The position numbers and the translations under genes were made by a program. From the NCBI GenBank assembly GCA_020744425.1, contig JAGMUV010000057.1, positions 1 through 64,000 of the forward strand: a stretch of DNA of 64,000 nt. The letters run 5' to 3'. The notes below the pieces were generated by a model, which was given only the letters and a program-made list of their open reading frames with translations, was not told the DNA's origin and ran no database searches. How positions within the stretch are numbered: position 1 is the stretch's first letter; every line of letters starts with the position of its first letter. The stretch comes from Dactylonectria macrodidyma (taxonomy: Eukaryota; Ascomycota; Sordariomycetes; Hypocreales; Nectriaceae). Positions 1-64,000 of this stretch are shown in pieces.

Positions 1-282
1 AGTTTCGAGTGGAGACCGAGAGACGCTTGTCTTGCTGCCACTCTCGGGGTTGCGTTTGTCTCCGTATGCTTGACGTGCGTCTTCGTCCCTTTTCTAAGCT
101 TTTTGGCGCCGGCAGAAGCGGTGATGTCCGGCGCGCTATTTTTATTCTCGCCCTTAACTACATTATAATATTTCAAAGAGCTGCACGTGCGGAGGGTTGA
201 GCTTGCCTTCCGTCGGTTGCGTTGCGTCTTAAACCCGATAGGGCAAGAGAATGGCATCGAGGCTGACATTTGCCGTACACAT

Positions 283-334
283 GTACACACACACACACAC
301 ACAGAGAGAGAGAGATATATATGTACTGTATAAG

Positions 335-376
<42 letters not shown>

Positions 377-388
377 ATATATATCAAT
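283..388. repeat. Compound microsatellite (CA)n-(GA)n-(TA)n
   Basis: Three adjacent dinucleotide tracts: CA at about 285-301, GA at about 304-315 and a long TA tract at about 336-368. They produce artificial low-complexity frames on both strands. The remaining 1-789 shows no convincing gene. Confidence 0.95.
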
Positions 389-789
389 CCGAATCTATAT
401 GTTCCGCACCAGATATCAGCATATTTATCTGTTTCGCTGCCATTCAAGTCTTGTTGGTATTGTAGGTGGCACGTTTACGTCCAGAAAGAGGACACCAGCT
501 GGATATGGTTTTGTCCGGCCCAAAAGTATGCGGCCATGTTCCTTCCTATTGACAATTAAGTGGCCTCCATTTCAGCTGCAAAAGCGGCCATATACCTATT
601 TTGGCTCCGGTTGAGAAATGCCTTGCGCTTGTATGTTTCTTTCCTTGGCGATGCCTCCAGAATGCCCTACTTGTTCCTATATCTCGTGACCATACCATCG
701 CTTGCTGACCCATTTAAACTGCTTTCTTCGGCATCGCACCCCCATGCTATTCACGTGCAGGAGACGCAGCGGAGGGCCGGCAGCCGTAA

Positions 790-1536
790 ATGGAAATGAG
801 CCCTTGTTCCACATCATCCTTTTTGCCCTTTGCCTTGCTCCCCATTGAGCTGCGTCTGGTGATCTGGGGGATGGCCTTTCGGGGTGAAAGCCCCGCTGTA
901 TCGATCTGCCAGTTCTCGGAGAACAACCCGAAAGTCTCCATCGCTCATCGTCACGCCGCAGCACCCCGGTTCCCCCCCGCAGCCTCGGCCTGCTGGGAGG
1001 CAGAGAAGGAATGGCTGCGGCTCACGAGACGTTGTAGGTCGTCGGCCGGCACGTTTGATCGCGTCTACACACCGCGCACGATTTTCTTCGCCCACACGTC
1101 TGCCATCGTCGAGTCGCTTCTCAAAGGGCTCGCTCCGCTGATAGTTCACATTGCCTTTGATGTCACCGATTGTCCTGACTTGCTTTTGGTTTTTGAGGCC
1201 CTTGCGCAGTTTTCCCAGCTAGAGACGATCATTCCAATCATTCCGTCGGAAGCTTTGACACAGGAACAAATCTCCCAAAGGAAGGACAACTTGCACCGAG
1301 ACGCCTTCCTTTTGCGGCGTATGGTCGCGCTGATAGACGAGCCATCTCAAGATGGGGAATGGCATGAAGACACACATGTGGGTTGGCTGTTGCGGAATGA
1401 TCTGGATGGAGAGCATGTGCGGGGGTTCTATGCTAGGGACGACAGTCCTCGCATCAAGCTCCTTGTTGATAGCCCCAGAAACACTGAGTCAGCAGTAGAA
1501 AATGCGATGAATCCATGGTCATTAGTATTGTATTGA
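790..1536 (+). CDS. 2EXR-domain (F-box-like N-terminus) protein, unknown function
   Basis: Single-exon frame of 248 codons. Residues about 14-30 (LLPIELRLVIWGMAF) match the signature that opens fungal 2EXR proteins, an F-box-like L-P-x-E-L-R-x-x-I-W helix. Later the chain has a Trp/Glu-rich patch and a FDRVYTPRTIFF segment, in the place where 2EXR proteins usually carry an aromatic strand. The family is greatly expanded in filamentous ascomycetes and has no known biochemical role, so function is not inferred. The last 30 or so codons (ending NPWSLVLY) lie inside duplicated segment A. A diverged version of that tail recurs at about 5640-5760 without the rest of the gene, so the reading frame may have captured its C-terminus from the repeat. 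Confidence 0.6.
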   Translation: MEMSPCSTSSFLPFALLPIELRLVIWGMAFRGESPAVSICQFSENNPKVSIAHRHAAAPRFPPAASACWEAEKEWLRLTRRCRSSAGTFDRVYTPRTIFFAHTSAIVESLLKGLAPLIVHIAFDVTDCPDLLLVFEALAQFSQLETIIPIIPSEALTQEQISQRKDNLHRDAFLLRRMVALIDEPSQDGEWHEDTHVGWLLRNDLDGEHVRGFYARDDSPRIKLLVDSPRNTESAVENAMNPWSLVLY

Positions 1537-1647
1537 ATTATTGTCCTCCCTTTCCCGTGTGGTTGCCTTTCTTCATCTTGCTTATATCCAGTGCTTCGCA
1601 AAACCGGTACTTCGCCTCACACCCCATTCTTTTGCTGTTCCCTCCCT

Positions 1648-1725
1648 CTTTCTTCCTCTCCCTTTCTTCCTCTCCCTTTCTTCCTCTCCCTTTCTTCCTC
1701 TCCCTTTCTTCCTCTCCCTTCTCTC
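1648..1725. repeat. 14-bp pyrimidine tandem repeat
   Basis: About five copies of a 14-bp unit (CCTCTCCCTTTCTT) lie just 3' of the 2EXR frame, in non-coding DNA. A run of 18 or so T follows near 1776-1793. Confidence 0.9.
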
Positions 1726-1791
1726 CAAAGTTTCACGTATCAGCATCCAAGACTTCTTCGCATGAAACCAAGAATTTTTTTTTTTTTTTTT

Positions 1792-3131
1792 TTAACACGC
1801 TAGCCCCAGCATCGGCAAGTGTTGTTGTACAGGCACGCGAGACGACATCTGTCCCGCAGGGTAGCGTTCTCGATACATCTCAACTAAGGAGCTTCGAATT
1901 TTGGGCTCAGAAGTGACCTGCTGGCACGCATGCCTCAGCTTCTGAAGCTTGGATAAGAATGCTGCACTTGTGATGTTGATTGTTTCTATGTCCGCGTGTG
2001 GAGGCAAGGGCACACCTCGTGATGCAGGAGACTGCGCGTGCTGAGGGCTGATGGGTCGATGGGGGGAAACGGGTTCCATCGCAGCTGTCTCAGTGACTTG
2101 ATAGCGTAGGGCTGGACATGCAGGCGCAGATGCGGGTGGAGATGCGGGTGGAGATGCGGGCGGAGATGCGGGCGGAGATGCGGGCGGAGATAGCAGATCA
2201 AAACCACCAAAACCATCAAAGTTCATATCCAAGTCTAGGTCAAATGTGAAGTCCACTTCCATGTTTGCCAAGTCGGCATCATCAGGTACTGGACCCATCG
2301 CCCAAGCCTCACCCTCTAGGATTGCCGATAGTTCGTTGGGCAGATCAAGAGCCTCCTGGCTCAACTGCATGCCATCGTCGACTGTTTCCTGAGGCTCGCC
2401 TTCGGCGTCTTCACCTGTGGCGCCGTCTAGTTGCATATCCGGCAAGGCTTGCGCATCTGACGCACCATTGTAGGCTGGCTCGCCTTGTGGAGTCGGTGCA
2501 TGTACAACGCCATCTGACACCGTCAAACCTCTGCCGGAAGGGTCGCCAACCTCCGGCTGGGCAGGTCCTGGGGTGTCAGGGACTTCGTATATCCCCGCGT
2601 CCCCACCAATGGACTCGGTGTCGCTGTCGGCTACTGTAATCTCGGGGAGGACGGGCACTGCCACCGTTACTTTGCCCTGGCGCTTCGATCGGCGCTGGTT
2701 CTGCGGCTTGGTCTCGGTCTGCAGCTCGGCCCCGGTCTGCAGCTCGGCCCCGGTCCGCGTCGTTTTGATGGCTGCCTGCTGTCTAACCCTTGTGGAGCGG
2801 CGTAGAGGCTCTGTCTGCGGAGTCTGAGCATCTTGCAACAGTTGGTGGGCCTGTAATCGTGTAAGCTGTTGTCTTTTTTTTTTCTTTTTTTTTAGGGCCA
2901 CATGAGCGCCCATAACCACAAGGAACTTACCAGTTTGTTCATGTCCGGTATCCGCTGGCCCTTGGGAACCCATATTGCCCCCTCAAGCCTGTCATGCGTT
3001 GGATTGTAATAACCTACTATCGAGAAGATGTCGCAATCTTTCCCCAAAGCTAGAGCCTTGCGCTTCGCAGTTATGGACCTCTTTCGAGCCTTGTCTTTCT
3101 GCTGTGTCGTGTGCTTCTTTTGGACAGCCAT
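1792..3131 (-). CDS. Two-exon protein with weak MADS-like N-terminus and acidic middle (copy A)
   Basis: Exon 1 runs 3131-2931 (67 codons) and exon 2 runs 2850-1792, giving about 419 aa. The donor is CTG|GTAAGT and the acceptor TTACAG|GCC, both in phase 0. The 80-nt intron contains a poly-A run on the coding strand. The N-terminus (about residues 15-45) is basic and then has GKDCDIFSIVGYYNPTHDR, loosely like the SRF/MADS fold (R/K-rich, then a hydrophobic strand), but the match is weak. The middle is acidic with DFTFDLDLDMNFDGFGGFD, an activation-domain-like stretch, followed by five PPAS units coded by a 12-bp repeat. The same exon pair recurs in copy B, which supports the splice sites. A transcription-factor role is only inferred. 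Confidence 0.5.
2128..2192. repeat. 12-bp coding minisatellite (PPAS repeat)
   Basis: About five units related to GATGCGGGCGGA inside exon 2 of the copy A MADS-like gene. Each unit adds four residues (P-P-A-S) and keeps the frame. Copy B lacks this array and has a different 12-bp array instead. Confidence 0.9.
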
Positions 3132-3207
3132 GGCCGAGGGGCGTTTGTGGAAAGGAAAGATGGTGCCGTTACTGCACAGTAATGTATGTACCAACGCAGC
3201 GAAGAGC

Positions 3208-3677
3208 CTATGCTTTTGCCATCAATACATCATCAAGTTTTAGACGCATCGGCGGAAGCATATTAATATTTGGACCCAAAGGACGGCCTGCGATGAACGC
3301 GCATCTCCGCTCATTTCTCCAGCGTCCACTTTCATCACGAATCCCTCGCGGCAGCATGTTGCTCGCCATCCCAGGCACTTCGTTACCAGGCTGCCGGGAC
3401 AAATCCTCGCACATTCGGGCCAGAAGATGGCATAGTCCGATGTTGGCCGACGGTGCTTTTGCGATGGCCCATCGTACTGTACTGTACAGTGCATCAACTG
3501 CCGACTCAGCAAGCTGTTGGTTGTTGGTTGTTGGTGTTGGTTGTTGGTTGTTGGTAGTTGGTTGTTGGTCGTTGGTCGTTGGTCGTTGGTCGTTGGTCGT
3601 TGGTCGTTGTCCCATACTGACATCACGTCGGCCACCATACGTGACCTCATATCGGCGTCCACACAGAACAGATGCAT
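3208..3677 (-). pseudogene. Conserved unknown coding-like segment shared by both duplicates
   Basis: Minus-strand frames here resemble minus frames in copy B at 6603-6803. One shared stretch reads DLSRQ in A and DLSQQ in B. A second reads REGFVMKVDAGEMSGDARSS in A and REGFMVKLDAGETNGDTCSS in B, followed by QAVLWVQI or QAVHWVQI. The two conserved stretches lie in different frames of copy A, so at least one frame change has occurred. A heptanucleotide array interrupts the upstream part. I do not recognise the family; this may be a decayed gene or simply conserved repeat DNA. Confidence 0.3.
3516..3610. repeat. 7-bp minisatellite (GTTGGTT / GTTGGTC)
   Basis: Two blocks of a heptanucleotide: first mostly GTTGGTT with a GTTGGTGTTG interruption, then a run of GTTGGTC. 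The array is absent at the matching place in copy B (near 6830). Confidence 0.95.
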
Positions 3678-4745
3678 GCTCCGATCATGATGGAGGCGAT
3701 GCTACCTGGGTCCGCGGCGGCGAACCTGTCCGCCAGCCCGGTTCTGATGGAGACTGCATGACTGTTTGGTGGCGCGATGGTGGTGTGGGGTGTGATGGAA
3801 CGGTGGGCTCCATTATTACGGCGGTGTCCAATGACGGGCCGTTCCACCAGCGCGGTTCCGGTGGGTACCACATCACGCCAATCTCCGCGATCAAAAACAG
3901 GGGGACGAACCGATCAACGTACGCACGTACGGAGCCAGATGAGCATATACGAGGTTGAGTTGGAAACCCACTGGCATCGTGTGGTGAAACCTCGGCGGAA
4001 ATTGCCAGTGCAGCCAACAGAAGGCACTAGCACACCGCGTTGTGGGGGTCTGCGACGTACCACGTTAATGTAGAACTACCGGTACTTCGAATGTCGATCA
4101 GATTTTCAATCGTGACCCCTGGGCCCGCAATACGTAGATTTTCCTCCAACAGTTCGTAGAAGCAGAGTAACACAAAGGAGCGGGATGGCGAAATGGTGGT
4201 GTCGATGTGCATCCAGGATGTTCCGCCGTCGCCGCTTTCAGTCCAGCGACATTGCGTACCCTATAGTAGTCTTGCCCCGGGCGAAAAACATGCATACATA
4301 CATGATTAACTGTGGGTGGAGCCGCGTCCCCATGCAAACAAGGCGCGTAATCAATCTATGTTTTTAAACAGGATTCTGGCTCGCCATTCGTGTCGGTCCG
4401 GGCGTCCGGGTAGGGCACGTTCTCCGATGTCATGAGCCGCTCGTGTGTGGCTCGGTCCTCTCCTGGGTGGAGCATGCGATCTGGTGCCTCATAATGGTAG
4501 GTATCTCTGTGGACAAGTGCGCAGAACCGTGTTGAGCCCATGGGTCAGTGTCAGCCAAGGGTTCTGGATGCTACGACCTGCTGTTTCGGCCTACTGGACT
4601 GAACGGAGTACGCGATTGTATTGCTCCGCTGGGATCCCTTAGCTTCCTAAAGTGGAATGGGTTTAAAGCCATGCCCCTCGATACCACGTCGAGGCAGGCG
4701 GAGCGACTGATGTGTCGGCTGTGGATGATGCAAATTCTTTACTCC

Positions 4746-4938
4746 ATGCCCCATGCTCCATGCTCCATGCTCCATGCTCCATGCTCCATGCTCCATGCTC
4801 CATGCTCCATGCTCCATGCTCCATGCTCCATGCTCCATGCTCCATGCTCCATGCTCCATGCTCCATGCTCCATGCTCCATGCTCCATGCTCCATGCTCCA
4901 TGCTCCATGCTCCATGCTCTATGCTCCATGCTCCATGC
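4746..4938. repeat. 7-bp minisatellite (ATGCTCC)n, about 27 copies
   Basis: A nearly perfect array of ATGCTCC with rare variants at the ends (CCC for TCC, TCT for TCC). Because 21 nt encode seven residues, all frames are open and give an artificial MLHAPCS heptapeptide. At the matching position of copy B (about 7900-7925) only two or three degenerate units remain. Confidence 0.97.
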
Positions 4939-5963
4939 GAGTGGAGATCCCCGCGCTCTAGACGATGATGGCATCAGCTGCTCCAGCAAGGTTCCCCTTC
5001 ATCCGTGGTTCTACCCGATGCTTGAAGCGCGCCGCACGGTCCGGCCCCGCTCAGGACTGTGAGCCATGACAAACCACGCCGAGGTTCGACCGCCTCGGAG
5101 TCCAACGTCATGGCTGGTCTCAACCCCCAAATCTCATGCCTTGCAATTTCGGTTCTTCGACTTCTGAAAACTATCATATGTTCGCCTACCTAGCCTCTTC
5201 GACTAGCTGCTGCTTAGTGCAATCGCCATCTAAAGAGCTTAGTGCAATCGCCATCGAAAGAAGTTGCCGCTACTCTGTAGACTAGAGCTCTCGCCCCACA
5301 ATTACGAGGAGATAATCACCCGCGCCAGTAGCCAAGACGACATGGAAAGCTTCGACACGCCAAGGCTCGGGCCGCAATCCGCGGCGGCTAGCTACCATAG
5401 CAGACCCGTTGGTCTCATGCGTCCAGAACCCACAGCCAGAGCATGCACCTGAACCTGCCAGACCATCTTGGAGTCAGACGATGTAGTGCGAGCACATTGG
5501 CCGTGATTATGTGGCTCCCTGATGGACGGAAGACGAATCGTACACCTCAAACAAAGACACCACATTTATCAGGGCGGTGTAAACCATGCACGACCGTGCA
5601 TGCTCGTTATAGGCCAGCGAGCTTGGAGGCGCATGCTCCGACCATGATGGTCACGTCAAACTTCTCGTCGATAGACCAAGAAAACAGTGAATCACTGGTA
5701 GTAAATGTGATAAATCCATGGTCATTGGTACAGTACAATATGTGTATGTACATATTATATTGAATTATTGTCCACCCCTCCCCGTATTGATGCCTTTCCT
5801 CCTTTCTCCCATACATAGTGCTTCCCTGCCATTTCAGTATGCAAGCCCAGGCAAGTGCTGCACGGAACAGGGACATCCATATCACCCGGCAGCGTTCCTA
5901 ATACTATACATCTAGACCATGAAGATTCGGATTTTAGCATCGCAAACGAGCTGGAAGCTTGCA

Positions 5964-6447
5964 TCACTCGGCATCCGTATCCGGAGGTTGGCCAACAGTC
6001 CTGCATTTATGATGTTGATCGTCTCCATGCTCAAGTATGGGTGCAGACATACACCGTCCGATGTAGAGGACTATGCGGGCTCTTGCCATTGCTTTGTCTC
6101 GGCGCCCGAATCGGCGCTTCAATCGGCGCTTCAATCGGTGCTTCAATCTGCACTTGTCCTTCGGCTTGGCCTCGGATTGGGTCTTTTTGATGGAAACTTG
6201 CTGTTCAGCCGCCACCCGCAGTTGACGGGTCTGTAATTGTGTAAGCTGCTGTGTTTTCTTTCAATGCCCACTAGCACAAGGCACTCACAAGAGCGTTGAT
6301 GTCGGGTGCAGACTCGCCTTTGGGAACCCAGATTGTTCCCTCAAGCCTGTCATGCGTTGGGTCATACCAAGCTTCCACCGAGACGGTGTTATCATTTTCC
6401 CTCGAAGCTTCGGCTTTGCACTTCGAGGTGCGCTTGTCGACTGTCAT
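5964..6447 (-). pseudogene. Shortened and frameshifted copy of the MADS-like gene (copy B)
   Basis: Exon 1 is 6447-6289 and exon 2 starts at 6230, with donor CTT|GTGAGT and acceptor TTACAG|ACC, both aligned with copy A. Exon 1 still encodes YDPTHDRLEGTIWVPKG, close to YNPTHDRLEGAIWVPKG of copy A. Exon 2 has lost the acidic and PPAS region and gained a basic RLKHRLKRRLKRR stretch from a 12-bp tandem repeat. The frame then ends at 5964, while the residues matching the copy A C-terminus (METINI, like IETINI) lie in another frame. So the splice sites survive but the C-terminus is broken: probably a decaying paralogue of about 141 codons. Confidence 0.5.
6107..6152. repeat. 12-bp tandem repeat (CGGCGCTTCAAT)
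   Basis: About four units inside exon 2 of the copy B MADS-like relic, coding for RLK(R/H) on the minus strand. It arose independently of the 12-bp array in copy A. Confidence 0.85.
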
Positions 6448-7249
6448 GGCCGAAGGATGCTTGCGGAGGAAAAACCAATGGCGTACAACAGTATAGAGTA
6501 CTGTACGGTATGTATAATACCAACGCAGTAAAGAGCCTATGCTTTTGCCATCAATACAGTACTATGTATCATCAAGTTTTAGACACATGGATGGGAGCGT
6601 ATTCATATCTGGACCCAATGAACGGCCTGTGATGAACACGTGTCTCCGTTTGTTTCTCCAGCGTCCAATTTCACCATGAACCCCTCACGGCGGCGGATTG
6701 CCGCCGTCCCAGGCCCTCCATTACGTACGGTACCAAACTGCTGGGACAAATCCTGGCACGTATGGGTCATAAGAAGGCGTAGTCTAGTGTTGGACGATGG
6801 CACTTTTGCAATGTCACGCCCTCCTCAAGCTGTTGGTCTTTACCGACATCATGTCGGCCGCTACGGGCAACCTCGCATCGGCGTCCACACAATACGGATG
6901 CATGCTCCAATCATCACGATGAAGGGGGCCATACTACGGTATAATGCATGTACTATACATGCTTGAGTTTGCAACGGTTTCCAGGGCCCGGTATCCCCTG
7001 AGGATGTACTCCATAAGGCGACAGCGTCCAATGGCTCTGGCCTCTCACCCTTCCGCACCGTAAACTCGTACAATAAGCGACCTTTAGTGGCTACTACACA
7101 ATACAATCATCGCCATCAACAACAGGGGCAGTCAATGTATATACGAACGAAGAACAAGGTGTTGGGAATCTGCTGGCATCGCATGGTGGAACCTCAGCGG
7201 AAATTGCCAGTAGGTCCCCCTAACTTTACTTTGTTGGTTGGGCGCGCCA

Positions 7250-7275
7250 TCAGCCGTCAGCCGTCAGCCGTCAGA
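7250..7275. repeat. Short 7-bp array (CAGCCGT)n
   Basis: Three or so perfect CAGCCGT units in copy B, absent from copy A. It is the third unrelated heptanucleotide array in the duplicated region. Confidence 0.8.
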
Positions 7276-8165
7276 AGGTACTCCTGGCTCGCTATCCTGA
7301 GAAGAGTGGCATCGGAATTGATGGCTTTGGTGTCTTGTCTTAGAAACCAAAATTACCTACCCTATAGCCTCACGCTCCAAGAGTTGGGCTCAGCCCAGCT
7401 TGATGCCATCCCCCATCCTCCTCATGTGAATGCTATCGCTATCGGCTTACGGAAATACACATTCCATATTCCAGGTCCCATGAACTGAAAAAGGAGGCCG
7501 AAGAGGGCACGGGGCCAATTGCGAATCCAGCATTTTCAGCAAAAGGTTTGCGTTGTCGACCCACGCGGCGTTATGCATGGGTCATCGCTGGGCGTGCCGG
7601 CTGCGAGCCCCTTGTCCTCGGCTCGGACCCCCGAGTGGAGTCGCGGTCAAATGACTAACCACTCATGCAGCTCATGTTGCTGCTCTCAGGGATGGACATC
7701 CTGGCGGCGGGTGAATACGGAAATAAACAGCAAGCAAAGAGAATCCTGGAAGGCCCGAGCCACGACCCGCTTCGTGCCTTTGCTGTGATGGGATCTCCCA
7801 GCTTTCCTTTCTGCAATGAAACCAGGTCCTCGATGCTCTGTCAAGACTGACGCATCGACTGATGTGTTTGCCATGGAGGCTGATGAATTTTTCCAATTTT
7901 TCCCATGCTCTATGCTATGTGCCATGTGGAGATCCCCACAACTATACGATAGCGGTCGTCGCAGCTGCGTCAGGCTAGTCGCCACAGCAAGACGTTGGTT
8001 GCCCTTTCCGTCCACGGTTCCACCTGGATTCTCGAAACATGCCGCGCGGTTCCGCGCTCTTGGCTGTGTCATGCAATTTCCCCGTCTTTCAATTTCCGGC
8101 AAGCGTCAGGTCTTCGCTGACCCAGCGTCCTCGAAATGATGTGATTGAGTGCGATCGTCATCTGA

Positions 8166-9246
8166 GAAGTGCAGCTAGGCGGAAAATCCTTCCCTGATGT
8201 GACTTTGAACAGGCGCTTCATGGCTGGGGCCACAATGCGTGGCGACTTAACTACTCATCCCTCGTGCGTCATTTTCCCCTTCCCTAAGCGTGGTCGGAAC
8301 TGACGGAAGTGGCGCATGTATTTAGCTGAGTGTGCTGCTATTTGGCACCAGGCCACCTTGAAGAAATAGTCCCAAAGTAAAACAATATGGTGTCTGCTAT
8401 GTAAAGCTAAGCAAACCCGCGCTTCTAGTTGCTGACGAGCATCGACAACGATGGAGTCTTACCCATCCTACGTCGTGGATTGCGTGCCATGCCTTCCATA
8501 GTCTATCTTTGTCCACGCAGCTCGGTGATCGGCCGGGAGTCAAACATCCGAGTTCTGGACGTTGCTTCGTACCCTTGCCCAGTTTCGGTCTTCCTCTTTC
8601 TCCGTCAGTTCTGTTCCCCGAGACAATCCCAACCGCCAAGCCGGTGATTTCCCGCCTTGCGGTTAGACTCCAGACACAGTTTATGCCGGGGTGGAGGACC
8701 GCTCGACGGCCAGCCACTGTGTCCTGGCTTCCATGGTCGGCGTCTTGGCTGCACAAATGACGACGGACCGGAGCAGAGAGGCAATGTCCGTGGGACAAAT
8801 ACACCGAGTCCGCAAGGTAGACAGGAGGCAAGCCGTCGAACGCTGAACTTTGAGACGGCCTCGGGTCAGAATTGTTCATTCTATCTGCACAAGCAAATGG
8901 ATAGTCAAATGCTCATTTCTCTTTCTTTTTTGGCCTTCCATTTTACCAAGCGTCGTACCTGCATCTCCATGTCCGTGCCCAATGTAGCCGGGCTTCCAAC
9001 TTTTCGTCTCCTTTCATGGACCCTGGTTGGTGTGTTGGTTGGTGTGTTGGTTGGTGTGTTGGTTGGTGTATTGGTTGATGTGTTGGCTGTGTTCAATTTT
9101 GGCTGCGCTGGACCAGGCAGTCGGGGCCGAAGCACGGGTGGTATATATCATGAGAGAATGCCAGCCATATGTGCCCGTAAACCAGACTGTTCTCTTGCTA
9201 TTGTCTGTTTCCCGGCCTGTCCTTAGGCATCACACTGCGGCGTGTC
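8166..9246. other. No supported gene; 12-bp minisatellite
   Basis: I find no convincing gene here. A 12-bp repeat (GTTGGTTGGTGT and variants) occupies about 9024-9083. The minus-strand frame over it (8905-9135) gives NTPT repeats, and the minus-strand frame at 8397-8879 resembles no family I know. Confidence 0.6.
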
Positions 9247-10430
9247 ATGAACAATTTACAGAAAATTCCGTTTTCCCAGCCTGTAAATTCCCTAGCAGCC
9301 CTCCAAAAGCCACCTAGGGACCCCAGGCGGAGAAAGCTAAACAGGAGGGCCGCCGACCAGCAACAGAGGCCCGCACCTCCGGTATCTCAATTTCCGCCAT
9401 CTCAGATTCCACAGTCCCAACTCCAAATCCACCAGCATCAACCACAACTCCAACCACAACTCCAACCACAACTCCAACCGCAACTCCAACCACAGCTTCA
9501 ACCACAGCTTCAACCACAGCCTCAACCACAACTCCAACCACAGCTTCAACCACAGCCCCAAACATCTCACCCTCAAACACATCCGTTTCAGCCGTTTTTA
9601 TCTCAGACAGCTCCACAAGCTCAATTCCCCTATGCACAAGAGTATGTAGAATGTCCGGCCGCTTTGACATCAATGCTGACGTGGAGAAGCGGTATCGTGC
9701 CCCATCAAAGGAACCAAGCTTTTGATTTGGCTGGATATGGCAGCCAGACTATAACGCACATCGATGGAGAGGACCCAGATGATGTAGATGATACAGAGTA
9801 GGCGCATTTCTCCCTCCGCATGCACCGCATTATTCTGTAATAAGGCTAACCGGCATATAGTTTAAACAACCAGTGAGCGCGCACAGACGCACCAAGGTAT
9901 TGGTGCTTGATGCTAACCTTTATTAGAGTTCTGGAACAGTGAGTCGGCGCAGTGTCTGCCAGAGTTCCTTCACTAACCACGCCTCAGACTGGAAAAGTTA
10001 AATGTCAGGTGAGATTTGCCTCCAAGTTCACACCAATGGTTGACATCCCAGCTGACCGGTCCTTAGAATGAGCGCAATGGACGAAAAGTAAGCTATCCTG
10101 CTCCACTCATACTGCATATACGAACCGTTTGTTTAAAGAATCAGTTAACAAGGCAACTTCTGTTATTCTTACTAATATCTGCTTAGGATGAGCCATTTGG
10201 AACACGTGTGAGTTTTAATGCAGGTTACCTTGTTAGCATGGTACTGATAGTGGTCTTCAAGCATGCAAGACTTGCCGGGACTTATGGCAGACAAGGTATT
10301 TCCAAAATTATCACAATTCATCATTGCCTGGATGAAAGTGGATGGGCAAGCGGCAGAAGGAAATGAGCGGCGCGGTTCCATGGAACCTGCCCAGATAGCA
10401 TCGCAAGAGAGCGTCGAAGTGCCTCATTGA
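9247..10430 (+). CDS. Seven-exon gene with five in-phase microexons encoding a heptad coiled coil
   Basis: Exons: 9247-9797, 9861-9872, 9927-9938, 9988-10008, 10067-10087, 10187-10207 and 10262-10430, giving 268 aa. Every intron (49-99 nt) has a GT donor (GTGAG or GTAAG type except the first, GTAGGC), an AG acceptor, and a CTAAC, CTGAC, CTAAT or CTGAT branch site. All junctions fall after codon base 2, and the microexons are 12, 12, 21, 21 and 21 nt, so any can be skipped without a frameshift. Exon 1 is basic, then Gln/Pro-rich from a 12-bp repeat, and ends acidic. The three 21-nt exons encode LEKLNVR, MSAMDEK and MSHLEHV, ideal heptads with Leu/Met at a and d. Exon 7 continues with MQDLPGL and MADKVFP. 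The apparent stop of exon 1 (GAG TAG) is the first splice donor. Function is unknown; an oligomerising protein with adjustable coil length is inferred. Confidence 0.8.
9443..9562. repeat. 12-bp coding minisatellite (QPQL repeat)
   Basis: Tandem units related to CAACCACAACTC inside exon 1 of the microexon gene. Each unit encodes four residues of the P-Q-L-Q pattern, so length changes keep the frame. Confidence 0.95.
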
Positions 10431-10639
10431 GAACAGACGTGTCACATATAGACCACTGTTGCATTGCTCTAAGTGGGGATACTCATTTTTGTGACATGTA
10501 GTGTGGTGGTAAAATCTAACAAGACGTCATCTTTTGGCTTTAAACTACGTAATTTTGTCTACTAAGAGAGACAGTACATGCAACGCAATTCCCACTCAAC
10601 TTTGAGTGGATTGCAGCTCCCCCCCCCACCACCTACGGT

Positions 10640-11690
10640 GGATGTATAATATCGATTAGTGAATGAGGGCATTTCCCTAGCAAACAAATGTAGAGAGCGC
10701 GGCAAGGACTCGCCGAGTACGGGACCTGCCAGGACGAAATGCACCTGGGCGAGGAGAAGCCATATCTGGCTCGCGAACGCCCCGCAACTGCGCAACACCC
10801 GACATACTGACCCGCAATCGAGACGGAGTACTCGATCTCCCATTCTTCAACGTTCCCCTCTCGGGCACGGACGTCTCGGGGTCTCCTGAGACGGGGTCCG
10901 ACCGCGGGTTGCTTGCTACCGTGGTCTCATAATGTCCTCGACAGTGTCCTGTCACGAAACCCTTGCTCACAAGGCTTGAGTAACGCTTTCGCGGCCGCAC
11001 TGCGACTATCAGACAGAAACTGGGATGCAGAATTGGACGATTGATGCTCTTGTTCCTCTATCTAGGGGTCTGTCTCTAGATGCCCATTTATCCCTCTAAA
11101 TGTCCTCTCTCATAGATCCTAGACTAGTACATTTCCAATCTTTAGGGACGGCCAAGTCCGGTCTATGAGGAAAAGCTAGATTCGGCCGGCCCAACAGCAT
11201 ATAACCACATTCCTCAGTGATACCGGCAGGCAAGATAATCTGACAGCGACAGTGGCTCGACTCCCACAACGGACTCACTCCTGTGGGCTAAGGCGCACTA
11301 GATAGATACGTGGAGAGAAACATTTATGCTCTGTCCAGGTCTCGACGCCTGGCAGGGATGCCGTCCCAGCCCTGTAGCAACTTCGCTGCATAGTCGAACG
11401 ATGAATGCGACGTTGGGCAGGGGCGGGGTTGCTGCCCTTGTTACGGTGGGCGTCCAAAGGTCGTTCGACACGGGCCTTCGACACGGTCCTGCAAAACACG
11501 CTCGTGTACAAGCTCCCCGAACAAGCATGGCCGCAAAATATTGTAGACCAGATGAGGTCCTTCATGGAGAATAGGAAAGATAGGGGCGGGCGTCGAGGAC
11601 CACGCCGTCAAGGCTGTCCCGGCGGACCAAATGCTCAGACACATTCCGCAGCAAGAATGAAGAGATGAGGCGCCAAATATCCCATCTCGC
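10640..11690 (+). pseudogene. Relic of a LINE reverse transcriptase (weak)
   Basis: Broken plus-strand frames. The best part is about 11455-11580, with AFDTVLQNTLVYKLPEQAWP followed by RSFMENRK. This resembles the LINE reverse-transcriptase region in which an F-D pair is followed by a trp-x-x-S-F-x-x-x-R motif. The upstream part (VAALVTVGVQ near 11428) is in another frame. Several frame changes and stops show it is dead. It is not obviously the same family as the LINE at 54.9-59 kb. Confidence 0.4.
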
Positions 11691-12218
11691 CACCAGGGCT
11701 GACTACCCCATACTCCAAGATAATTAACCTCGATCCGATCATTTAAGTCACCAAACCTGTTGGAAATCTAATTGGGATAGTTAAAAGGACTTGTCTTAAA
11801 GCCGTGCTTGCTAATAAAGTAGAGGGACGGCTAGGCCGACACTAAGAGGCATATTACGAAGATAATGTCTCGTATGCCACTATTTCTAACCAGGTTTACG
11901 ACAAAGAAGAGCGAGCGTGCGACCATTCATCTCTGAGAGGTGACGCCTAGATGCAGTGTCGTAGGAGCGCTCAAATATGGAGAGTCGTTCATTAGCGGCT
12001 TTGAATATCCGGGCTAAGATCTTTATGATGCACTTAATCCTTTTGTGGTCTCGGGGTGGTTTTCGATGTACATCATTCAAAATCGATTGTAACCTAAACT
12101 CGAACGAAAAAAAAGACGAACCTGTCTAATAACACATGCTTGAAACCCCCTGCGATAGGTAATAGGCGAGCAGTTTGCTTTCAATAGTCGCCGATAACTG
12201 TGCTGACGCAGCCATGGT
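11691..12218. other. Intergenic, nothing recognised
   Basis: AT-richer stretch with no coding frame that I can support on either strand. Confidence 0.5.
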
Positions 12219-12569
12219 TCAAATTTCATTGCGCATCTCATTTCTTGTTTCAGACAGCCGTTCTGCTTCCATCCTGATTATTTGAACATAGTGATTTAAA
12301 TTCTCGAGAGCGACAGTAGCATCATCCAGCTTCCTCAGGAGTGAATCTTGGCGTATTTCTAGCACATTCTCATCACGCTCTAGTATCCGTGGAGATCGAG
12401 AACGTGAAAGGTCCAAATCCAATGTGCTGGGTTCGCTAATCAGTAGCGATCTCCTTCGTCTCTGCGGTCTCCTGATCCGGCGATATCTCACGCTCTCCGG
12501 GGTTCCTGGTCTTATCGGTGTTTGGGGCGGGGGAGTTCGTAGCCATTCAATCTCAGAATCTGGAACCAC
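12219..12569 (-). CDS. Small Arg/Ser-rich protein with C-terminal coiled coil
   Basis: A 116-codon frame from ATG at 12569. The N-terminal half is Pro/Arg-rich (PPPQTPIRPGTPESVR, then RRPQRRRRS). The C-terminal half is a probable coiled coil (LLRKLDDATVALENLN, then MEAERLSETRNEM). The frame stays open upstream to about 12713 without a start codon (reading GDSDTLTNTTDHTLSDFVVP), so the true first exon may lie in 12644-12838. I could not find a splice that joins the frames. No family recognised; the neighbouring genes at 14.5 and 16 kb are also coiled-coil proteins. Confidence 0.4.
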   Translation of the reverse strand: MVPDSEIEWLRTPPPQTPIRPGTPESVRYRRIRRPQRRRRSLLISEPSTLDLDLSRSRSPRILERDENVLEIRQDSLLRKLDDATVALENLNHYVQIIRMEAERLSETRNEMRNEI

Positions 12570-12838
12570 GAAGTCGCTGAGAGTGTGGTCGGTTGTATTC
12601 GTGAGCGTATCGCTATCGCCGATGGATTCACCGAATTCAGTGCCTAGGACACCGTCAGCATGGCCAAGCTGCTGATAAAGTAAGCGCGTCTGGATTCACC
12701 AGAACTTTCTGGAAACTCCAGCTCTAGGAAACCGTTATATTGTGTCGTTGAACGCATATTTTTAGAGGAAATACTCAATCCAATTGAAATTCGGTCCGTA
12801 TCCCGAATGTGTGATCTTGTCTTCACAGGCCTGAACAT

Positions 12839-13492
12839 AACGCCAGAGGAGAGACCGAAGTTTATGTAGATTTCTTGTTAGTCATTTTGGGGTTGCTTCA
12901 CCCTCAGCCACTTCTAGAGCATCGATAGGTAGCCGTGCAATTATGTACCGCCAAATGCGGAGGACAATAAATCAAGTCCATAAATCTATTGGCTTCTAGA
13001 TTCAGTTATGTACGGTATGTATGTACTGTACAGTATGTAATGCACTTTGATGCGTCGTTCAAATCAAAACAGGCTGCTAGCTATATGAAGTCAACGGTGT
13101 AACGACAAACACATAATGGCGCTGGAAATACGCGACCTAAGCTTGCCTTTTGGCTACATGACAGGAATGCGTATCCACGGAGGTTTTCTGTAAACTTCCT
13201 ATCAGGTGCATGATAGAATTCCAACAAGCGTTTTTTTTTTTAAAAAAAAAAACAAAAAAAACCTCGCGGAGCGATATTTGGACACCAAGCCTACATATTG
13301 TCCTCCTCATACGAAGTGTCCCAGAGACCGATTGCGGACGTTATTGCCACCCATTCGAGTCTTCAACTGATCCAGTCTACTGTAATTTAAAGGCGTTAGC
13401 TAGGCCACGAGGATGTTATTGATTCAATCGGCTCTCCCATCCTGTCAGTCATTCTAGAAGAGAAATCACGAAAACCTGACTCTTCTTCTACC
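12839..13492. other. Intergenic with homopolymer runs and GTAC palindromes
   Basis: A T-run followed directly by an A-run at about 13231-13262 (a perfect hairpin candidate), and a GTACTGTACAGTA palindromic motif near 13020. No gene seen. Confidence 0.6.
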
Positions 13493-13732
13493 ATGGCAAA
13501 GCGTACAGCTATATTAGTTTCTAGGCGGTGCATGAGATGCCGCCAACTTGAGGAATCCATGTCTACCGACAGTTCGTCTATGGTAGAGATTTTACCAAAT
13601 ACGTACTACTGCCGCAATTGCGACGACATTACGGGCTATTCCAAAGAAGCCAAGGCAAAGCACCAGCGGGGAGAAGACTCCAACAGCAGTCCTAATTCAT
13701 CAAGTGCTGATATTACAAAGAAGGGGCTTTAA
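13493..13732 (+). CDS. Small protein with two CxxC pairs
   Basis: A 79-codon frame. Residues 13-16 (CMRC) and about 41-44 (CRNC) form two Cys-x2-Cys pairs about 25 residues apart, a layout fit for one zinc ion. The tail is Ser/Asn/Lys-rich and has no further domain. The RING protein at 17.6-18.5 kb carries a similar pair (CSMC ... CRRC) in its own N-terminal region. It may be a free-standing zinc-ribbon-like protein or the first exon of a longer gene. No family assigned. Confidence 0.45.
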   Translation: MAKRTAILVSRRCMRCRQLEESMSTDSSSMVEILPNTYYCRNCDDITGYSKEAKAKHQRGEDSNSSPNSSSADITKKGL

Positions 13733-13804
13733 GGTGCAAATTCATTCTCCCATAGTTCTTTTTATGCTGTGATGCTAACAAAAGGGCTTAGCACGAGCCG
13801 TCAA

Positions 13805-14062
13805 CTACCGACACATCCACTCACGAAACTCAACATCAAGATGGGATATAGCCTCTAAGCACAGGCTAAACCACATCCAATAGCTTTCAAGAAGGTACCA
13901 GCTAGTCTGTACCAAAGTTGGTACTGATGCAACAAAGCCAAGAAGCAAAAGGGCAAGGCAAAGGGATAACAACGCCATCTTGCCGAAAGCCTTATTCCAA
14001 CTAGTCAAAGGAACAAGGATTTTCCCATTATTAGAAAAGAAATTACTAGTCCCCATAACCAC
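13805..14062 (-). CDS. Small putative membrane protein
   Basis: An 85-codon frame. Residues about 29-50 (MALLSLCLALLLLGFVASV and following) form one strongly hydrophobic helix, which could be a membrane segment or, if translation starts at the internal Met, a signal peptide. The remainder is Trp/Leu-rich. No family recognised. It lies between two plus-strand genes. Confidence 0.35.
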   Translation of the reverse strand: MVMGTSNFFSNNGKILVPLTSWNKAFGKMALLSLCLALLLLGFVASVPTLVQTSWYLLESYWMWFSLCLEAISHLDVEFREWMCR

Positions 14063-14490
14063 GTGTCATCATTCAATGCCTTATTGGGTTACTTAGGTCA
14101 TCTCATCACTTCGTACCTTCGAGATATCGAGAGAGCGTGACTTCATTGACAGTTACATTTCAACCTCGCCCAGGATGTTTTGAATTTCAATTTCGATCCC
14201 ACCTATGGATAATGACCCGCAGTAATTTGGTACTGTAAGGGCCAAAATGCACTGGATTATGATAGGTTCCAATTCAATATTCGACTTAAATTCAACCGCC
14301 TAAATCGACCGTCCCAAAGCAGGCCAGAGTTACACACACATATATAGCCAGCATTAATCGCGCGCTCGATCTGCCACTGATCCTGGCGGTGCCTCCTTGT
14401 CCTAATAAAACTTTGATAACAACCCAAGTTTGAATCTCGCTTCAAATTATCTTGTGGTTAACATTCGTAACGAGTCTAAATCTCCGCGTA

Positions 14491-15564
14491 ATGAACGACG
14501 ACAATCCAATAAGTCCCAATCCGAACAAATCTTGGAGGGGAGGACCACCCCCACCACAAGAGATAGATTATGAGATACGACGCTACGGTGGCACTACAAC
14601 GGCCTTTGATTCTGTGGAAACACAAATACAAACCAACAAACCACAGAACTCTATTCGTGATTGGGTGGTTACACTCAACCAGGAGAATGGAAGGCTGCAA
14701 ATTGAGAGCTACTACTACAGAAACTTAGTTGCCGAAGTGCTAATGAGTCTGATCCCGCTAATTCGTTTCCATAGCAGCCATATCTGTGATGTTGTCAACA
14801 AGTACACCTCAAATATTGAAAGTGCTACAACTAGCCTTAAATCTATCATGAACTTGGGGTTGAAAAATTCATCCCATCCAATTATAGCCGGCGCCATGGC
14901 AGGGGGCCATCCTTCAAAATCTCGGTATAGCGACGTGGAAATGCAGCAGGTCAACCATAAAGGAAGTGTCGATTTTTCACGTATCCAGAGTCCTCTGTTC
15001 ATTACATCTCATCATAACAAGTGTAGGGATTATGGCTCAACTCAACAGCTGGTTGTTGACCTCACTCGCGAAAATGGGAAATTAAGATATCAAATTTCTC
15101 ATGACAAGAATCTAGTTGCTAATGTACTCATACACTTGGCGACTGGACTAACATTTCATTCTAGCGGCCTCGCCTCATCTATACAAAGGTTCAACGCAGA
15201 GATTCAAATCTCCACCGATGACTGGCAACACCGAACTGAATCCCACCCCGAAAAAAAGCAAATCAACGAAGAAAGGGTTTCCATCAGCGGACTCGGCTTA
15301 CATGACGAGAATATACAACTGCCTAACGACGGTCTTTGGAACGATCTAAACAGTTCTCAATTTCCTTTGACCGCCGAAGGTGTGCCGAACACGATTTCTG
15401 ACTCTATCATTGACCTAAAGCGTCAGATTGAGGAGCTTCAATGTCAGTACACTTACTATAGAGACCTAGTCGACTACGGATTGGCGCATTTCATTCCGTT
15501 GATACAATTCCACTCGAATGAGCTTCGACATCTCGTTGGCATATGCGACGAGGAATCTTGGTGA
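14491..15564 (+). CDS. Protein with three repeats of a helical ~35-residue unit
   Basis: The open frame begins at 14452, but the Met at 14491 (MNDDNPISPNPNKSW) is the more natural start, giving about 357 aa. Three related units occur near residues 65-105, 185-225 and 310-350. Each has a polar helix (LNQENGRLQ, LTRENGKLR, LKRQIEELQ), then a Tyr/His-rich patch, R/KNLV or RDLV, and a hydrophobic end containing FHS (IPLIRFHSS, ATGLTFHSS, IPLIQFHSN). Low-complexity linkers separate them. The unit resembles the short helix of the neighbour at 15980 (MENCQLKRDRQVVADEV). I recognise no named domain. Internal duplication and the local relatives suggest a lineage-specific expanding family. Confidence 0.55.
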   Translation: MNDDNPISPNPNKSWRGGPPPPQEIDYEIRRYGGTTTAFDSVETQIQTNKPQNSIRDWVVTLNQENGRLQIESYYYRNLVAEVLMSLIPLIRFHSSHICDVVNKYTSNIESATTSLKSIMNLGLKNSSHPIIAGAMAGGHPSKSRYSDVEMQQVNHKGSVDFSRIQSPLFITSHHNKCRDYGSTQQLVVDLTRENGKLRYQISHDKNLVANVLIHLATGLTFHSSGLASSIQRFNAEIQISTDDWQHRTESHPEKKQINEERVSISGLGLHDENIQLPNDGLWNDLNSSQFPLTAEGVPNTISDSIIDLKRQIEELQCQYTYYRDLVDYGLAHFIPLIQFHSNELRHLVGICDEESW

Positions 15565-15616
15565 AGTTATGTTCAGTGTGAACAGTGAAGCAGACTTAGG
15601 CTTTTGTTGAAAAAAT

Positions 15617-15650
15617 TAATAATAATAATAATAAAATAAAATAAAAATAT
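15617..15650. repeat. AT-rich simple repeat (AAT/AAAAT)n
   Basis: Short run of AAT then AAAAT units about 55 bp after the stop of the three-repeat protein. Confidence 0.8.
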
Positions 15651-15979
15651 GAGGGTTATTTAATGTCTTCCCATTGTAGTGCGGATGGATTGTTTCACAA
15701 TGCTTGAAAAGTGCTCGTCAAAGTACGACGTTTGTTTTATGGAAGGCCCGATTTACTCATGGCGAGTCAAGTCACATTTGGATGTCTTATCAGTATGAAC
15801 CCTGTCAATTATGGAAGGACTGGTGTATAAACGTAGTTAGATCCATCAACTTTTCTAATATTAAAAGAGCATGCAGGTGCGTTCTCGAACGAAGGTCACC
15901 ACTTTTCTCCACCGTCTTCCCGTCTCAAAAATAAAAGGGTCCAACACATCTCTGATTATCCCACAACAAAAGCTATTCC

Positions 15980-16450
15980 TTGGCTATTATGGGCAGCTCC
16001 AATATCCCTGAAATACCATTTAACGTCCATGACCTTCCTCCATCGCCACAAGAGTTCCAAAGAGTTATACATGTCTTGAAGGAACGTAACCGAGAACTAG
16101 CTATGGAGAACTGTCAACTGAAAAGGGACCGCCAAGTTGTAGCGGATGAAGTCTGCAACGAAACCACAATCATATCCTGGCAACAGCGGCTGGCCGCACT
16201 AGGCGAAGAGCATGTCAGACTCCTAGAACGTCTCATAGCACAACCCCCGCAACAACCCCGCCATCCAAATTTCGCTGAGTCGGAATATGTGTCTCCATTC
16301 CGTGTACATCAATATCAACCCGCTAGATTTTCTAGCCAAGCGGATTTCACTCTCCAGTCGAACGAGTTATCAAATAATGAGAAACTAGTTACGGGCAGGA
16401 ACGAAACAATGATAGTACCCCAAGAAGGTGACCATTTTCTCAATAGATGA
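15980..16450 (+). CDS. Coiled-coil protein of 156 aa, relative of the preceding gene
   Basis: ATG at 15980; a second Met follows three codons later. Residues about 23-60 form a charged coiled coil (LKERNRELAMENCQLKRDRQ) followed by VVADEV, which echoes R/KNLVAEVL of the three-repeat protein upstream. Residues about 68-90 contain a second amphipathic helix (LAALGEEHVRLLERLIAQ), then a PPQQPRHP linker and a polar tail. It has a single copy of the unit. Function unknown; it may oligomerise with the neighbouring protein. Confidence 0.5.
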   Translation: MAIMGSSNIPEIPFNVHDLPPSPQEFQRVIHVLKERNRELAMENCQLKRDRQVVADEVCNETTIISWQQRLAALGEEHVRLLERLIAQPPQQPRHPNFAESEYVSPFRVHQYQPARFSSQADFTLQSNELSNNEKLVTGRNETMIVPQEGDHFLNR

Positions 16451-17568
16451 TGGGTTAGCGGCTGCTTCGATGAGGAGGAGGATGCCAGGAAATGTAAGTG
16501 TTTAGGGCGATACCTTCAGTTTATGTTGTGTTTATGTACCATACGCGTGGGTTCTCATCTATCTCTTCTGCATGGTACTCCTGAAGCACACATATTTGTG
16601 ACCTAAAGCCAGCCCATCCCGTTGGCTTTTCATCACATCGACTTGCTGAGCTATTCATTAACATGCGACGACCCAGAGCTTCCAGGTCCTGCAGAAATTA
16701 GTTCCCTAGTAGACTTTTATTTTCTTAAACGAGGGTAGCAAGTGCCTCGTCCTTGTCGTTTACTGTATCCCTTCCATACCCACTGAGTCTAAATCTCTCT
16801 GCACCTCCATCATCCATCCTTGGTTGCTCGGCCATGAACGAAATACATCATCGAGAACCAACACCTAATTGGAGTATTCCATCACCCCTAAACGTTCTCT
16901 AATATTCACTTCCTTTGGTGTACTTCCCGGTTTCAGATTTGATAACCTTGTCGTCTCGGGTGCGTCGGTTAAACCACGTCGATTCTACTTTGTGTGGACG
17001 ACCTGATACATAGAAAAAAAACTTGTCTACTTGTCGTACGGAGGATGCTGGCCACAGTGGGGGCCTGAGGCGGGAAGGCGCTGGCAGCCCAATGCGGGGA
17101 TATCCATCACAGACTGAGGGATCTAGCAACTACATCATAGGTGTGACAGCTGCTAAAATAACACATCTTGCATCCTCAATTGCAACAGCCTATTTTGGCC
17201 GAATCTATCGTCTTTTTCCCTGTGCCGTAACGCACATCAATTCAACCCGAGAGACCGTTCCGCCGCGATCACATGTCTGAGTCTACTTGTCGGACGAGTG
17301 AGGGAGGACCAGCCGGGATGACGAAGGAAAGAGGGGTCAGAGGAAAAATCCTCGCACCTGAAGGCATAGACAGAAAAAGAAACACACGCTTGTACCGACA
17401 GAGCACATTTGATCAATCGATTAGCCTAAATAACGGCTGCTCAATACGCTGTTTCTTCGTCCATCTGATCATTCCAACCCGGGCCGCTAGGAGCCGCATT
17501 TACCCCCTGCGCGTCCGACACTGCTCTACAGTACCATCTTCCTTAAGTAAAGCTACTAAGTTGTCCAC
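16451..17568. other. Intergenic, no gene supported
   Basis: No convincing frame. A CTACTTGTCG motif occurs twice, near 17027 and 17283. Confidence 0.5.
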
Positions 17569-18465
17569 TTAAGCCCCACTTAAGCGGCGCAAGGAAGAAA
17601 AGAAAAATGACGAGCTCGACACTCTGGCTGCGTGACTTCTGCTCTGGCTCTCGGATCCGTTTGTAATCAATTCTCGGCAGATTGGGCAAGTATCATTTTC
17701 GCTCAACCATGTCTCACCACAAGCCTCATGATATTGATGATGGCATGGCAATTCTATCATCGTATCCCCTTCCACCATTCCCTCGTAGCAAATAGCGCAC
17801 TGCTCAACTTGGTTGGGATTGAACATGAACTTGTCGACCAGCTTGCGGGGTAGCTTTCGCAGTGCATTGACTCTGTGACTCATTCTTATTGTTGTTTCTA
17901 TGGTTGGCCAATGAATAGGTGGTTCATCGAAAATTGCTAGGTACAAGGCGTCATCAAAGGAAACGTTGTCTCTGTCAGTTCCGTTTCTGAGAAGGATAAC
18001 GGACTCTGAGAGACCATCCTCTGGCGGTATAGAATTATTCTCTGGGTTAACCTGAGGCTTGTTAGAACCTTGTAAACGATAAAACTTGCTAGAGTCGGAG
18101 CGGGAGAGTACAATGGCTATTGCATTATCTTCATCGCATCTGCGACAGAGAAATGCATGTTCATCTCGCTCATCCCGATACCACTCTGTGGTGCACATCG
18201 AGCAATATGAAACCTCGCGGCCCATGGTCGTATTGGGGCCACCCTCATATGACTCCTGAAGAGACATTGATGGAAATTTGGTCCAAGAGGCCCCCGTATC
18301 AAACAAGAATGCTAGAGAAACTACGAGTAGAGTAACACGAGGTAGTTGCAACGCAATAACCTGAACGGACTTGGTGCCTATTGTAGTCTGACTCGAAACT
18401 GCCCGAATGCCTGAATTGGCTGGTCTTGATGGCCAATTTATTGCCCTAGAGACCTTATGTGCCAT
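17569..18465 (-). CDS. Membrane-anchored RING-H2 E3 ubiquitin ligase-like protein
   Basis: Single exon, 298 aa. A hydrophobic segment at about residues 36-55 (VIALQLPRVTLLVVSLAFLF) is a likely membrane anchor. Residues about 87-110 hold a Cys pair module (CSMC, then CRRC). The C-terminus carries a RING-H2 finger at about 222-263: CAIC, then PCHHQYHEAC and CPICREL, with all eight zinc ligands present. RING-H2 proteins usually transfer ubiquitin from an E2 enzyme to a substrate; membrane forms act at the ER, Golgi or vacuole. The tail is Ser/Arg-rich. The extra Cys module ahead of the RING is not one I can name. Confidence 0.7.
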   Translation of the reverse strand: MAHKVSRAINWPSRPANSGIRAVSSQTTIGTKSVQVIALQLPRVTLLVVSLAFLFDTGASWTKFPSMSLQESYEGGPNTTMGREVSYCSMCTTEWYRDERDEHAFLCRRCDEDNAIAIVLSRSDSSKFYRLQGSNKPQVNPENNSIPPEDGLSESVILLRNGTDRDNVSFDDALYLAIFDEPPIHWPTIETTIRMSHRVNALRKLPRKLVDKFMFNPNQVEQCAICYEGMVEGDTMIELPCHHQYHEACGETWLSENDTCPICRELITNGSESQSRSHAARVSSSSFFFSSLRRLSGA

Positions 18466-21018
18466 GCGTGCTAACCCATCTACTGGATGTGAGCTGTTGC
18501 CAATACCGGACGCTCTTTTTCTCCGGCCTATTTTTCTTCTGTCTTGAAGACCTCATCGTAGCCCCTAGGCTGGCTAGGGCACTAGCGGATATAAGAGCTG
18601 ATATGATCCTTTCAACCAATAGAGTAACCGAGAGCTTCTACACATCTGTTCTTCTCATAAGCAATAAGACGGAACAGCAAATTTTATTCGAGGGCTGGAT
18701 ATCAATGGAAAGAAGAGTAACGCGAGTAACAAAATGATTCGAGAAACACAACCGACTACATATCTCATGCACACCCAACATATTCCACCACGGTATATGA
18801 TTTCTCACGTGGCTGGGGCCAGACGCCTCAAGACGTATCATGACTGCAGCCGGCAGCCCTCCTGGATAGCTCAACGCAGCACCTTCCATCACACTTGTGG
18901 CCTAACACTTGCATGCTGCCAAAATGAAGTGAATAGGCGCTGACGATGCACTCGCGCTCCTAGACGAATTATTTGATAATGCCTTCTATCACTGCTCGTG
19001 GAGAAATGGGCTCAAAACAACGGCCTGAATCGTGCAAAGGCATCTCAAATTCTAGTTATTCCCACATCTTGTCTGCGTCTCGTTGTCCATCGTGGTACCT
19101 CCGACATTTCTACTCGTCTCCAGACTATCAGGAATTATTCCTATATCCACCTCTCTGAGGACTTTTCCCCGACAACCTATCTTGTAGGGAGTATATCTAT
19201 TAGCGAGCGGTCCCGCTCTCGTCTCCCCACCTTGAACGTTGCCAGCGTAGCGCCATGTCAGCTCGCCCGGCGCGATCGGGAACAAACAACGGCCGTGGAT
19301 GTCATGTGTACGTTTTACCCAGAGACGCGTCCATTTCAGAGCCTCGTAGAACATCATGAACAGGCGATAGGAAGCGGCACCATCCATCGAATCTACCGTG
19401 ATATGACTGGTACATTACATGCGTTCGACGGTCGAACCGGCCCGCTATCTCTTCCGTCAAACGCGAATCCAAGCACTGCTTGACCCGATCCACAAACCAT
19501 CTGCGCTTTTTGAAGTTCGGTCTATTCCGTCTCAGTTTGACAAAGCTCAGCTCCAAGGCGGCACCCTCCGCCGCTCTCTTGCAGATGCACATGTGTAGTC
19601 GTGGGGAGGGCAGATATACGGGAGCCAAGTTCCTGAGGCGAGAAGAGATAAGAGAGGTTGCTTGCGATTCAAAGAAAGAGCGAGGGTCATGAGCACAGGG
19701 GGAGCACGGGACACTGTGTACGCCGGTTTATGCTGCGAAGTGCCCGGACACTTTGTGCAAATGGAAGTGACTCGACACCCTGTCACAAGGCCAGTAGTGT
19801 ATTGTCCGTAACTTCTACAACCCGCTCGTGCTTATGGTAGGAGGAAGCGGTGACCGTGAAACACATAGGAGGGGAGTATACCAGGGCATTGCGGGGCAAG
19901 TGTTATCGCGTCGCCCACACAGGGCAAACATTAGTGCCAACTAGCGTCGCTTCCTTGATGCCTTCTAGATTGCTCAGCAGGAAGCCTGTGGGCACCCAAG
20001 CGGCTGGACTCACGACAGGAAGACCCTGCGGCTTCTATGGGTCCCGGCGCGGGCACACCAACAGCGACTAGGGTTGAGGGCGGTGGTGAGTCCATCTAAT
20101 TAATGTGGATCCAGCACAACTGGGCCGCGAGTCTCGCAGTCAGGATGCAGTCGGCTGAAGCGGCCTCATCCTACTCCGGATGCATGCGTTCATTTCCGTA
20201 GAGGAAGTAGTTCCTACCTGCCCCTTGGCAGACACAACACGCCTCGCGACTAGTACCCATGTTTTGACTGTAGCCAAGTGCACAGAGCTGAAACCTTACC
20301 ATGAAGCGTGTTAGGGTTATGGACTTACAGGAGACGTACTGTAGCCGGCGCTTCCGCACTTCAGCACAAGCGACAGAACAACTTGGTTCGTGTTGTCCCT
20401 GCCTCGACTCAGAGACAAAATCACACTGCGGCTCAAAGCCTTGGGTGTTGTCTTAGCATGTAATTATCCACCATTGACGTAACGGGTTGTGTACACACGA
20501 CTCTGCCCAGCGCCAGAGACAGTGGCTCCGCACGTTCACTGCCCGTTTCTAGCTGCTGTCCTATGCAGGAGGCAGAATAGAACCCACTCTAGGAAACCGG
20601 GAGCCGATGGAATCCGTTGTTAAGGTTGTACATGTGATACATTCGACTCACTGTAGCCTCAGCCTGTGGCATCCTCGTGATACGGATTCACAATACTGGG
20701 CCGTCAACAGTGCTTGTGATTCTTAAGAGGACGAATAATCAGATGCAGTACATAGAAGAGACTTGGAGATAGTTTTTCCTATATTTTACGCCCCCATTCT
20801 ACCTGGCGTAGTATATAAAGCTAGATTGATAAATACACTAGATTTCTTTTTCTATTCAACGAATGTACCTACTGTTCCCGCTGTTCAACGGTCTGGGACG
20901 TGGCGGCGGGTCGCCTGTCGGGTGCCCCGGGTCCATTCCTCATTCAGCTTCCGCACTCAGATTCGGTGTCTGAGAAAAGCTTTCTCCTCTGATTTGCACC
21001 ATCCTCCTGAGATAGTCT
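18466..21018. other. Long stretch without a supported gene
   Basis: Overlapping open frames occur on both strands at 18998-19692 (161 aa on plus, 111 and 108 aa on minus), but none resembles a known family and no frame clearly dominates. The rest shows stops in all frames. It may be a strongly decayed gene or element. Confidence 0.4.
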
Positions 21019-22053
21019 TCACAAACGTACCGCGTGAGGACGTTTGAACCCATGTCGGGTGTAGGCTCGTGGGACCGGAAACTTGTGGCGCTTCAATGCG
21101 TCGTTAGAAGCAGACTGAGAGAATATCTTGATCGAGTTGATCAGCCAGTAGGCTTCTGTGAAGGCAGTCGGGTTGGTGGCGACATAATCGGTGCAGGTGG
21201 CAGATAGGGCAGAGCACTCTGCATTGTTGTTCCACATATGAGTCGAACCAGCCCAGTCTCCGCAGAAGGTGGTGTCGAAGACGAGGTTGTTGTTCATGAA
21301 ATGGGCGTCGATATCGCAACCAGAGCCCCCGGAAAAGTAGGAAGTAGGCTGACCCCAGGTCGACGGGTCCGGGGAGTCGCTTTTGAAACTTTCAGGGATC
21401 TGACCCCGGGGAAAGAACCAGACTGAGATGTGTTCAGAGGTCCACTCCATGGCATATATGCCGCCGCCATTCTCGTTGAAACCGTCACCGTAATTCAGGC
21501 TGTCGGCGGTTTGCTGGCTGCAGCCAGGGTGGCAGTTGGACTCCATCAGAACGGTGCTACCGAGCGTGCCTTCGTTGGTAATGGAGCAACCAGAGCTAGT
21601 ATGCAGAGTGATTCTGTTCTGCACCTGCGTGTTAACACCCTCGATGATGTCAATCTCTCCAGACGAGGGCCAGTTGGGCCCGAAGAGCCACATGGCGGGC
21701 CAGACTCCACAAATGCTGCCGGGCATGTGGGCAATATCGGCAATGAAGAGGCCATGAGTGAAGGATGCCTGAGAAGTCACACGAACCGACTTGCGGCCGT
21801 TGCCTGGGTTGACGGTGGTGGTGTCGACACCCATGTAAATGGCACCGTCACGGTAACCGACGAGGCCTTCACCGTTGGCAGTTTGGAAGTCTACATACTC
21901 AACAAACCCGTGAGTCGGGTCCTCTTCGGTAAAAAAGTGGAAGGAGGTGAAGAAGTTAGTAGCATCGTAAGTGGAATTGAGCGTGTAGGTAGTAGCATAG
22001 GCAGTTCCGCTGAGGAGGGCGGTGAGTACGCCGACAAGAGATGAGATGTGCAT
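21019..22053 (-). CDS. Secreted GH16 endo-beta-1,3(4)-glucanase-like enzyme
   Basis: Single exon, 344 aa. Residues 1-20 form a signal peptide (hydrophobic SLVGVLTALLSGTAYA with an A-Y-A end). The GH16 active-site motif E-I-D-I-I-E lies at residues 133-138, so E133 would be the nucleophile and E138 the acid/base, set in GPNWPSSGEIDIIEGVN. GVWPAMWLF just before it is typical of fungal laminarinase-type GH16. Family members hydrolyse beta-1,3 or mixed-linkage glucans outside the cell, in nutrition or wall remodelling. The domain normally ends near INSIKIF. The last 30 or so residues (RHKFPVPRAYTRHGFKR) look like non-homologous read-through, suggesting a lost original stop. The long frame on the opposite strand is a shadow. 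Confidence 0.88.
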   Translation of the reverse strand: MHISSLVGVLTALLSGTAYATTYTLNSTYDATNFFTSFHFFTEEDPTHGFVEYVDFQTANGEGLVGYRDGAIYMGVDTTTVNPGNGRKSVRVTSQASFTHGLFIADIAHMPGSICGVWPAMWLFGPNWPSSGEIDIIEGVNTQVQNRITLHTSSGCSITNEGTLGSTVLMESNCHPGCSQQTADSLNYGDGFNENGGGIYAMEWTSEHISVWFFPRGQIPESFKSDSPDPSTWGQPTSYFSGGSGCDIDAHFMNNNLVFDTTFCGDWAGSTHMWNNNAECSALSATCTDYVATNPTAFTEAYWLINSIKIFSQSASNDALKRHKFPVPRAYTRHGFKRPHAVRL

Positions 22054-23301
22054 GAGAGTTGACTTAATGAGAGCCCTTTGCTTGAGCTTTCGGAAGAATC
22101 AGAAAAGAGTAGTGAGCGGTGGAGATAGGACGGAAGCCGGGTTCCAAGTGTTGGAACGGAAGGGGCTTCAGGACAAATAGATAGGAGGGTGTTGAAGTGG
22201 ATATACCGCCAAAGAAGGGACGTGGCAGTATTGACACAGTACAGGGGTCGCCTCGGAAAGAAATGTAATAATAAAACAGTTTTGTTGTTGTATCGTGACT
22301 GAAAGCGAGTGTAACTGGAAATATGCAATGAATGGATGGCCACTTTCGAGCACAATATACCACGGGCCCGTTGTTCTTAGGTGCCCGGGTCAAATGATCG
22401 TGCTCTCTTGAGTAGAGATTGCACGTAGCAATTCAAACCCGGTATTCCAGGTGACAAAAAGGTTGAACGGTGAGATAACGGATCAAGCAGAAAGATTGGG
22501 AAGGAGGTGAAGGTTAAACACGGCACTAGGTGCCGGCGAGACAATAGGAGACACCACAACCTCATGAGGAACGTAATCCATCTATATACAGATTCAGATT
22601 CAAGTCGCTCTCGAACTCTACAGCTAAAACTAGACATCAGTTCTGCTATCGAGAGCGGACACGAGCACACAATCACCACTGGCTCTTCCTGCCGTATCGT
22701 CACTCCTACCACTGTCCCGAAAGGACTGAAGTTGGCGTCGAGTCCCACTTGTATACCGGTAGGCTATTCTTTCTTTCAAAACCTTAACGGTACAGTACAG
22801 TACTGTACATACATACAACATATTTAGTACCGTACATGTACTGTAAATAACTGAGTGCTTTCATAAAATGAACGTGCACGTAGAAAACGAAGGATGTGAT
22901 GTGCAGGAGTTATGTTTGCAGACTTTCAGCGTTACATTACCGGTAGTTTTTGATCCAGGCGCCGAAAGGACGTCTCCATTAAAGGAAGAAAGCGGACGGA
23001 AATCCTAAAACCAATGAAGTTCCCTAGTCTGTACAGTACATGTACTGTACTGCACTGTAACTAGAACGTGAATTCTAGGTCGTGCGGTTGATATAAGATC
23101 CTACTCTTTTCCCATAGTGCCGGCAAGGAGCAGACGCTTGTGGTCCTGATCAACAACGCCTTCCCGGATCATAATTGACCTCCCTATCCGGCCATGAAAT
23201 GCCACCCCAACTCTAGACATCATTAAAGCACACTCATGATCCTATAGATAATTATTATATGTGTAATTCATCAAGGTGTTTCCCCGCTTGGCTCGAAAGA
23301 T
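22054..23301. promoter_or_regulatory. Region between divergent GH16 and cyclin genes; clustered GTACAGTAC palindromes
   Basis: This separates the glucanase (minus) from the cyclin (plus). Nested palindromes built from GTACAGTAC/GTACTGTAC occur at about 22790-22812, 22833-22848 and 23030-23058. They recur elsewhere in the window, so they may be a dispersed repeat rather than promoter elements. Confidence 0.4.
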
Positions 23302-24476
23302 ATGATACCTGTCACGAGAGCTTACCATCGTGGTGATGCCTGCCAGAAGCAGTTCCATGCGTCTGACTACATGGAAAAGATGGGCACCCATACCCCTGCC
23401 CAGATAAACACCTGTGACCCCCAAGGCAGCATCGCCGCCGAGCTTTCCCGGTTAGACGGTGCAAGGTATCTCGAGGATATCAAGCTACATACGAAGCACA
23501 TGGAGGCAGGTTTAGAGAATCCTCTTCTATATGCCTAAACGCTAACAGTTAGCAGGACCTGACTCTCCCTGACGTTAGCTTCATCGACATGCAGCGTGAG
23601 ATTCAGTGGCACATGAGGCCCTGCCTTATCGACTTCCTCGTCAAAGCTCATACTGAGTTTTCCCTCTTACCCGAGACCCTCTTTCTGACAGTCAACGTCC
23701 TGGACCGATACTGCTCAAAGCGAGTCGTGTACAGAAGCCACTACCAGCTGGTTGGGTGTACAAGTTTGCTCATCGCGTCCAAGTACAGTGACGAGAAAGC
23801 CAACATTCCTCAGATCTGCGAGCTCAATAGAATCTGCTGTGGAAAGTATGATGATGACATGTTCACCCAGATGGAGATGCACATACTCAACACTCTCGGG
23901 TGGTTGCTCGGCCACCCAACTGTGGGCTTGTTCTCTCAATTGATGGTTGTAGGAGAGGGTGACGACCCGGAAGTTGAGAGTATGGCCGCCTATATCAGCG
24001 AGGTGGCTCTCTACTATCGGGATTTTGTCTCTACCAAGCCGTCAACGATAGCTCGATGCTCTCTCGTCCTTGCCAGAACCATCCTCCGTCACTCCGAACT
24101 TGAAAGCAGAGATTTCAGTGGCGTGGAGATGGATATTCTGCGGGCTCTCGTTACCCGTCTCCCCCAGCCTTCCAAGACACTTCGAAATAAATATTCAGGA
24201 GAACGTTTGCATGGAGTCTCCCGCAAGTTGGCCGACTTTGTGAAAGCTAACTGGCAAAGGAACAGCGTTCCAGGCTCCCCCGTTACCCTTCCTGTTCAAC
24301 GCTCTGACTCCGACACCCCTCAAAAACGACGCATAAGCGAAACGCATAATGGCTATCCAACCCCCGGAGTTACCCCTAAACCCGTCTGTTTCTCAGCTCA
24401 ACAAGAGCCTCACAACACGGTTAATAACTCGATGTGTCACTCGGCAGAGCACAAGCCTAGGAACAGTCATAGGTAG
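23302..24476 (+). CDS. Mitotic B-type cyclin-like protein with probable GC-AG intron
   Basis: Exon 1 runs from ATG 23302 (or Met at 23371) to GAG ending at 23505; exon 2 is in frame from 23553 to the stop at 24476, about 375 aa. YLEDIKLHTKHME ends exon 1 and DVSFIDMQREIQWHMRPCLI opens exon 2, the continuous start of a cyclin box. The box goes on with SLLPETLFLTVNVLDRYCS and LVGCTSLLIASKY; a cyclin C-terminal fold follows. Joining at the only nearby GT (23510) leaves the frame off by one. A GC donor (GAG|GCAGGT) with the TAG acceptor at 23552 and a CTAAC branch restores it. The alternative is a one-base frameshift. The tail after about 290 is Pro/Ser-rich. Cyclins activate CDK1-type kinases in the nucleus. 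Confidence 0.75.
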
Positions 24477-25998
24477 TGGCAATGTATTTGCAGATTTGAT
24501 TGCATCGCATTCATGGCTATTTTTCAATAGATAAACGGTGTTGAACGTACATGAGCTTCCGGGTTGTACATATAGATGGAAATGTAGAGCTAGTTAGTTA
24601 ATGAATGCCAAATTGAGATGAATCATATTTCGCGTCCACGGCTTCAATTGACTGGGAAAAGGACATATTCAACGCTCGTTTAAATCCAGCAATTCCTCGC
24701 CACTTGGGTATGCTTACGTGTGATACAATTCTAGAGCGACGTTGTGTGGGTATTTAACAGATCGCTTGTCGTAGGCCCGTTTTAGTGGTCATTGCCGTTA
24801 TGGACACCATCCCAGGGACCAGGCCAAGGTGCGTCAATTCTTTCGAGATATTGGATACTATCTTAACTACTCATGAGGCGTTGCCTCCTTCATTTTCAAT
24901 CAACGCGAGCAAACTTGCCTTCCAATAGGGCATAGTACAATCTAAACCATCTGTGAAACTTACCGTGTGTCAGGCTCTCGAGGAACTCGGCCAGCCGAGC
25001 ATCCCATTTTCTGGTCCCCTAGTCATTCAAAACTTCGTTCCACGCCTGTAATTGGATGATCCTTAATTCCAAGTGATTGCTCTAAAGAATCCGGTTGTTC
25101 TGAGCGAAATGCATCTTGTGCCTTTAGGTCATCACCTTCGTGATCGAGAGGAGTCTAGCTTTCCAACGTGTTGGGACTATGGGAGTCAGTGGTCATGTAC
25201 CATTCTAGGTGAATGGTGACTCTCCTCTCTTCTCATCGCAACCAGACTCATCAATTAAGGTAATTTATTTAGTAACATACAGATTGTAAAACCTTGTGTA
25301 GATAAAAACTTTGCGCTTCGTCATATCTTTGCTGTGTGCTACGGACGACAAACTCTCCTAGAGCACCCACGACCTTCAGGGTCTGGCTCATGGTGGAGAG
25401 CGACACTTTCACTCAGGTCTTGCCATAGAGGAAGGTGGTTACGTCATATCGAAGCATATCTGGCTGCTGTGGCAGCTGCTTAGGGATGTACAATCTCTTG
25501 CATATATGGTGTAATGTAGCTTTTCAGCCGACACGGTTCAAGGGGCTCGACAGGGTCGTAGGTGCTTTTCGTCGTTGGAAGGCTTTGTCGTTTTCCCACA
25601 GTTGAGTGTTCAATTTCAAGGTCATACGGCATTTACCTGCCGCAGCTCCATGTTGTCACTAATATTTCTACCCTGGTCGGCTCTAGGGCAAGAGGGTGCA
25701 AGTCGTGTGAGTGTCCAATATTGACCGTTAAGGGCGAGGAAGTTGTATGACCGCCGAACTGTCGTTGCATGTCCCATCCTCTCCTCCCCCTAACCCCGGT
25801 GTATATGTAAGGATGTTCAATCAGGCCTAGGCTCAGACCTTCTACCTCATTAGTGCTGCTTGAACAAAGCTAGAGGATTATTTAACTGATCGAGTCGCCT
25901 CCGAAGAACACATCTCGGTTTCTCTTCTTTGTTACACCAATCAGCCAATCAAACATTCACGCCTCATCAATCCCACCCTACGACTCTGACAACTGAAC
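24477..25998. other. Intergenic, no gene supported
   Basis: About 1.5 kb with frequent stops in all frames and no recognisable element ends. Confidence 0.5.
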
Positions 25999-26679
25999 AT
26001 GTCGCAAACTGATATCGGTAACTGTGGAAGTCCCCGAACTCGTATGGGGGAACATCAAGGTACTGTACGTGCCTCAGCATCTCTCTGAAGCATTGCTGAC
26101 AGGCAATTCTAGCCCAAGGGGATTCATCACAGTGCGGACCTGATGACACAGCTGCTACACCCTGCGTTGAACAGCCCCATACAGCAACCATCGATTCGAA
26201 CCCACCAAAGACAGGCGCATGTGTTGTGTGTCCAGATGTGGATGATGGCTCTTCCACTATCATTGCTCTATCGACTAGCTCTGAGACGGAGAGAATTTGT
26301 CGAGGAGAGGAAGAGGAGGAGAGAAGAAGGATGAATGCCGCATTCTCACCACTAGAGGTCAGAAAAAGTACCGGTACTGGTGACCCAACTCTTGGTTCCC
26401 AGCGGGACAGAGTTTCAGAATGGCTTGGTCGGGTTCCAAATCAATGACCGATCTGGCACATGGATCTAGACCTACTTGCGCAATATGTCGCGAGCTGAAG
26501 ATGGTCGCACGTGGGATATGAGCTCTTAGTTACTGTGGAAGCTTTCGTTTGAAATTGACGAGTTCGCCCGGCTGTATGTGAAGACCACTTTTGGATGTGC
26601 TTTTACTGAGGCCCATGATCGAGACGCTAGGCTGGGAGTTTATGTTGCATCTGACAAGGAAGATGCATCGGATGTGTAA
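25999..26679 (+). pseudogene. Small multi-exon gene of unknown function, probably broken by two TAG codons
   Basis: Exon 1 is 25999-26059 and exon 2 starts at 26113 (donor GTACTG, acceptor TTCTAG, phase 1). Read straight through, exon 2 ends at 26447 and gives 131 aa. A second plausible intron (26358-26418, donor GAG|GTCAGA, acceptor TTTCAG) joins a third exon whose frame reads NGLVGFQINDRSGTWI and later FEIDEFARLYVKTTFGC, ending at 26679. That frame has only two stops, TAG at 26467 and 26527, each of which could come from CAG by one C-to-T change. The protein has an acidic EEEEERRR patch and no domain I recognise. The third exon looks more protein-like than the read-through, so I favour a recently disabled gene. 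Confidence 0.45.
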
Positions 26680-29072
26680 ATAATCTCTTGATTTCCAGCT
26701 AACTGAGGGCCGTAAGGGCCGTAGTTATGGAAGAAATGTGCAATAGCTGAGTTATAGCTAGCCGACAGGTCAGCTGGATGCGAATAGCTTCACAGCGAAA
26801 AGGAGCAAAGCAAATATTCCGCATCACAACAGAAGCTCCGTATCCTACCAGATATAGCAATGTAATCAGACCATAATGTTCGCCGGTCAAGATACGTGAC
26901 CTCCTCGCCTCTAAGAACAAGATCATTTTGTTTATGGGCGGATAGTCTATCGTATGTTGTCCGCGTATTAATTACTGATGTAGCGAATAGACATGCTGTG
27001 TACGGCAGAGGCCATGAACAGAGGTCAGGATCCAGGCACGCACATGAGATGTATTGAGTATTTATTGTGCCTGCTCGGCATTTTGGTATGTTTCGAGATG
27101 AGTGGAACTTTGCTCTAAGAGTAAAACCCACTTCTTTAATAGCTCAAGAAGCTGTTACTCTCAAGCAATATAGTTTGCCCACTGGTTACCGCACCTGGCA
27201 ATAGAATAATGGATAGGATGTGTTCGGAAGTTGTTAATGCCGTTCATACTGACGTTCTAGAGACTTGTATACATAGACAAATTTGATTACAGCTTGACAA
27301 TAAGGTTTGGCGCGTCAAGAATCTACGTCAAGAATGAAGAAATATCAGAGCTTGAGTGTCGAGGCCTCGTGAGCTGGACTACGACCGCCCAGCATCTTTA
27401 ACCAGTTTCAATGGTTGCCAACATTACTTTTTGTGAGTCAAGACGCCGACTACCTAACAAGATACTCCACTGCCAAATCCTATAAAGGCCGCCTTCCTAT
27501 TATCCCCAACGTGTCACTCAATCACGCTCTCAGGAGAAGCTACCGGGCACCTGCAGTACTCTAGAAGGTGAGTTCGACGTGCGGAGGGCGGAAACCGTCC
27601 ATTTATGTGTTAGCTAATCCTTCGTAGCGTTTTAGCACGGAAGTGACAACTAATACATATGTAGGTGTCAGATACGTCAGAGGTGCAAGCTGCATAAAGA
27701 AGCTTGTTACGTTTATCATCTGCTGAGACGGCGGCCCGGTCTCAAAGGCCCGGATCCTTTAGATCCGGTCTTAAAAGAACCTTATTGTAGACCCTATGAT
27801 GATAAGGGCATCTCTGCATAAAAAGGCCGCTGCGAGTCCTCTGTTAAACAAGGGGGAAGACAGATCACATTCAATCTAATATTTGACAGTAGGATACTTC
27901 GATCTCTCACGAACTCAAGACAGCGCGGCAAAACTCTACCTCATACCTCATACCTCATACACCCGGTCATTTCTGAATGTGTTTCGTAGAAACGTTTTCC
28001 TTCTTACAATGGACAAGCTACAGTACAGTACTGTACTAGTTGGAGAGTAATTATCTGTCGAGTGCGGCCCTGTCCTTCCGACGGCTCAGTGTCCCTGCCA
28101 ACTTCAACCCACCCGCTCGCGGTGCGAGATGGGACAACATTCTGGCAAAACACTCCCATAGTTGATTCACGACACAGCAAGCTCCTACCCTAGGCTTCAC
28201 ATTACAGTACGGTTCCTCCCTTTGTCCATTCATTTGTGATGCAAGTACCTCACGACAATGATTTTGCGTACATCTTAAATCGATAATGGCATTCAAACGA
28301 TTACCATACTGTACTCTGCTTAATCTTGGTTATTCGATACATGGGCCGATTCGACAACGGGTGGGGGACCGGAAAATAATGGTGGATAATGGTAAGCCTG
28401 TATGCGCATCATACACAAACTTTCGGAGTACCATACTCTCAGATCAGCCCCTCCTACTGTAATATCGTATAGAATAAGCATGCTGAAGCTCAAGGTTTCT
28501 CTGTAGTCATGCCGTTGACACCACGATGCTCCCTCAACAGGCGAGATGCTATCGTGGAGATCCTCTAGGCTGCGTCGAGGCCAATTTGTAGATTTTAGGT
28601 GCATGTTGTTAAATCTTAGAATGAAAAAAATAAATCCAATAAAACCCGAGCTGTTGCAATCGCTTTATAGCGTTCCTACCTTTGTTGTGTGTGTAATCGC
28701 AATTGATGGCACAGCATTTGTCGTCATCCTCCCACGGCGAATTTCTCGGTGCTGTGGTGTCAAAAGATCATCGCGGGTCTCGGCCTTTGCCATTTCCACA
28801 TGTACAAGGTTTCTAAAGGATAGTAGCGTCGGACACGCTTCACTCCTATTAGACAGACAGAAGTTGGGATGTAGTTGAGGGTGATGGAGGATTTTTGTTT
28901 CAGCTCATCTAATGAGGGAAGTGGATCTAATAGATGCTAAGCTAAGGCAGTACGATCTCTAGATCTCGGTATGTGAATAGCTTCATACCAAGGCCATAGG
29001 ATATAGGTGAGCTTCGAGTTACGCCTGTAGTTCCAAGCTAACAGTATCACCTAGATTTCTCTGCTTGCAACT
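26680..29072. other. Intergenic, possible repeat remnants
   Basis: No supported gene. Near 27940-27965 there is a short CATACCT tandem, and near 28020 a GTACAGTACTGTAC palindrome. The stretch 27720-27850 has CCGGATCCTTTAGATCCGG, a near-perfect palindrome. Short open frames at 28051-28296 and 28320-28604 (minus) have no recognisable content. Confidence 0.45.
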
Positions 29073-29792
29073 TCAAACACGCCGCTCTAGAGACGCCGGA
29101 TCTGAGCGATTCGGGTACTTCTTTACTATGTTTTCCAACGTTACGAAAAATCGCATCCCCTCCGGAGTACAAGGTTCATCGCCGCTGGAGATACTTGCGT
29201 TGATTCTCTCCCACAGTTCTGTCCACGTCATCCACATCACATCAACGTGCTTGTGAGGTTCTTTGACCTGGGGAGGAGGGTGAATTAGCGAATCTCTCCA
29301 ATTTCTCCCTCATCTGCATATTAATCTTACCTCTGGCTCCTGCGTGGGATCAACCTGCTTGACAAGATACAAGAAGCAACGCCACCACTTCCTCAATATT
29401 TTCTCCTTCAATTCATCGTCTGTTTCGCCCCAAACTGGCTCGTCCCCGATCGGCTCGATTACCACATCTATGCCGACTTCTTCCTTAAACTCACGTACAA
29501 CCGCCATCTCGGGTGTTTCGCCCGCATCAACGGCGCCTCCTGGGAACGCCCAGCTGTCTATAGCCCCAAGGCGGTCAGATCAAAGAGTAGGAGAAAATAT
29601 GAAGTCATAGGTAATACCTGGTGGGCCATTTTCAAGAATTTCCTGGTTCTTAAACCTCCGTTGGATAAGCAACACTTCAATTTCGCCCCCACGAGGGGTA
29701 TCACCCCTACGAATGAGAATACCCATGGTACCCATTCTCTGTCTCATTCCGTCCGCGCCGTTCTCGATGACGTTTGGATTGACCTCAACCAT
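29073..29792 (-). CDS. Nudix hydrolase
   Basis: Three exons: 29792-29618, 29557-29331 and 29267-29073. Introns of 60 and 63 nt have donors GTATTA and GTAAGA and acceptors CTATAG and CCCCAG; the model gives about 198 aa. The Nudix box at residues 66-88 fits G-x5-E-x7-R-E-U-x-E-E-x-G-U exactly (G66, E72, R80, E81, E84, E85, G87), inside [16 protein letters not shown] and REFKEEVGI. The Glu residues bind the metal for cleaving nucleoside-diphosphate-linked compounds. A loop rich in Trp ([12 protein letters not shown]) and a C-terminal [11 protein letters not shown] follow, as in MutT/NUDT-type cytosolic enzymes. The substrate cannot be told from sequence. Confidence 0.85.
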
Positions 29793-30121
29793 TTTGGATT
29801 TGCGAGTGGGTAGGAATAGTGTACGCAGTAGGTGTTATTCGAAAGCGAGTAATGCAAGAGAAGCATACAAGAATTGAGATACGGCTTCATAGGAGGGGCT
29901 CGTGGAACTTATACCACCTCGTTGGAACCTAGTCATATGCCTTGTTGGCTCGACGGGGGTAAAAAAACGCCTGGAGGTCTGCCCTGGGAACTTGAAGGAC
30001 TTAGACTCAACGCCCGAATCGGTGATTCGTCATGAGTGGATCTTACATGGGCTTGGGCGTGTTCATATTTGTGGACCTTGAAGGTTGTTCGTCACCGCCC
30101 ACACCCCACCCCCCTGCTGAG

Positions 30122-30492
30122 CCTCCGCGAAGTCCGTTCAGTGCGTTCCCTCATCGGCTGACTTCATCCGCATCATTGATCCACTGCTCCATTCCCTGCT
30201 CCACAAGCGGGCTCTTGCTGTTCGTGTGACGTCTCGCCTTATGTGTGCTACCTTCAACAGTAATGCGGCCACCCTGGATCTTGGTTCCTCCATTGATATG
30301 CTGCTACCTTTGTACCCAGCCCAGACTACTCTTGGAATGGATGCTTACCATCCGTCTGGCATCCACACTGCTGCATGCGGCCCAAAGCTTGTTTTAGCTA
30401 GGATACTTGGACCGGGAGCTGACCTTAAACAACAAGTGTACCGCCGGAGTGTGCCACAGATAAAAAATGAGTTCGCTTCTAAGGCAAAATGA
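30122..30492 (+). pseudogene. Coding-like frame without start, family unknown
   Basis: The frame is open from about 30122 to the stop at 30492 but its only early Met is internal (30226). It contains ADFIRIIDPLLHSLLHKRAL, then DLGSSIDMLLPLYPAQTTLG and MDAYHPSGIHTAACGPKLVL. The composition looks like real protein, possibly an exon or a transposon fragment. I cannot name the family. Confidence 0.3.
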
Positions 30493-32611
30493 ATAATTTA
30501 TGTATTCGTCGTTCTCAAATAGCATCGTAGGTCTCATTGGCTGCGTACGAAGGCCAATGGCAATGTAGAAGCGTAGCGACGACGATGACGATGTTGAGTA
30601 AGAGGAAAATAACAGGGAGAAGCCGTTTGGATAACGGAACACCTAGCTTGGATACCGCTGGTAATGGTACGGCGTAGATGAGCAAATGTTATGGTTGATT
30701 ATCGCTGATGTTTTTCGTACTTGTAAATACAGAGTAGTTGTGAATATTAACTACGCTGCGACGCTGTTACTGGATAGACTAAGTGATAAAGCCCTTACCT
30801 CTCTCCTACTCCTCCGCATAATACCAAGAGGCAAATCAGACGCAGGAGTTTATTCGTTACCAGATACTTAAGGCAGAGTGAGCGCCCATTTAATATCATC
30901 AGTCCCACCTGAACCAACGACTAAGATGTGATATTACCGGCCACTGTTTCAATTATTTACTTTAAGCCTGTGAAATGCTCCTGGTACATAACGTTTCCAA
31001 TTTGAAGTCCCGGGAGCATTATTGGTATCTCCTGGAATCTGTTGAGTTTCTGTAGCACTGGAGGGCTGGCCCTTACGACGGGCTATGAAATCAATGCTCC
31101 ACTCGTTAGTACCAGCTGTAATGAAGGCAGTAGGCGATATGTCGGCAGTTGGATATGCCAGTGTAGTGTTGCTTCCTATTAAACAGTTAAAATTAATGTT
31201 GATGAAGAGATATTGTACGACATATTCACGTTGGGATAACGGCTCTGGGAATCCGGTGTCTTTATTCACTTGGGTCATATATACTGCTGATTATGTGGAG
31301 TCGAGAACACAAGTCAAATGAACAGCCCGCACTGCACAACGCTTGATCTGATGATGGCAATGGCTAGCTTCCAGGCTCAACTTAACATGGGATGACCTAG
31401 GACTATTTAAAACCCACAGATACTCTGTTCATCAGAAGAGCATGATTTTGCTTCCTTCAATATTGAACACTCGTTTTCTGCCGGGGCTCGGTTATACACT
31501 CTCCTATCAGTCCCCAATTTCACTCCGATCCCGACCATCCAATATCCACCCGAATTGCTCTTCATAAGCCATTTTACTGTGACCCGACCCCATGCGGCAA
31601 CATATCCAAAAGAACCCCAATAAGCGGCATCCCATTTTCATTGATGGTGATGCTGTTGTATCACTGTGTTCCAGTGACCTGGAGTCGGGGAGCAGTATAT
31701 TATCTGTGTTGGGCAATTCATTGTTAACGTGACAATACAACAGAGCATTGTCCGCGGCCCTATGATAATTTAGCCACAAAATTGTCTTCTTTCGCACTGG
31801 TAGAAGGAAGCGGACACATATCTGTCACCAATGATCAGCGACGCCCGGCATCGGTTTCAAGGGTAGGTCTTCATCAAATGTTTGCCAGTTGAATGAGAAG
31901 AGTAAAGTACAGTACTGTGTAGCAATCATCCACTGCAATTCAGCTGGGATTCCGTCCGGATGTTGCTGTTGTTTCTGTATCAGGAAAGAAACCTACAACG
32001 GCTTTGTAGGTAAGCTAGAACCATTCTGTCTTCCAAGGACTCCTCCCTTCCTCTCGCGCCCGTCAGCCATCACGTATGAGTCCACGAAGGTCTCGAGTCT
32101 GACGGCAGCTCGACTGTCCTGCTACTGCAATATACTAGAGCGCGAGAGATTGACCACAAATTTGACTCAGGCGAACAGTTTACGAGCGCGCACTAGAGTG
32201 AGATGCAAAATTGGCTAGCAACCGACTTGTTGATGCGAGTGCATCTCGCGGAAAATGAGGCGGTCAAACACAATCCCCGGCCCATGTTTATGAGTTTTAA
32301 AACTAGGTTACGAGCGTGGAGTTGGAAGATACCGATGCGAGATCCTGCGAGGAGAATCAGCTTGTGTTAATATCGCTGCAGGTCACAACCGGGCTAGAGA
32401 AATAGCAGCAAGAAGACCCCACTGACGGAAGGTACGCGCATTAAGTTTTCCATATATTGTACAGGTACTCCGTGCAAGGCGATGCCGAATTCCGTTGACA
32501 ATTCCACGGCACTTCATGGTCTTGTACAACTACACATGCGTACTATACTGTATTGATACCGACAAGGACACAAGTAAACTACATGAAGATGGTTGTCTCG
32601 CCACCTAGCAT
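30493..32611. other. Mostly non-coding; one weak small ORF
   Basis: A 109-codon minus frame at 30949-31278 (start MTQVNKDTGFPEPLSQREYV) might be a small gene but has no recognisable domain. Other frames are short. GTACAGTACTG occurs near 31906. Confidence 0.35.
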
Positions 32612-32619
32612 TTGGTTTT

Positions 32620-32680
32620 GGCAATTGATAGGGACGCATCACGAATCGATAGGGGCGCATCCGCCTTAGGGACGCGCCAG
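32620..32680 (+). repeat. Left terminal inverted repeat of the 736-bp element
   Basis: Inverted complement of 33295-33355, with one difference visible (CGAATCG here, CGAATTG on the reversed right end). Confidence 0.95.
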
Positions 32681-32830
32681 GTTTGCAGCCTCTGATTCGT
32701 CAGCCACTTTTTTGTTAGTGCAGGCAGAATTCTGCCGACGCTCCCGAAGTACCTCGAGCTTGGCTCTCAATCTAAATGAGCGGATGATCCACCATGAGTC
32801 TCTCAACCATCAGCCACCAGGTCTTTCGTC

Positions 32831-33291
32831 ATGCTCCAGTCTGAGTCACCTTTTAGCTCAGAGAGCAATTCAAGACGTCGAACTCGAAGCCCCAGTCCTA
32901 GCTGCGGATCGCGTCCCCGAAAACGACAGCGGCAGAGCCGACAAGCCAGTTTCAGCCTACCATTTCTCGCGAATAGACCTCATTCAGCGAGCAGCAATGG
33001 AACAAGTATCGGCAAATACTACGGAGTCGGCGACGGAGATGCAATCGCAAACCTCTTCGCATCTTATCCACAGACCTTTACGACCGCTTCCACGGCCCCA
33101 TGGATCGCAAGGGCTTCGTAAGTAGTTACTCTTAATGGAATCGTTCTGATTCTGTATCGTAAATAATACTGAGTCGGCACCTGAACGCGACCTGTTCTAG
33201 GGAGGATTGGCCTGACGTAGTTGCTGGCTTCACCGCCTTCACGGGGAAGTATTTATGGGTCTGGAAAATTTGGCCCAATCAGGTGTTATAA
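32831..33291 (+). CDS. Two-exon passenger gene inside the TIR element, unknown function
   Basis: Exon 1 is 32831-33117 and exon 2 is 33201-33291. The donor is a perfect GTAAGT, the acceptor TTCTAG, in phase 2, giving 125 aa; the stop lies 3 bp before the right TIR. The N-terminus is basic and Ser/Arg-rich (SRRRTRSPSPSCGSRPRKRQ), like a nuclear-localisation or disordered region. The C-terminus is compact and aromatic: SIGKYYGVGDGDAIANLFAS, then EDWPDVVAGFTAFTGKYLWV and WKIWPNQVL. I do not recognise it as part of a hAT transposase. It could be a captured host gene fragment or an accessory transposon protein. The 137-aa frame overlapping in another phase (32712-33125) is likely a shadow. Confidence 0.65.
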
Positions 33292-33294
33292 AAG

Positions 33295-33355
33295 CTGGCG
33301 CGTCCCTAAGGCGGATGCGCCCCTATCAATTCGTGATGCGTCCCTATCAATTGCC
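33295..33355 (-). repeat. Right terminal inverted repeat of the 736-bp element
   Basis: Ends ATCAATTGCC and is directly followed by the target duplication TTGGTTTT. Confidence 0.95.
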
Positions 33356-33391
33356 TTGGTTTTATACTGCCCGGGTTTATGATGACCTCAA

Positions 33392-33759
33392 TCACAAAAA
33401 AGTCACCGGCCTACTGGATATGTAATTATCCCAGCATTCATCTTGGATTCGTTTGATTATAGAGTGAAACCGGTCCTTCATAGCATTAGACACTCGACGC
33501 GCCATTTCCTCATCATCCAACGAGAATTCGCGCATAGAGAGGCGATTACCAAGAGTCCACAAAATAAATTTTAGGCGATTTGGGCGGTCTGGCAGGCGAA
33601 GCTCATCAATCAGGGCCTATTTTGTCACTTGCGCTAATGTCCCGTCGGGCTTCCCGTCGATGGTTTTTTTTGGCCTAATGTCGGGCTGAAAGTGACTTTG
33701 ACTCCTTCAACATCTGTCCGTTCCACACCCTGCAGCGTTTGTGTATACTCGATTATGGC
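33392..33759 (-). pseudogene. Terminal exon of a decayed gene of unknown family
   Basis: The minus frame ends at TGA 33392-33394. It reads LIDELRLPDRPNRLKFILWT, then LGNRLSMREFSLDDEEMARR and IIKRIQDECWDNYI, clearly protein-like. A TAG at 33617-33619 interrupts it (CAG to TAG would fit), and further upstream the frame shifts by one near 33690 before AIIEYTQTLQGVERTDVEGV. An acceptor (CTCTTAG) at about 33760 suggests more exons further right on the minus strand, which I could not trace. It lies 29 bp outside the target duplication of the gene-carrying TIR element. Confidence 0.55.
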
Positions 33760-35214
33760 CTAAGAGATTTACAGGCGCAGTAGGATTAGAGGGAGATCAA
33801 ATTAAAACATTTACGAGGTGATACTGTACAGTCCTGTCAGGCGTAAGCCATGACGCGCGAAGGTTGCCGAACACCAGAAAAACTTGCGCCCGTGAGTTGT
33901 ACTGTAGCCACTGGGAGTTCATTGAGCTTTGTCTAGTTCCGGCTACAGCCGCATATCGCGAGTACAGTGATCACCTAATAGCACGGGCAACAAATGAAGC
34001 CCAGGGGTTAAAGCTAAGGGGTGGGACTTAGGGACACATCTATATACAGACACAGAGGCTCAGCTGTCCCCAATCCATGCTGTACTTCTGGCCAAGCATC
34101 CAAGCCAATCCTATGTCTAAGTAATATGGACAGTACATGTATGAGGCACAGCTTAAACTTTCACATGTTCTCTCCCTATACAGTATAGTGTCCGAAGGCA
34201 GGACGGAGGTTGATGGTGGATGGATCCCTTCCGTAGATCGTTCATTTAGTCAATCAACATGAACCCATTCCTGCAGGTCGATCTTGTAGGTTGCAGTCGT
34301 GATTAGGTATCGCCATTTTGTGACGCCAGCTCATAAAGGAGGCCTCAATTGCGAGTCGGCCTAGCCGCGCTACCTTTTAGCCTAAGCTTCACATCCGTGG
34401 GATCTAGTAGGCCTATTGGCCTGCTGGGCTGCGTACTCAATTCACTCAAGCGCCCTGTTCTCATTTGACACGTTGCAAAGCGGCTCATCTTGTTATCAAA
34501 AACTCAACTGGGGCGCGCAATTGACCAGGGCTCGCTACTAGCGGGGTTGAGCTCGGACGGGCAGACCTTGGCTTGATGTTCACTCGCTCTGCTCTGTACA
34601 ATATTTGCTACAGTAGCTATTTCTTTTACTGGGTTGGTCAGGAGAGGTGCGGCGGTAGGGTGTAATAAAAGTGATGTCTAACGGGAGCATCTAGCTCGTC
34701 GCCACAGCCATACAACGTTTGGACTAACAAACGGATTACCACCCTCGCAAGCAATAGTTCGGTAGCTGAAGTAGTAGATAGATCAATTATGACAGGGGTG
34801 TGCCTCGGCCATAACCCCGAGGCCGTGGCCGCTGCTGCAACCCCCATCCTACATCATTGTGGACTTGGTTCTGGCCTATCTCTATAAACTCGGTTCTCAC
34901 CCTTCTCTTACTGACAAACCCTCTGTCAGCAAACCAGAAGCCAAAATTCATTTAGTGGACAGCAATCTAGTATTCCACTGCACTATCGTCGCCGCATTCT
35001 AGAATCGGCGTACGTCAGCTTTTCTTTACTTACCATTGCGCATGACGGAGTGTTCTTGCCTCTGTATCTAGTATTCATTCATGCAAAGGCCATCTCTTTG
35101 CTTGAAGCCGCTTTCTACTGGTCGTCGAAACATGACCCTCCCATCTTGTGTTTGACCTCGGACCTTTTGTCCCCACTACTTTCTTCCCGCCAACATCCAC
35201 ATTCCGAAGCAGTC
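33760..35214. other. Intergenic, no gene supported
   Basis: Only short frames. A TACTGTACAG motif lies near 33824. A missing upstream exon of the decayed minus-strand gene may lie at the left edge. Confidence 0.5.
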
Positions 35215-35595
35215 ATGAGATTCGATCTGGCGCTCCTGGCTTGCTCGTTCGTAGGATCGACTGTGGCCTCGGTCATCGACGCGCCCGAACACGTCGGAGT
35301 CAAGCGCATCGTCGCAGCACCCCAGGCTGACGAGCACAAGCAGTGCAAGCGCCGCGGCGGAGGCGGTCGCGGTGGAGGTAGCGGAGGTAGTCACAGCGAC
35401 AACCGTCGTTCTAGAAGTCCAAGAGGCTTATCTAGTAATCAGGGACACAATCCGGCGCTAGAAGCTCTAATCACACCAGCAAGTCAGTCACAACCTTTCT
35501 CCAAGCTCCTCTATCCCCGTCTCAAGGAAACCCATGTCTAACCCGCTCTGCCTCCAGGAACTCCAACTAGGGCGGTTACTCCTCCAAGGGTCTAG
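35215..35595 (+). CDS. Small secreted Gly/Arg-rich protein, likely truncated family member
   Basis: The open frame starts at 35050, but the Met at 35215 opens a good signal peptide (MRFDLALLACSFVGSTVASV). The intron 35483-35557 (donor GTCAGT, branch CTAAC, acceptor CTCCAG) joins an exon ending at 35595; total 101 aa. The mature part has Gly-rich GGGGRGGGSGGS and a basic Ser/Arg patch. Just downstream, in another frame and behind a stop, the DNA still reads YYPGGTSVPYRDDAATTASL and VPFLLIG. That resembles the C-terminal half of a fungal family of Gly-rich secreted or membrane proteins (remembered resemblance, not tested). So this copy appears cut short by mutation. Confidence 0.5.
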
Positions 35596-35993
35596 GTGTC
35601 TAACCCAACTACGGCGGCGGTTAATACTATCCCGGAGGAACTTCAGTTCCTTATCGTGACGACGCCGCAACCACGGCCAGTCTTGTCCCCTTCCTTCTGA
35701 TCGGCTCCGCCCTCGATGAACGGATGATTCGGTTCCTTGAACTACGAATATCTATGTATCTCATACTTCGCAGTACAAACTTTCTCTGCTATCTTCCTTG
35801 TGACGGTGATTCTAATGATTCGTGGACTCAATTCTATTTCTGCGCATATCTTGGAGCCTAACGGGCGTAGCATAACCAGGTGAGGAACACCTCTACATCC
35901 TAACAGATAGCTCCGTGCCTCGCAAAGAGCTTCAGATTATTATATGGATAAATGCTCTGAACAAAGTTTTCCATCACCTCCAGCGTTGGCCTG

Positions 35994-37331
35994 CTACATC
36001 CCAGCACCCTGGTCGAGCGCCCCTCCGTTAAAGTAGCGCTTTTTCGCCTCAATTTCGTCCAACTCATCATGACAACCGCTATTAAGAACCTTCCATGGGT
36101 CGCCGCGTTTCCGTTTCCCCCTCTCTTGCTTCTCTGGGTCTTTCTCCCACGTCTCAATCTCATTACAGCTAAAGTGTCCAACCACGTCGTGCCCTAACGC
36201 TTGACCAAGTCGTTCCCGTAGCCCTAGTATGGGCCAAATGGGTACTCGTGTGAATTCGATCCTGATCCCAGAAAGCTCTACTTCACCACTGTCTCGGGGT
36301 CTCTTAGACGGATTGCGAAACTTCTCTAAAAATTCCTTGGTCACATACCCTGTGTACACTATAAAGTCGGACGTATCCGTGCCATGTGTCAATATTCTCA
36401 GTTTGATGTTCTGGAAATTCGGGCCAGACGGGATGGTTCGTTCCTTAGTCAATAGAGACGATCTCCTGGATGAAACAGATGGCGGCGGGTAGAAATGCTT
36501 TTGTGCCATAGCGAGAAAGACACCCACAAGGTACGCGTCATGGCTCGAGTTGGATGGCACTAAGAGTTTTGCCTTTAATTTTCGCAGACGATCGCCGGGT
36601 TCGTTCCCGGTATTATTCTCCAGGCCTCGCAGGACGCGAAGTAGATTCCTTCGACGATTGGCAATTTGGCTTCCTCCAATATAACACAACATCGGCAGAT
36701 TAGCCGGGGCCTGTGAATAGATGCTGGAATCCACTGCAAGCGTGTTGAAGCAATCAGCTGAACATGTCGAGACCGGGCGAAAGGATTTCGACCTCGACTT
36801 ATCAGTCAGGAAGTTCCACATGATTTGCACGCGCACTGCGTCTCGGTAGACGCGATCACGGAAGTATAGGTGTAGTTTCGATCGTTGGGACAGCTCGCTG
36901 AATGGTTTGGGCCACAATATCTTCAGCACCGTCGTAATGGCAGAACAGAGGGAATTATCCTTAGCGTCAGGTTGGAGTATCTCTGTGAGGGATTCGCTGA
37001 GGGCACTGATGGTACGCGATGGTTGCAGATGCCCTTGCGTCGGCGGATCACCACGTTTTACTGTCGACTTTGGACTATCGCACGGTGGTAGCTCTCTCCA
37101 GCGCGTCCCGAGGATCCGAGCATGCAGGCCGGTCCAGCAGATAGGGAGCACAAAAAGCTTTGTATCAGCGTGCTCATTATTCATGAGGTGATCGAGGGAG
37201 CCCACGGCCGGGTGCTTTACAGGACATTGATGATGTTGATTAGGGGGCTCGACGGATCCTCGAGGTGTTGGTGTCAAGTTTGATGACGAGGTGGCGGGTG
37301 AGACGTGGCCTGAGGAATGTGAGTTGGCCAT
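35994..37331 (-). CDS. Conserved fungal protein of unknown function, 445 aa
   Basis: Single exon with a Ser/Pro-rich N-terminus (about 1-45), then a folded region. Distinct stretches are VLPICWTGLHARILGTRWRE (about residues 60-80), LPMLCYIGGSQIANRRRNLL (about 213-232), SSHDAYLVGVFLAMAQKHFY (about 259-278) and IEFTRVPIWPILGLRERLGQ (about 361-380). The last two look like the conserved core of a family I have seen in accessory regions of ascomycetes but cannot name; no catalytic motif is evident. A KKGK-type basic stretch (KRKRGD) near the C-terminus might be nuclear. Its promoter region holds a 26-C run. Confidence 0.65.
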   Translation of the reverse strand: MANSHSSGHVSPATSSSNLTPTPRGSVEPPNQHHQCPVKHPAVGSLDHLMNNEHADTKLFVLPICWTGLHARILGTRWRELPPCDSPKSTVKRGDPPTQGHLQPSRTISALSESLTEILQPDAKDNSLCSAITTVLKILWPKPFSELSQRSKLHLYFRDRVYRDAVRVQIMWNFLTDKSRSKSFRPVSTCSADCFNTLAVDSSIYSQAPANLPMLCYIGGSQIANRRRNLLRVLRGLENNTGNEPGDRLRKLKAKLLVPSNSSHDAYLVGVFLAMAQKHFYPPPSVSSRRSSLLTKERTIPSGPNFQNIKLRILTHGTDTSDFIVYTGYVTKEFLEKFRNPSKRPRDSGEVELSGIRIEFTRVPIWPILGLRERLGQALGHDVVGHFSCNEIETWEKDPEKQERGKRKRGDPWKVLNSGCHDELDEIEAKKRYFNGGALDQGAGM

Positions 37332-37475
37332 GTTTACCAGGGCGCATGGCCGATTGATGAGGCTGCTGACGCCAATGTGGCGGAGGTGGTGGCGGTAAAG
37401 GCGAAGGGAACAAAGGAATCAATGCCTTGGGGTGGGTAGGAACTTCCAGTCAAACGCATTTATACACAGCCGTAA

Positions 37476-37501
37476 CCCCCCCCCCCCCCCCCCCCCCCCC
37501 C
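37476..37501 (+). repeat. Homopolymer of 26 C
   Basis: 26 consecutive C, then ACT and six more C, about 150 bp upstream of the minus-strand gene at 35994-37331. Length is prone to sequencing error. Confidence 0.9.
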
Positions 37502-38809
37502 ACTCCCCCCTCCTTTTATCATAGGCTGCCTAGTCAGATACATAGTCAGCTACAGGGCATGACCACGACCCATGGAATCACACGCATGCTGTTGGCACGT
37601 GATTGGTCAAAAGCGGAGGTCACTAGCCTCTACTCCGTACCCTATACTCTGGATTGACAGTAATCAGCGAAGCCTCTTTGTGATGGGCCCTCCTCTGACG
37701 CCCAAACGCCATAGGAGTTCCGGCTCTGATTCAAGTATGAGTGCATTCATGGGCCAGTCTCAAGGGATGCCATGAGGTGAGTGACGGAGGCCCCTCCTGT
37801 AAAATTGGAAAGTGTGTAGAAACATCGGAGATGGCTATGGTGTTGAGACCGTATGACTAAGATGGTCCGATCTGCTGGTGGCTGGGATGTGGATACTATG
37901 TAAGGAGCTGTGCTCCTCTCAGATATATGCAACTTAGAACCTTCAACATCACCTGCAACCTTTTTGCTTCATCATATGGAGGGCAGAGGAGTCTCCCCAA
38001 CCTATTGTGAATTCCACCTTTGGGCGCCAGATTTTTGGGCACCGATGTCACTTTGGCAGTCAAACTTGAGATTACTCTTAGTCGAACTAAACTACTTCTT
38101 CATGTTCCTTCTCGCTGGGTAAGGTCTTGTTACAGAATTTCCTTATAGGTCGGGCCATCGGCTCGCCAGGCACCACGCAACCAGTTCTACTAACCACCAA
38201 ATCATTTGATTCATCGGTAATAGAAAATGGATTAATATCTCGTGCACAATGCTAGTTACTACCTCATTTTGGACACCAGACCACGGAGAGATGATTGGCG
38301 CCACAGCAAGCGTATTGATGTTGTAAGGCTTGTTGAATCATTAGTCATACGTATGGAGACTGTTGACCTGCAAGCTCCTAGGGAGGAGCGGGTTTGGAGA
38401 TCAGAGATGTCTTGAGGAGAGATTAGAGATATGTGGGCAAAAGAGGTACAGTACACTTCGGTGCTCACCGTCGCATACATTCCTGAGACCTAATCAGGGT
38501 GTCTCTGGTGACAAGGACCACGGCAGAAATTGGCTGATGGGAAGGATGCGACGCAGCAACTATAGGCCATGTAGTCGTGAAGCAATCCTAACAGTGAATT
38601 GTGCAGTATTCTTTACAGTACTGTAGCATAATCTTAGTATAAAGGGTTTCGGAAAGACAGGCAGTTCACACACGAACTATCGTCCTCATTTAACCCAACC
38701 GGCTTGTCACTATTGCCTCTACAGCACCAATACGGCTCTCCCATATTTCTGTACGCACCCCTACTTTGCGGTACGGAAATTGACGTGATTAACAACGTCA
38801 CATTCCAGA
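37502..38809. other. Intergenic, no gene supported
   Basis: Short frames only, such as 37680-37775 with MGPPLTPKRHRSSGSDSSMS, which could be the first exon of an unrecognised gene. A TACAGTACTGTA motif is near 38616. Confidence 0.4.
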
Positions 38810-39280
38810 ATGATTCCGTCGCCCTGGTCACTTCCATTTGTTGAATTCCCGGTTGGCTCTGGGGATCGTCTTGATCTGACCATAAGTCCTAAGGCCTTTC
38901 ATCTACGCCATAATGTCTCTTTTAACGGCATAATTAACATCCGGTTGGCCCAGGAACGGTCCTTCGAGACCGCCAACGTCAAGATCATTCTGGAGTACAA
39001 GGGATTTGGCGGGGTTGTTAGATGCAAAAAGACGGAGCAACAACTGGAAATTGTTTATTTTCCCACCACATCTTCAGATACTCCGAAAACCATCGAGGTT
39101 GATGCCACAATATGCGTTCCAAAGGGAATTTCACTCGGAGCTCTGGTTGTGGACACCAGCGAATTTGCTATCTCTTTCCGATCAAGCTCATACCCAAGTC
39201 CCTTTCAAGACGTTGTCCTCAAGTCGGGACCCGGGATTATATTAAAGGGAAAACAGAATGCAGCCACAAGGACTCATTAA
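38810..39280 (+). CDS. DUF7330-like protein, short or truncated
   Basis: A 156-codon frame. It has an all-beta look with LDLTISPKAFHLRHNVSFNG, RSFETANVKIILEYKG, TPKTIEVDATICVPKGISLG and LVVDTSEFAISF. This resembles, from memory, fungal proteins carrying DUF7330, in which repeated beta strands follow an N-terminal Pro-rich or membrane part and a longer C-terminal half is usual. Here only about 150 residues remain and the frame stops at 39280, so it may be truncated. Function of the family is unknown. Confidence 0.45.
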   Translation: MIPSPWSLPFVEFPVGSGDRLDLTISPKAFHLRHNVSFNGIINIRLAQERSFETANVKIILEYKGFGGVVRCKKTEQQLEIVYFPTTSSDTPKTIEVDATICVPKGISLGALVVDTSEFAISFRSSSYPSPFQDVVLKSGPGIILKGKQNAATRTH

Positions 39281-40505
39281 TGCTTCACTTACATAACCCT
39301 GCGGTTCGGTGTCTTGCTAGAAGGAATGTCGGCTGAGAGAGATTGTCAGACGGGAAGGTCTAATAGGGTATTTTCACTCACCCCGGATTCCTAGCCCGCC
39401 GATCCCAGGGACCCAGGTCCCTTAGAATCCAGTCTCGAGACCGTTGTCTCTAGCATCTGAAGGACGTCATCACGGCCCTAGATAAATAACTGCCTTTCCA
39501 CCTAGACAGAGAGGAAGACAAGAGATTCCATGGCCGACTACCTAGGAACCCAAGGCACTATTGGTTACGGCTAATAGCTGGCCCTGAAGACTACGCAGGG
39601 TTCCTGAAGACTACAAGCTTCTTAAAGACAAGCTGTCCGCCATCTCTTAAAAATCCGACCCTACCTCTCTCCCCTGCTAGCAACCCTAGCAGACTCCCTT
39701 TGAGGCCCATCTCAAGGGACCCCAGACCTTGATTTCAAGGCCCCTTTTAGCGGCTGTAAAGACCGAACACGATCTCGAATGGAGGAACCCACGGGCGCGG
39801 ATTGTGGCTTCTCTATCATTAGGCTAGATGCGTAGGATATTTCTTGTTAGATAGTCTCCATGAGCGCCACACGCCCTTCGGGAAGCTGGAGCGCCTCGCG
39901 CTCCTTTGGCGTTAAATATCTATCCATTTTGGCGTCTACATCACGGCTGCAAGCACTTTGTTGGCCCCGCTCACTACAATTCATGCCTCTGGATGTTCAC
40001 CTAATAGGACCATGGTGTTTGTAGTACGATGTAACGAAACCGATTACCAGGGAACAAACTACCGGTATAAGATATTGTCGTCCTTCCAAGATGAACCATC
40101 CTCCCTTGGCGCGGGTGTAGGGGACTTTCGGCCGTTCCTAGCCCCTTCATGTGGTCGGACGGAACCTGTTGGTTGAGAAAATCATCCTTTATGCCGGCTC
40201 TGTCCAAAGTATTGGCTACTTCGAGCCGAAGTAAGGACTAATCGGAAGTCTTGTAAGTCATCTTTGGATCAGTACAACAAAATGCAACTTAAAATACGAA
40301 TGAAGGTGGGGTATTTTAGCAAGGTTCTTTCCCAAGCCCGGATTTGGCAGAAAGAAGTAGAATATTTTTGTCGCCCCATTCCAACGATTCCTTTTCACTG
40401 GCTTAATACCGGGTTGCCCAAGCTCTCTCCATTTTTCTCGCCCCAATTCTGTCGTGTCAAACCCAACTCTAAATCCAATCTACCTTCCCTCGCCTAAGTT
40501 CTATC
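39281..40505. other. Intergenic, possible retroelement remnant
   Basis: The 39380-39740 stretch has many CCTAG/CCCAG-type short repeats and a TAAATAA box, as in decayed LTR DNA, but I find no LTR pair. On the minus strand 39930-39760 a frame reads MDRYLTPKERE then LQLPEGRVALMETI before a stop, a possible gene fragment. Confidence 0.3.
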
Positions 40506-41783
40506 ATGAAGCCCCAGACCAACAACGTCGTCCTTGTCACCGGATCCACAGGGTTTCTTGGAAAAGTAGTCGTCGAGGAACTCCTCAGGCTACAAGAGAC
40601 AGAGACCTACGATGTCAAAGAAGTCATCCTCCTCCTGCGCAAGAAGGGCATTTCGGATGCCAGGACCCGTTTTGAGGAAGACGTAGCGGCATCCCCATGC
40701 TTTGTCTCATTACGTCAAGGATGGAAAGAACTCGTTTCTATCGTGGAGGGCGACTTAGGAAATTCTAAGTGTGGCCTTGGGGATAGCGAATACGAGTCTA
40801 TTTGCCGGACCGTCACTCACATCATCCACACTGCCGGGTGCATCAAGTTCGATAGCGAGGTGCCGGAAGCCGTGTCGTCTAACATTGATAGCTCGCGCCA
40901 TGTGCTTGCACTTGCGAAAGATTGTTGCAACCTCCACCAACTCGTCATCACAAGCACTGCATATGTTACTCCGCCACAACATGGTCCGATATACGAACAG
41001 CTAGTGTCACTCCCTCGGCCAGCCAGCGAGCTCATATCGGGATTAAGTAGTGGAGCCCTCGGAAAACAGCAGGCCATCGCCATCACGGGGCACCCGAACA
41101 TTTACAGTCTGTCGAAATGTTTGGCAGAGCACCTCGTGTGTGAAACGAAGGGCTGTCCCCCCGTTACCCTTGTTCGGCCAAGCATCATTTGCGCCGCATT
41201 GCGTCACCCAGCACCCGGCTGGATTGATAGTCATGCTGCATTTGCGGGCATTGTGTTAGGCTTCGGCAATGGCGCCCTCAGAGTTGTTAATGGGCGGCCG
41301 GAAACAAAGCTTGACATCGTGCCCGTAGACCTCGTCGCGGGATGTCTCATTCGTGAGGCTTTCCGCCAAGATACTCGGGCGTTCTCAAGGTCTAGCCCAC
41401 GCATTGTTCTCTCTGTAGCAACAATGGAGAAGTCCCTCACTCTCGGGGAGGCATGCGAGATGTTAGAAGTTTTTTTCAACAAAGGGAGTTTCCGATATAT
41501 TGGGCCTCAAGGCCATCTTTTCGATTTCTATCAGTTCCTCCATCACTACCTCCCATTACATCTCTACGCCACAATCTGCCGCATCAGTGGGAACAGAAGG
41601 AAGGAAAAAGGGGCTAGGAAAGCATGGAAAACAATCAGTGGGATGAACGTGGTGTTTGATCCTTACACCAACCACACGCATGATTTCCGACCAAACCAGA
41701 CGATGGCTTCTTTCGACCCGAGGCATTACATGCAAATTATTTGTAAGGGTGTACACAAAAACCTGATGCACTCCAGACTCTAA
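40506..41783 (+). CDS. Fatty acyl-CoA reductase-like (NAD-binding, Male-sterility family) protein
   Basis: Single exon, 425 aa. Residues about 9-17 carry the Rossmann nucleotide-binding motif TGSTGFLG. The extended-SDR catalytic pair Y-x3-K is at Y200 and K204 (NIYSLSKCLAE). Downstream, VRPSIICAALRHPAPGWIDS matches the substrate region of fatty acyl-CoA reductases. Such enzymes use NAD(P)H to reduce acyl-CoA to aldehyde or alcohol. The protein is shorter than the common 500-aa enzymes, and the FAR_C region appears atypical, ending FDPRHYMQIICKGVHKNLM. No accessory pathway genes lie nearby. Other extended SDRs (for example reductase domains of NRPS-like enzymes) are possible relatives. Confidence 0.8.
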   Translation: MKPQTNNVVLVTGSTGFLGKVVVEELLRLQETETYDVKEVILLLRKKGISDARTRFEEDVAASPCFVSLRQGWKELVSIVEGDLGNSKCGLGDSEYESICRTVTHIIHTAGCIKFDSEVPEAVSSNIDSSRHVLALAKDCCNLHQLVITSTAYVTPPQHGPIYEQLVSLPRPASELISGLSSGALGKQQAIAITGHPNIYSLSKCLAEHLVCETKGCPPVTLVRPSIICAALRHPAPGWIDSHAAFAGIVLGFGNGALRVVNGRPETKLDIVPVDLVAGCLIREAFRQDTRAFSRSSPRIVLSVATMEKSLTLGEACEMLEVFFNKGSFRYIGPQGHLFDFYQFLHHYLPLHLYATICRISGNRRKEKGARKAWKTISGMNVVFDPYTNHTHDFRPNQTMASFDPRHYMQIICKGVHKNLMHSRL

Positions 41784-42134
41784 ATTCTCCTCGTGAGTTG
41801 TTGAAGCATTCTCTACAAAGGGTGGGAGGGATGTTGTACTTTGCGATTCTCATTTCTACATCCGTGGTTCGTTCACCTGTCATGGGGTTGAGCATCAGTT
41901 AGTCGATTTTAGATAATCTGAGAAGATTTTTTGGATTGTTGTTACCTACTATGCGTAAAAGATTACTACCCGTCTTGGTTTGCGTTTTGGTGATAGGCAC
42001 ATCCAACACTACCAAGCCCCAGTTCTTTAAATTCTAGTGTATGTTGCGATGGCCGAGTTTAATGCTGATTGACGTTCAGGGGCACACCCTATTCGCCAAT
42101 CCTTCGGGTTTGATGGGGGTCCTACAAGCAACCG

Positions 42135-42536
42135 ATGAACGTTCGAGGAAGGCGCGAGTTCCCGTTCACCTCAAATACTGGGGATGTTCCTGAAAGGAAA
42201 TGTAGGAAGACATCCCGAGGAACCGGTTTCCGTGAAGAAACTTCCCCATTACAGACAAGAAACAGGAAGCCGATTCGGATCGGCAACTCGCAGGATGGGT
42301 GGAACTCCTACAAGCAGCGATCCTAAGACTGGCAACAGACAGCATGCAAAATCATTGCCAAGGCGTGATTGAAGACTGTCGAACCCAAGAAGCAATTTAC
42401 CTACCCTTATGCTGGGAGCGACGAGAAGGCACCGGAGTGGTGGCCCAAGCCATGGAACCCATCCAAGGAAGACAAGGCCAGCCACAAGGAGCCAGATGAT
42501 CTTCACAAGCGAGGTGAGTTGGCATTAGAAGTTTGA
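42135..42536 (+). pseudogene. YDR124W-like helical-bundle protein, pseudogene
   Basis: One plus frame carries IRIGNSQDGWNSYKQRS, TAA (42324), DWQQTACKIIAKA, TGA (42366), LKTVEPKKQFTYPYAGSDEK and APEWWPKPW, then HKEPDDLHKRG, ending at 42536. The order of a helix ending in KAW-type residues, VEPKKQ, YPY and WWP, then KEPD is that of the fungal YDR124W-like/DUF2841 domain as I remember it. The two in-frame stops are CAA-to-TAA-like and TGG-to-TGA-like changes. With no intron that removes them, the gene is dead. Homologues are usually longer on both sides. Confidence 0.6.
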
Positions 42537-42936
42537 ACTACGGTATCCCTTGCAAATGTGTTGGGCGCCGTCCATTGACCCGTGCCACCACTATCACTTT
42601 CCCGGTACAGGCCTCCACAAGAAGAAATAAGCCGAGAACAAACATGAAATTAAACAATAGCAAACGAAAAAGACAAGACATGGCCCTAACGTCTGCTGCC
42701 AAACTAGGTCTTTCCCTAACCCATATTTATCTGACCTGCATCGCCTGCAATAATCCTCCAGCATTCTATTTGGATTTCATCCAACCGCTCCCACTCTCTA
42801 TTCAGTTATGGGATCGTAAGGAGCATATCGATCAGCTGATTTAGTCGGCAGGATATGAATTACTCCTCGTGTTCCGTTAATAGCTTGCTTCTCGTCACGC
42901 TTTCTTGCTAGATCTCAGGCTCGAACGCTTCATTGC

Positions 42937-44180
42937 CTAATCCATATCATTCTTGTCCACTAAATTGCTGAGACTCATAATCGATGAGTTCCCTTGCTGT
43001 GGTTGTTGGCTGGAAATCTGGCCTTGTAGAGCTGGGGTCGACGCTCCGTTGCAGCCGTTCTGCAATGTTGGGGATCGACCGCTCATAGCAGACGCTGCAC
43101 GGATTCCTCCGGACACCGGCTGTGGCAGAGTGGTTCCGCCAGGGTTGCGCGGGTTCTGTTTCGTCCCAGGATATGGTGGAGGGCTGATTCTGCCTGGGCT
43201 ACTAAGGCTTGAAACTTCACCCGGAGGCCTTCTGCTAGTGGCCCCGTTCGCAGCAGCTCTCAGCGGAGGCGGCCGGCACCCTTCATCCGGCTCCTCCGAA
43301 GTCCTGCAACGGCGTTTTCCGGCAACTTGACTACCACCATCGGCCCCTGCTTCTCCACTGGGGGAGAATGGCTCCGCGGGTGTTAGGGCTAGTGAGTAAT
43401 GGTCATGTAACGGTAGTAGCACACGAAGAGGATGCTGCTGGGGACCTGGAGGATGAGGTGCCGGCACCGAACTGGAGTCCAAGGGTTGACCATATGCACC
43501 GAAAAGCTGAGTGCCTGGCGGGACGCCACCGGGAACCGCAGAAACTGGGACGAATGCTGTCGAGTTCGACGAGGAAACAGGCCGGAAAATGCATATTAGG
43601 TTCCTTCGGACACAGTTTTGGCATGTACCTCCAGGGGCGCTCTGATAACCACTGCATCGAATCTAAGGTATGTAAGTTAGCAACGTAGAACAGGAGGAAG
43701 GGGCCTACGAAGCGCGCGGCACACTTTTCGTTTTCGACAGAATAGACAGGCAATCGAAGTACGCTGCCCGGGAGCTGCCAGGGTTGGATGAGGCTCGGCA
43801 CTGTGTCCTCCAGGACGGTACTCGTTGGTGGCAGGTTGGGCGCAGTAGTCACGGCGTCCATTCGGGGGTCGAGGTCCCTGGGTTGGTTGCCCCTGGTACG
43901 CGTAAAGACTCGATGGGTACGACCCTCGGCCATATGCAGGCCTAGGAGGGTGACGGTTGTCGTAGTAGCCGCCCCGCTGGTCTGGGGGTGGGTAGAGCCA
44001 AGGGGGGGGCTCAGCCTTAGGCTGTAGCGGTTGAAGACCCGAGAATTGCTGAAACTGGTCTCGCCGAACCGGAGGCGGATAGCCACCGATTACATTTGGC
44101 GGGCCATCCCCCTGAGTGGAGGGATACCTGTGTCCTGAGGTAGCAGATGTGTGGGGCTCGTGGATGACAGACGCCGACAT
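42937..44180 (-). CDS. Zn2Cys6 transcription factor
   Basis: Exon 1 is 44180-43725 and exon 2 is 43662-42937. The 62-nt intron has donor GTGTGC, branch GCTAAC and acceptor CTTAG, in phase 0; total 393 aa. The binuclear zinc cluster is C145-x2-C148-x6-C155-x10-C166-x2-C169-x6-C176 (ACLFCRKRK, then IRCSGYQSAPGGTCQNCVRR), and the intron splits it between K152 and I153. Unusually the cluster is central, after a Pro/Gln/Tyr-rich 140-residue arm. The rest is Pro/Ser/Gly-rich and disordered with no fungal_trans middle domain. After the cluster comes FRPVSSSNSTAFVPVSA, which I recall as conserved in this subfamily. A nuclear DNA-binding regulator; targets unknown. Confidence 0.85.
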
Positions 44181-45499
44181 GCTTGCTGGAATATAGACTC
44201 AGAGATCTAGGCGAGACGGAAGGCACTGAGACCCTCTATAATCTTCCTTGGTGGCGACAAGTATCGGTGATCTCCCCTCAATAGACGTTGACTACGCTAC
44301 GTCAACGCACCGGAGTTATCTCAGGAAGTCTCGGATCCCAAAATGATGAGAAACAAGAGGGTAGACGGAGAAGGTTCCAGGAGCATGTGTCGAGAGCGAA
44401 CGTCGAGAAGGTCGAGGAGTTCTTAAATAAGGCGGTCATGTGGAAGGTTACATTGGGGGTTCAGTAGGAAGACCTGTTATCGTGCCGTTCCGTGCTTAGG
44501 AAGCCGATGAAGAGGAACGTGGCGAACCGTGGGATGAGCCGCGGACGCCTTATAGTGGCTCGCAACTAGTAATCTCTTGACCCGTCATCATCATCATTCG
44601 TGGAGTAGATTGAGTGGCGCACTTGATCTGTGCTTGTCAGGCCCTTTCCGTGTTGTAATAGCCCCTGGGCTGGGACCCCTCCATCCGCAAGGCAGACTTT
44701 CACCATACCGGTACACCACGGAAACAAACCAGGTCTTGTTGCCACCAATTAATCACCAGTGCCTTTGGCTTCTGCCAACCTATGATAACTTCCCATTGGC
44801 TCTTGGAGGCGGTGAACTAAGTTAAGGAGTAGGGACACAAAGTGATACGTGAAGAACCAGTCTTGGGCCTGGTGCTTCAGACTGGCATTATATGTAACAT
44901 CACGTGAGAAAGGAGACCTTATGCTCCCGTCCTCAACTGTAGTCTTAGCTCGTCATCCATCTTTCTACATCTACATGACAACCTCACTTTATGTGACCTC
45001 CGCGATATATTCGCATCACAAAGGCAAGGAATCAGCTAACCTCTTCACAGCCTCATGTCCTAATTTTGCTGAGAAACCTCAAACCAATCAAATAGTGGCT
45101 TATAAATGAATGTTTATCCTTCTATGGGGGTAATGAGCTGACTCTAGAGCCTGGAAATTACTAGTCGCTCGCCCAATTTCCGCTAGGCAGTCAGTATACA
45201 CCGTCCGTACGGCATGTCCCTCGCGTTTTATGTAGGTCATTGTGAGTCCCAGTTGATCTTGTTATCACAACCACTGTCTTTCTCTTATAGCCATTACACA
45301 ATTACACAAGGAGGGCACAATGTAGGATGGGTTCGGTAAATGAATGAGTCAGAGTGGATGTCTCGATGCGAGGTAAGATGGATGAACCCGTCTTTAGCAT
45401 CCGAGATGGACTGCAAAACTCTTTCCGGGATCCAGCCCTGATGGGATGGTCTTCCTATCAACATAATACGTAGTCCGACTCAAAATACCCGAAGCTACG
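44181..45499. other. Intergenic, no gene supported
   Basis: Includes the long 5' flank of the Zn2Cys6 gene. ORFs such as 44849-45109 lack recognisable content. Confidence 0.5.
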
Positions 45500-46520
45500 C
45501 TCAACTAATCAACGCTCAATTTCCCAGCCAGCGAGGCTCCTCCGGTATACACGGCCACTCCCAGCCCCTGAGCATCGTCTAGCCTCCTCCCGTCGGTCGC
45601 CGCAGAGCCTCACCTTCGCCAAGTCTAGCCGGCATCACATCCGCCGAGGACAAGTCAGCCTTCCTTTCCACCTTTGATACAGTAACGACCGCGAAAAGTG
45701 TCCGCCAGTTGCATGCTGAATGTGATTTTCCGCACGGACCACCTTTCCTTATGCTAAGAAGAAGTACGTGCAAGGGACCAGAATGGGTCCTTACCCTATA
45801 TGTGGTCCGTGCGGGGAATCAAATTCAACATGCAACTGGCGGACACTCTTCGCGGTCGTTACTGTACTGTACCGTCTTCGTGATTGATGATTCCGACTCT
45901 GTGGCTAGCCGCTCCTGGTGCGAGGTCCGCGATGTCCTCCTCGCCCTGACTTCGACCCACACTTCGCATGACCCCGATGGTATCGACGTCTATTCCCTGA
46001 ACGACAAGCCCGGCGTTGCTGGTTCCGCTTACTAGGCTCCGAGAAGCTACGCCAATATCCGTACCAGGCTGGGCCCTGCGCTTGTTCGAGTCCGCCGGGC
46101 CTAGAGGTGCTGCTTCTACCCGAAACCACTGCAGTCCATCCCGAGGCCCTATATTGCTCGCCTGACCTATAACCGGATACCATCGAGTCGGTCAAGCCGG
46201 TAAAAATCGTCGCAATTACTGATGGCATCCCTACTGACGACCCGGAGAGCATTGTTATCCGCCACACTGACGAGGTAGATCGACTTGAGGGGGCCTCTCA
46301 CCAGGTTGGTATTGAGCCTGTACCCGGAGCCCCCTTCAAAGAGCTCGACGACGACCTTGCCGGTCTTGGCATCCGCGATCTGGTCGACACGATTACCTGG
46401 AGTAACCACCCCCTAATTTAATAGAAGCAAGTCGCTGTCTGCCGACGGTGTCTCAAAGTTGTCCCCGGCGCTGTGATGCGCCGTCCGGACCGAAAGACCG
46501 CAAGTCGCCCGGCGTCTTAC
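45500..46520 (+). pseudogene. von Willebrand factor A-domain protein, pseudogene
   Basis: Plus-strand fragments in different frames. SAEDKSAFLSTFD ends at about 45679. After the MITE, TVFVIDDSDSVASRSWCEVR and SHDPDGIDVYSLNDKPG occupy 45871-46013. VKPVKIVAITDGIPTDDPES runs from 46190, and LDDDLAGLGIRDLVDTITW precedes double stops near 46420. The MIDAS-like D-D-S-x-S and TDG motifs of vWA domains are visible. Intact fungal relatives, as I remember them, run continuously through the DDSGSM, VITDG and DMVDTVTW positions. The frameshifts, stops and a transposon insertion show loss of function. Confidence 0.7.
45680..45864. mobile_element. 185-bp MITE with ~63-bp TIRs and TA target site
   Basis: The left end CAGTAACGACCGCGAAAAG and right end CTTCGCGGTCGTTACTG are inverted copies extending about 63 bp with a few mismatches. 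They are flanked by TA on both sides (45678-45679 and 45865-45866), as in Tc1/mariner or pogo/Fot elements. The 59-bp middle has no coding content. It sits inside the vWA pseudogene, between the codons for TFD and VFVIDD. Confidence 0.85.
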
Positions 46521-47209
46521 ACCTGAAATTGGTTCAAAGCGAGGATGTCCTCAGGCTTTCTTAGGCACTATAGTGCACCCCGTGACCGTCGGGCCACAAG
46601 TTGATAAGAGTAATCCACACTCGTAATTGTAGAACAGGTTATGTGATCAGGCATTCTTACTACAGCGTTATATTAAAACCTACGCCGTTTAGTTTGGGTC
46701 CAGTTCCATCTTAGAGCGGTTTGAGAACCACATATACCTACGTATGCATTTAATATCTCATCGCTCTCCGCGCTGTGACGAGTTAAACTAAATGAATGAT
46801 GTTACTAGGTGTCGTCTGTCCCCTAGCTTGACACACATAGGGCGGCAGTCTAGTGTCTATCTAATTCCGTCGGAGAGGTCGCGTCTCTGTTTTATATTGG
46901 TGATGGATGATTCTATAGAAGGACGGAAAATGGCTGAGCCACACAATCCATGCGCTTCAAACTTTCCTCACATTGGCACTTCATGTGAGGCAGTTTAAAG
47001 CTGGTGCGCATGCATCTGAAGCTGCACTTTGAGTATCAAGAACCACCAGTCTACGATACCACGAGAGCCCTGTCCCACAGCATATCTGGATTTAGAAACG
47101 CTACGACCCTTTCTTGCATGAAGCTCCATCTTAGTGGACTCTAATATTTGTTCGCGGCTTATGTTTGCTTCTTGGGTCTCTCAGTCAGTATATCGTGTGC
47201 TGATATAAT
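46521..47209. other. Intergenic, no gene supported
   Basis: Short frames only (for example 46792-46998). Confidence 0.5.
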
Positions 47210-47813
47210 CAGTGATCGGAATGGTCTGGTATGAGTTGGTATTGGTATGGTATATACCGCCAAGACTTGGTATGGTTTGAGGAAATCTCAATACCATGGT
47301 ATTACCGGTATACCAAGTCATACCGGTAAGGCTAAAATAGGCTAAAAATAGGCCAAATTGGTGGCGCTAGGCAGCTGGGTTATGGACTAAACTGGCTAGC
47401 GCCTCCTTAGTGTCAAAATTTTCTTGGCTTAGCACCTCTGTTCGCCCCTCCACCACCTCGACTTCCGCCTCAAAACATCCTCGATATGAAACGATTGTGA
47501 TCCCCCCGTCTCCCCGTCCATTGGTTACACCCTCACCAACGACAATTCCAATCAATACCAAGAGAAAAAAAAGGCGAGACATATCAACTATCAAATTAAT
47601 CAATCATTGGGTCACTAGCCAGTAGTATAATACATTTTCTTTCGTCCTTCTATAGCTTTTCACCATCGTTCTTAGCAGTCTTAACAGTCTTGGCATCTAG
47701 ATTAATGGTATTATTGGTCTTACCGGTAATACCATACCGGTTATTATGTAAGCAGCTGGTATGGTATGGTTTAACCCCCCATACCAGACCATACCAGACC
47801 ATTCCGATCACTG
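47210..47813. mobile_element. 604-bp non-autonomous hAT-like element
   Basis: The left end is CAGTGATCGGAATGGTCTGG and the right end is its reverse complement, CCAGACCATTCCGATCACTG, matching over 24 bp. CAGTG...CACTG ends are typical of hAT elements. Subterminal repeats of TACCGGTA (near 47305, 47325, 47718) and GGTATGGT lie inside. A 71-codon frame (47410-47625) with a Lys/Arg-rich end is the only coding content. Flanking 8-mers differ (GATATAAT, TCGTTCAC), so no target duplication is visible. Its right edge abuts broken hAT transposase sequence that does not resume on the left, implying a deletion. Confidence 0.7.
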
Positions 47814-47984
47814 TCGTTCACGTCAGCGTCAATCTCATCGACTCCGCCTTCTAAAAGCCCCGCTTGAGCTTGAGCTTCAACTTCAGCCTGTCGACAACCA
47901 GGTTGATAATGTGGCCGATGCAACGTAAGCGGCGTCGGCCAACGTCCATTGGGAACCATCTCGCGAGCGTCTCTAGGCAGGTAC
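47814..47984 (-). pseudogene. hAT transposase, middle fragment (downstream of Copia insertion)
   Basis: On the minus strand this continues the transposase cut at 53924. One frame reads PMDVGRRRLRCIGHIINLVV, a recognisable hAT core stretch (R-L-R-C-x-G-H-x-x-N-L). A run of LKLKLK-like codons and a stop follow; then the sequence meets the 604-bp hAT-like element. The 3' rest of the gene is absent. Confidence 0.75.
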
Positions 47985-48137
47985 TGTTGAAATGAGAAGA
48001 TTCATATTTCTTAGTTCATCCTAAATGTGCAGTAAGGGAACCACTGTTTATATACAGGCACGATCTCTTGTGGAAGGTTCCACCTTCTTCCACACCTTGC
48101 CACCGACTTGGTCGCCTCACACTTGTGATCTCCAACA
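47985..48137 (-). repeat. 3' LTR of the Copia element
   Basis: 153 bp; direct repeat of 53767-53919 with no difference seen by eye. Confidence 0.97.
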
Positions 48138-48147
48138 CTCCCACTCG
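48138..48147 (-). promoter_or_regulatory. Polypurine tract next to the 3' LTR
   Basis: On the minus strand the bases just before the LTR read GAGTGGGAG, the expected position of the plus-strand DNA primer, although the tract is short. Confidence 0.5.
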
Positions 48148-48344
48148 AGCAAAACGGTGGGTACTTAGACTATCTAAGATCTCAGCAATCTCATTAAAAC
48201 CTTAAAACACCTTCGTGGGTGAAAGAGGAAAGAGTACTGCTGGACCTGTCAAGGCTCGACACAGTCCTGGGCGCGTGGGGAATATTGTCTTAGATATGAC
48301 AAGGCTCCCACTGCCGCCCATCTTTGTATCGTCCTCAATCAGCG

Positions 48345-48960
48345 CTGTATGCGCTTCTCATTCTTCCCGGCTTCGGTCCACTCGATACAGTCCCCGAGCC
48401 TTTGAATTCGTCTTTTGCCGGATCCATTACGCCGTGTTAGCGGCGCTCCCGGCCGTGTTAGCAGCCTCGGGTCCTTGGTGCTCATTGGCAGTGACTGCGG
48501 CTGCTTCGCAGTACCAAGGTTCCATGGTTCAGTTCGGGACTTGCAACCCATGCAGCTTTAAGTCGTCTTTTGCCGGATCCATTACGCCGTGTTAGCAGCG
48601 CTCCCGGCCGTGTTAGCAGCCTCGGGTCCTTGGTGCTCGTTGGCGATAACTGCGGCTGCTCGCAGTACCAAGGTTCCATGGTCCAGTGCGGGACTTGCAA
48701 CCCAAGCAGCTTTTTACTTCCCGGTCTCGATCCACTGAGTACAGCCCCCGAGCCTTCGAGTTCGTCTTTTTCCGGATCCATCACGCCGTGTTAGCAGCCT
48801 CGGGTCCTTGGTGCTCGTTGGCAATAACTGCGGCTGCTCGCAGTACCAAGGTTCCATGGTCCAGTGCGGGACTTGCAACCCATGCAGCTTTTGCTTCCCG
48901 GCCTCGGTCCACTGGATACAGCCCCCGAGCCTTCGAGTTCGTCTTTTGCCGGATTTGTTG
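48345..48960. repeat. Imperfect ~170-bp tandem repeat in the Copia 3' untranslated region
   Basis: About three and a half units sharing TTCGTCTTTTGCCGGATCCA, GTGTTAGCAGCCTCGGGTCC, GCAGTACCAAGGTTCCATGG and GGGACTTGCAACCCA. Unit starts recur near 48400, 48568, 48762 and 48930. An internal duplication of the GCGCTCCCGGCCGTGTTAGC piece makes units 1 and 2 longer. It lies between the polyprotein stop and the 3' LTR, in non-coding sequence. Confidence 0.9.
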
Positions 48961-49181
48961 AGTTTCTAATCCGGTCGGGAATTGCAACCGGTGCGGCCGG
49001 GTCACTTATTACCCTTCTAGCGGAAGTTGGAGTGGGTTGGACGAGCTCTCATTGTATGTGATAATCGGGCAGTAGACTCCCACTGGATCCTCGCGTAGTG
49101 AGCTACGGGTAACGTGTGTTGAGTGTGTTCCAGAAATCGCACAGCTTCGTAGCGTGGATTCCCTTTCTGGTCCGAATAGCT

Positions 49182-52100
49182 TCACTCGTCCGGTCCGACA
49201 ACTCCCAGAGCATTCCGGAATAACTGAAAGCGATCCTTTGGGAGTGCTTTTGTGAGTCCATCAGCCACTTGTTTGTCGGTCGGGATATATTTCATCTCGA
49301 CCTCACCGCTGGCCGTCTTTTCTCGCACAAAGTGCTCCTGAATCGCAATGTGCTTTGTGCGGGAGTGGTATTGGGGGTTTTTGGCCATTGCTATTGCCCC
49401 TTGGTTGTCCCCGTAGATGATTGTCGCTGCGATTTGGTCTGTGGCGCTTAGGCCTCCCAGGAGTTCTTGTAACAAGGTTCGCAACCAGATGGCTTCCTTG
49501 GTTGCCTGTGTCTGTCCCATGTATTCAGCCTCGCAGGTAGACAGCGCCACTGATTGTTGTCGCTTCGCAGCCCAGCTTATCGCGCCGCTGCCAACGTTGA
49601 AGATGTATCCCGCAGTGGACTTTCGAGTCTCGGTATCTCCAGCCCAGTCCGAGTCCGTGTAGCCTGTCAACGGGCGAAGGTCTCCTCGGAACTCGAGCTT
49701 GAAGTCGCAGGTTCCTCGTAAGTACCTCAAGATGCGTTTCACCGCCTCTTCGTGGGCCTTGGTAGGTTTTGTGAGATAGCGGCTGCATAGTGAGACGCCG
49801 AATGCGATGTCTGGTCTGGTCCCTAGCATCGCGTACATCAGACATCCGATTGCCTTGGCGTACCAGTGCTTCCGGTCTGAGTGAGTTTCGCTATCGTCGA
49901 GGGCAGGTTCTAGCTTCGCTGTTGCCACTGGGGTCGCAGTCGGTTTGGAGTCCCATAGTCCGAATTCCTTCAGGACTTTCTCAATGTACCCCTTTTGCGA
50001 GAGGCTCAGTCTCCGCTGTCTGCGGTTCCGAGTAATCGACATTCCTAGGTAGAAATGGCATGGCCCCAGGTCTGTCATGCTGAACCGCTGGTTGAGGCTT
50101 TGTTTGATCATCTCGATGTCCCCTTTTGATGGTCCTGCAATGAGTAGGTCGTCCACGTAAACGGCAATATAGGTTTGGCCTTTGACGAAGACACCCATGT
50201 CGGAAACCAGGGGCTGGAATCCCTGTTCTTGGAGGAATAACGAAAGAGTCTGGTACCATATTCTAGGTGATTGCTTCAACCCATATAGGGCTTTTCGCAG
50301 TTTCCAGACTCTTCCGGTCCCGTCATTGAAGCACTCTGGCTGCCCAACGTAGATTTCTTCGTCGATATTCCCGTAGAGAAAAGCAGTTTTGACATCCATT
50401 TGTTCGAGTTCAAGGTCAAGCGCTGCGGCTATAGCGAAGATTGCCTTGTAGGTCATAGGCTTGACGACTGAGGCAAACGTTTCGTTGTAGTCGATTCCTT
50501 CTTGTTGCTCGAAGCCTCGGACCACGTAGCGTGCTTTAAACCGCAGGATTTCTCCATTCGCTCCCCTCTTGAGTTTGAATACCCACTTCCCCCTCAGTGC
50601 CTTCCGGTTCGGTGGCAGCTTTGATAAGGTGTAGACTCCGTTCTCCTTAATGGAGTCCATCTCGGCAGTCATTCCCCTGAACCAGTTCTCCCACTGAAGG
50701 GAATCTTGGGCTTCCTTTATCGTTCGAGGTTCCGCCTCGTCTTCCAAGGAAGCCGCAAGATTGACGTGAGCGCACACGAGGTTTGTGAGAGTATTGGTTC
50801 CTAAGAGCAGGTACCTTGAAGGAAGCTTTGCCTTGGTCGATCTCTGCGAGACTCGGAGCTCTTCGTCCCGGTCTATCACCTCGGTCGGGTCATGTTGAGG
50901 CTCGGATGTTCGTACATGAATAGTGTCTGCTTCATCCTCCGACATAATTTCCTCAACCTGTGGCGTGGCATCGTGTCGTGGCAGAGCTGCTTTCTTGGGT
51001 GAAAATTCTAACTCTGGATACAAGGTAGGTCCATCGCTTCTCGTTCTCTTTGATCCAGTAGGTGTTCCTTTTGCCTCGTGAAAGCTGGATTCGTCGAAAA
51101 TGACATTGTTGGCGACGAAGACTCGATTGTTGTTGTCTACGACAATGTAGTTACTGGAGCCTTGATATCCAAGAAGCCGACACTGAATCGTCTTTGCACG
51201 CAGCTTTTGTCTTTTGACGGATGGCAATATTGCCCATCCATTCGCTCCAATAACACGGAGGTGAGAGAGGTCTGGCTTGTCTCCGAACCATGCCTCATAG
51301 GGTGTCTTGTTCAGGGCCTTGCTAGGGCTCCTGTTCCGTATGTACACGGCCGCGTAGAGGATATAGGGCCAGAGCTTTCGCGGCAGGTTTGATCGCTCGA
51401 GTGTAGGTGTAACCTTTTCTTGAAGCACTCGATTAAAGGCCTCTGCAATCCCATTCTGCTCATGCTGATCGGTCGCGGTATAGTAAATGCTGATGCCCTT
51501 GTTGTCGCAGAGGATGCATAGCTGGTCACTGCGGTTTTCGCCACCTTGGTCGACATGGAGGTAATGGCACCGACGCTCCGGCCTCTCGTACGTATCGAGG
51601 AGATATTTGAAACACCTTGTGAACTCGGACTTTTCTTTGACTGCGTATGCCCAGCCCATGCGGGTAAAGTCGTCGACGAAGACAACCCAGTATCGTGAGC
51701 CGTCATAGGCTGTGTCTGGAAATGGTCCTGCGATGTCCGCGTGGACGCATTCCATCGGGTACGTTCCTTTCCGGATTGACTTTCGGTGTGGTTGTTCTTT
51801 CTGTCTTCCGACTATGCAAGGTTCGCACTTTTGTCCACGTAGAATCGGATGAATGCCATGCGCCATTTCCTTCAGGGCCTTGATTCCGTTCTCGCTTAGG
51901 TGTCCAAGTCTTTCGTGCCATATTTGAAGTTCGGGGTCGCTAATGGTGAGTGACGCCAAGGCAGCATTGATCGCTTCGTCTGGCTGGTCCACAATATAGA
52001 TCCCTGATCGTACGGTTGCTGTCAGGATTACTCGGTTGTCGTGCGTCACCTTGGCTTGGTTGTTGGCGAAAGAAATTTTGGCCCCCTTCCTGGTTAAAGC

Positions 52101-53318
52101 AGATATCGAGACAAGGTTGACACGTCCTTCTGGGGAATATATTGAGTTGTCGAGCGCCAGGTGTCGCGGGCCATCCAGTCCTTTTAGCGGCAGAATATAG
52201 TTTCCCAGTCCCTGAGGAGTGATTTGTGTCTCTCCGATTCCGACGGTCTGTCCGCCGCTCCAAGGGCGAAGGGCGCTGAAGTTTTCCCTTTTGCAAAAGG
52301 TATGCATTGACGCCCCGCTATCCAGTACGTGTACTTGTTCAAGTAAATCGCTCAACCTCTGACCCTGGTATGCCATGAGCTGTATGACAGGTTCGGTGTG
52401 GATGGCAAGAGCATTCGTAACCTCGTCCTGGTCCGCGTTCCTGGTTCGGTCCTTGGTTCTTGGATGGTCTTGGCGCTGCCTTCTTCTAGATCGCTTGTCG
52501 TTCAGGCGTTTCTTGAGCTCTGGGTGAAGTAACCAGCATGCATCTGAAGTGTGCCCAAGCCTCTTGCAGTGGCTGCAGGTAGTGAAATTTTGTTCCTTGA
52601 TGGCAGCGACCATAGCAGCGTGCTTGATTGCCTCTTGGTCCTGGTCTTGTTGTTGCATCCGCTGGCTATGTTCCTCCTGCTCAGCAGCTCTAGTAGCTTC
52701 TTCGATAGTAGTGGCTGCCTTGATGATGATGCCTTCGATGTTCCGTTCAGGTAGCAAGCTATGGCTTTGAAGGAATGCAGTGAGGAACACTTGATACTTG
52801 GGTCCAAGTCCATTGAGGAACTTGTCCATCAGTTGTGGTTCTCCAATCTGACTGGTTTCATCTAGTTGAAGGATTTGGTCTCGGGTCTTCCGTAATTGTC
52901 GAGAAAAGTCGGATACACCTTCGCAGTTGTCTAGAGTAAGTCGACCAAACTTTTGCTGGAGGTCGTGGAATACACTGCTACCCTTGGGTTTGAAGTGTTC
53001 TTCCAGTGTTTTGAGGATGTCCGTTAATTTGTTGAGACCTTGGACTTCCTGTTTGGGACGGAAACCAAGTCGATATCGAACTGCACCACACGCTCGTGCT
53101 TGTTTCTGGTGCCAAGCATCTAGCTTTTCTTCGAAGTCAACTTCCGAGAGATTGCCTTGTACCGGTGGGTCCCGTTTTCTCTCCAGGAGATCGTCGTAGC
53201 CGGACAGGGCCAGTAGGTCTCGGATTTCCTCGTTCCAGTTGATCCAGCCTTCAGAGGATTCAAGCTTGGCGACTCCGGAAAGGTTTCCGCTCAGGTTCGG
53301 TTCTTTGCCTTCTGACAT
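49182..53318 (-). CDS. Copia gag-pol polyprotein, intact
   Basis: 1378 aa without a stop, ATG at 53318. Domains in order are a Gag (UBN2-like) region at about 20-220, a CCHC knuckle (CSHCKRLGHTSDAC, about 248-261), and an aspartic protease with DSGAS near 333. Next come GAG-pre-integrase and the integrase H-H-C-C zinc region (WHERLGHLSENG, then CEPC), and the integrase catalytic core (DIAGPFPDTAYDGSRYW). The reverse transcriptase has FLYGNIDEEIYV and the YVDDLLIAG metal site. The RNase H has TDSDWAGD, CEAEYMG and YGDNQGAIAMA. The protease-integrase-RT-RNase H order defines Ty1/Copia. Gag and Pol share one frame with no frameshift site. All catalytic motifs are present, so it may still be active. 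Confidence 0.97.
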   Translation of the reverse strand: MSEGKEPNLSGNLSGVAKLESSEGWINWNEEIRDLLALSGYDDLLERKRDPPVQGNLSEVDFEEKLDAWHQKQARACGAVRYRLGFRPKQEVQGLNKLTDILKTLEEHFKPKGSSVFHDLQQKFGRLTLDNCEGVSDFSRQLRKTRDQILQLDETSQIGEPQLMDKFLNGLGPKYQVFLTAFLQSHSLLPERNIEGIIIKAATTIEEATRAAEQEEHSQRMQQQDQDQEAIKHAAMVAAIKEQNFTTCSHCKRLGHTSDACWLLHPELKKRLNDKRSRRRQRQDHPRTKDRTRNADQDEVTNALAIHTEPVIQLMAYQGQRLSDLLEQVHVLDSGASMHTFCKRENFSALRPWSGGQTVGIGETQITPQGLGNYILPLKGLDGPRHLALDNSIYSPEGRVNLVSISALTRKGAKISFANNQAKVTHDNRVILTATVRSGIYIVDQPDEAINAALASLTISDPELQIWHERLGHLSENGIKALKEMAHGIHPILRGQKCEPCIVGRQKEQPHRKSIRKGTYPMECVHADIAGPFPDTAYDGSRYWVVFVDDFTRMGWAYAVKEKSEFTRCFKYLLDTYERPERRCHYLHVDQGGENRSDQLCILCDNKGISIYYTATDQHEQNGIAEAFNRVLQEKVTPTLERSNLPRKLWPYILYAAVYIRNRSPSKALNKTPYEAWFGDKPDLSHLRVIGANGWAILPSVKRQKLRAKTIQCRLLGYQGSSNYIVVDNNNRVFVANNVIFDESSFHEAKGTPTGSKRTRSDGPTLYPELEFSPKKAALPRHDATPQVEEIMSEDEADTIHVRTSEPQHDPTEVIDRDEELRVSQRSTKAKLPSRYLLLGTNTLTNLVCAHVNLAASLEDEAEPRTIKEAQDSLQWENWFRGMTAEMDSIKENGVYTLSKLPPNRKALRGKWVFKLKRGANGEILRFKARYVVRGFEQQEGIDYNETFASVVKPMTYKAIFAIAAALDLELEQMDVKTAFLYGNIDEEIYVGQPECFNDGTGRVWKLRKALYGLKQSPRIWYQTLSLFLQEQGFQPLVSDMGVFVKGQTYIAVYVDDLLIAGPSKGDIEMIKQSLNQRFSMTDLGPCHFYLGMSITRNRRQRRLSLSQKGYIEKVLKEFGLWDSKPTATPVATAKLEPALDDSETHSDRKHWYAKAIGCLMYAMLGTRPDIAFGVSLCSRYLTKPTKAHEEAVKRILRYLRGTCDFKLEFRGDLRPLTGYTDSDWAGDTETRKSTAGYIFNVGSGAISWAAKRQQSVALSTCEAEYMGQTQATKEAIWLRTLLQELLGGLSATDQIAATIIYGDNQGAIAMAKNPQYHSRTKHIAIQEHFVREKTASGEVEMKYIPTDKQVADGLTKALPKDRFQLFRNALGVVGPDE

Positions 53319-53454
53319 GTTGAAATAGTATAATGGGTTGATGTTGTTGGTTTGTTTTTCATGTAGAGGTAAGTCAAGAGGTCTAAGACATGCTTCTTGT
53401 AGATAGCACCTTTGAGGTACGCAAGGTAGTGGGGACCTTCTCGAGGCGGAGAAA

Positions 53455-53590
53455 ATGTTCAGCGAGAAGCTGGTGGAATCAGCGAGAAGCTGGTGGACTC
53501 AGCGAGAAGCTGGTGGACTCAGCGAGAAGCTGGTGGACTCAGCGAGAAGCTGGTGGAATCAGCGAGAAGTTAGTGGAATCAGCGAGGAGC
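53455..53590. repeat. 20-bp tandem repeat in the Copia leader
   Basis: Six to seven units of AGCGAGAAGCTGGTGGA(A/C)TC between the 5' LTR and the polyprotein start, inside the transcribed leader. Confidence 0.95.
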
Positions 53591-53749
53591 GGATTCTCCG
53601 TTTGAGTAACGGGAAGATGAAAGGCCGTAATTCTGGCGCTGTCCAAGACCGCTGTTGAGTCTCCGCTGCAGTGGAAGAGGACTGTGAGGTCCTGGTAAGT
53701 AAGGGGACGGGTGATTAAGTAGGAGACTCAGCTTTAGGTTTAATTTAGC

Positions 53750-53766
53750 CTTCCGGGCTCATAACC
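53750..53766 (-). promoter_or_regulatory. Primer-binding site for a half initiator-tRNA(Met)
   Basis: Directly after the 5' LTR the minus strand reads GGTTATGAGCCCGGAAG. It does not match a tRNA 3' end (no TGG start) but is complementary to an anticodon stem-loop containing CTCATAACC, the initiator methionine CAU anticodon loop. Drosophila copia and yeast Ty5 are known to prime from such cleaved tRNA(iMet) halves. Confidence 0.7.
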
Positions 53767-53919
53767 TGTTGAAATGAGAAGATTCATATTTCTTAGTTCA
53801 TCCTAAATGTGCAGTAAGGGAACCACTGTTTATATACAGGCACGATCTCTTGTGGAAGGTTCCACCTTCTTCCACACCTTGCCACCGACTTGGTCGCCTC
53901 ACACTTGTGATCTCCAACA
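53767..53919 (-). repeat. 5' LTR of the Copia element
   Basis: 153 bp, matching the 3' LTR throughout. On the minus strand it contains TATATAAAC (about 53828-53836), a plausible TATA box for the genomic RNA. Confidence 0.97.
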
Positions 53920-54822
53920 GGTACCGTTGCTCTCAGCGTTATCAACCATGAAGTAGCCAAGCTTGGAGCCCATTTTGTATTGGTCGATTACCCCCTTCAC
54001 ATAAGGGGCAATATTCTCACCGGAGTGCGGACCGACTAGGCGCGGCAGCCCAAGAAGGACATGACGCTTTTCGCCGTTGCTGTCAACGAAGCGGCCGACG
54101 ATTCCGACGTAGTTGAGCCCGTTAGAAGAAGTCCATAGGTCGAAGCTTAGGTGAACTGGGCTCGTCGCGTTCTTGACGAGATTGGCAATGATTTGCCGGC
54201 GGGATTCAAAGGTTTGGCGGATCCATGAACAAACTGTGGGTGATGTTCCGGAAGTAGCTGACTTGCAAGCTCCCCACCATTCGCTATCAGCCACCGAAGC
54301 GCTCGCTGGACGCCTATCGGGAGGTGACATCTTCGATTATGGTCCAGTCCACGAAGCGAGCTTTCCATGTTCCTTCGTCAAAATGGGAAGCAAGCTGCAA
54401 GCCTAGGCTGGCCTGCCGCGACCAAAGACGGGATATCGAGGAGCCAGACGTCGCCGCCAACGCAACGGAGTCGCCAAGCCGGGGCCACTACGGTGTTGAC
54501 GACACGTGGCTCGTAGTTTTGCTAGAAGACATGGTAATACAGCACGAATTGACAATGGCTCAGACAGATTGGCATGACGCGAAAATTCACTGAGGCAAAC
54601 GCGTCATGTCACGCAGACGCGTCGTGTCATGCAACTCAAAGGTAAGCTGGAGCTGACCAATGGCTGCCCTAGAAACCACCCCAACCCAGACCAACCGACC
54701 ACCCAATCCGACCGGCAGCTCTGGTCTGTCGGTCTGATGAGATTTGCCGGTCGGTCGGTCCGCGGTTTGAAGATGGTCTGTCAGACGGTCTGCCAGACGG
54801 TCGGTCTGTTAGCCACACTGAC
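53920..54822 (-). pseudogene. hAT transposase, N-terminal part with element end (broken)
   Basis: The minus frame from 54330 reads CSWIRQTFESRRQIIANLVK, NATSPVHLSFDLWTSSN, YVGIVGRFVD and KLGYFMVDNAESNGT, the region of hAT transposases that holds the first catalytic Asp (S-F-D-L-W-T). Upstream, FDEGTWKARFVDWTII lies in another frame with stops, so the gene is dead. The Copia element splits it at 53924. Between 54690 and 54822 many CGGTCTG-type subterminal repeats occur, and the end reads TAACAGACC...CACTG inverted, a probable hAT terminus. The opposite terminus is missing. Confidence 0.75.
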
Positions 54823-54996
54823 TGCAGTCAGCGGTTCCTCGGGGCTGGAACAACAAGTGGATCTCATCGCTTAACTACTGTACTACTTTTTTAGCTTTAT
54901 GAGGACTATTCGGGAAAAACGATTACTATCGATCTATCTTGAAATCTTTTTATTCCTCAATTGGAAGATTTGTAAGGTGGTGGGCTGGCTTTCATC

Positions 54997-56316
54997 ATGA
55001 CCTCTCTGGCAAACGCCGAGACCTTGGTGGGGCCAAGCGGCCGCGTGTCGACGCCGATGAGGCTTCGAAGCATGAAGCGAAAGCTCGAGGACACTGCGAA
55101 AGAACCGAACAAAAGCAGCCGATATGCCACGAGAGCGACAACGAGAGCGACAACGATTGAAGGGGAAGCCGATCATGCGACAGACCCAAGGAAGGGAAAC
55201 AGTAGCAACAACAACGAGGGAAGGGCGATGCTCCAGAAGGCCTTGGAGCTATTGGGCGAGTACCGCGCTGAGTTCCAAGGGCTAAGGGAAGCCATCAAGG
55301 AGCAGAACGGGGTCATCAGCAACCAGCAAGAGGTAATTCGAGATTTGAAGGAAGCAGCTGAGGAGCAGCAAAATGCGGCCCAAGAGTTGAGTCAACAATT
55401 GGAAGACACCAAGAAGCAGATGGGCGATGAGTTGAAGCGAATTCGCGAACAACTTGAAGCTATCGCCGCGAGCGCGGCAGCTACCCCGCACATCTCTTTC
55501 GCTGACGTCATGCGATCGCCACCCTCGTCCCAAGCTGGCAACATCCCATCTAGCAACATATCGCCCTCGAACCTCACCGATACGTTTTATTACACGGTCG
55601 ACACATCGAGGGTGGAAAAGGAAGAAGCGGAGCTGATTACAGCAAGTGCTATCCGGACTATCGTGGAGAGCGAGGTACGTGCTGAGCAGGGCCAGTCCAG
55701 CTGGCGCTGCCAGGCGGTAACCAAGGACCGGAAGAGCCGGAACCGTATCAGGATCGTGTGCAGAGATGAAGCTGAACACCAAATGGTGAAACGACTGGTG
55801 GGAGCCAAGTTGGCACGAGGCGCCCGGGTGCTACGGGATGAGCTCTATCCCATTAAAGTGGATAACGTCAAGCGCATAGCAGTGCTGGATGAAGCGGGTA
55901 ACATCCGTACGGGAGCTGCCGAGGCCTTTGGAAAGGAAAACGACACGCAGATTGCAAAGATAGTTTGGCTAAGCAAAAGAGACATTCCAAAAGCATACGG
56001 CTCAATGGTCGTTTACCTTACCAAAGGCTCAGACGCAAGAAGGCTCCTCTCGGAGGGTTTCTTTTATGCTGGAGGAGAATCTGGATACGCCAGAGTGTTC
56101 GAACGCCGACCTCGCCCAAATCAGTGCTACAACTGCCAACAAGTCGGTCATAAAGCTTTCCAATGTAACAACACCCAGATTTGTGGAAAATGCGCAAAGG
56201 AAGGTCACCACCATAGCACATGCAACGAAACTATCTTCAAGTGTGTGCTCTGTGGGGGTCCCCACGAGTCGTTCAGCAGAAATTGCAAGAAGCTCTACCC
56301 TTCTCCGCATGAGTAG
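54997..56316 (+). CDS. LINE ORF1 (Gag-like nucleic-acid-binding protein)
   Basis: 439 aa, uninterrupted. Residues about 70-160 form a coiled coil (IKEQNGVISNQQEVIRDLKE, then LSQQLEDTKKQ). A middle domain follows, with DTFYYTVDTSRVEKEEAE, and the C-terminus has three CCHC-type knuckles: CYNCQQVGHKAFQC, CGKCAKEGHHHSTC and CVLCGGPHESFSRNC. ORF1 proteins trimerise and bind the element RNA. The stop overlaps the next start in ATGAGTAG (56309-56316), suggesting that ORF2 is translated by termination-reinitiation. Confidence 0.9.
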   Translation: MTSLANAETLVGPSGRVSTPMRLRSMKRKLEDTAKEPNKSSRYATRATTRATTIEGEADHATDPRKGNSSNNNEGRAMLQKALELLGEYRAEFQGLREAIKEQNGVISNQQEVIRDLKEAAEEQQNAAQELSQQLEDTKKQMGDELKRIREQLEAIAASAAATPHISFADVMRSPPSSQAGNIPSSNISPSNLTDTFYYTVDTSRVEKEEAELITASAIRTIVESEVRAEQGQSSWRCQAVTKDRKSRNRIRIVCRDEAEHQMVKRLVGAKLARGARVLRDELYPIKVDNVKRIAVLDEAGNIRTGAAEAFGKENDTQIAKIVWLSKRDIPKAYGSMVVYLTKGSDARRLLSEGFFYAGGESGYARVFERRPRPNQCYNCQQVGHKAFQCNNTQICGKCAKEGHHHSTCNETIFKCVLCGGPHESFSRNCKKLYPSPHE

Positions 56317-58655
56317 CACGCTTCGAATGATCCAGCTCAACGTACGAAAACGCGGCGAAGTTCATGAAAGTTTGATGAACGATAAAGACATTCAGAACGC
56401 AGCAGTGCTAGCCATCCAGGAACCACAAGCGCGGAGGATTAAGGGCCGTCTTTTGACGACTCCAATGGCACACCATAAGTGGATGAAGATGGTACCACCG
56501 ACGTACAGAGAAGGCAGATGGGCGATCCGAAGCATGCTTTGGATCAGGAACGATTTGGATGCCGAGCAGGTGCCGATTGAGTCCCCAGACATAACGGCGG
56601 CACTGATACGACTCCCGGAACGCTCAATATTGGTGTTCTCTGTCTATGTTCAAGGAATTGAAGTTGAGGCGCTGAGGAAGGCATGCGACAACCTACGTAA
56701 AACTATTGAAGATACGAGGCGAGACGCAGGAAGAGTGGTGGACGTAGTGATTGCGGGCGACTTCAACCGCCACGATCAGCTCTGGGGAGGGGAGGATGTC
56801 TCGCTAGAGAGACAGGGCGAGGCAGACCAAATCATCGATCTGATGAGTGAGTTTGCTCTCAGCAGTATTCTTCAACGCAGACCTCGTACAGCAGAGAATT
56901 GATTGTTACGGAGGATCGATAGCTTTCGTGGACGATTTCACGGCGTGGGTCACAGGCGCGACGGCAGAAAGAAACCGCGATGGGATTGAAGCGATTATCA
57001 AGAAAGCGCTGGATTGGGAGAGGAGAAGTGGTGCAACCTTCGAGGCAGAAAAGACAGCGATCATTCACTTCACCCGCAAGGCGTACAAGTCTGATTCAGA
57101 GCCCTTCGCGATCAAGGGGCGGCTTGTCCGACCCAAAACCCAAGTCAAAGTTCTCGGAATGATCATGGACTCTGCTCTGAAATACAAAGAACACATCGCA
57201 CGGGCAGCGACCAAGGGCTTAGAAGCGGCCATGGAGCTGCAGAGGCTCAGGGGTCTTACCCCAGCAACAGCAAGACAACTGTTTACAGCCATGGTGGCCC
57301 CTGTGATGGATTATGCCTCAAACGTCTGGATGCACGCATGTAAGTACAGAAGGGCCAGCCCTATCAACCGAGTCCAGAGGATTGGGGCACAAGCGATCGT
57401 GGGAACATTTCTCACGGTGGCAACAAGCGTAGCAGAAGCAGAGGCGCATATCGCCAGTGCACAGGAGCGTTTCTGGAGGCGGGCGATCAAGATGTGGATT
57501 GACCTCCACACCCTGCCAGCAACCAACCCACTCCGCAACGCTACATCTCGTATCCGAAAGTTCAGAAGATACAATCGCTCGCCATTTCACGAGCTTGCAG
57601 TGGCACTCAATGAGATACCGATGGAGGAGTTAGAAACGGTTAATCCATTCATACTGGCACCTTGGGCAGAACGGGTACAAACTATCGTTGTCGACAAGGA
57701 CGAGACAGAGACGAGGCAAGCAGATCTGGGCTGGGCAATACGGGTTGCAGTGAGCAGTTCAGCACGGAGCGGTGTAGTAGGAGTCGGCGGGGTCATTGAG
57801 ATCCCTGTGTCGGTGCGGGGAGGGCCGAGACGGGAACGATTTTCCTTTACACTTGGCATGAGAACCGAACAGAACCCGTTTTCTGCGGAGCTGGCGGCGA
57901 TGGCATACGCATTGAGGCACTTACCTGACTTGAGATACCGAAGCGTGGCACTGTTGACGAGCAACAAGGCTGCCGTGCTTACGATCCGAAATCCTCGCCA
58001 ACAATCCGGTCAAGAGTATGTTGGATGCATATACGATTCCATCGAGACGTTGAAGGCCAAAGGAAATTCGGTGACTGTTATATGGACACCCACTAGTGCT
58101 GAACACAAGCTCCTGAAGACTGCTAAAGAAGAGGCGCGGAATGCAACCCGAGACGGTGCCATCCCGGTTCTGAAGTTTCCCAGAATGCGATCGACGACCC
58201 TGAACATGGCTCGATTGAGCCAGTGTACTAGCAAACACCTACCAGACAATGTCGGAAAGTTCTCGAAGAGAGTCGATGCTGCGCTACCGGGTAAGCACAC
58301 TCGACAACTATACGATAGCTTATCATGGAGAGAAGCCAGCGTGCTGGCGCAGCTCAGGACAGGCATGGCCAGATTGAATGGATACCTCTTTCGTATCACA
58401 GCAGCACCATCACAGCAATGCGCATGTGGACAAGCGACAGAGACGGTTGAGCACTTTCTCTTCCGATGCAGAAAATGGACGGCACACCGAGCCGAAATGA
58501 TGCAGTGCACCGAGACACAAAGAGGAAACATCTCATTCTTCCTGGGAGGGAAATCACCATCAGACGATGCAAAATGGACGCCAAATATGGGCGCAGTCCG
58601 CGCGACTATACGATTTGCGATAGCCACAGGTCGACTTGACAACACGCAACGTTGA
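56309..58655 (+). pseudogene. LINE ORF2, endonuclease-RT-RNase H with central deletion
   Basis: From ATG 56309 the endonuclease part reads IQLNVRKRGEVHESL, VLAIQEPQ and VVIAGDFNRHDQLWGG (metal-binding Q-E-P and G-D-F-N-R-H), ending at TGA 56902. A second frame (56847-58655) takes over near 56880 with FFNADLVQQRID and GGSIAFVDDFTAW, the F-x-D-D box of the reverse transcriptase. The junction at CTTCAACGCAGACCTC removes the last endonuclease part and the first RT motifs. The rest of RT and an RNase H-like domain follow (ELAAMAYALRHL, TSNKAAVLTI), where the usual second Asp reads Asn. A CCHC-like CACGQATETVEHFLFRCRKW ends the protein. Confidence 0.88.
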
Positions 58656-59117
58656 AGACAGATTGCGAAACCTTGTCTATTCTTTCTTACTAACCTACCC
58701 TACATCAAACACCTCGTGCCATGGACGGCAGGCACCGCTTCAGCCGCCGTAGATAGGACTCTGAACACTTGAAGAATAGCCTTCAAGTTAGCTTGCCAAT
58801 AATACAAACCCCACGAGATTCTGCGGAGACGGAAAAACGAAGAGGCAAAAGCAAAAATTGGACGCTGTAAGGGCTTTTACGAGATCATGGCAAAATTTGG
58901 GAAATGGATGTACAATAGCAACTAGTGCCCTATTGGTTATAAGCCACCGGGCGAAATAAATTGTGTGTGTGTGTGTGTGTGTACTACTTTTGGGAGAGAT
59001 ATGCGTTGGAAGAACAAGCCAATCAATGTGTCTTATTTTGACAAATAAAGACGTTTAATTGGCTTATTCCAATGTCTACTTGGCCAAGTGCTACCCATTA
59101 AGCACGTGACGCTATGA
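58656..59117. other. LINE 3' untranslated end and gap
   Basis: LINE 3' UTR up to 58979, including the (TG)n tail at 58962-58980, then about 125 bp of flank before the next gene. Confidence 0.7.
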
Positions 59118-61028
59118 TTGGTTTGTCGTTCCAAATCGCCCTTCGCCCCGCCCGTTTCCAATAATCCCCTCAAATTTTCTGATCACCAGCACTCCAACTC
59201 CGAGCCTGAAGCTTTCCTAGGTTGCCGGGGCCCCCCTCCGCATTTCCGTTACTCGATGTCCAGCCCGGTCCATGCAATCGTTCCACAACCATACAACCAG
59301 GCTGCCACATCTGGACAATCGAAGCTAAGAAATGGACGACCCAGAGGAGAACGTTACTGGACCACGTCCGAAACAGCTGAGCAGAGATGCATTGCCAAGC
59401 TGAAGGACGCTTGGGGTAATCACTGGCTGCCCTCCGATGTGCGCACATCGAGAGTGCTAGGACTAAATTCGCTCAAAGCGCTCTGTGCCCTCACAGAAGC
59501 TGCTCAGAAGCACCAAGTCCCTCTAAAGGACATCTGGAAACCGGGACACTATATGAGAAAGGAACTACCAGGAGAGCGTCCACTCTTCACCATTACAGCC
59601 TGTAAGAACGTAATCCGGAGCATATCGACGCGCGAATCCATTATGCCGTCTGTTGAGGAATCAGGCATGGATTACATTGGCACAGACGAATCACGAAAAT
59701 TCGGTGACGGAGAAGCTGGCGACCAGATGATTTCCGACAGCGAACGTTGGATTGACCTAACTCAGGAGTCCCCGGATCAAGACGCACGCCAGACAAAAAG
59801 ACGCCGCCTCGACGATACCCAACTAAGGGTCCATAAGTTCCTTTATCAGCTTACCAATGAGGTTGCTTTGAGCGATGACGTTATGGACTTCATAATACGA
59901 GTTCTCACAAACTTGACCACATCAGAGTCAATCTTACTTCAATATCCCTTATGGTTCCAAGATCCAAACTGGAATCAGCTACCAACAAGGCCCCGTTCCC
60001 TGAATGTCAGGTCATTGCTCTGCTTCCCCATTCATCATAAAGAACCACTCCATTGGACACTGGCTACCGTTCAAATCAATAACAACAAGGCCGTATGCAC
60101 CTTCTATGATTCTATCACGAATGAAGAGCGTGCCGGAGAGGTTGAAACTCGACTCCAGCAATGTATGGCGGAATGGGAGATGTCACAGCGGCTTGTCTTC
60201 AACCGTTCGGTTTGTCACCCATATACCACACCTCCAATATCTAAAGCCAATCGCGACTAACTGAACTAGGACTGTGCTCAGCAGGATGATGCAACAAGCT
60301 GTGGTGTTATTGTTCTCAGCAATATGTTGAACATTCTTCGAGGGGAGTCCGTCCCTAAGTTGATTGAAGATCCATCAATAGAGAGGCAGAGGCTACTCTC
60401 CTTGCTATGCAACGCTGACGGATCTCTCTTATCTCCGGAAGAAGATTCCCTCCTCAACGGCATGAGAAAACATGCCATCATGCAAGCCTCCCAGGATGAG
60501 ATCCAGCAGCTCATTCATGCTGAAGAGCAACGCCTCATGAAGGCAACGCATGCCCACAGAGTAGCAACCGAGACACTGAGCGACGTTGAAAACAAAGCGA
60601 AAGTGACGAAAGTTCTCTATGAAAACTTACGTCCTCTTAATGACCAGACTTCGTCGGGTTACGAAAATCTGACGGAAAGAGGTGCTTCTAATGTCAGCAA
60701 CAATGAGAATAGAGATAACGAAGAATCAGGCACAAGACTCCGGGCAGTAAAAACACGCGTATCTAGCGTGATGGATAAAGCCCTGGAAACCACGTTTGAA
60801 AACGGTCGCCAGGAAGGTATGGAAGGATGCTTGAAAAAGGTGGGCGAGCTTGCAACAGGCTTTGAGAAACAAACCCGAATGATCTCAAGTGACATCAGTC
60901 AATACTTGGCCGACATTGATGATGCCACGACTAAATTGAAGCAATTAAAGGATGTAGGCGGAATTAAGAGGAGGTTGGATGAACTTGACGCACGTATCGT
61001 ATATGAGTTACTGTCCTCTCATACTTAG
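59118..61028 (+). CDS. Ulp1-like (C48) cysteine protease with C-terminal coiled coil
   Basis: Exon 1 is 59118-60209 and exon 2 is 60270-61028. The 60-nt intron has donor TCG|GTTTGT, branch CTAAC and acceptor ACTAG, in phase 0; total 616 aa. The start could also be the Met at 59263. The C48 triad is visible: H312 (LHWTLATV), D331 (TFYDSI) and C375 (QQDDATSCGVIVL), with Q369 shaping the oxyanion site. The intron lies just before the Cys motif. A separate N-terminal domain (WTTSETAEQRCIAKLKDAWG) and a polar linker precede it. After the protease, about 200 residues form coiled coils (LIHAEEQRLMKATHAHR). Ulp1 enzymes cleave SUMO from proteins. This architecture differs from yeast Ulp1/Ulp2, and such genes are often linked to transposons in fungi. 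Confidence 0.8.
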
Positions 61029-61545
61029 GTTGACTTTAAACCATATAAACATGCCTGGAATACCTCAATGCTTTGATGTATTGTACATCCCATCCTAAGG
61101 TCAGCTTCCACCAGGTGCACCTTGAAAGAATAGTGTGACGGCTTGGTCCCCTGTAACAGGCCTCAAGGCTTGGTGAGCCAGCTAGAGCAAGTCGATTGTG
61201 TTGAATATAGGTCTCAACAGTCTTCTGGGGTGTAACCCATTTTTATTTTGACAGATTGCTCAACCTGCGGTCAACGTTAGTATTTTACCTTCTGGCGTAA
61301 TTGTGAAAGGCCTCTAGTAACTTGATTCAACTAACTAGTCCCTATGCTGTTTACTTTCAAGATGAAGAAAGGAAAGAATCTAAATACAGTACAAACTGGG
61401 TGCGTGAAGACGCGTTATATCTTCTTTAATATAACTAGAAGATTCAAGAATCAACTCGATGGTGCTGTGGAGAAGAATTCGGGCTTGGCGGCAGAGCCGC
61501 CAGCCAAGTGGGCCTGACCCGTTACAGTAATGGTTAGAGGTCCAC
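61029..61545. other. Intergenic, no gene supported
   Basis: Short frames only between the protease gene and the transposase relic. Confidence 0.5.
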
Positions 61546-61815
61546 GTGACACAAAGAGCCTGGACCAGTGGAATTGCAGTTTTCCAATCAGAGCTACACT
61601 TGACGATTAAGAAGCTGGCCGGGAGTTATAATCGGACTTCGATGCTTGAAGTTATTTCTGCGACTGGAAAGTGGTTTGGTCCGTTGGTTATCTTCAAAGG
61701 AAATCCAGCCCAACAGCAATGGCTTCCATCTACTCCGTGCTATCTTGGCAACTCTGCGCACAGACCACAGTCCGATGCGTCTCTAGTAACACCTGATAAC
61801 ACTGTGTTCTGGTAA
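61546..61815 (+). pseudogene. DDE-superfamily (pogo/Fot1-like) transposase fragment
   Basis: An 89-codon frame with SYNRTSMLEVISATGKWFGP, LVIFKGNPAQQQWLPS and TPDNTVFW. Pogo/Fot1-type DDE transposases carry a similar E-x-I-S-A-x-G and I-x-x-K-G stretch between their first two catalytic acids. No first Asp motif, no DNA-binding N-terminus and no inverted repeats are visible, so it is a remnant of about one fifth of a transposase. Confidence 0.55.
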
Positions 61816-62591
61816 TTCTGATGACGAAGCCGTAATCGGCCGACGTGCATGCATCAAGGCAAGGCCTTGATAACCATAATCTGCTGCATATCATTTCAGT
61901 GCGAAGCCTTTTGCGATGCTTATGACCATCCTAATCAACGCTACAGTATACGGTATATATGTGTTTGCTTCTATCCGGAATCGTCGTCGAACGAATAAAC
62001 CTCGATTCTTTTCCCTTTCTGACCTCAAATTCAATCGGTTGGATTACGTCCAGAAGTAGACGATTTGTAGTAATGAACAGGCTGGTCACGCAACGTCCCA
62101 TTTCTGCCAAAAGGCGCCCTCTGCAAGCTGTCAGCTAGGTACGCCGGTACGGCGTTACGGCGTCATGACGCAACCAACACTGTGTAATGCACACGCCCTA
62201 GTCAAAAACGTCCATGCACAGAGTTTGTCAAGGGGCAGCCGATTTCGATCGTTCCTGTACTTTCAGCTCGATACACGATATAACTGAATGTGACTTAGAA
62301 TGTTCATCCCGTTGCAAGGGGGGCAAGCCTTCAAGTCTCATCATAAATCTCATAAATCGTCTCTTCTGCTCCAACCTCCCGCATATCTTCATCATGCATT
62401 AGGCACTCAATTCCCAAATACCAAAGGTCCACCATAACAGCTCACTGTGGAGAAATGCCGACGCCGTCGGCTACCCTGGGTCGACACGGCGCTTTCTAGC
62501 TTTCAAAAATTGGCCCATCGTAGAGGTTGATTCCTGTTCATTGCTTGAGCTGCCAAAAGAAACAAGGAGCCTCATCTAAGACGAGAAGAAG
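61816..62591. other. Intergenic, 5' flank of the F-box gene
   Basis: Short frames only. A CGCCGGTACGGCGTTACGGCGT run lies near 62140. Confidence 0.5.
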
Positions 62592-64000
62592 ATGTCTGAC
62601 ATTATCTCTCAACTGCCAAACGAGATTCTACGGATGGTCATCGAAAATGTTGAGTACTCCCCCAATCAATCTCCTTCTGTCGATGCATTGTCATCGGTAC
62701 TAGGAGGACAGGAAATTATCCAGTAAGGTTTCGTTACTAAAGAACTCAGGTCACCTCGAGCAAAGACCTGAAATCGGTGACTGAGGTCTCGAAAAGAATT
62801 CGGAACGTTTGTCTACCAATTTTTTGGCAGTCCGTCGAAATTAGACCCAAAGGAATCTCACACTATACAGGCCTCCACGGCTTACCACTACTCTATCTGT
62901 CCCCGGTATCTTCGAAATACATCAAACACCTGCATTTCCGAGACAGTCTAGAAGGCTGGTGTTATCGATGTCCTCATTCCAACGGACCCCGCAAGGCAGA
63001 TCTGGTGGTATACGATTTGGATGACGATGACTTATACGATCTGGATGATGGCGATTCAAAGGATGACGAACTAGACTGTCTCGATGGAGTAGATTGGGGC
63101 ACGCATTCTCGAAATTTCGATCACCTTAGTTTTGCTAGTGGGATTATTGTCAACGGACTCTCTCATAGACAGCTTCGAAGCTTCAGGTGTGTCCGATAGA
63201 GAAACCCACCAGTCCGGAAGGAAATGCTAAAAAATGTTCTTAGTTGGGACTTGGGGACCTGCATTCCAGAAGCAGTTCTCGGTCCGAGCGGAATTATCAC
63301 TTTGCGGCAAGATTCAGTCGAGAACATATCCCTCACGACCGATCCTTATTGCTCAATCGATCACGACGACATGATTGCATGGTGCCCTCACACTTACACT
63401 CAAGGATCTATAATTCATTTGGATAATTTCCAAAACCTCAAATCCTTCCGCTGGAGAGGCCCACGCTCCGAAGACATCGATACTTTATCCAGCGCCATCA
63501 AAAACAATCGGACAAATCTGATAAAGCTTGAGCTTGACTTCGTAAGTTGGGCTGACGAACATGATGACTGGTTTCCACCTACTACGCAGTCGAACGGATG
63601 TCCACTATTGATGCGAATCTTGGGTATGCCTTCGTATCCTTCATTACCTCTTTTCCCGCAGCTGCAACAACTATCTATCTCCTACGCCACGATTGGACCC
63701 GCATTCGCTTCTGCACTGGACATGCATTCACTTGTATCACTCAAGCTGCACTACTGCTGTGGATGGGTCAGATTCGTGGAAAAAATGACTGAGTCAAGTA
63801 TCATGCCGAAGGTGAAAACGTTGGAAATCTGCCAATACCGCGGGTTAGACGAGCAATTCGGAGAGGAGAAAGCCATTGCGGACTTCTTGGGGTCTTTCTG
63901 TGGACTGGAGAAGCTCCATATACGTTTTGGTTCCCCAGGGCTTACATCATGGGTTCCCACCCGAAAATTCTGGGTAAGCGTTTTGAGGCACCGTGGTACC
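62592..64000 (+). CDS. F-box/leucine-rich-repeat-like protein, 3' end beyond the window
   Basis: Three exons: 62592-62696, 62750-63186 and 63244 to the window edge, in frame throughout (more than 430 codons). Donors are GTACTA and GTGTGT, acceptors CTCAG and TTAG. Residues 6-20 (ISQLPNEILRMVIEN) are an F-box, split from the body by the first intron. The body has acidic runs (DLDDDDLYDLDDGDSKDD) and repeated LRR-like segments (NLKSFRWRG, NLIKLELDF, SLVSLKLHYC, KVKTLEICQY, GLEKLHIRF). F-box proteins join substrates to the SCF ubiquitin ligase through Skp1. Many such genes sit in fungal accessory regions and their substrates are unknown. Confidence 0.8.

Follow-up and report, generated by a model that had tools for sequence, protein, structure and literature searches.

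The locus at 9247-10430 on the plus strand of the window, by which we mean the whole 64,000-nucleotide stretch analysed here, raises the question whether its gene ends at the stop codon of the plain open reading frame (ORF) or continues behind it through a series of very small exons. The window covers the beginning of contig C53 of Dactylonectria macrodidyma, whose genome comprises 77.3 Mb in 77 contigs. The first-pass annotation had proposed that a chain of microexons, all in the same phase, follows the 184-aa frame, and the exon sizes, the phase and the joined frame all turned out as claimed. Exon 1 (551 nt, 9247-9797) encodes a basic patch, QP-rich repeats and an acidic end, and the plain ORF ends just beyond it, at 9801, after 184 aa. 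It is followed by intron 1 (63 nt, 9798-9860, donor GTAGGC, which contains an in-frame TAG), microexon 2 (12 nt, 9861-9872), intron 2 (54 nt, 9873-9926, donor GTGAGC), microexon 3 (12 nt, 9927-9938), intron 3 (49 nt, 9939-9987, donor GTGAGT), microexon 4 (21 nt, 9988-10008), intron 4 (58 nt, 10009-10066, donor GTGAGA), microexon 5 (21 nt, 10067-10087), intron 5 (99 nt, 10088-10186, donor GTAAGC), microexon 6 (21 nt, 10187-10207), intron 6 (54 nt, 10208-10261, donor GTGAGT) and a last exon of 169 nt (10262-10430) that ends in TGA. Joined over these seven exons, 807 nt give a frame of 268 aa and its stop. The predicted internal exons follow one another directly, share one phase and have lengths that are multiples of three and do not exceed 51 nt, which is the layout of a symmetric microexon array.

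All six predicted introns are in phase 2, and five of them have a donor that follows the GTRAG consensus, the exception being intron 1. Branch-like sites of the form CTRAY could be located by eye in each intron (CTAAC in introns 1, 2 and 3, CTGAC in intron 4, CTAAT in intron 5 and CTGAT in intron 6). The acceptors are TAG in introns 1, 2, 4 and 5, CAG in intron 3 and AAG in intron 6, the last being less favoured than TAG or CAG. The good intron signals noted before are thus present for the most part, but intron 1 has a weaker donor and intron 6 a weaker acceptor.

When the predicted exons are joined, the peptide reads NNQVLEQ LEKLNVR MSAMDEK MSHLEHV MQDLPGL, and the coiled coil was called from the pattern of hydrophobic residues at the a and d positions of this predicted spliced peptide. 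Hydrophobic residues fill 9 of the 10 a and d positions, compared to 5 of the 25 others (35 residues; Fisher p = 0.0002), and the best of the seven possible registers was equalled in 7 of 5,000 shuffles. As proposed, the heptads LEKLNVR, MSAMDEK and MSHLEHV each correspond to a single 21-nt exon (microexons 4, 5 and 6, respectively), and every intron that borders one of these three exons interrupts the heptad at position g, between the second and third bases of the codon. Microexons 2 and 3, of 12 nt each, together contribute eight residues rather than seven. Because the a/d pattern crosses junctions that are present only after joining, it argues for splicing independently of the splice signals. 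The register had also been thought to continue through the last exon. This applies to its first unit, MQDLPGL, which has hydrophobic residues at a and d, but past this unit the pattern fades: the following one has a lysine at d and a proline at its end, and over a longer stretch of 53 residues, up to where the helix-like sequence ends, the count becomes 11 of 16 a/d positions versus 14 of 37 others (p = 0.04). A related protein, described below, moreover uses another frame in this part.

To see how often such a chain of introns arises by chance, we scanned 264 kb of real DNA (the window plus 20 stretches of 10 kb each, both strands) with a strict rule, consisting of a GTRAG donor, a CTRAY branch site, the next AG as acceptor, introns of 45-110 nt and exons of 3-36 nt in multiples of three, and we compared the outcome with simulated 264-kb sets drawn from first-order (dinucleotide) statistics. 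The only strict chains of three or more introns in the real DNA were formed by introns 2-6 of the gene and by the copy of the gene on contig C28 that is described below, and there were none in 20 simulated sets. In 77 Mb of simulated DNA, again scanned on both strands, 56,481 strict introns started no chain, 272 started a chain of two and 2 a chain of three, and no longer chain was found. With a looser rule that still demanded exons in multiples of three, the gene and its C28 copy were the only six-intron chains in the 264 kb, and 10 simulations gave a mean of 0.2 four-intron chains per 264 kb and nothing longer. When the multiple-of-three demand was dropped as well, the real 264 kb contained two six-intron chains, which are the gene locus and its copy by way of a path with a 19-nt exon, and five four-intron chains; the simulated means were 2.1, 0.4 and 0.2 chains of four, five and six introns per 264 kb. 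The strength of the case therefore rests on good signals combined with frame, since bare GT/AG chains also arise in simulations that make no frame demand.

These counts bear on an alternative reading, under which the plain 184-aa ORF is translated as it stands and the exons behind it are a chain that arose by chance in 3' untranslated or intergenic DNA. Such a product would be in keeping with the reading frame itself, which is open over 9247-9801 and ends in a stop, with the weak donor of intron 1, and with the occasional six-intron chain under very loose frame-free rules (mean 0.2 per simulated 264 kb), but a chance chain of five did not occur under the strict rules, and the heptad pattern spans the junctions. 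Beyond the 264 kb, the microexon-array scans covered 10 loci and two further 5-kb sites; at the 10 loci (L003-L005, L011 and L034-L039) no chain of three or more loose introns with frame-neutral exons of up to 60 nt was detected. On the minus strand, opposite the microexon array, the loose rules also outlined a chain of four introns at 9931-10228 with exons of 6, 18 and 15 nt, present in both copies, which may be due to chance since the simulations give 0.2 four-intron chains per 264 kb.

A further point against the plain ORF came from a protein database search with the last-exon ORF, which returned a single match, P0001 (E 3.2e-8), a 74-aa protein on a 564-nt contig (source: ENA). The C-terminus of this protein, VDGQAAEGNERRDSMEPAQIASQESVEVPH, differs by one change from the 30-residue tail of the window's product, VDGQAAEGNERR...SVEVPH, and this common tail lies downstream of the stop of the plain ORF. 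P0001 starts within a stretch that matches intron 6, which it crosses in the frame opened by the GTG of the donor; in this stretch 4 of 18 codons differ between the two printed sequences when compared by eye. Relative to the last exon, P0001 differs by four replaced residues, three ahead of the tail and one within it, by one extra residue and by one change of frame directly ahead of the tail. In P0001 an arginine replaces the lysine at the window's acceptor, which suggests that the acceptor of P0001 is located one base earlier, and splicing at either of the two nearby acceptors would place P0001 in its printed frame. The splice-supported frames of both genes would then reach the same tail by way of different first ~25 residues. 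Thus, P0001 lends modest support to translation of the tail, modest because a second frame change undoes the first by chance roughly one time in three, and at the same time it speaks against conservation of the coil over the opening part of the last exon. Taken with the chance expectation and the heptad pattern, the kept tail makes it very improbable that the plain ORF is the actual product.

The first-pass annotation had suggested a search for homologues with the first-exon protein. A relative was indeed obtained, but through the last-exon ORF: residues 1-63 of the first-exon ORF gave five candidates in the protein database, none at E <= 1. Likewise, residues 125-268 of the 268-aa product gave 12 candidates, none at E <= 1. 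A search of viral contigs with the 55-aa last-exon ORF yielded 29 pattern stretches and no relative, and a search of genome contigs with P0001 as query yielded 94 stretches and no relative. The 268-aa product showed no Pfam family above its cut-off, the only match being Relaxase_C (E 0.089, 13.5 bits versus a cut-off of 30). In the PDB, 10 sequences were matched at E <= 10, the best E value (5e-6) belonging to circumsporozoite proteins, but the best stretches of all of these were confined to residues 26-123, and they were taken as low-complexity matches.

Based on these data, we consider the locus to be a real, lineage-restricted, seven-exon fungal gene with a predicted C-terminal coil of four to five heptads encoded by phase-2 microexons, with a probability of roughly 80%. 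It is very probable that the microexons are genuine exons, at least in the ancestral form of the gene.

The genome contains another version of this gene. Positions 1-10437 of the window, including the whole gene, are 99.3% identical to a segment on the reverse strand of contig C28, with 6 mismatches and 4 gap openings. The two are identical over 7700-10253, and five mismatches fall within 10254-10345, so that the C28 copy equals the window gene through exon 6 and has a frameshifted last exon. In this last exon there are four substitutions, three of which replace residues (K to E, W to R and G to V), and a 5-bp insertion at the place of window position 10395 that creates an in-frame TAG; by reading, the frame ends 11 residues early at this TAG. 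The letters at the insertion are TA-CTG-TA where the window has TA, which we take to be the kind of mark left by a departing Tc1/mariner-type element. The near-identity breaks off inside the last intron, at ~10253, as if recombination between diverged copies had ended there, and we infer a recent exchange or duplication, involving two diverged copies, of the sequence that lies upstream of this point. As a consequence, the C28 copy is uninformative on constraint of the microexons. Either selection on this end of the gene is weak, or one of the two copies is in decay.

This brings up the reading that a once-functional microexon gene is now in decay, with copies that recombine and lose the last exon. 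It would account for the 5-bp insertion, early stop and residue-replacing substitutions (3 of 4) in the C28 copy and for the different frame that P0001 uses over the opening part of the last exon, and it would fit the presence of only two copies among the best candidates scored in the own-genome searches. The window copy, however, is intact from start to stop across six introns, and we regard decay as possible but doubtful. The searches in question were a DNA search with 9200-10430, which returned at least five matches (the gene, its copy and three short ones in the repeat region), a search with the coil piece, which returned at least two matches from two candidates, and a search with the first-exon protein, which returned at least nine, two of them the gene and its copy and the other seven weak and all overlapping the QP-rich part. 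No further gene copy was found among the best candidates scored. An upstream tandem copy of the gene within the window was also considered and rejected, as only repeat-region and short chance-level matches were present.

Directly behind the stop of the gene, at 10438-10525, the window carries an 88-nt insertion that is absent from the C28 copy, after which the C28 match resumes at 83% over 10526-10577 and then ends. The insertion has imperfect inverted ends (TGTCA...TAACA) and is 91-93% similar to repeats on contigs C31 and C29 (L040, L041), and would be a small dispersed MITE-like element by these features. Its use as a marker for more copies of the gene was rejected, since neither of these two repeats adjoins a match to the gene. 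The segment shared with C28 also contains an old tandem duplication (2908-4010 and 6266-7211) that is ~72-84% alike in pieces. Other features of contig C53 are a 2EXR-family ORF at 790-1536, an ORF at 14452-15564 that matches no Pfam family and in which three YYRNLVAEVLMSLIPLIRFHSS-type repeats were recognised by eye, and a cyclin-domain ORF at 23589-24476 (Cyclin_N, E 1e-33), which is probably an incomplete gene model because the Cyclin_N match starts at profile position 23. A Copia-type polyprotein ORF is open for 1378 aa on the minus strand at 49182-53318, and a LINE-like element that has zinc knuckles as well as endonuclease and RNase H parts is located at 54997-58655 (both labelled by eye); the latter recurs in inverted orientation near 132-138 kb of the contig with 90-98% identity. 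An Ulp1-type C48 peptidase ORF at 59118-60260 scores 20.2 bits against a cut-off of 20.7 and is followed by a charged helix-like ORF (60324-61028) with no convincing family. Finally, the contig has a 6-kb inverted repeat (L019/L020, ~84985-98100) with arms that are 94% alike and ~1 kb apart, and further inverted pieces on both sides of it.

How the heptad-sized exons came about was addressed by comparing them with one another. It had been put forward that coil length could be tuned by exon duplication, and the 21-nt units give a hint in this direction: identity among the three 21-nt exons exceeds that in composition shuffles with p = 0.034, with p = 0.0015 when the first unit of the last exon is added, and it was reached in 0 of 2,000 shuffles when two units are added. 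However, a shared coil constraint alone could explain this identity, and the introns are little alike. Among the 15 intron pairs z ranged from -0.78 to 2.52, the highest value being that of introns 4 and 6, and with a highest z of 2.52 over 15 pairs an origin of the introns from one another was rejected. Gain or loss of heptads, also envisaged earlier, was not seen: up to and including exon 6 the C28 copy does not differ from the gene, and P0001 spans only what matches intron 6 and the last exon. Another reading is that the microexons are real and constitutively spliced, with no regulatory role, as a by-product of phase-2 intron gain or of an old duplication of units. The weak similarity of the 21-nt units next to the dissimilar introns, and the same exon number in both genomic copies, agree with this, but random intron gain offers no explanation for the coincidence of exon and heptad edges in three exons. 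We give this reading an even chance.

The layout of the chain could permit regulation. It had been pointed out that heptads could be skipped without a frameshift, and this is borne out for every microexon: skipping any single one of the five leaves the frame open and gives a product of 264 or 261 aa. Intron retention has the opposite effect. In a phase-2 intron the first base completes a codon and the next three bases form a codon, and in all six introns the donor (GTGA, GTAA or GTAG) spells an in-frame stop (TGA, TAA or TAG) in this way. Keeping a single intron ends the protein at 184, 188, 192, 199, 206 or 213 aa for introns 1 to 6, respectively, and the plain 184-aa ORF is the intron-1-retained form, as the intron 1 donor holds the in-frame TAG. 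Each incomplete splicing event would thus make a clean cut at an exon edge. These donor stops are no evidence of selection, since they follow automatically from phase-2 introns with a GTRA or GTAG donor. A coil metered by splicing can be imagined, in which a 21-nt exon adds one heptad, a skip removes one and a retained donor acts as stop, giving a ladder of proteins from 184 to 268 aa whose oligomerisation would be set by how far splicing went; we consider such metering unlikely.

According to the reading that we prefer, a real seven-exon gene, the spliceosome would remove the six short introns by intron definition, and the 268-aa product would oligomerise through its coil. From its composition, with the basic patch DPRRRKLNRR, the QP-rich repeats and the acidic end, the N-terminal part is expected to be disordered. 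The product might be a nuclear or cytosolic adaptor, and an adaptor or transcription-related role is a guess. More speculatively, incomplete splicing, chiefly of the weak-donor intron 1, may produce the 184-aa form, which lacks the coil, or shortened coils that end at an exon boundary, or may channel the transcript into decay, and splicing would thereby set the amount of coil that is made.

Several known systems resemble this gene in part. Schistosome micro-exon genes share with it series of symmetric exons whose skipping causes no frameshift, but they encode secreted flatworm proteins, and we know of no link to heptads. The bicycle genes of aphids belong to an insect effector family and carry a secretion signal; in the N-terminus of the product described here, MNNLQKIPFSQPVNSL, no hydrophobic stretch typical of a signal peptide was seen by eye. 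Bicycle genes are described as having numerous short internal exons, with phase 2 in nearly every case, and a mean of ~17 exons and a minimum of 5 (PMC9168663). All five internal exons here are likewise in phase 2 and measure 12-21 nt, and the exon number of 7 is above that minimum but far below that mean; furthermore, bicycle genes are portrayed there as a large insect family of putative gall effectors, whereas the present case is a fungal one, with one gene, one copy and a coil. For the NACHT-ankyrin genes of Tuber melanosporum, reports describe codon-sized 3-bp microexons in the sensor domains of NOD-like receptors, together with alternative splicing (PMC4986451, PMC10197012). They also combine a fungal host with several frame-neutral microexons per gene, but theirs are 3-bp exons in sensor domains as against the predicted 12- and 21-nt exons and the coil here, and at Pfam cut-offs NACHT and ankyrin domains are absent from the 268-aa product. 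In Trichoderma virens, the zinc-cluster factor Xlr2 has a functional microexon that changes the protein, and the abstract states that functional microexons were previously undescribed in filamentous fungi (PMC11121469). Xlr2 has one microexon, as opposed to five consecutive predicted ones here. As far as the consulted portions of these reports go, exon length is tied to a coil heptad in none of the bicycle, truffle and Trichoderma cases. Human fast troponin T (TNNT3) has both a run of same-phase alternatively spliced exons and a heptad repeat domain (PMC2447309), but there the alternative exons are at the 5' side and the heptad domain derives from 3' exons. Among the literature matches listed, which covered few subscription papers, no fungal gene with heptad-sized exons was found.

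An annotation program that sets a lower limit on exon size would probably truncate this gene at the false stop at 9799-9801. If transcripts confirm the predicted exons, the gene would be a naturally occurring example of a coil whose units coincide with exons, and the question whether coil length evolves or is tuned through the number of exons could be tested directly.
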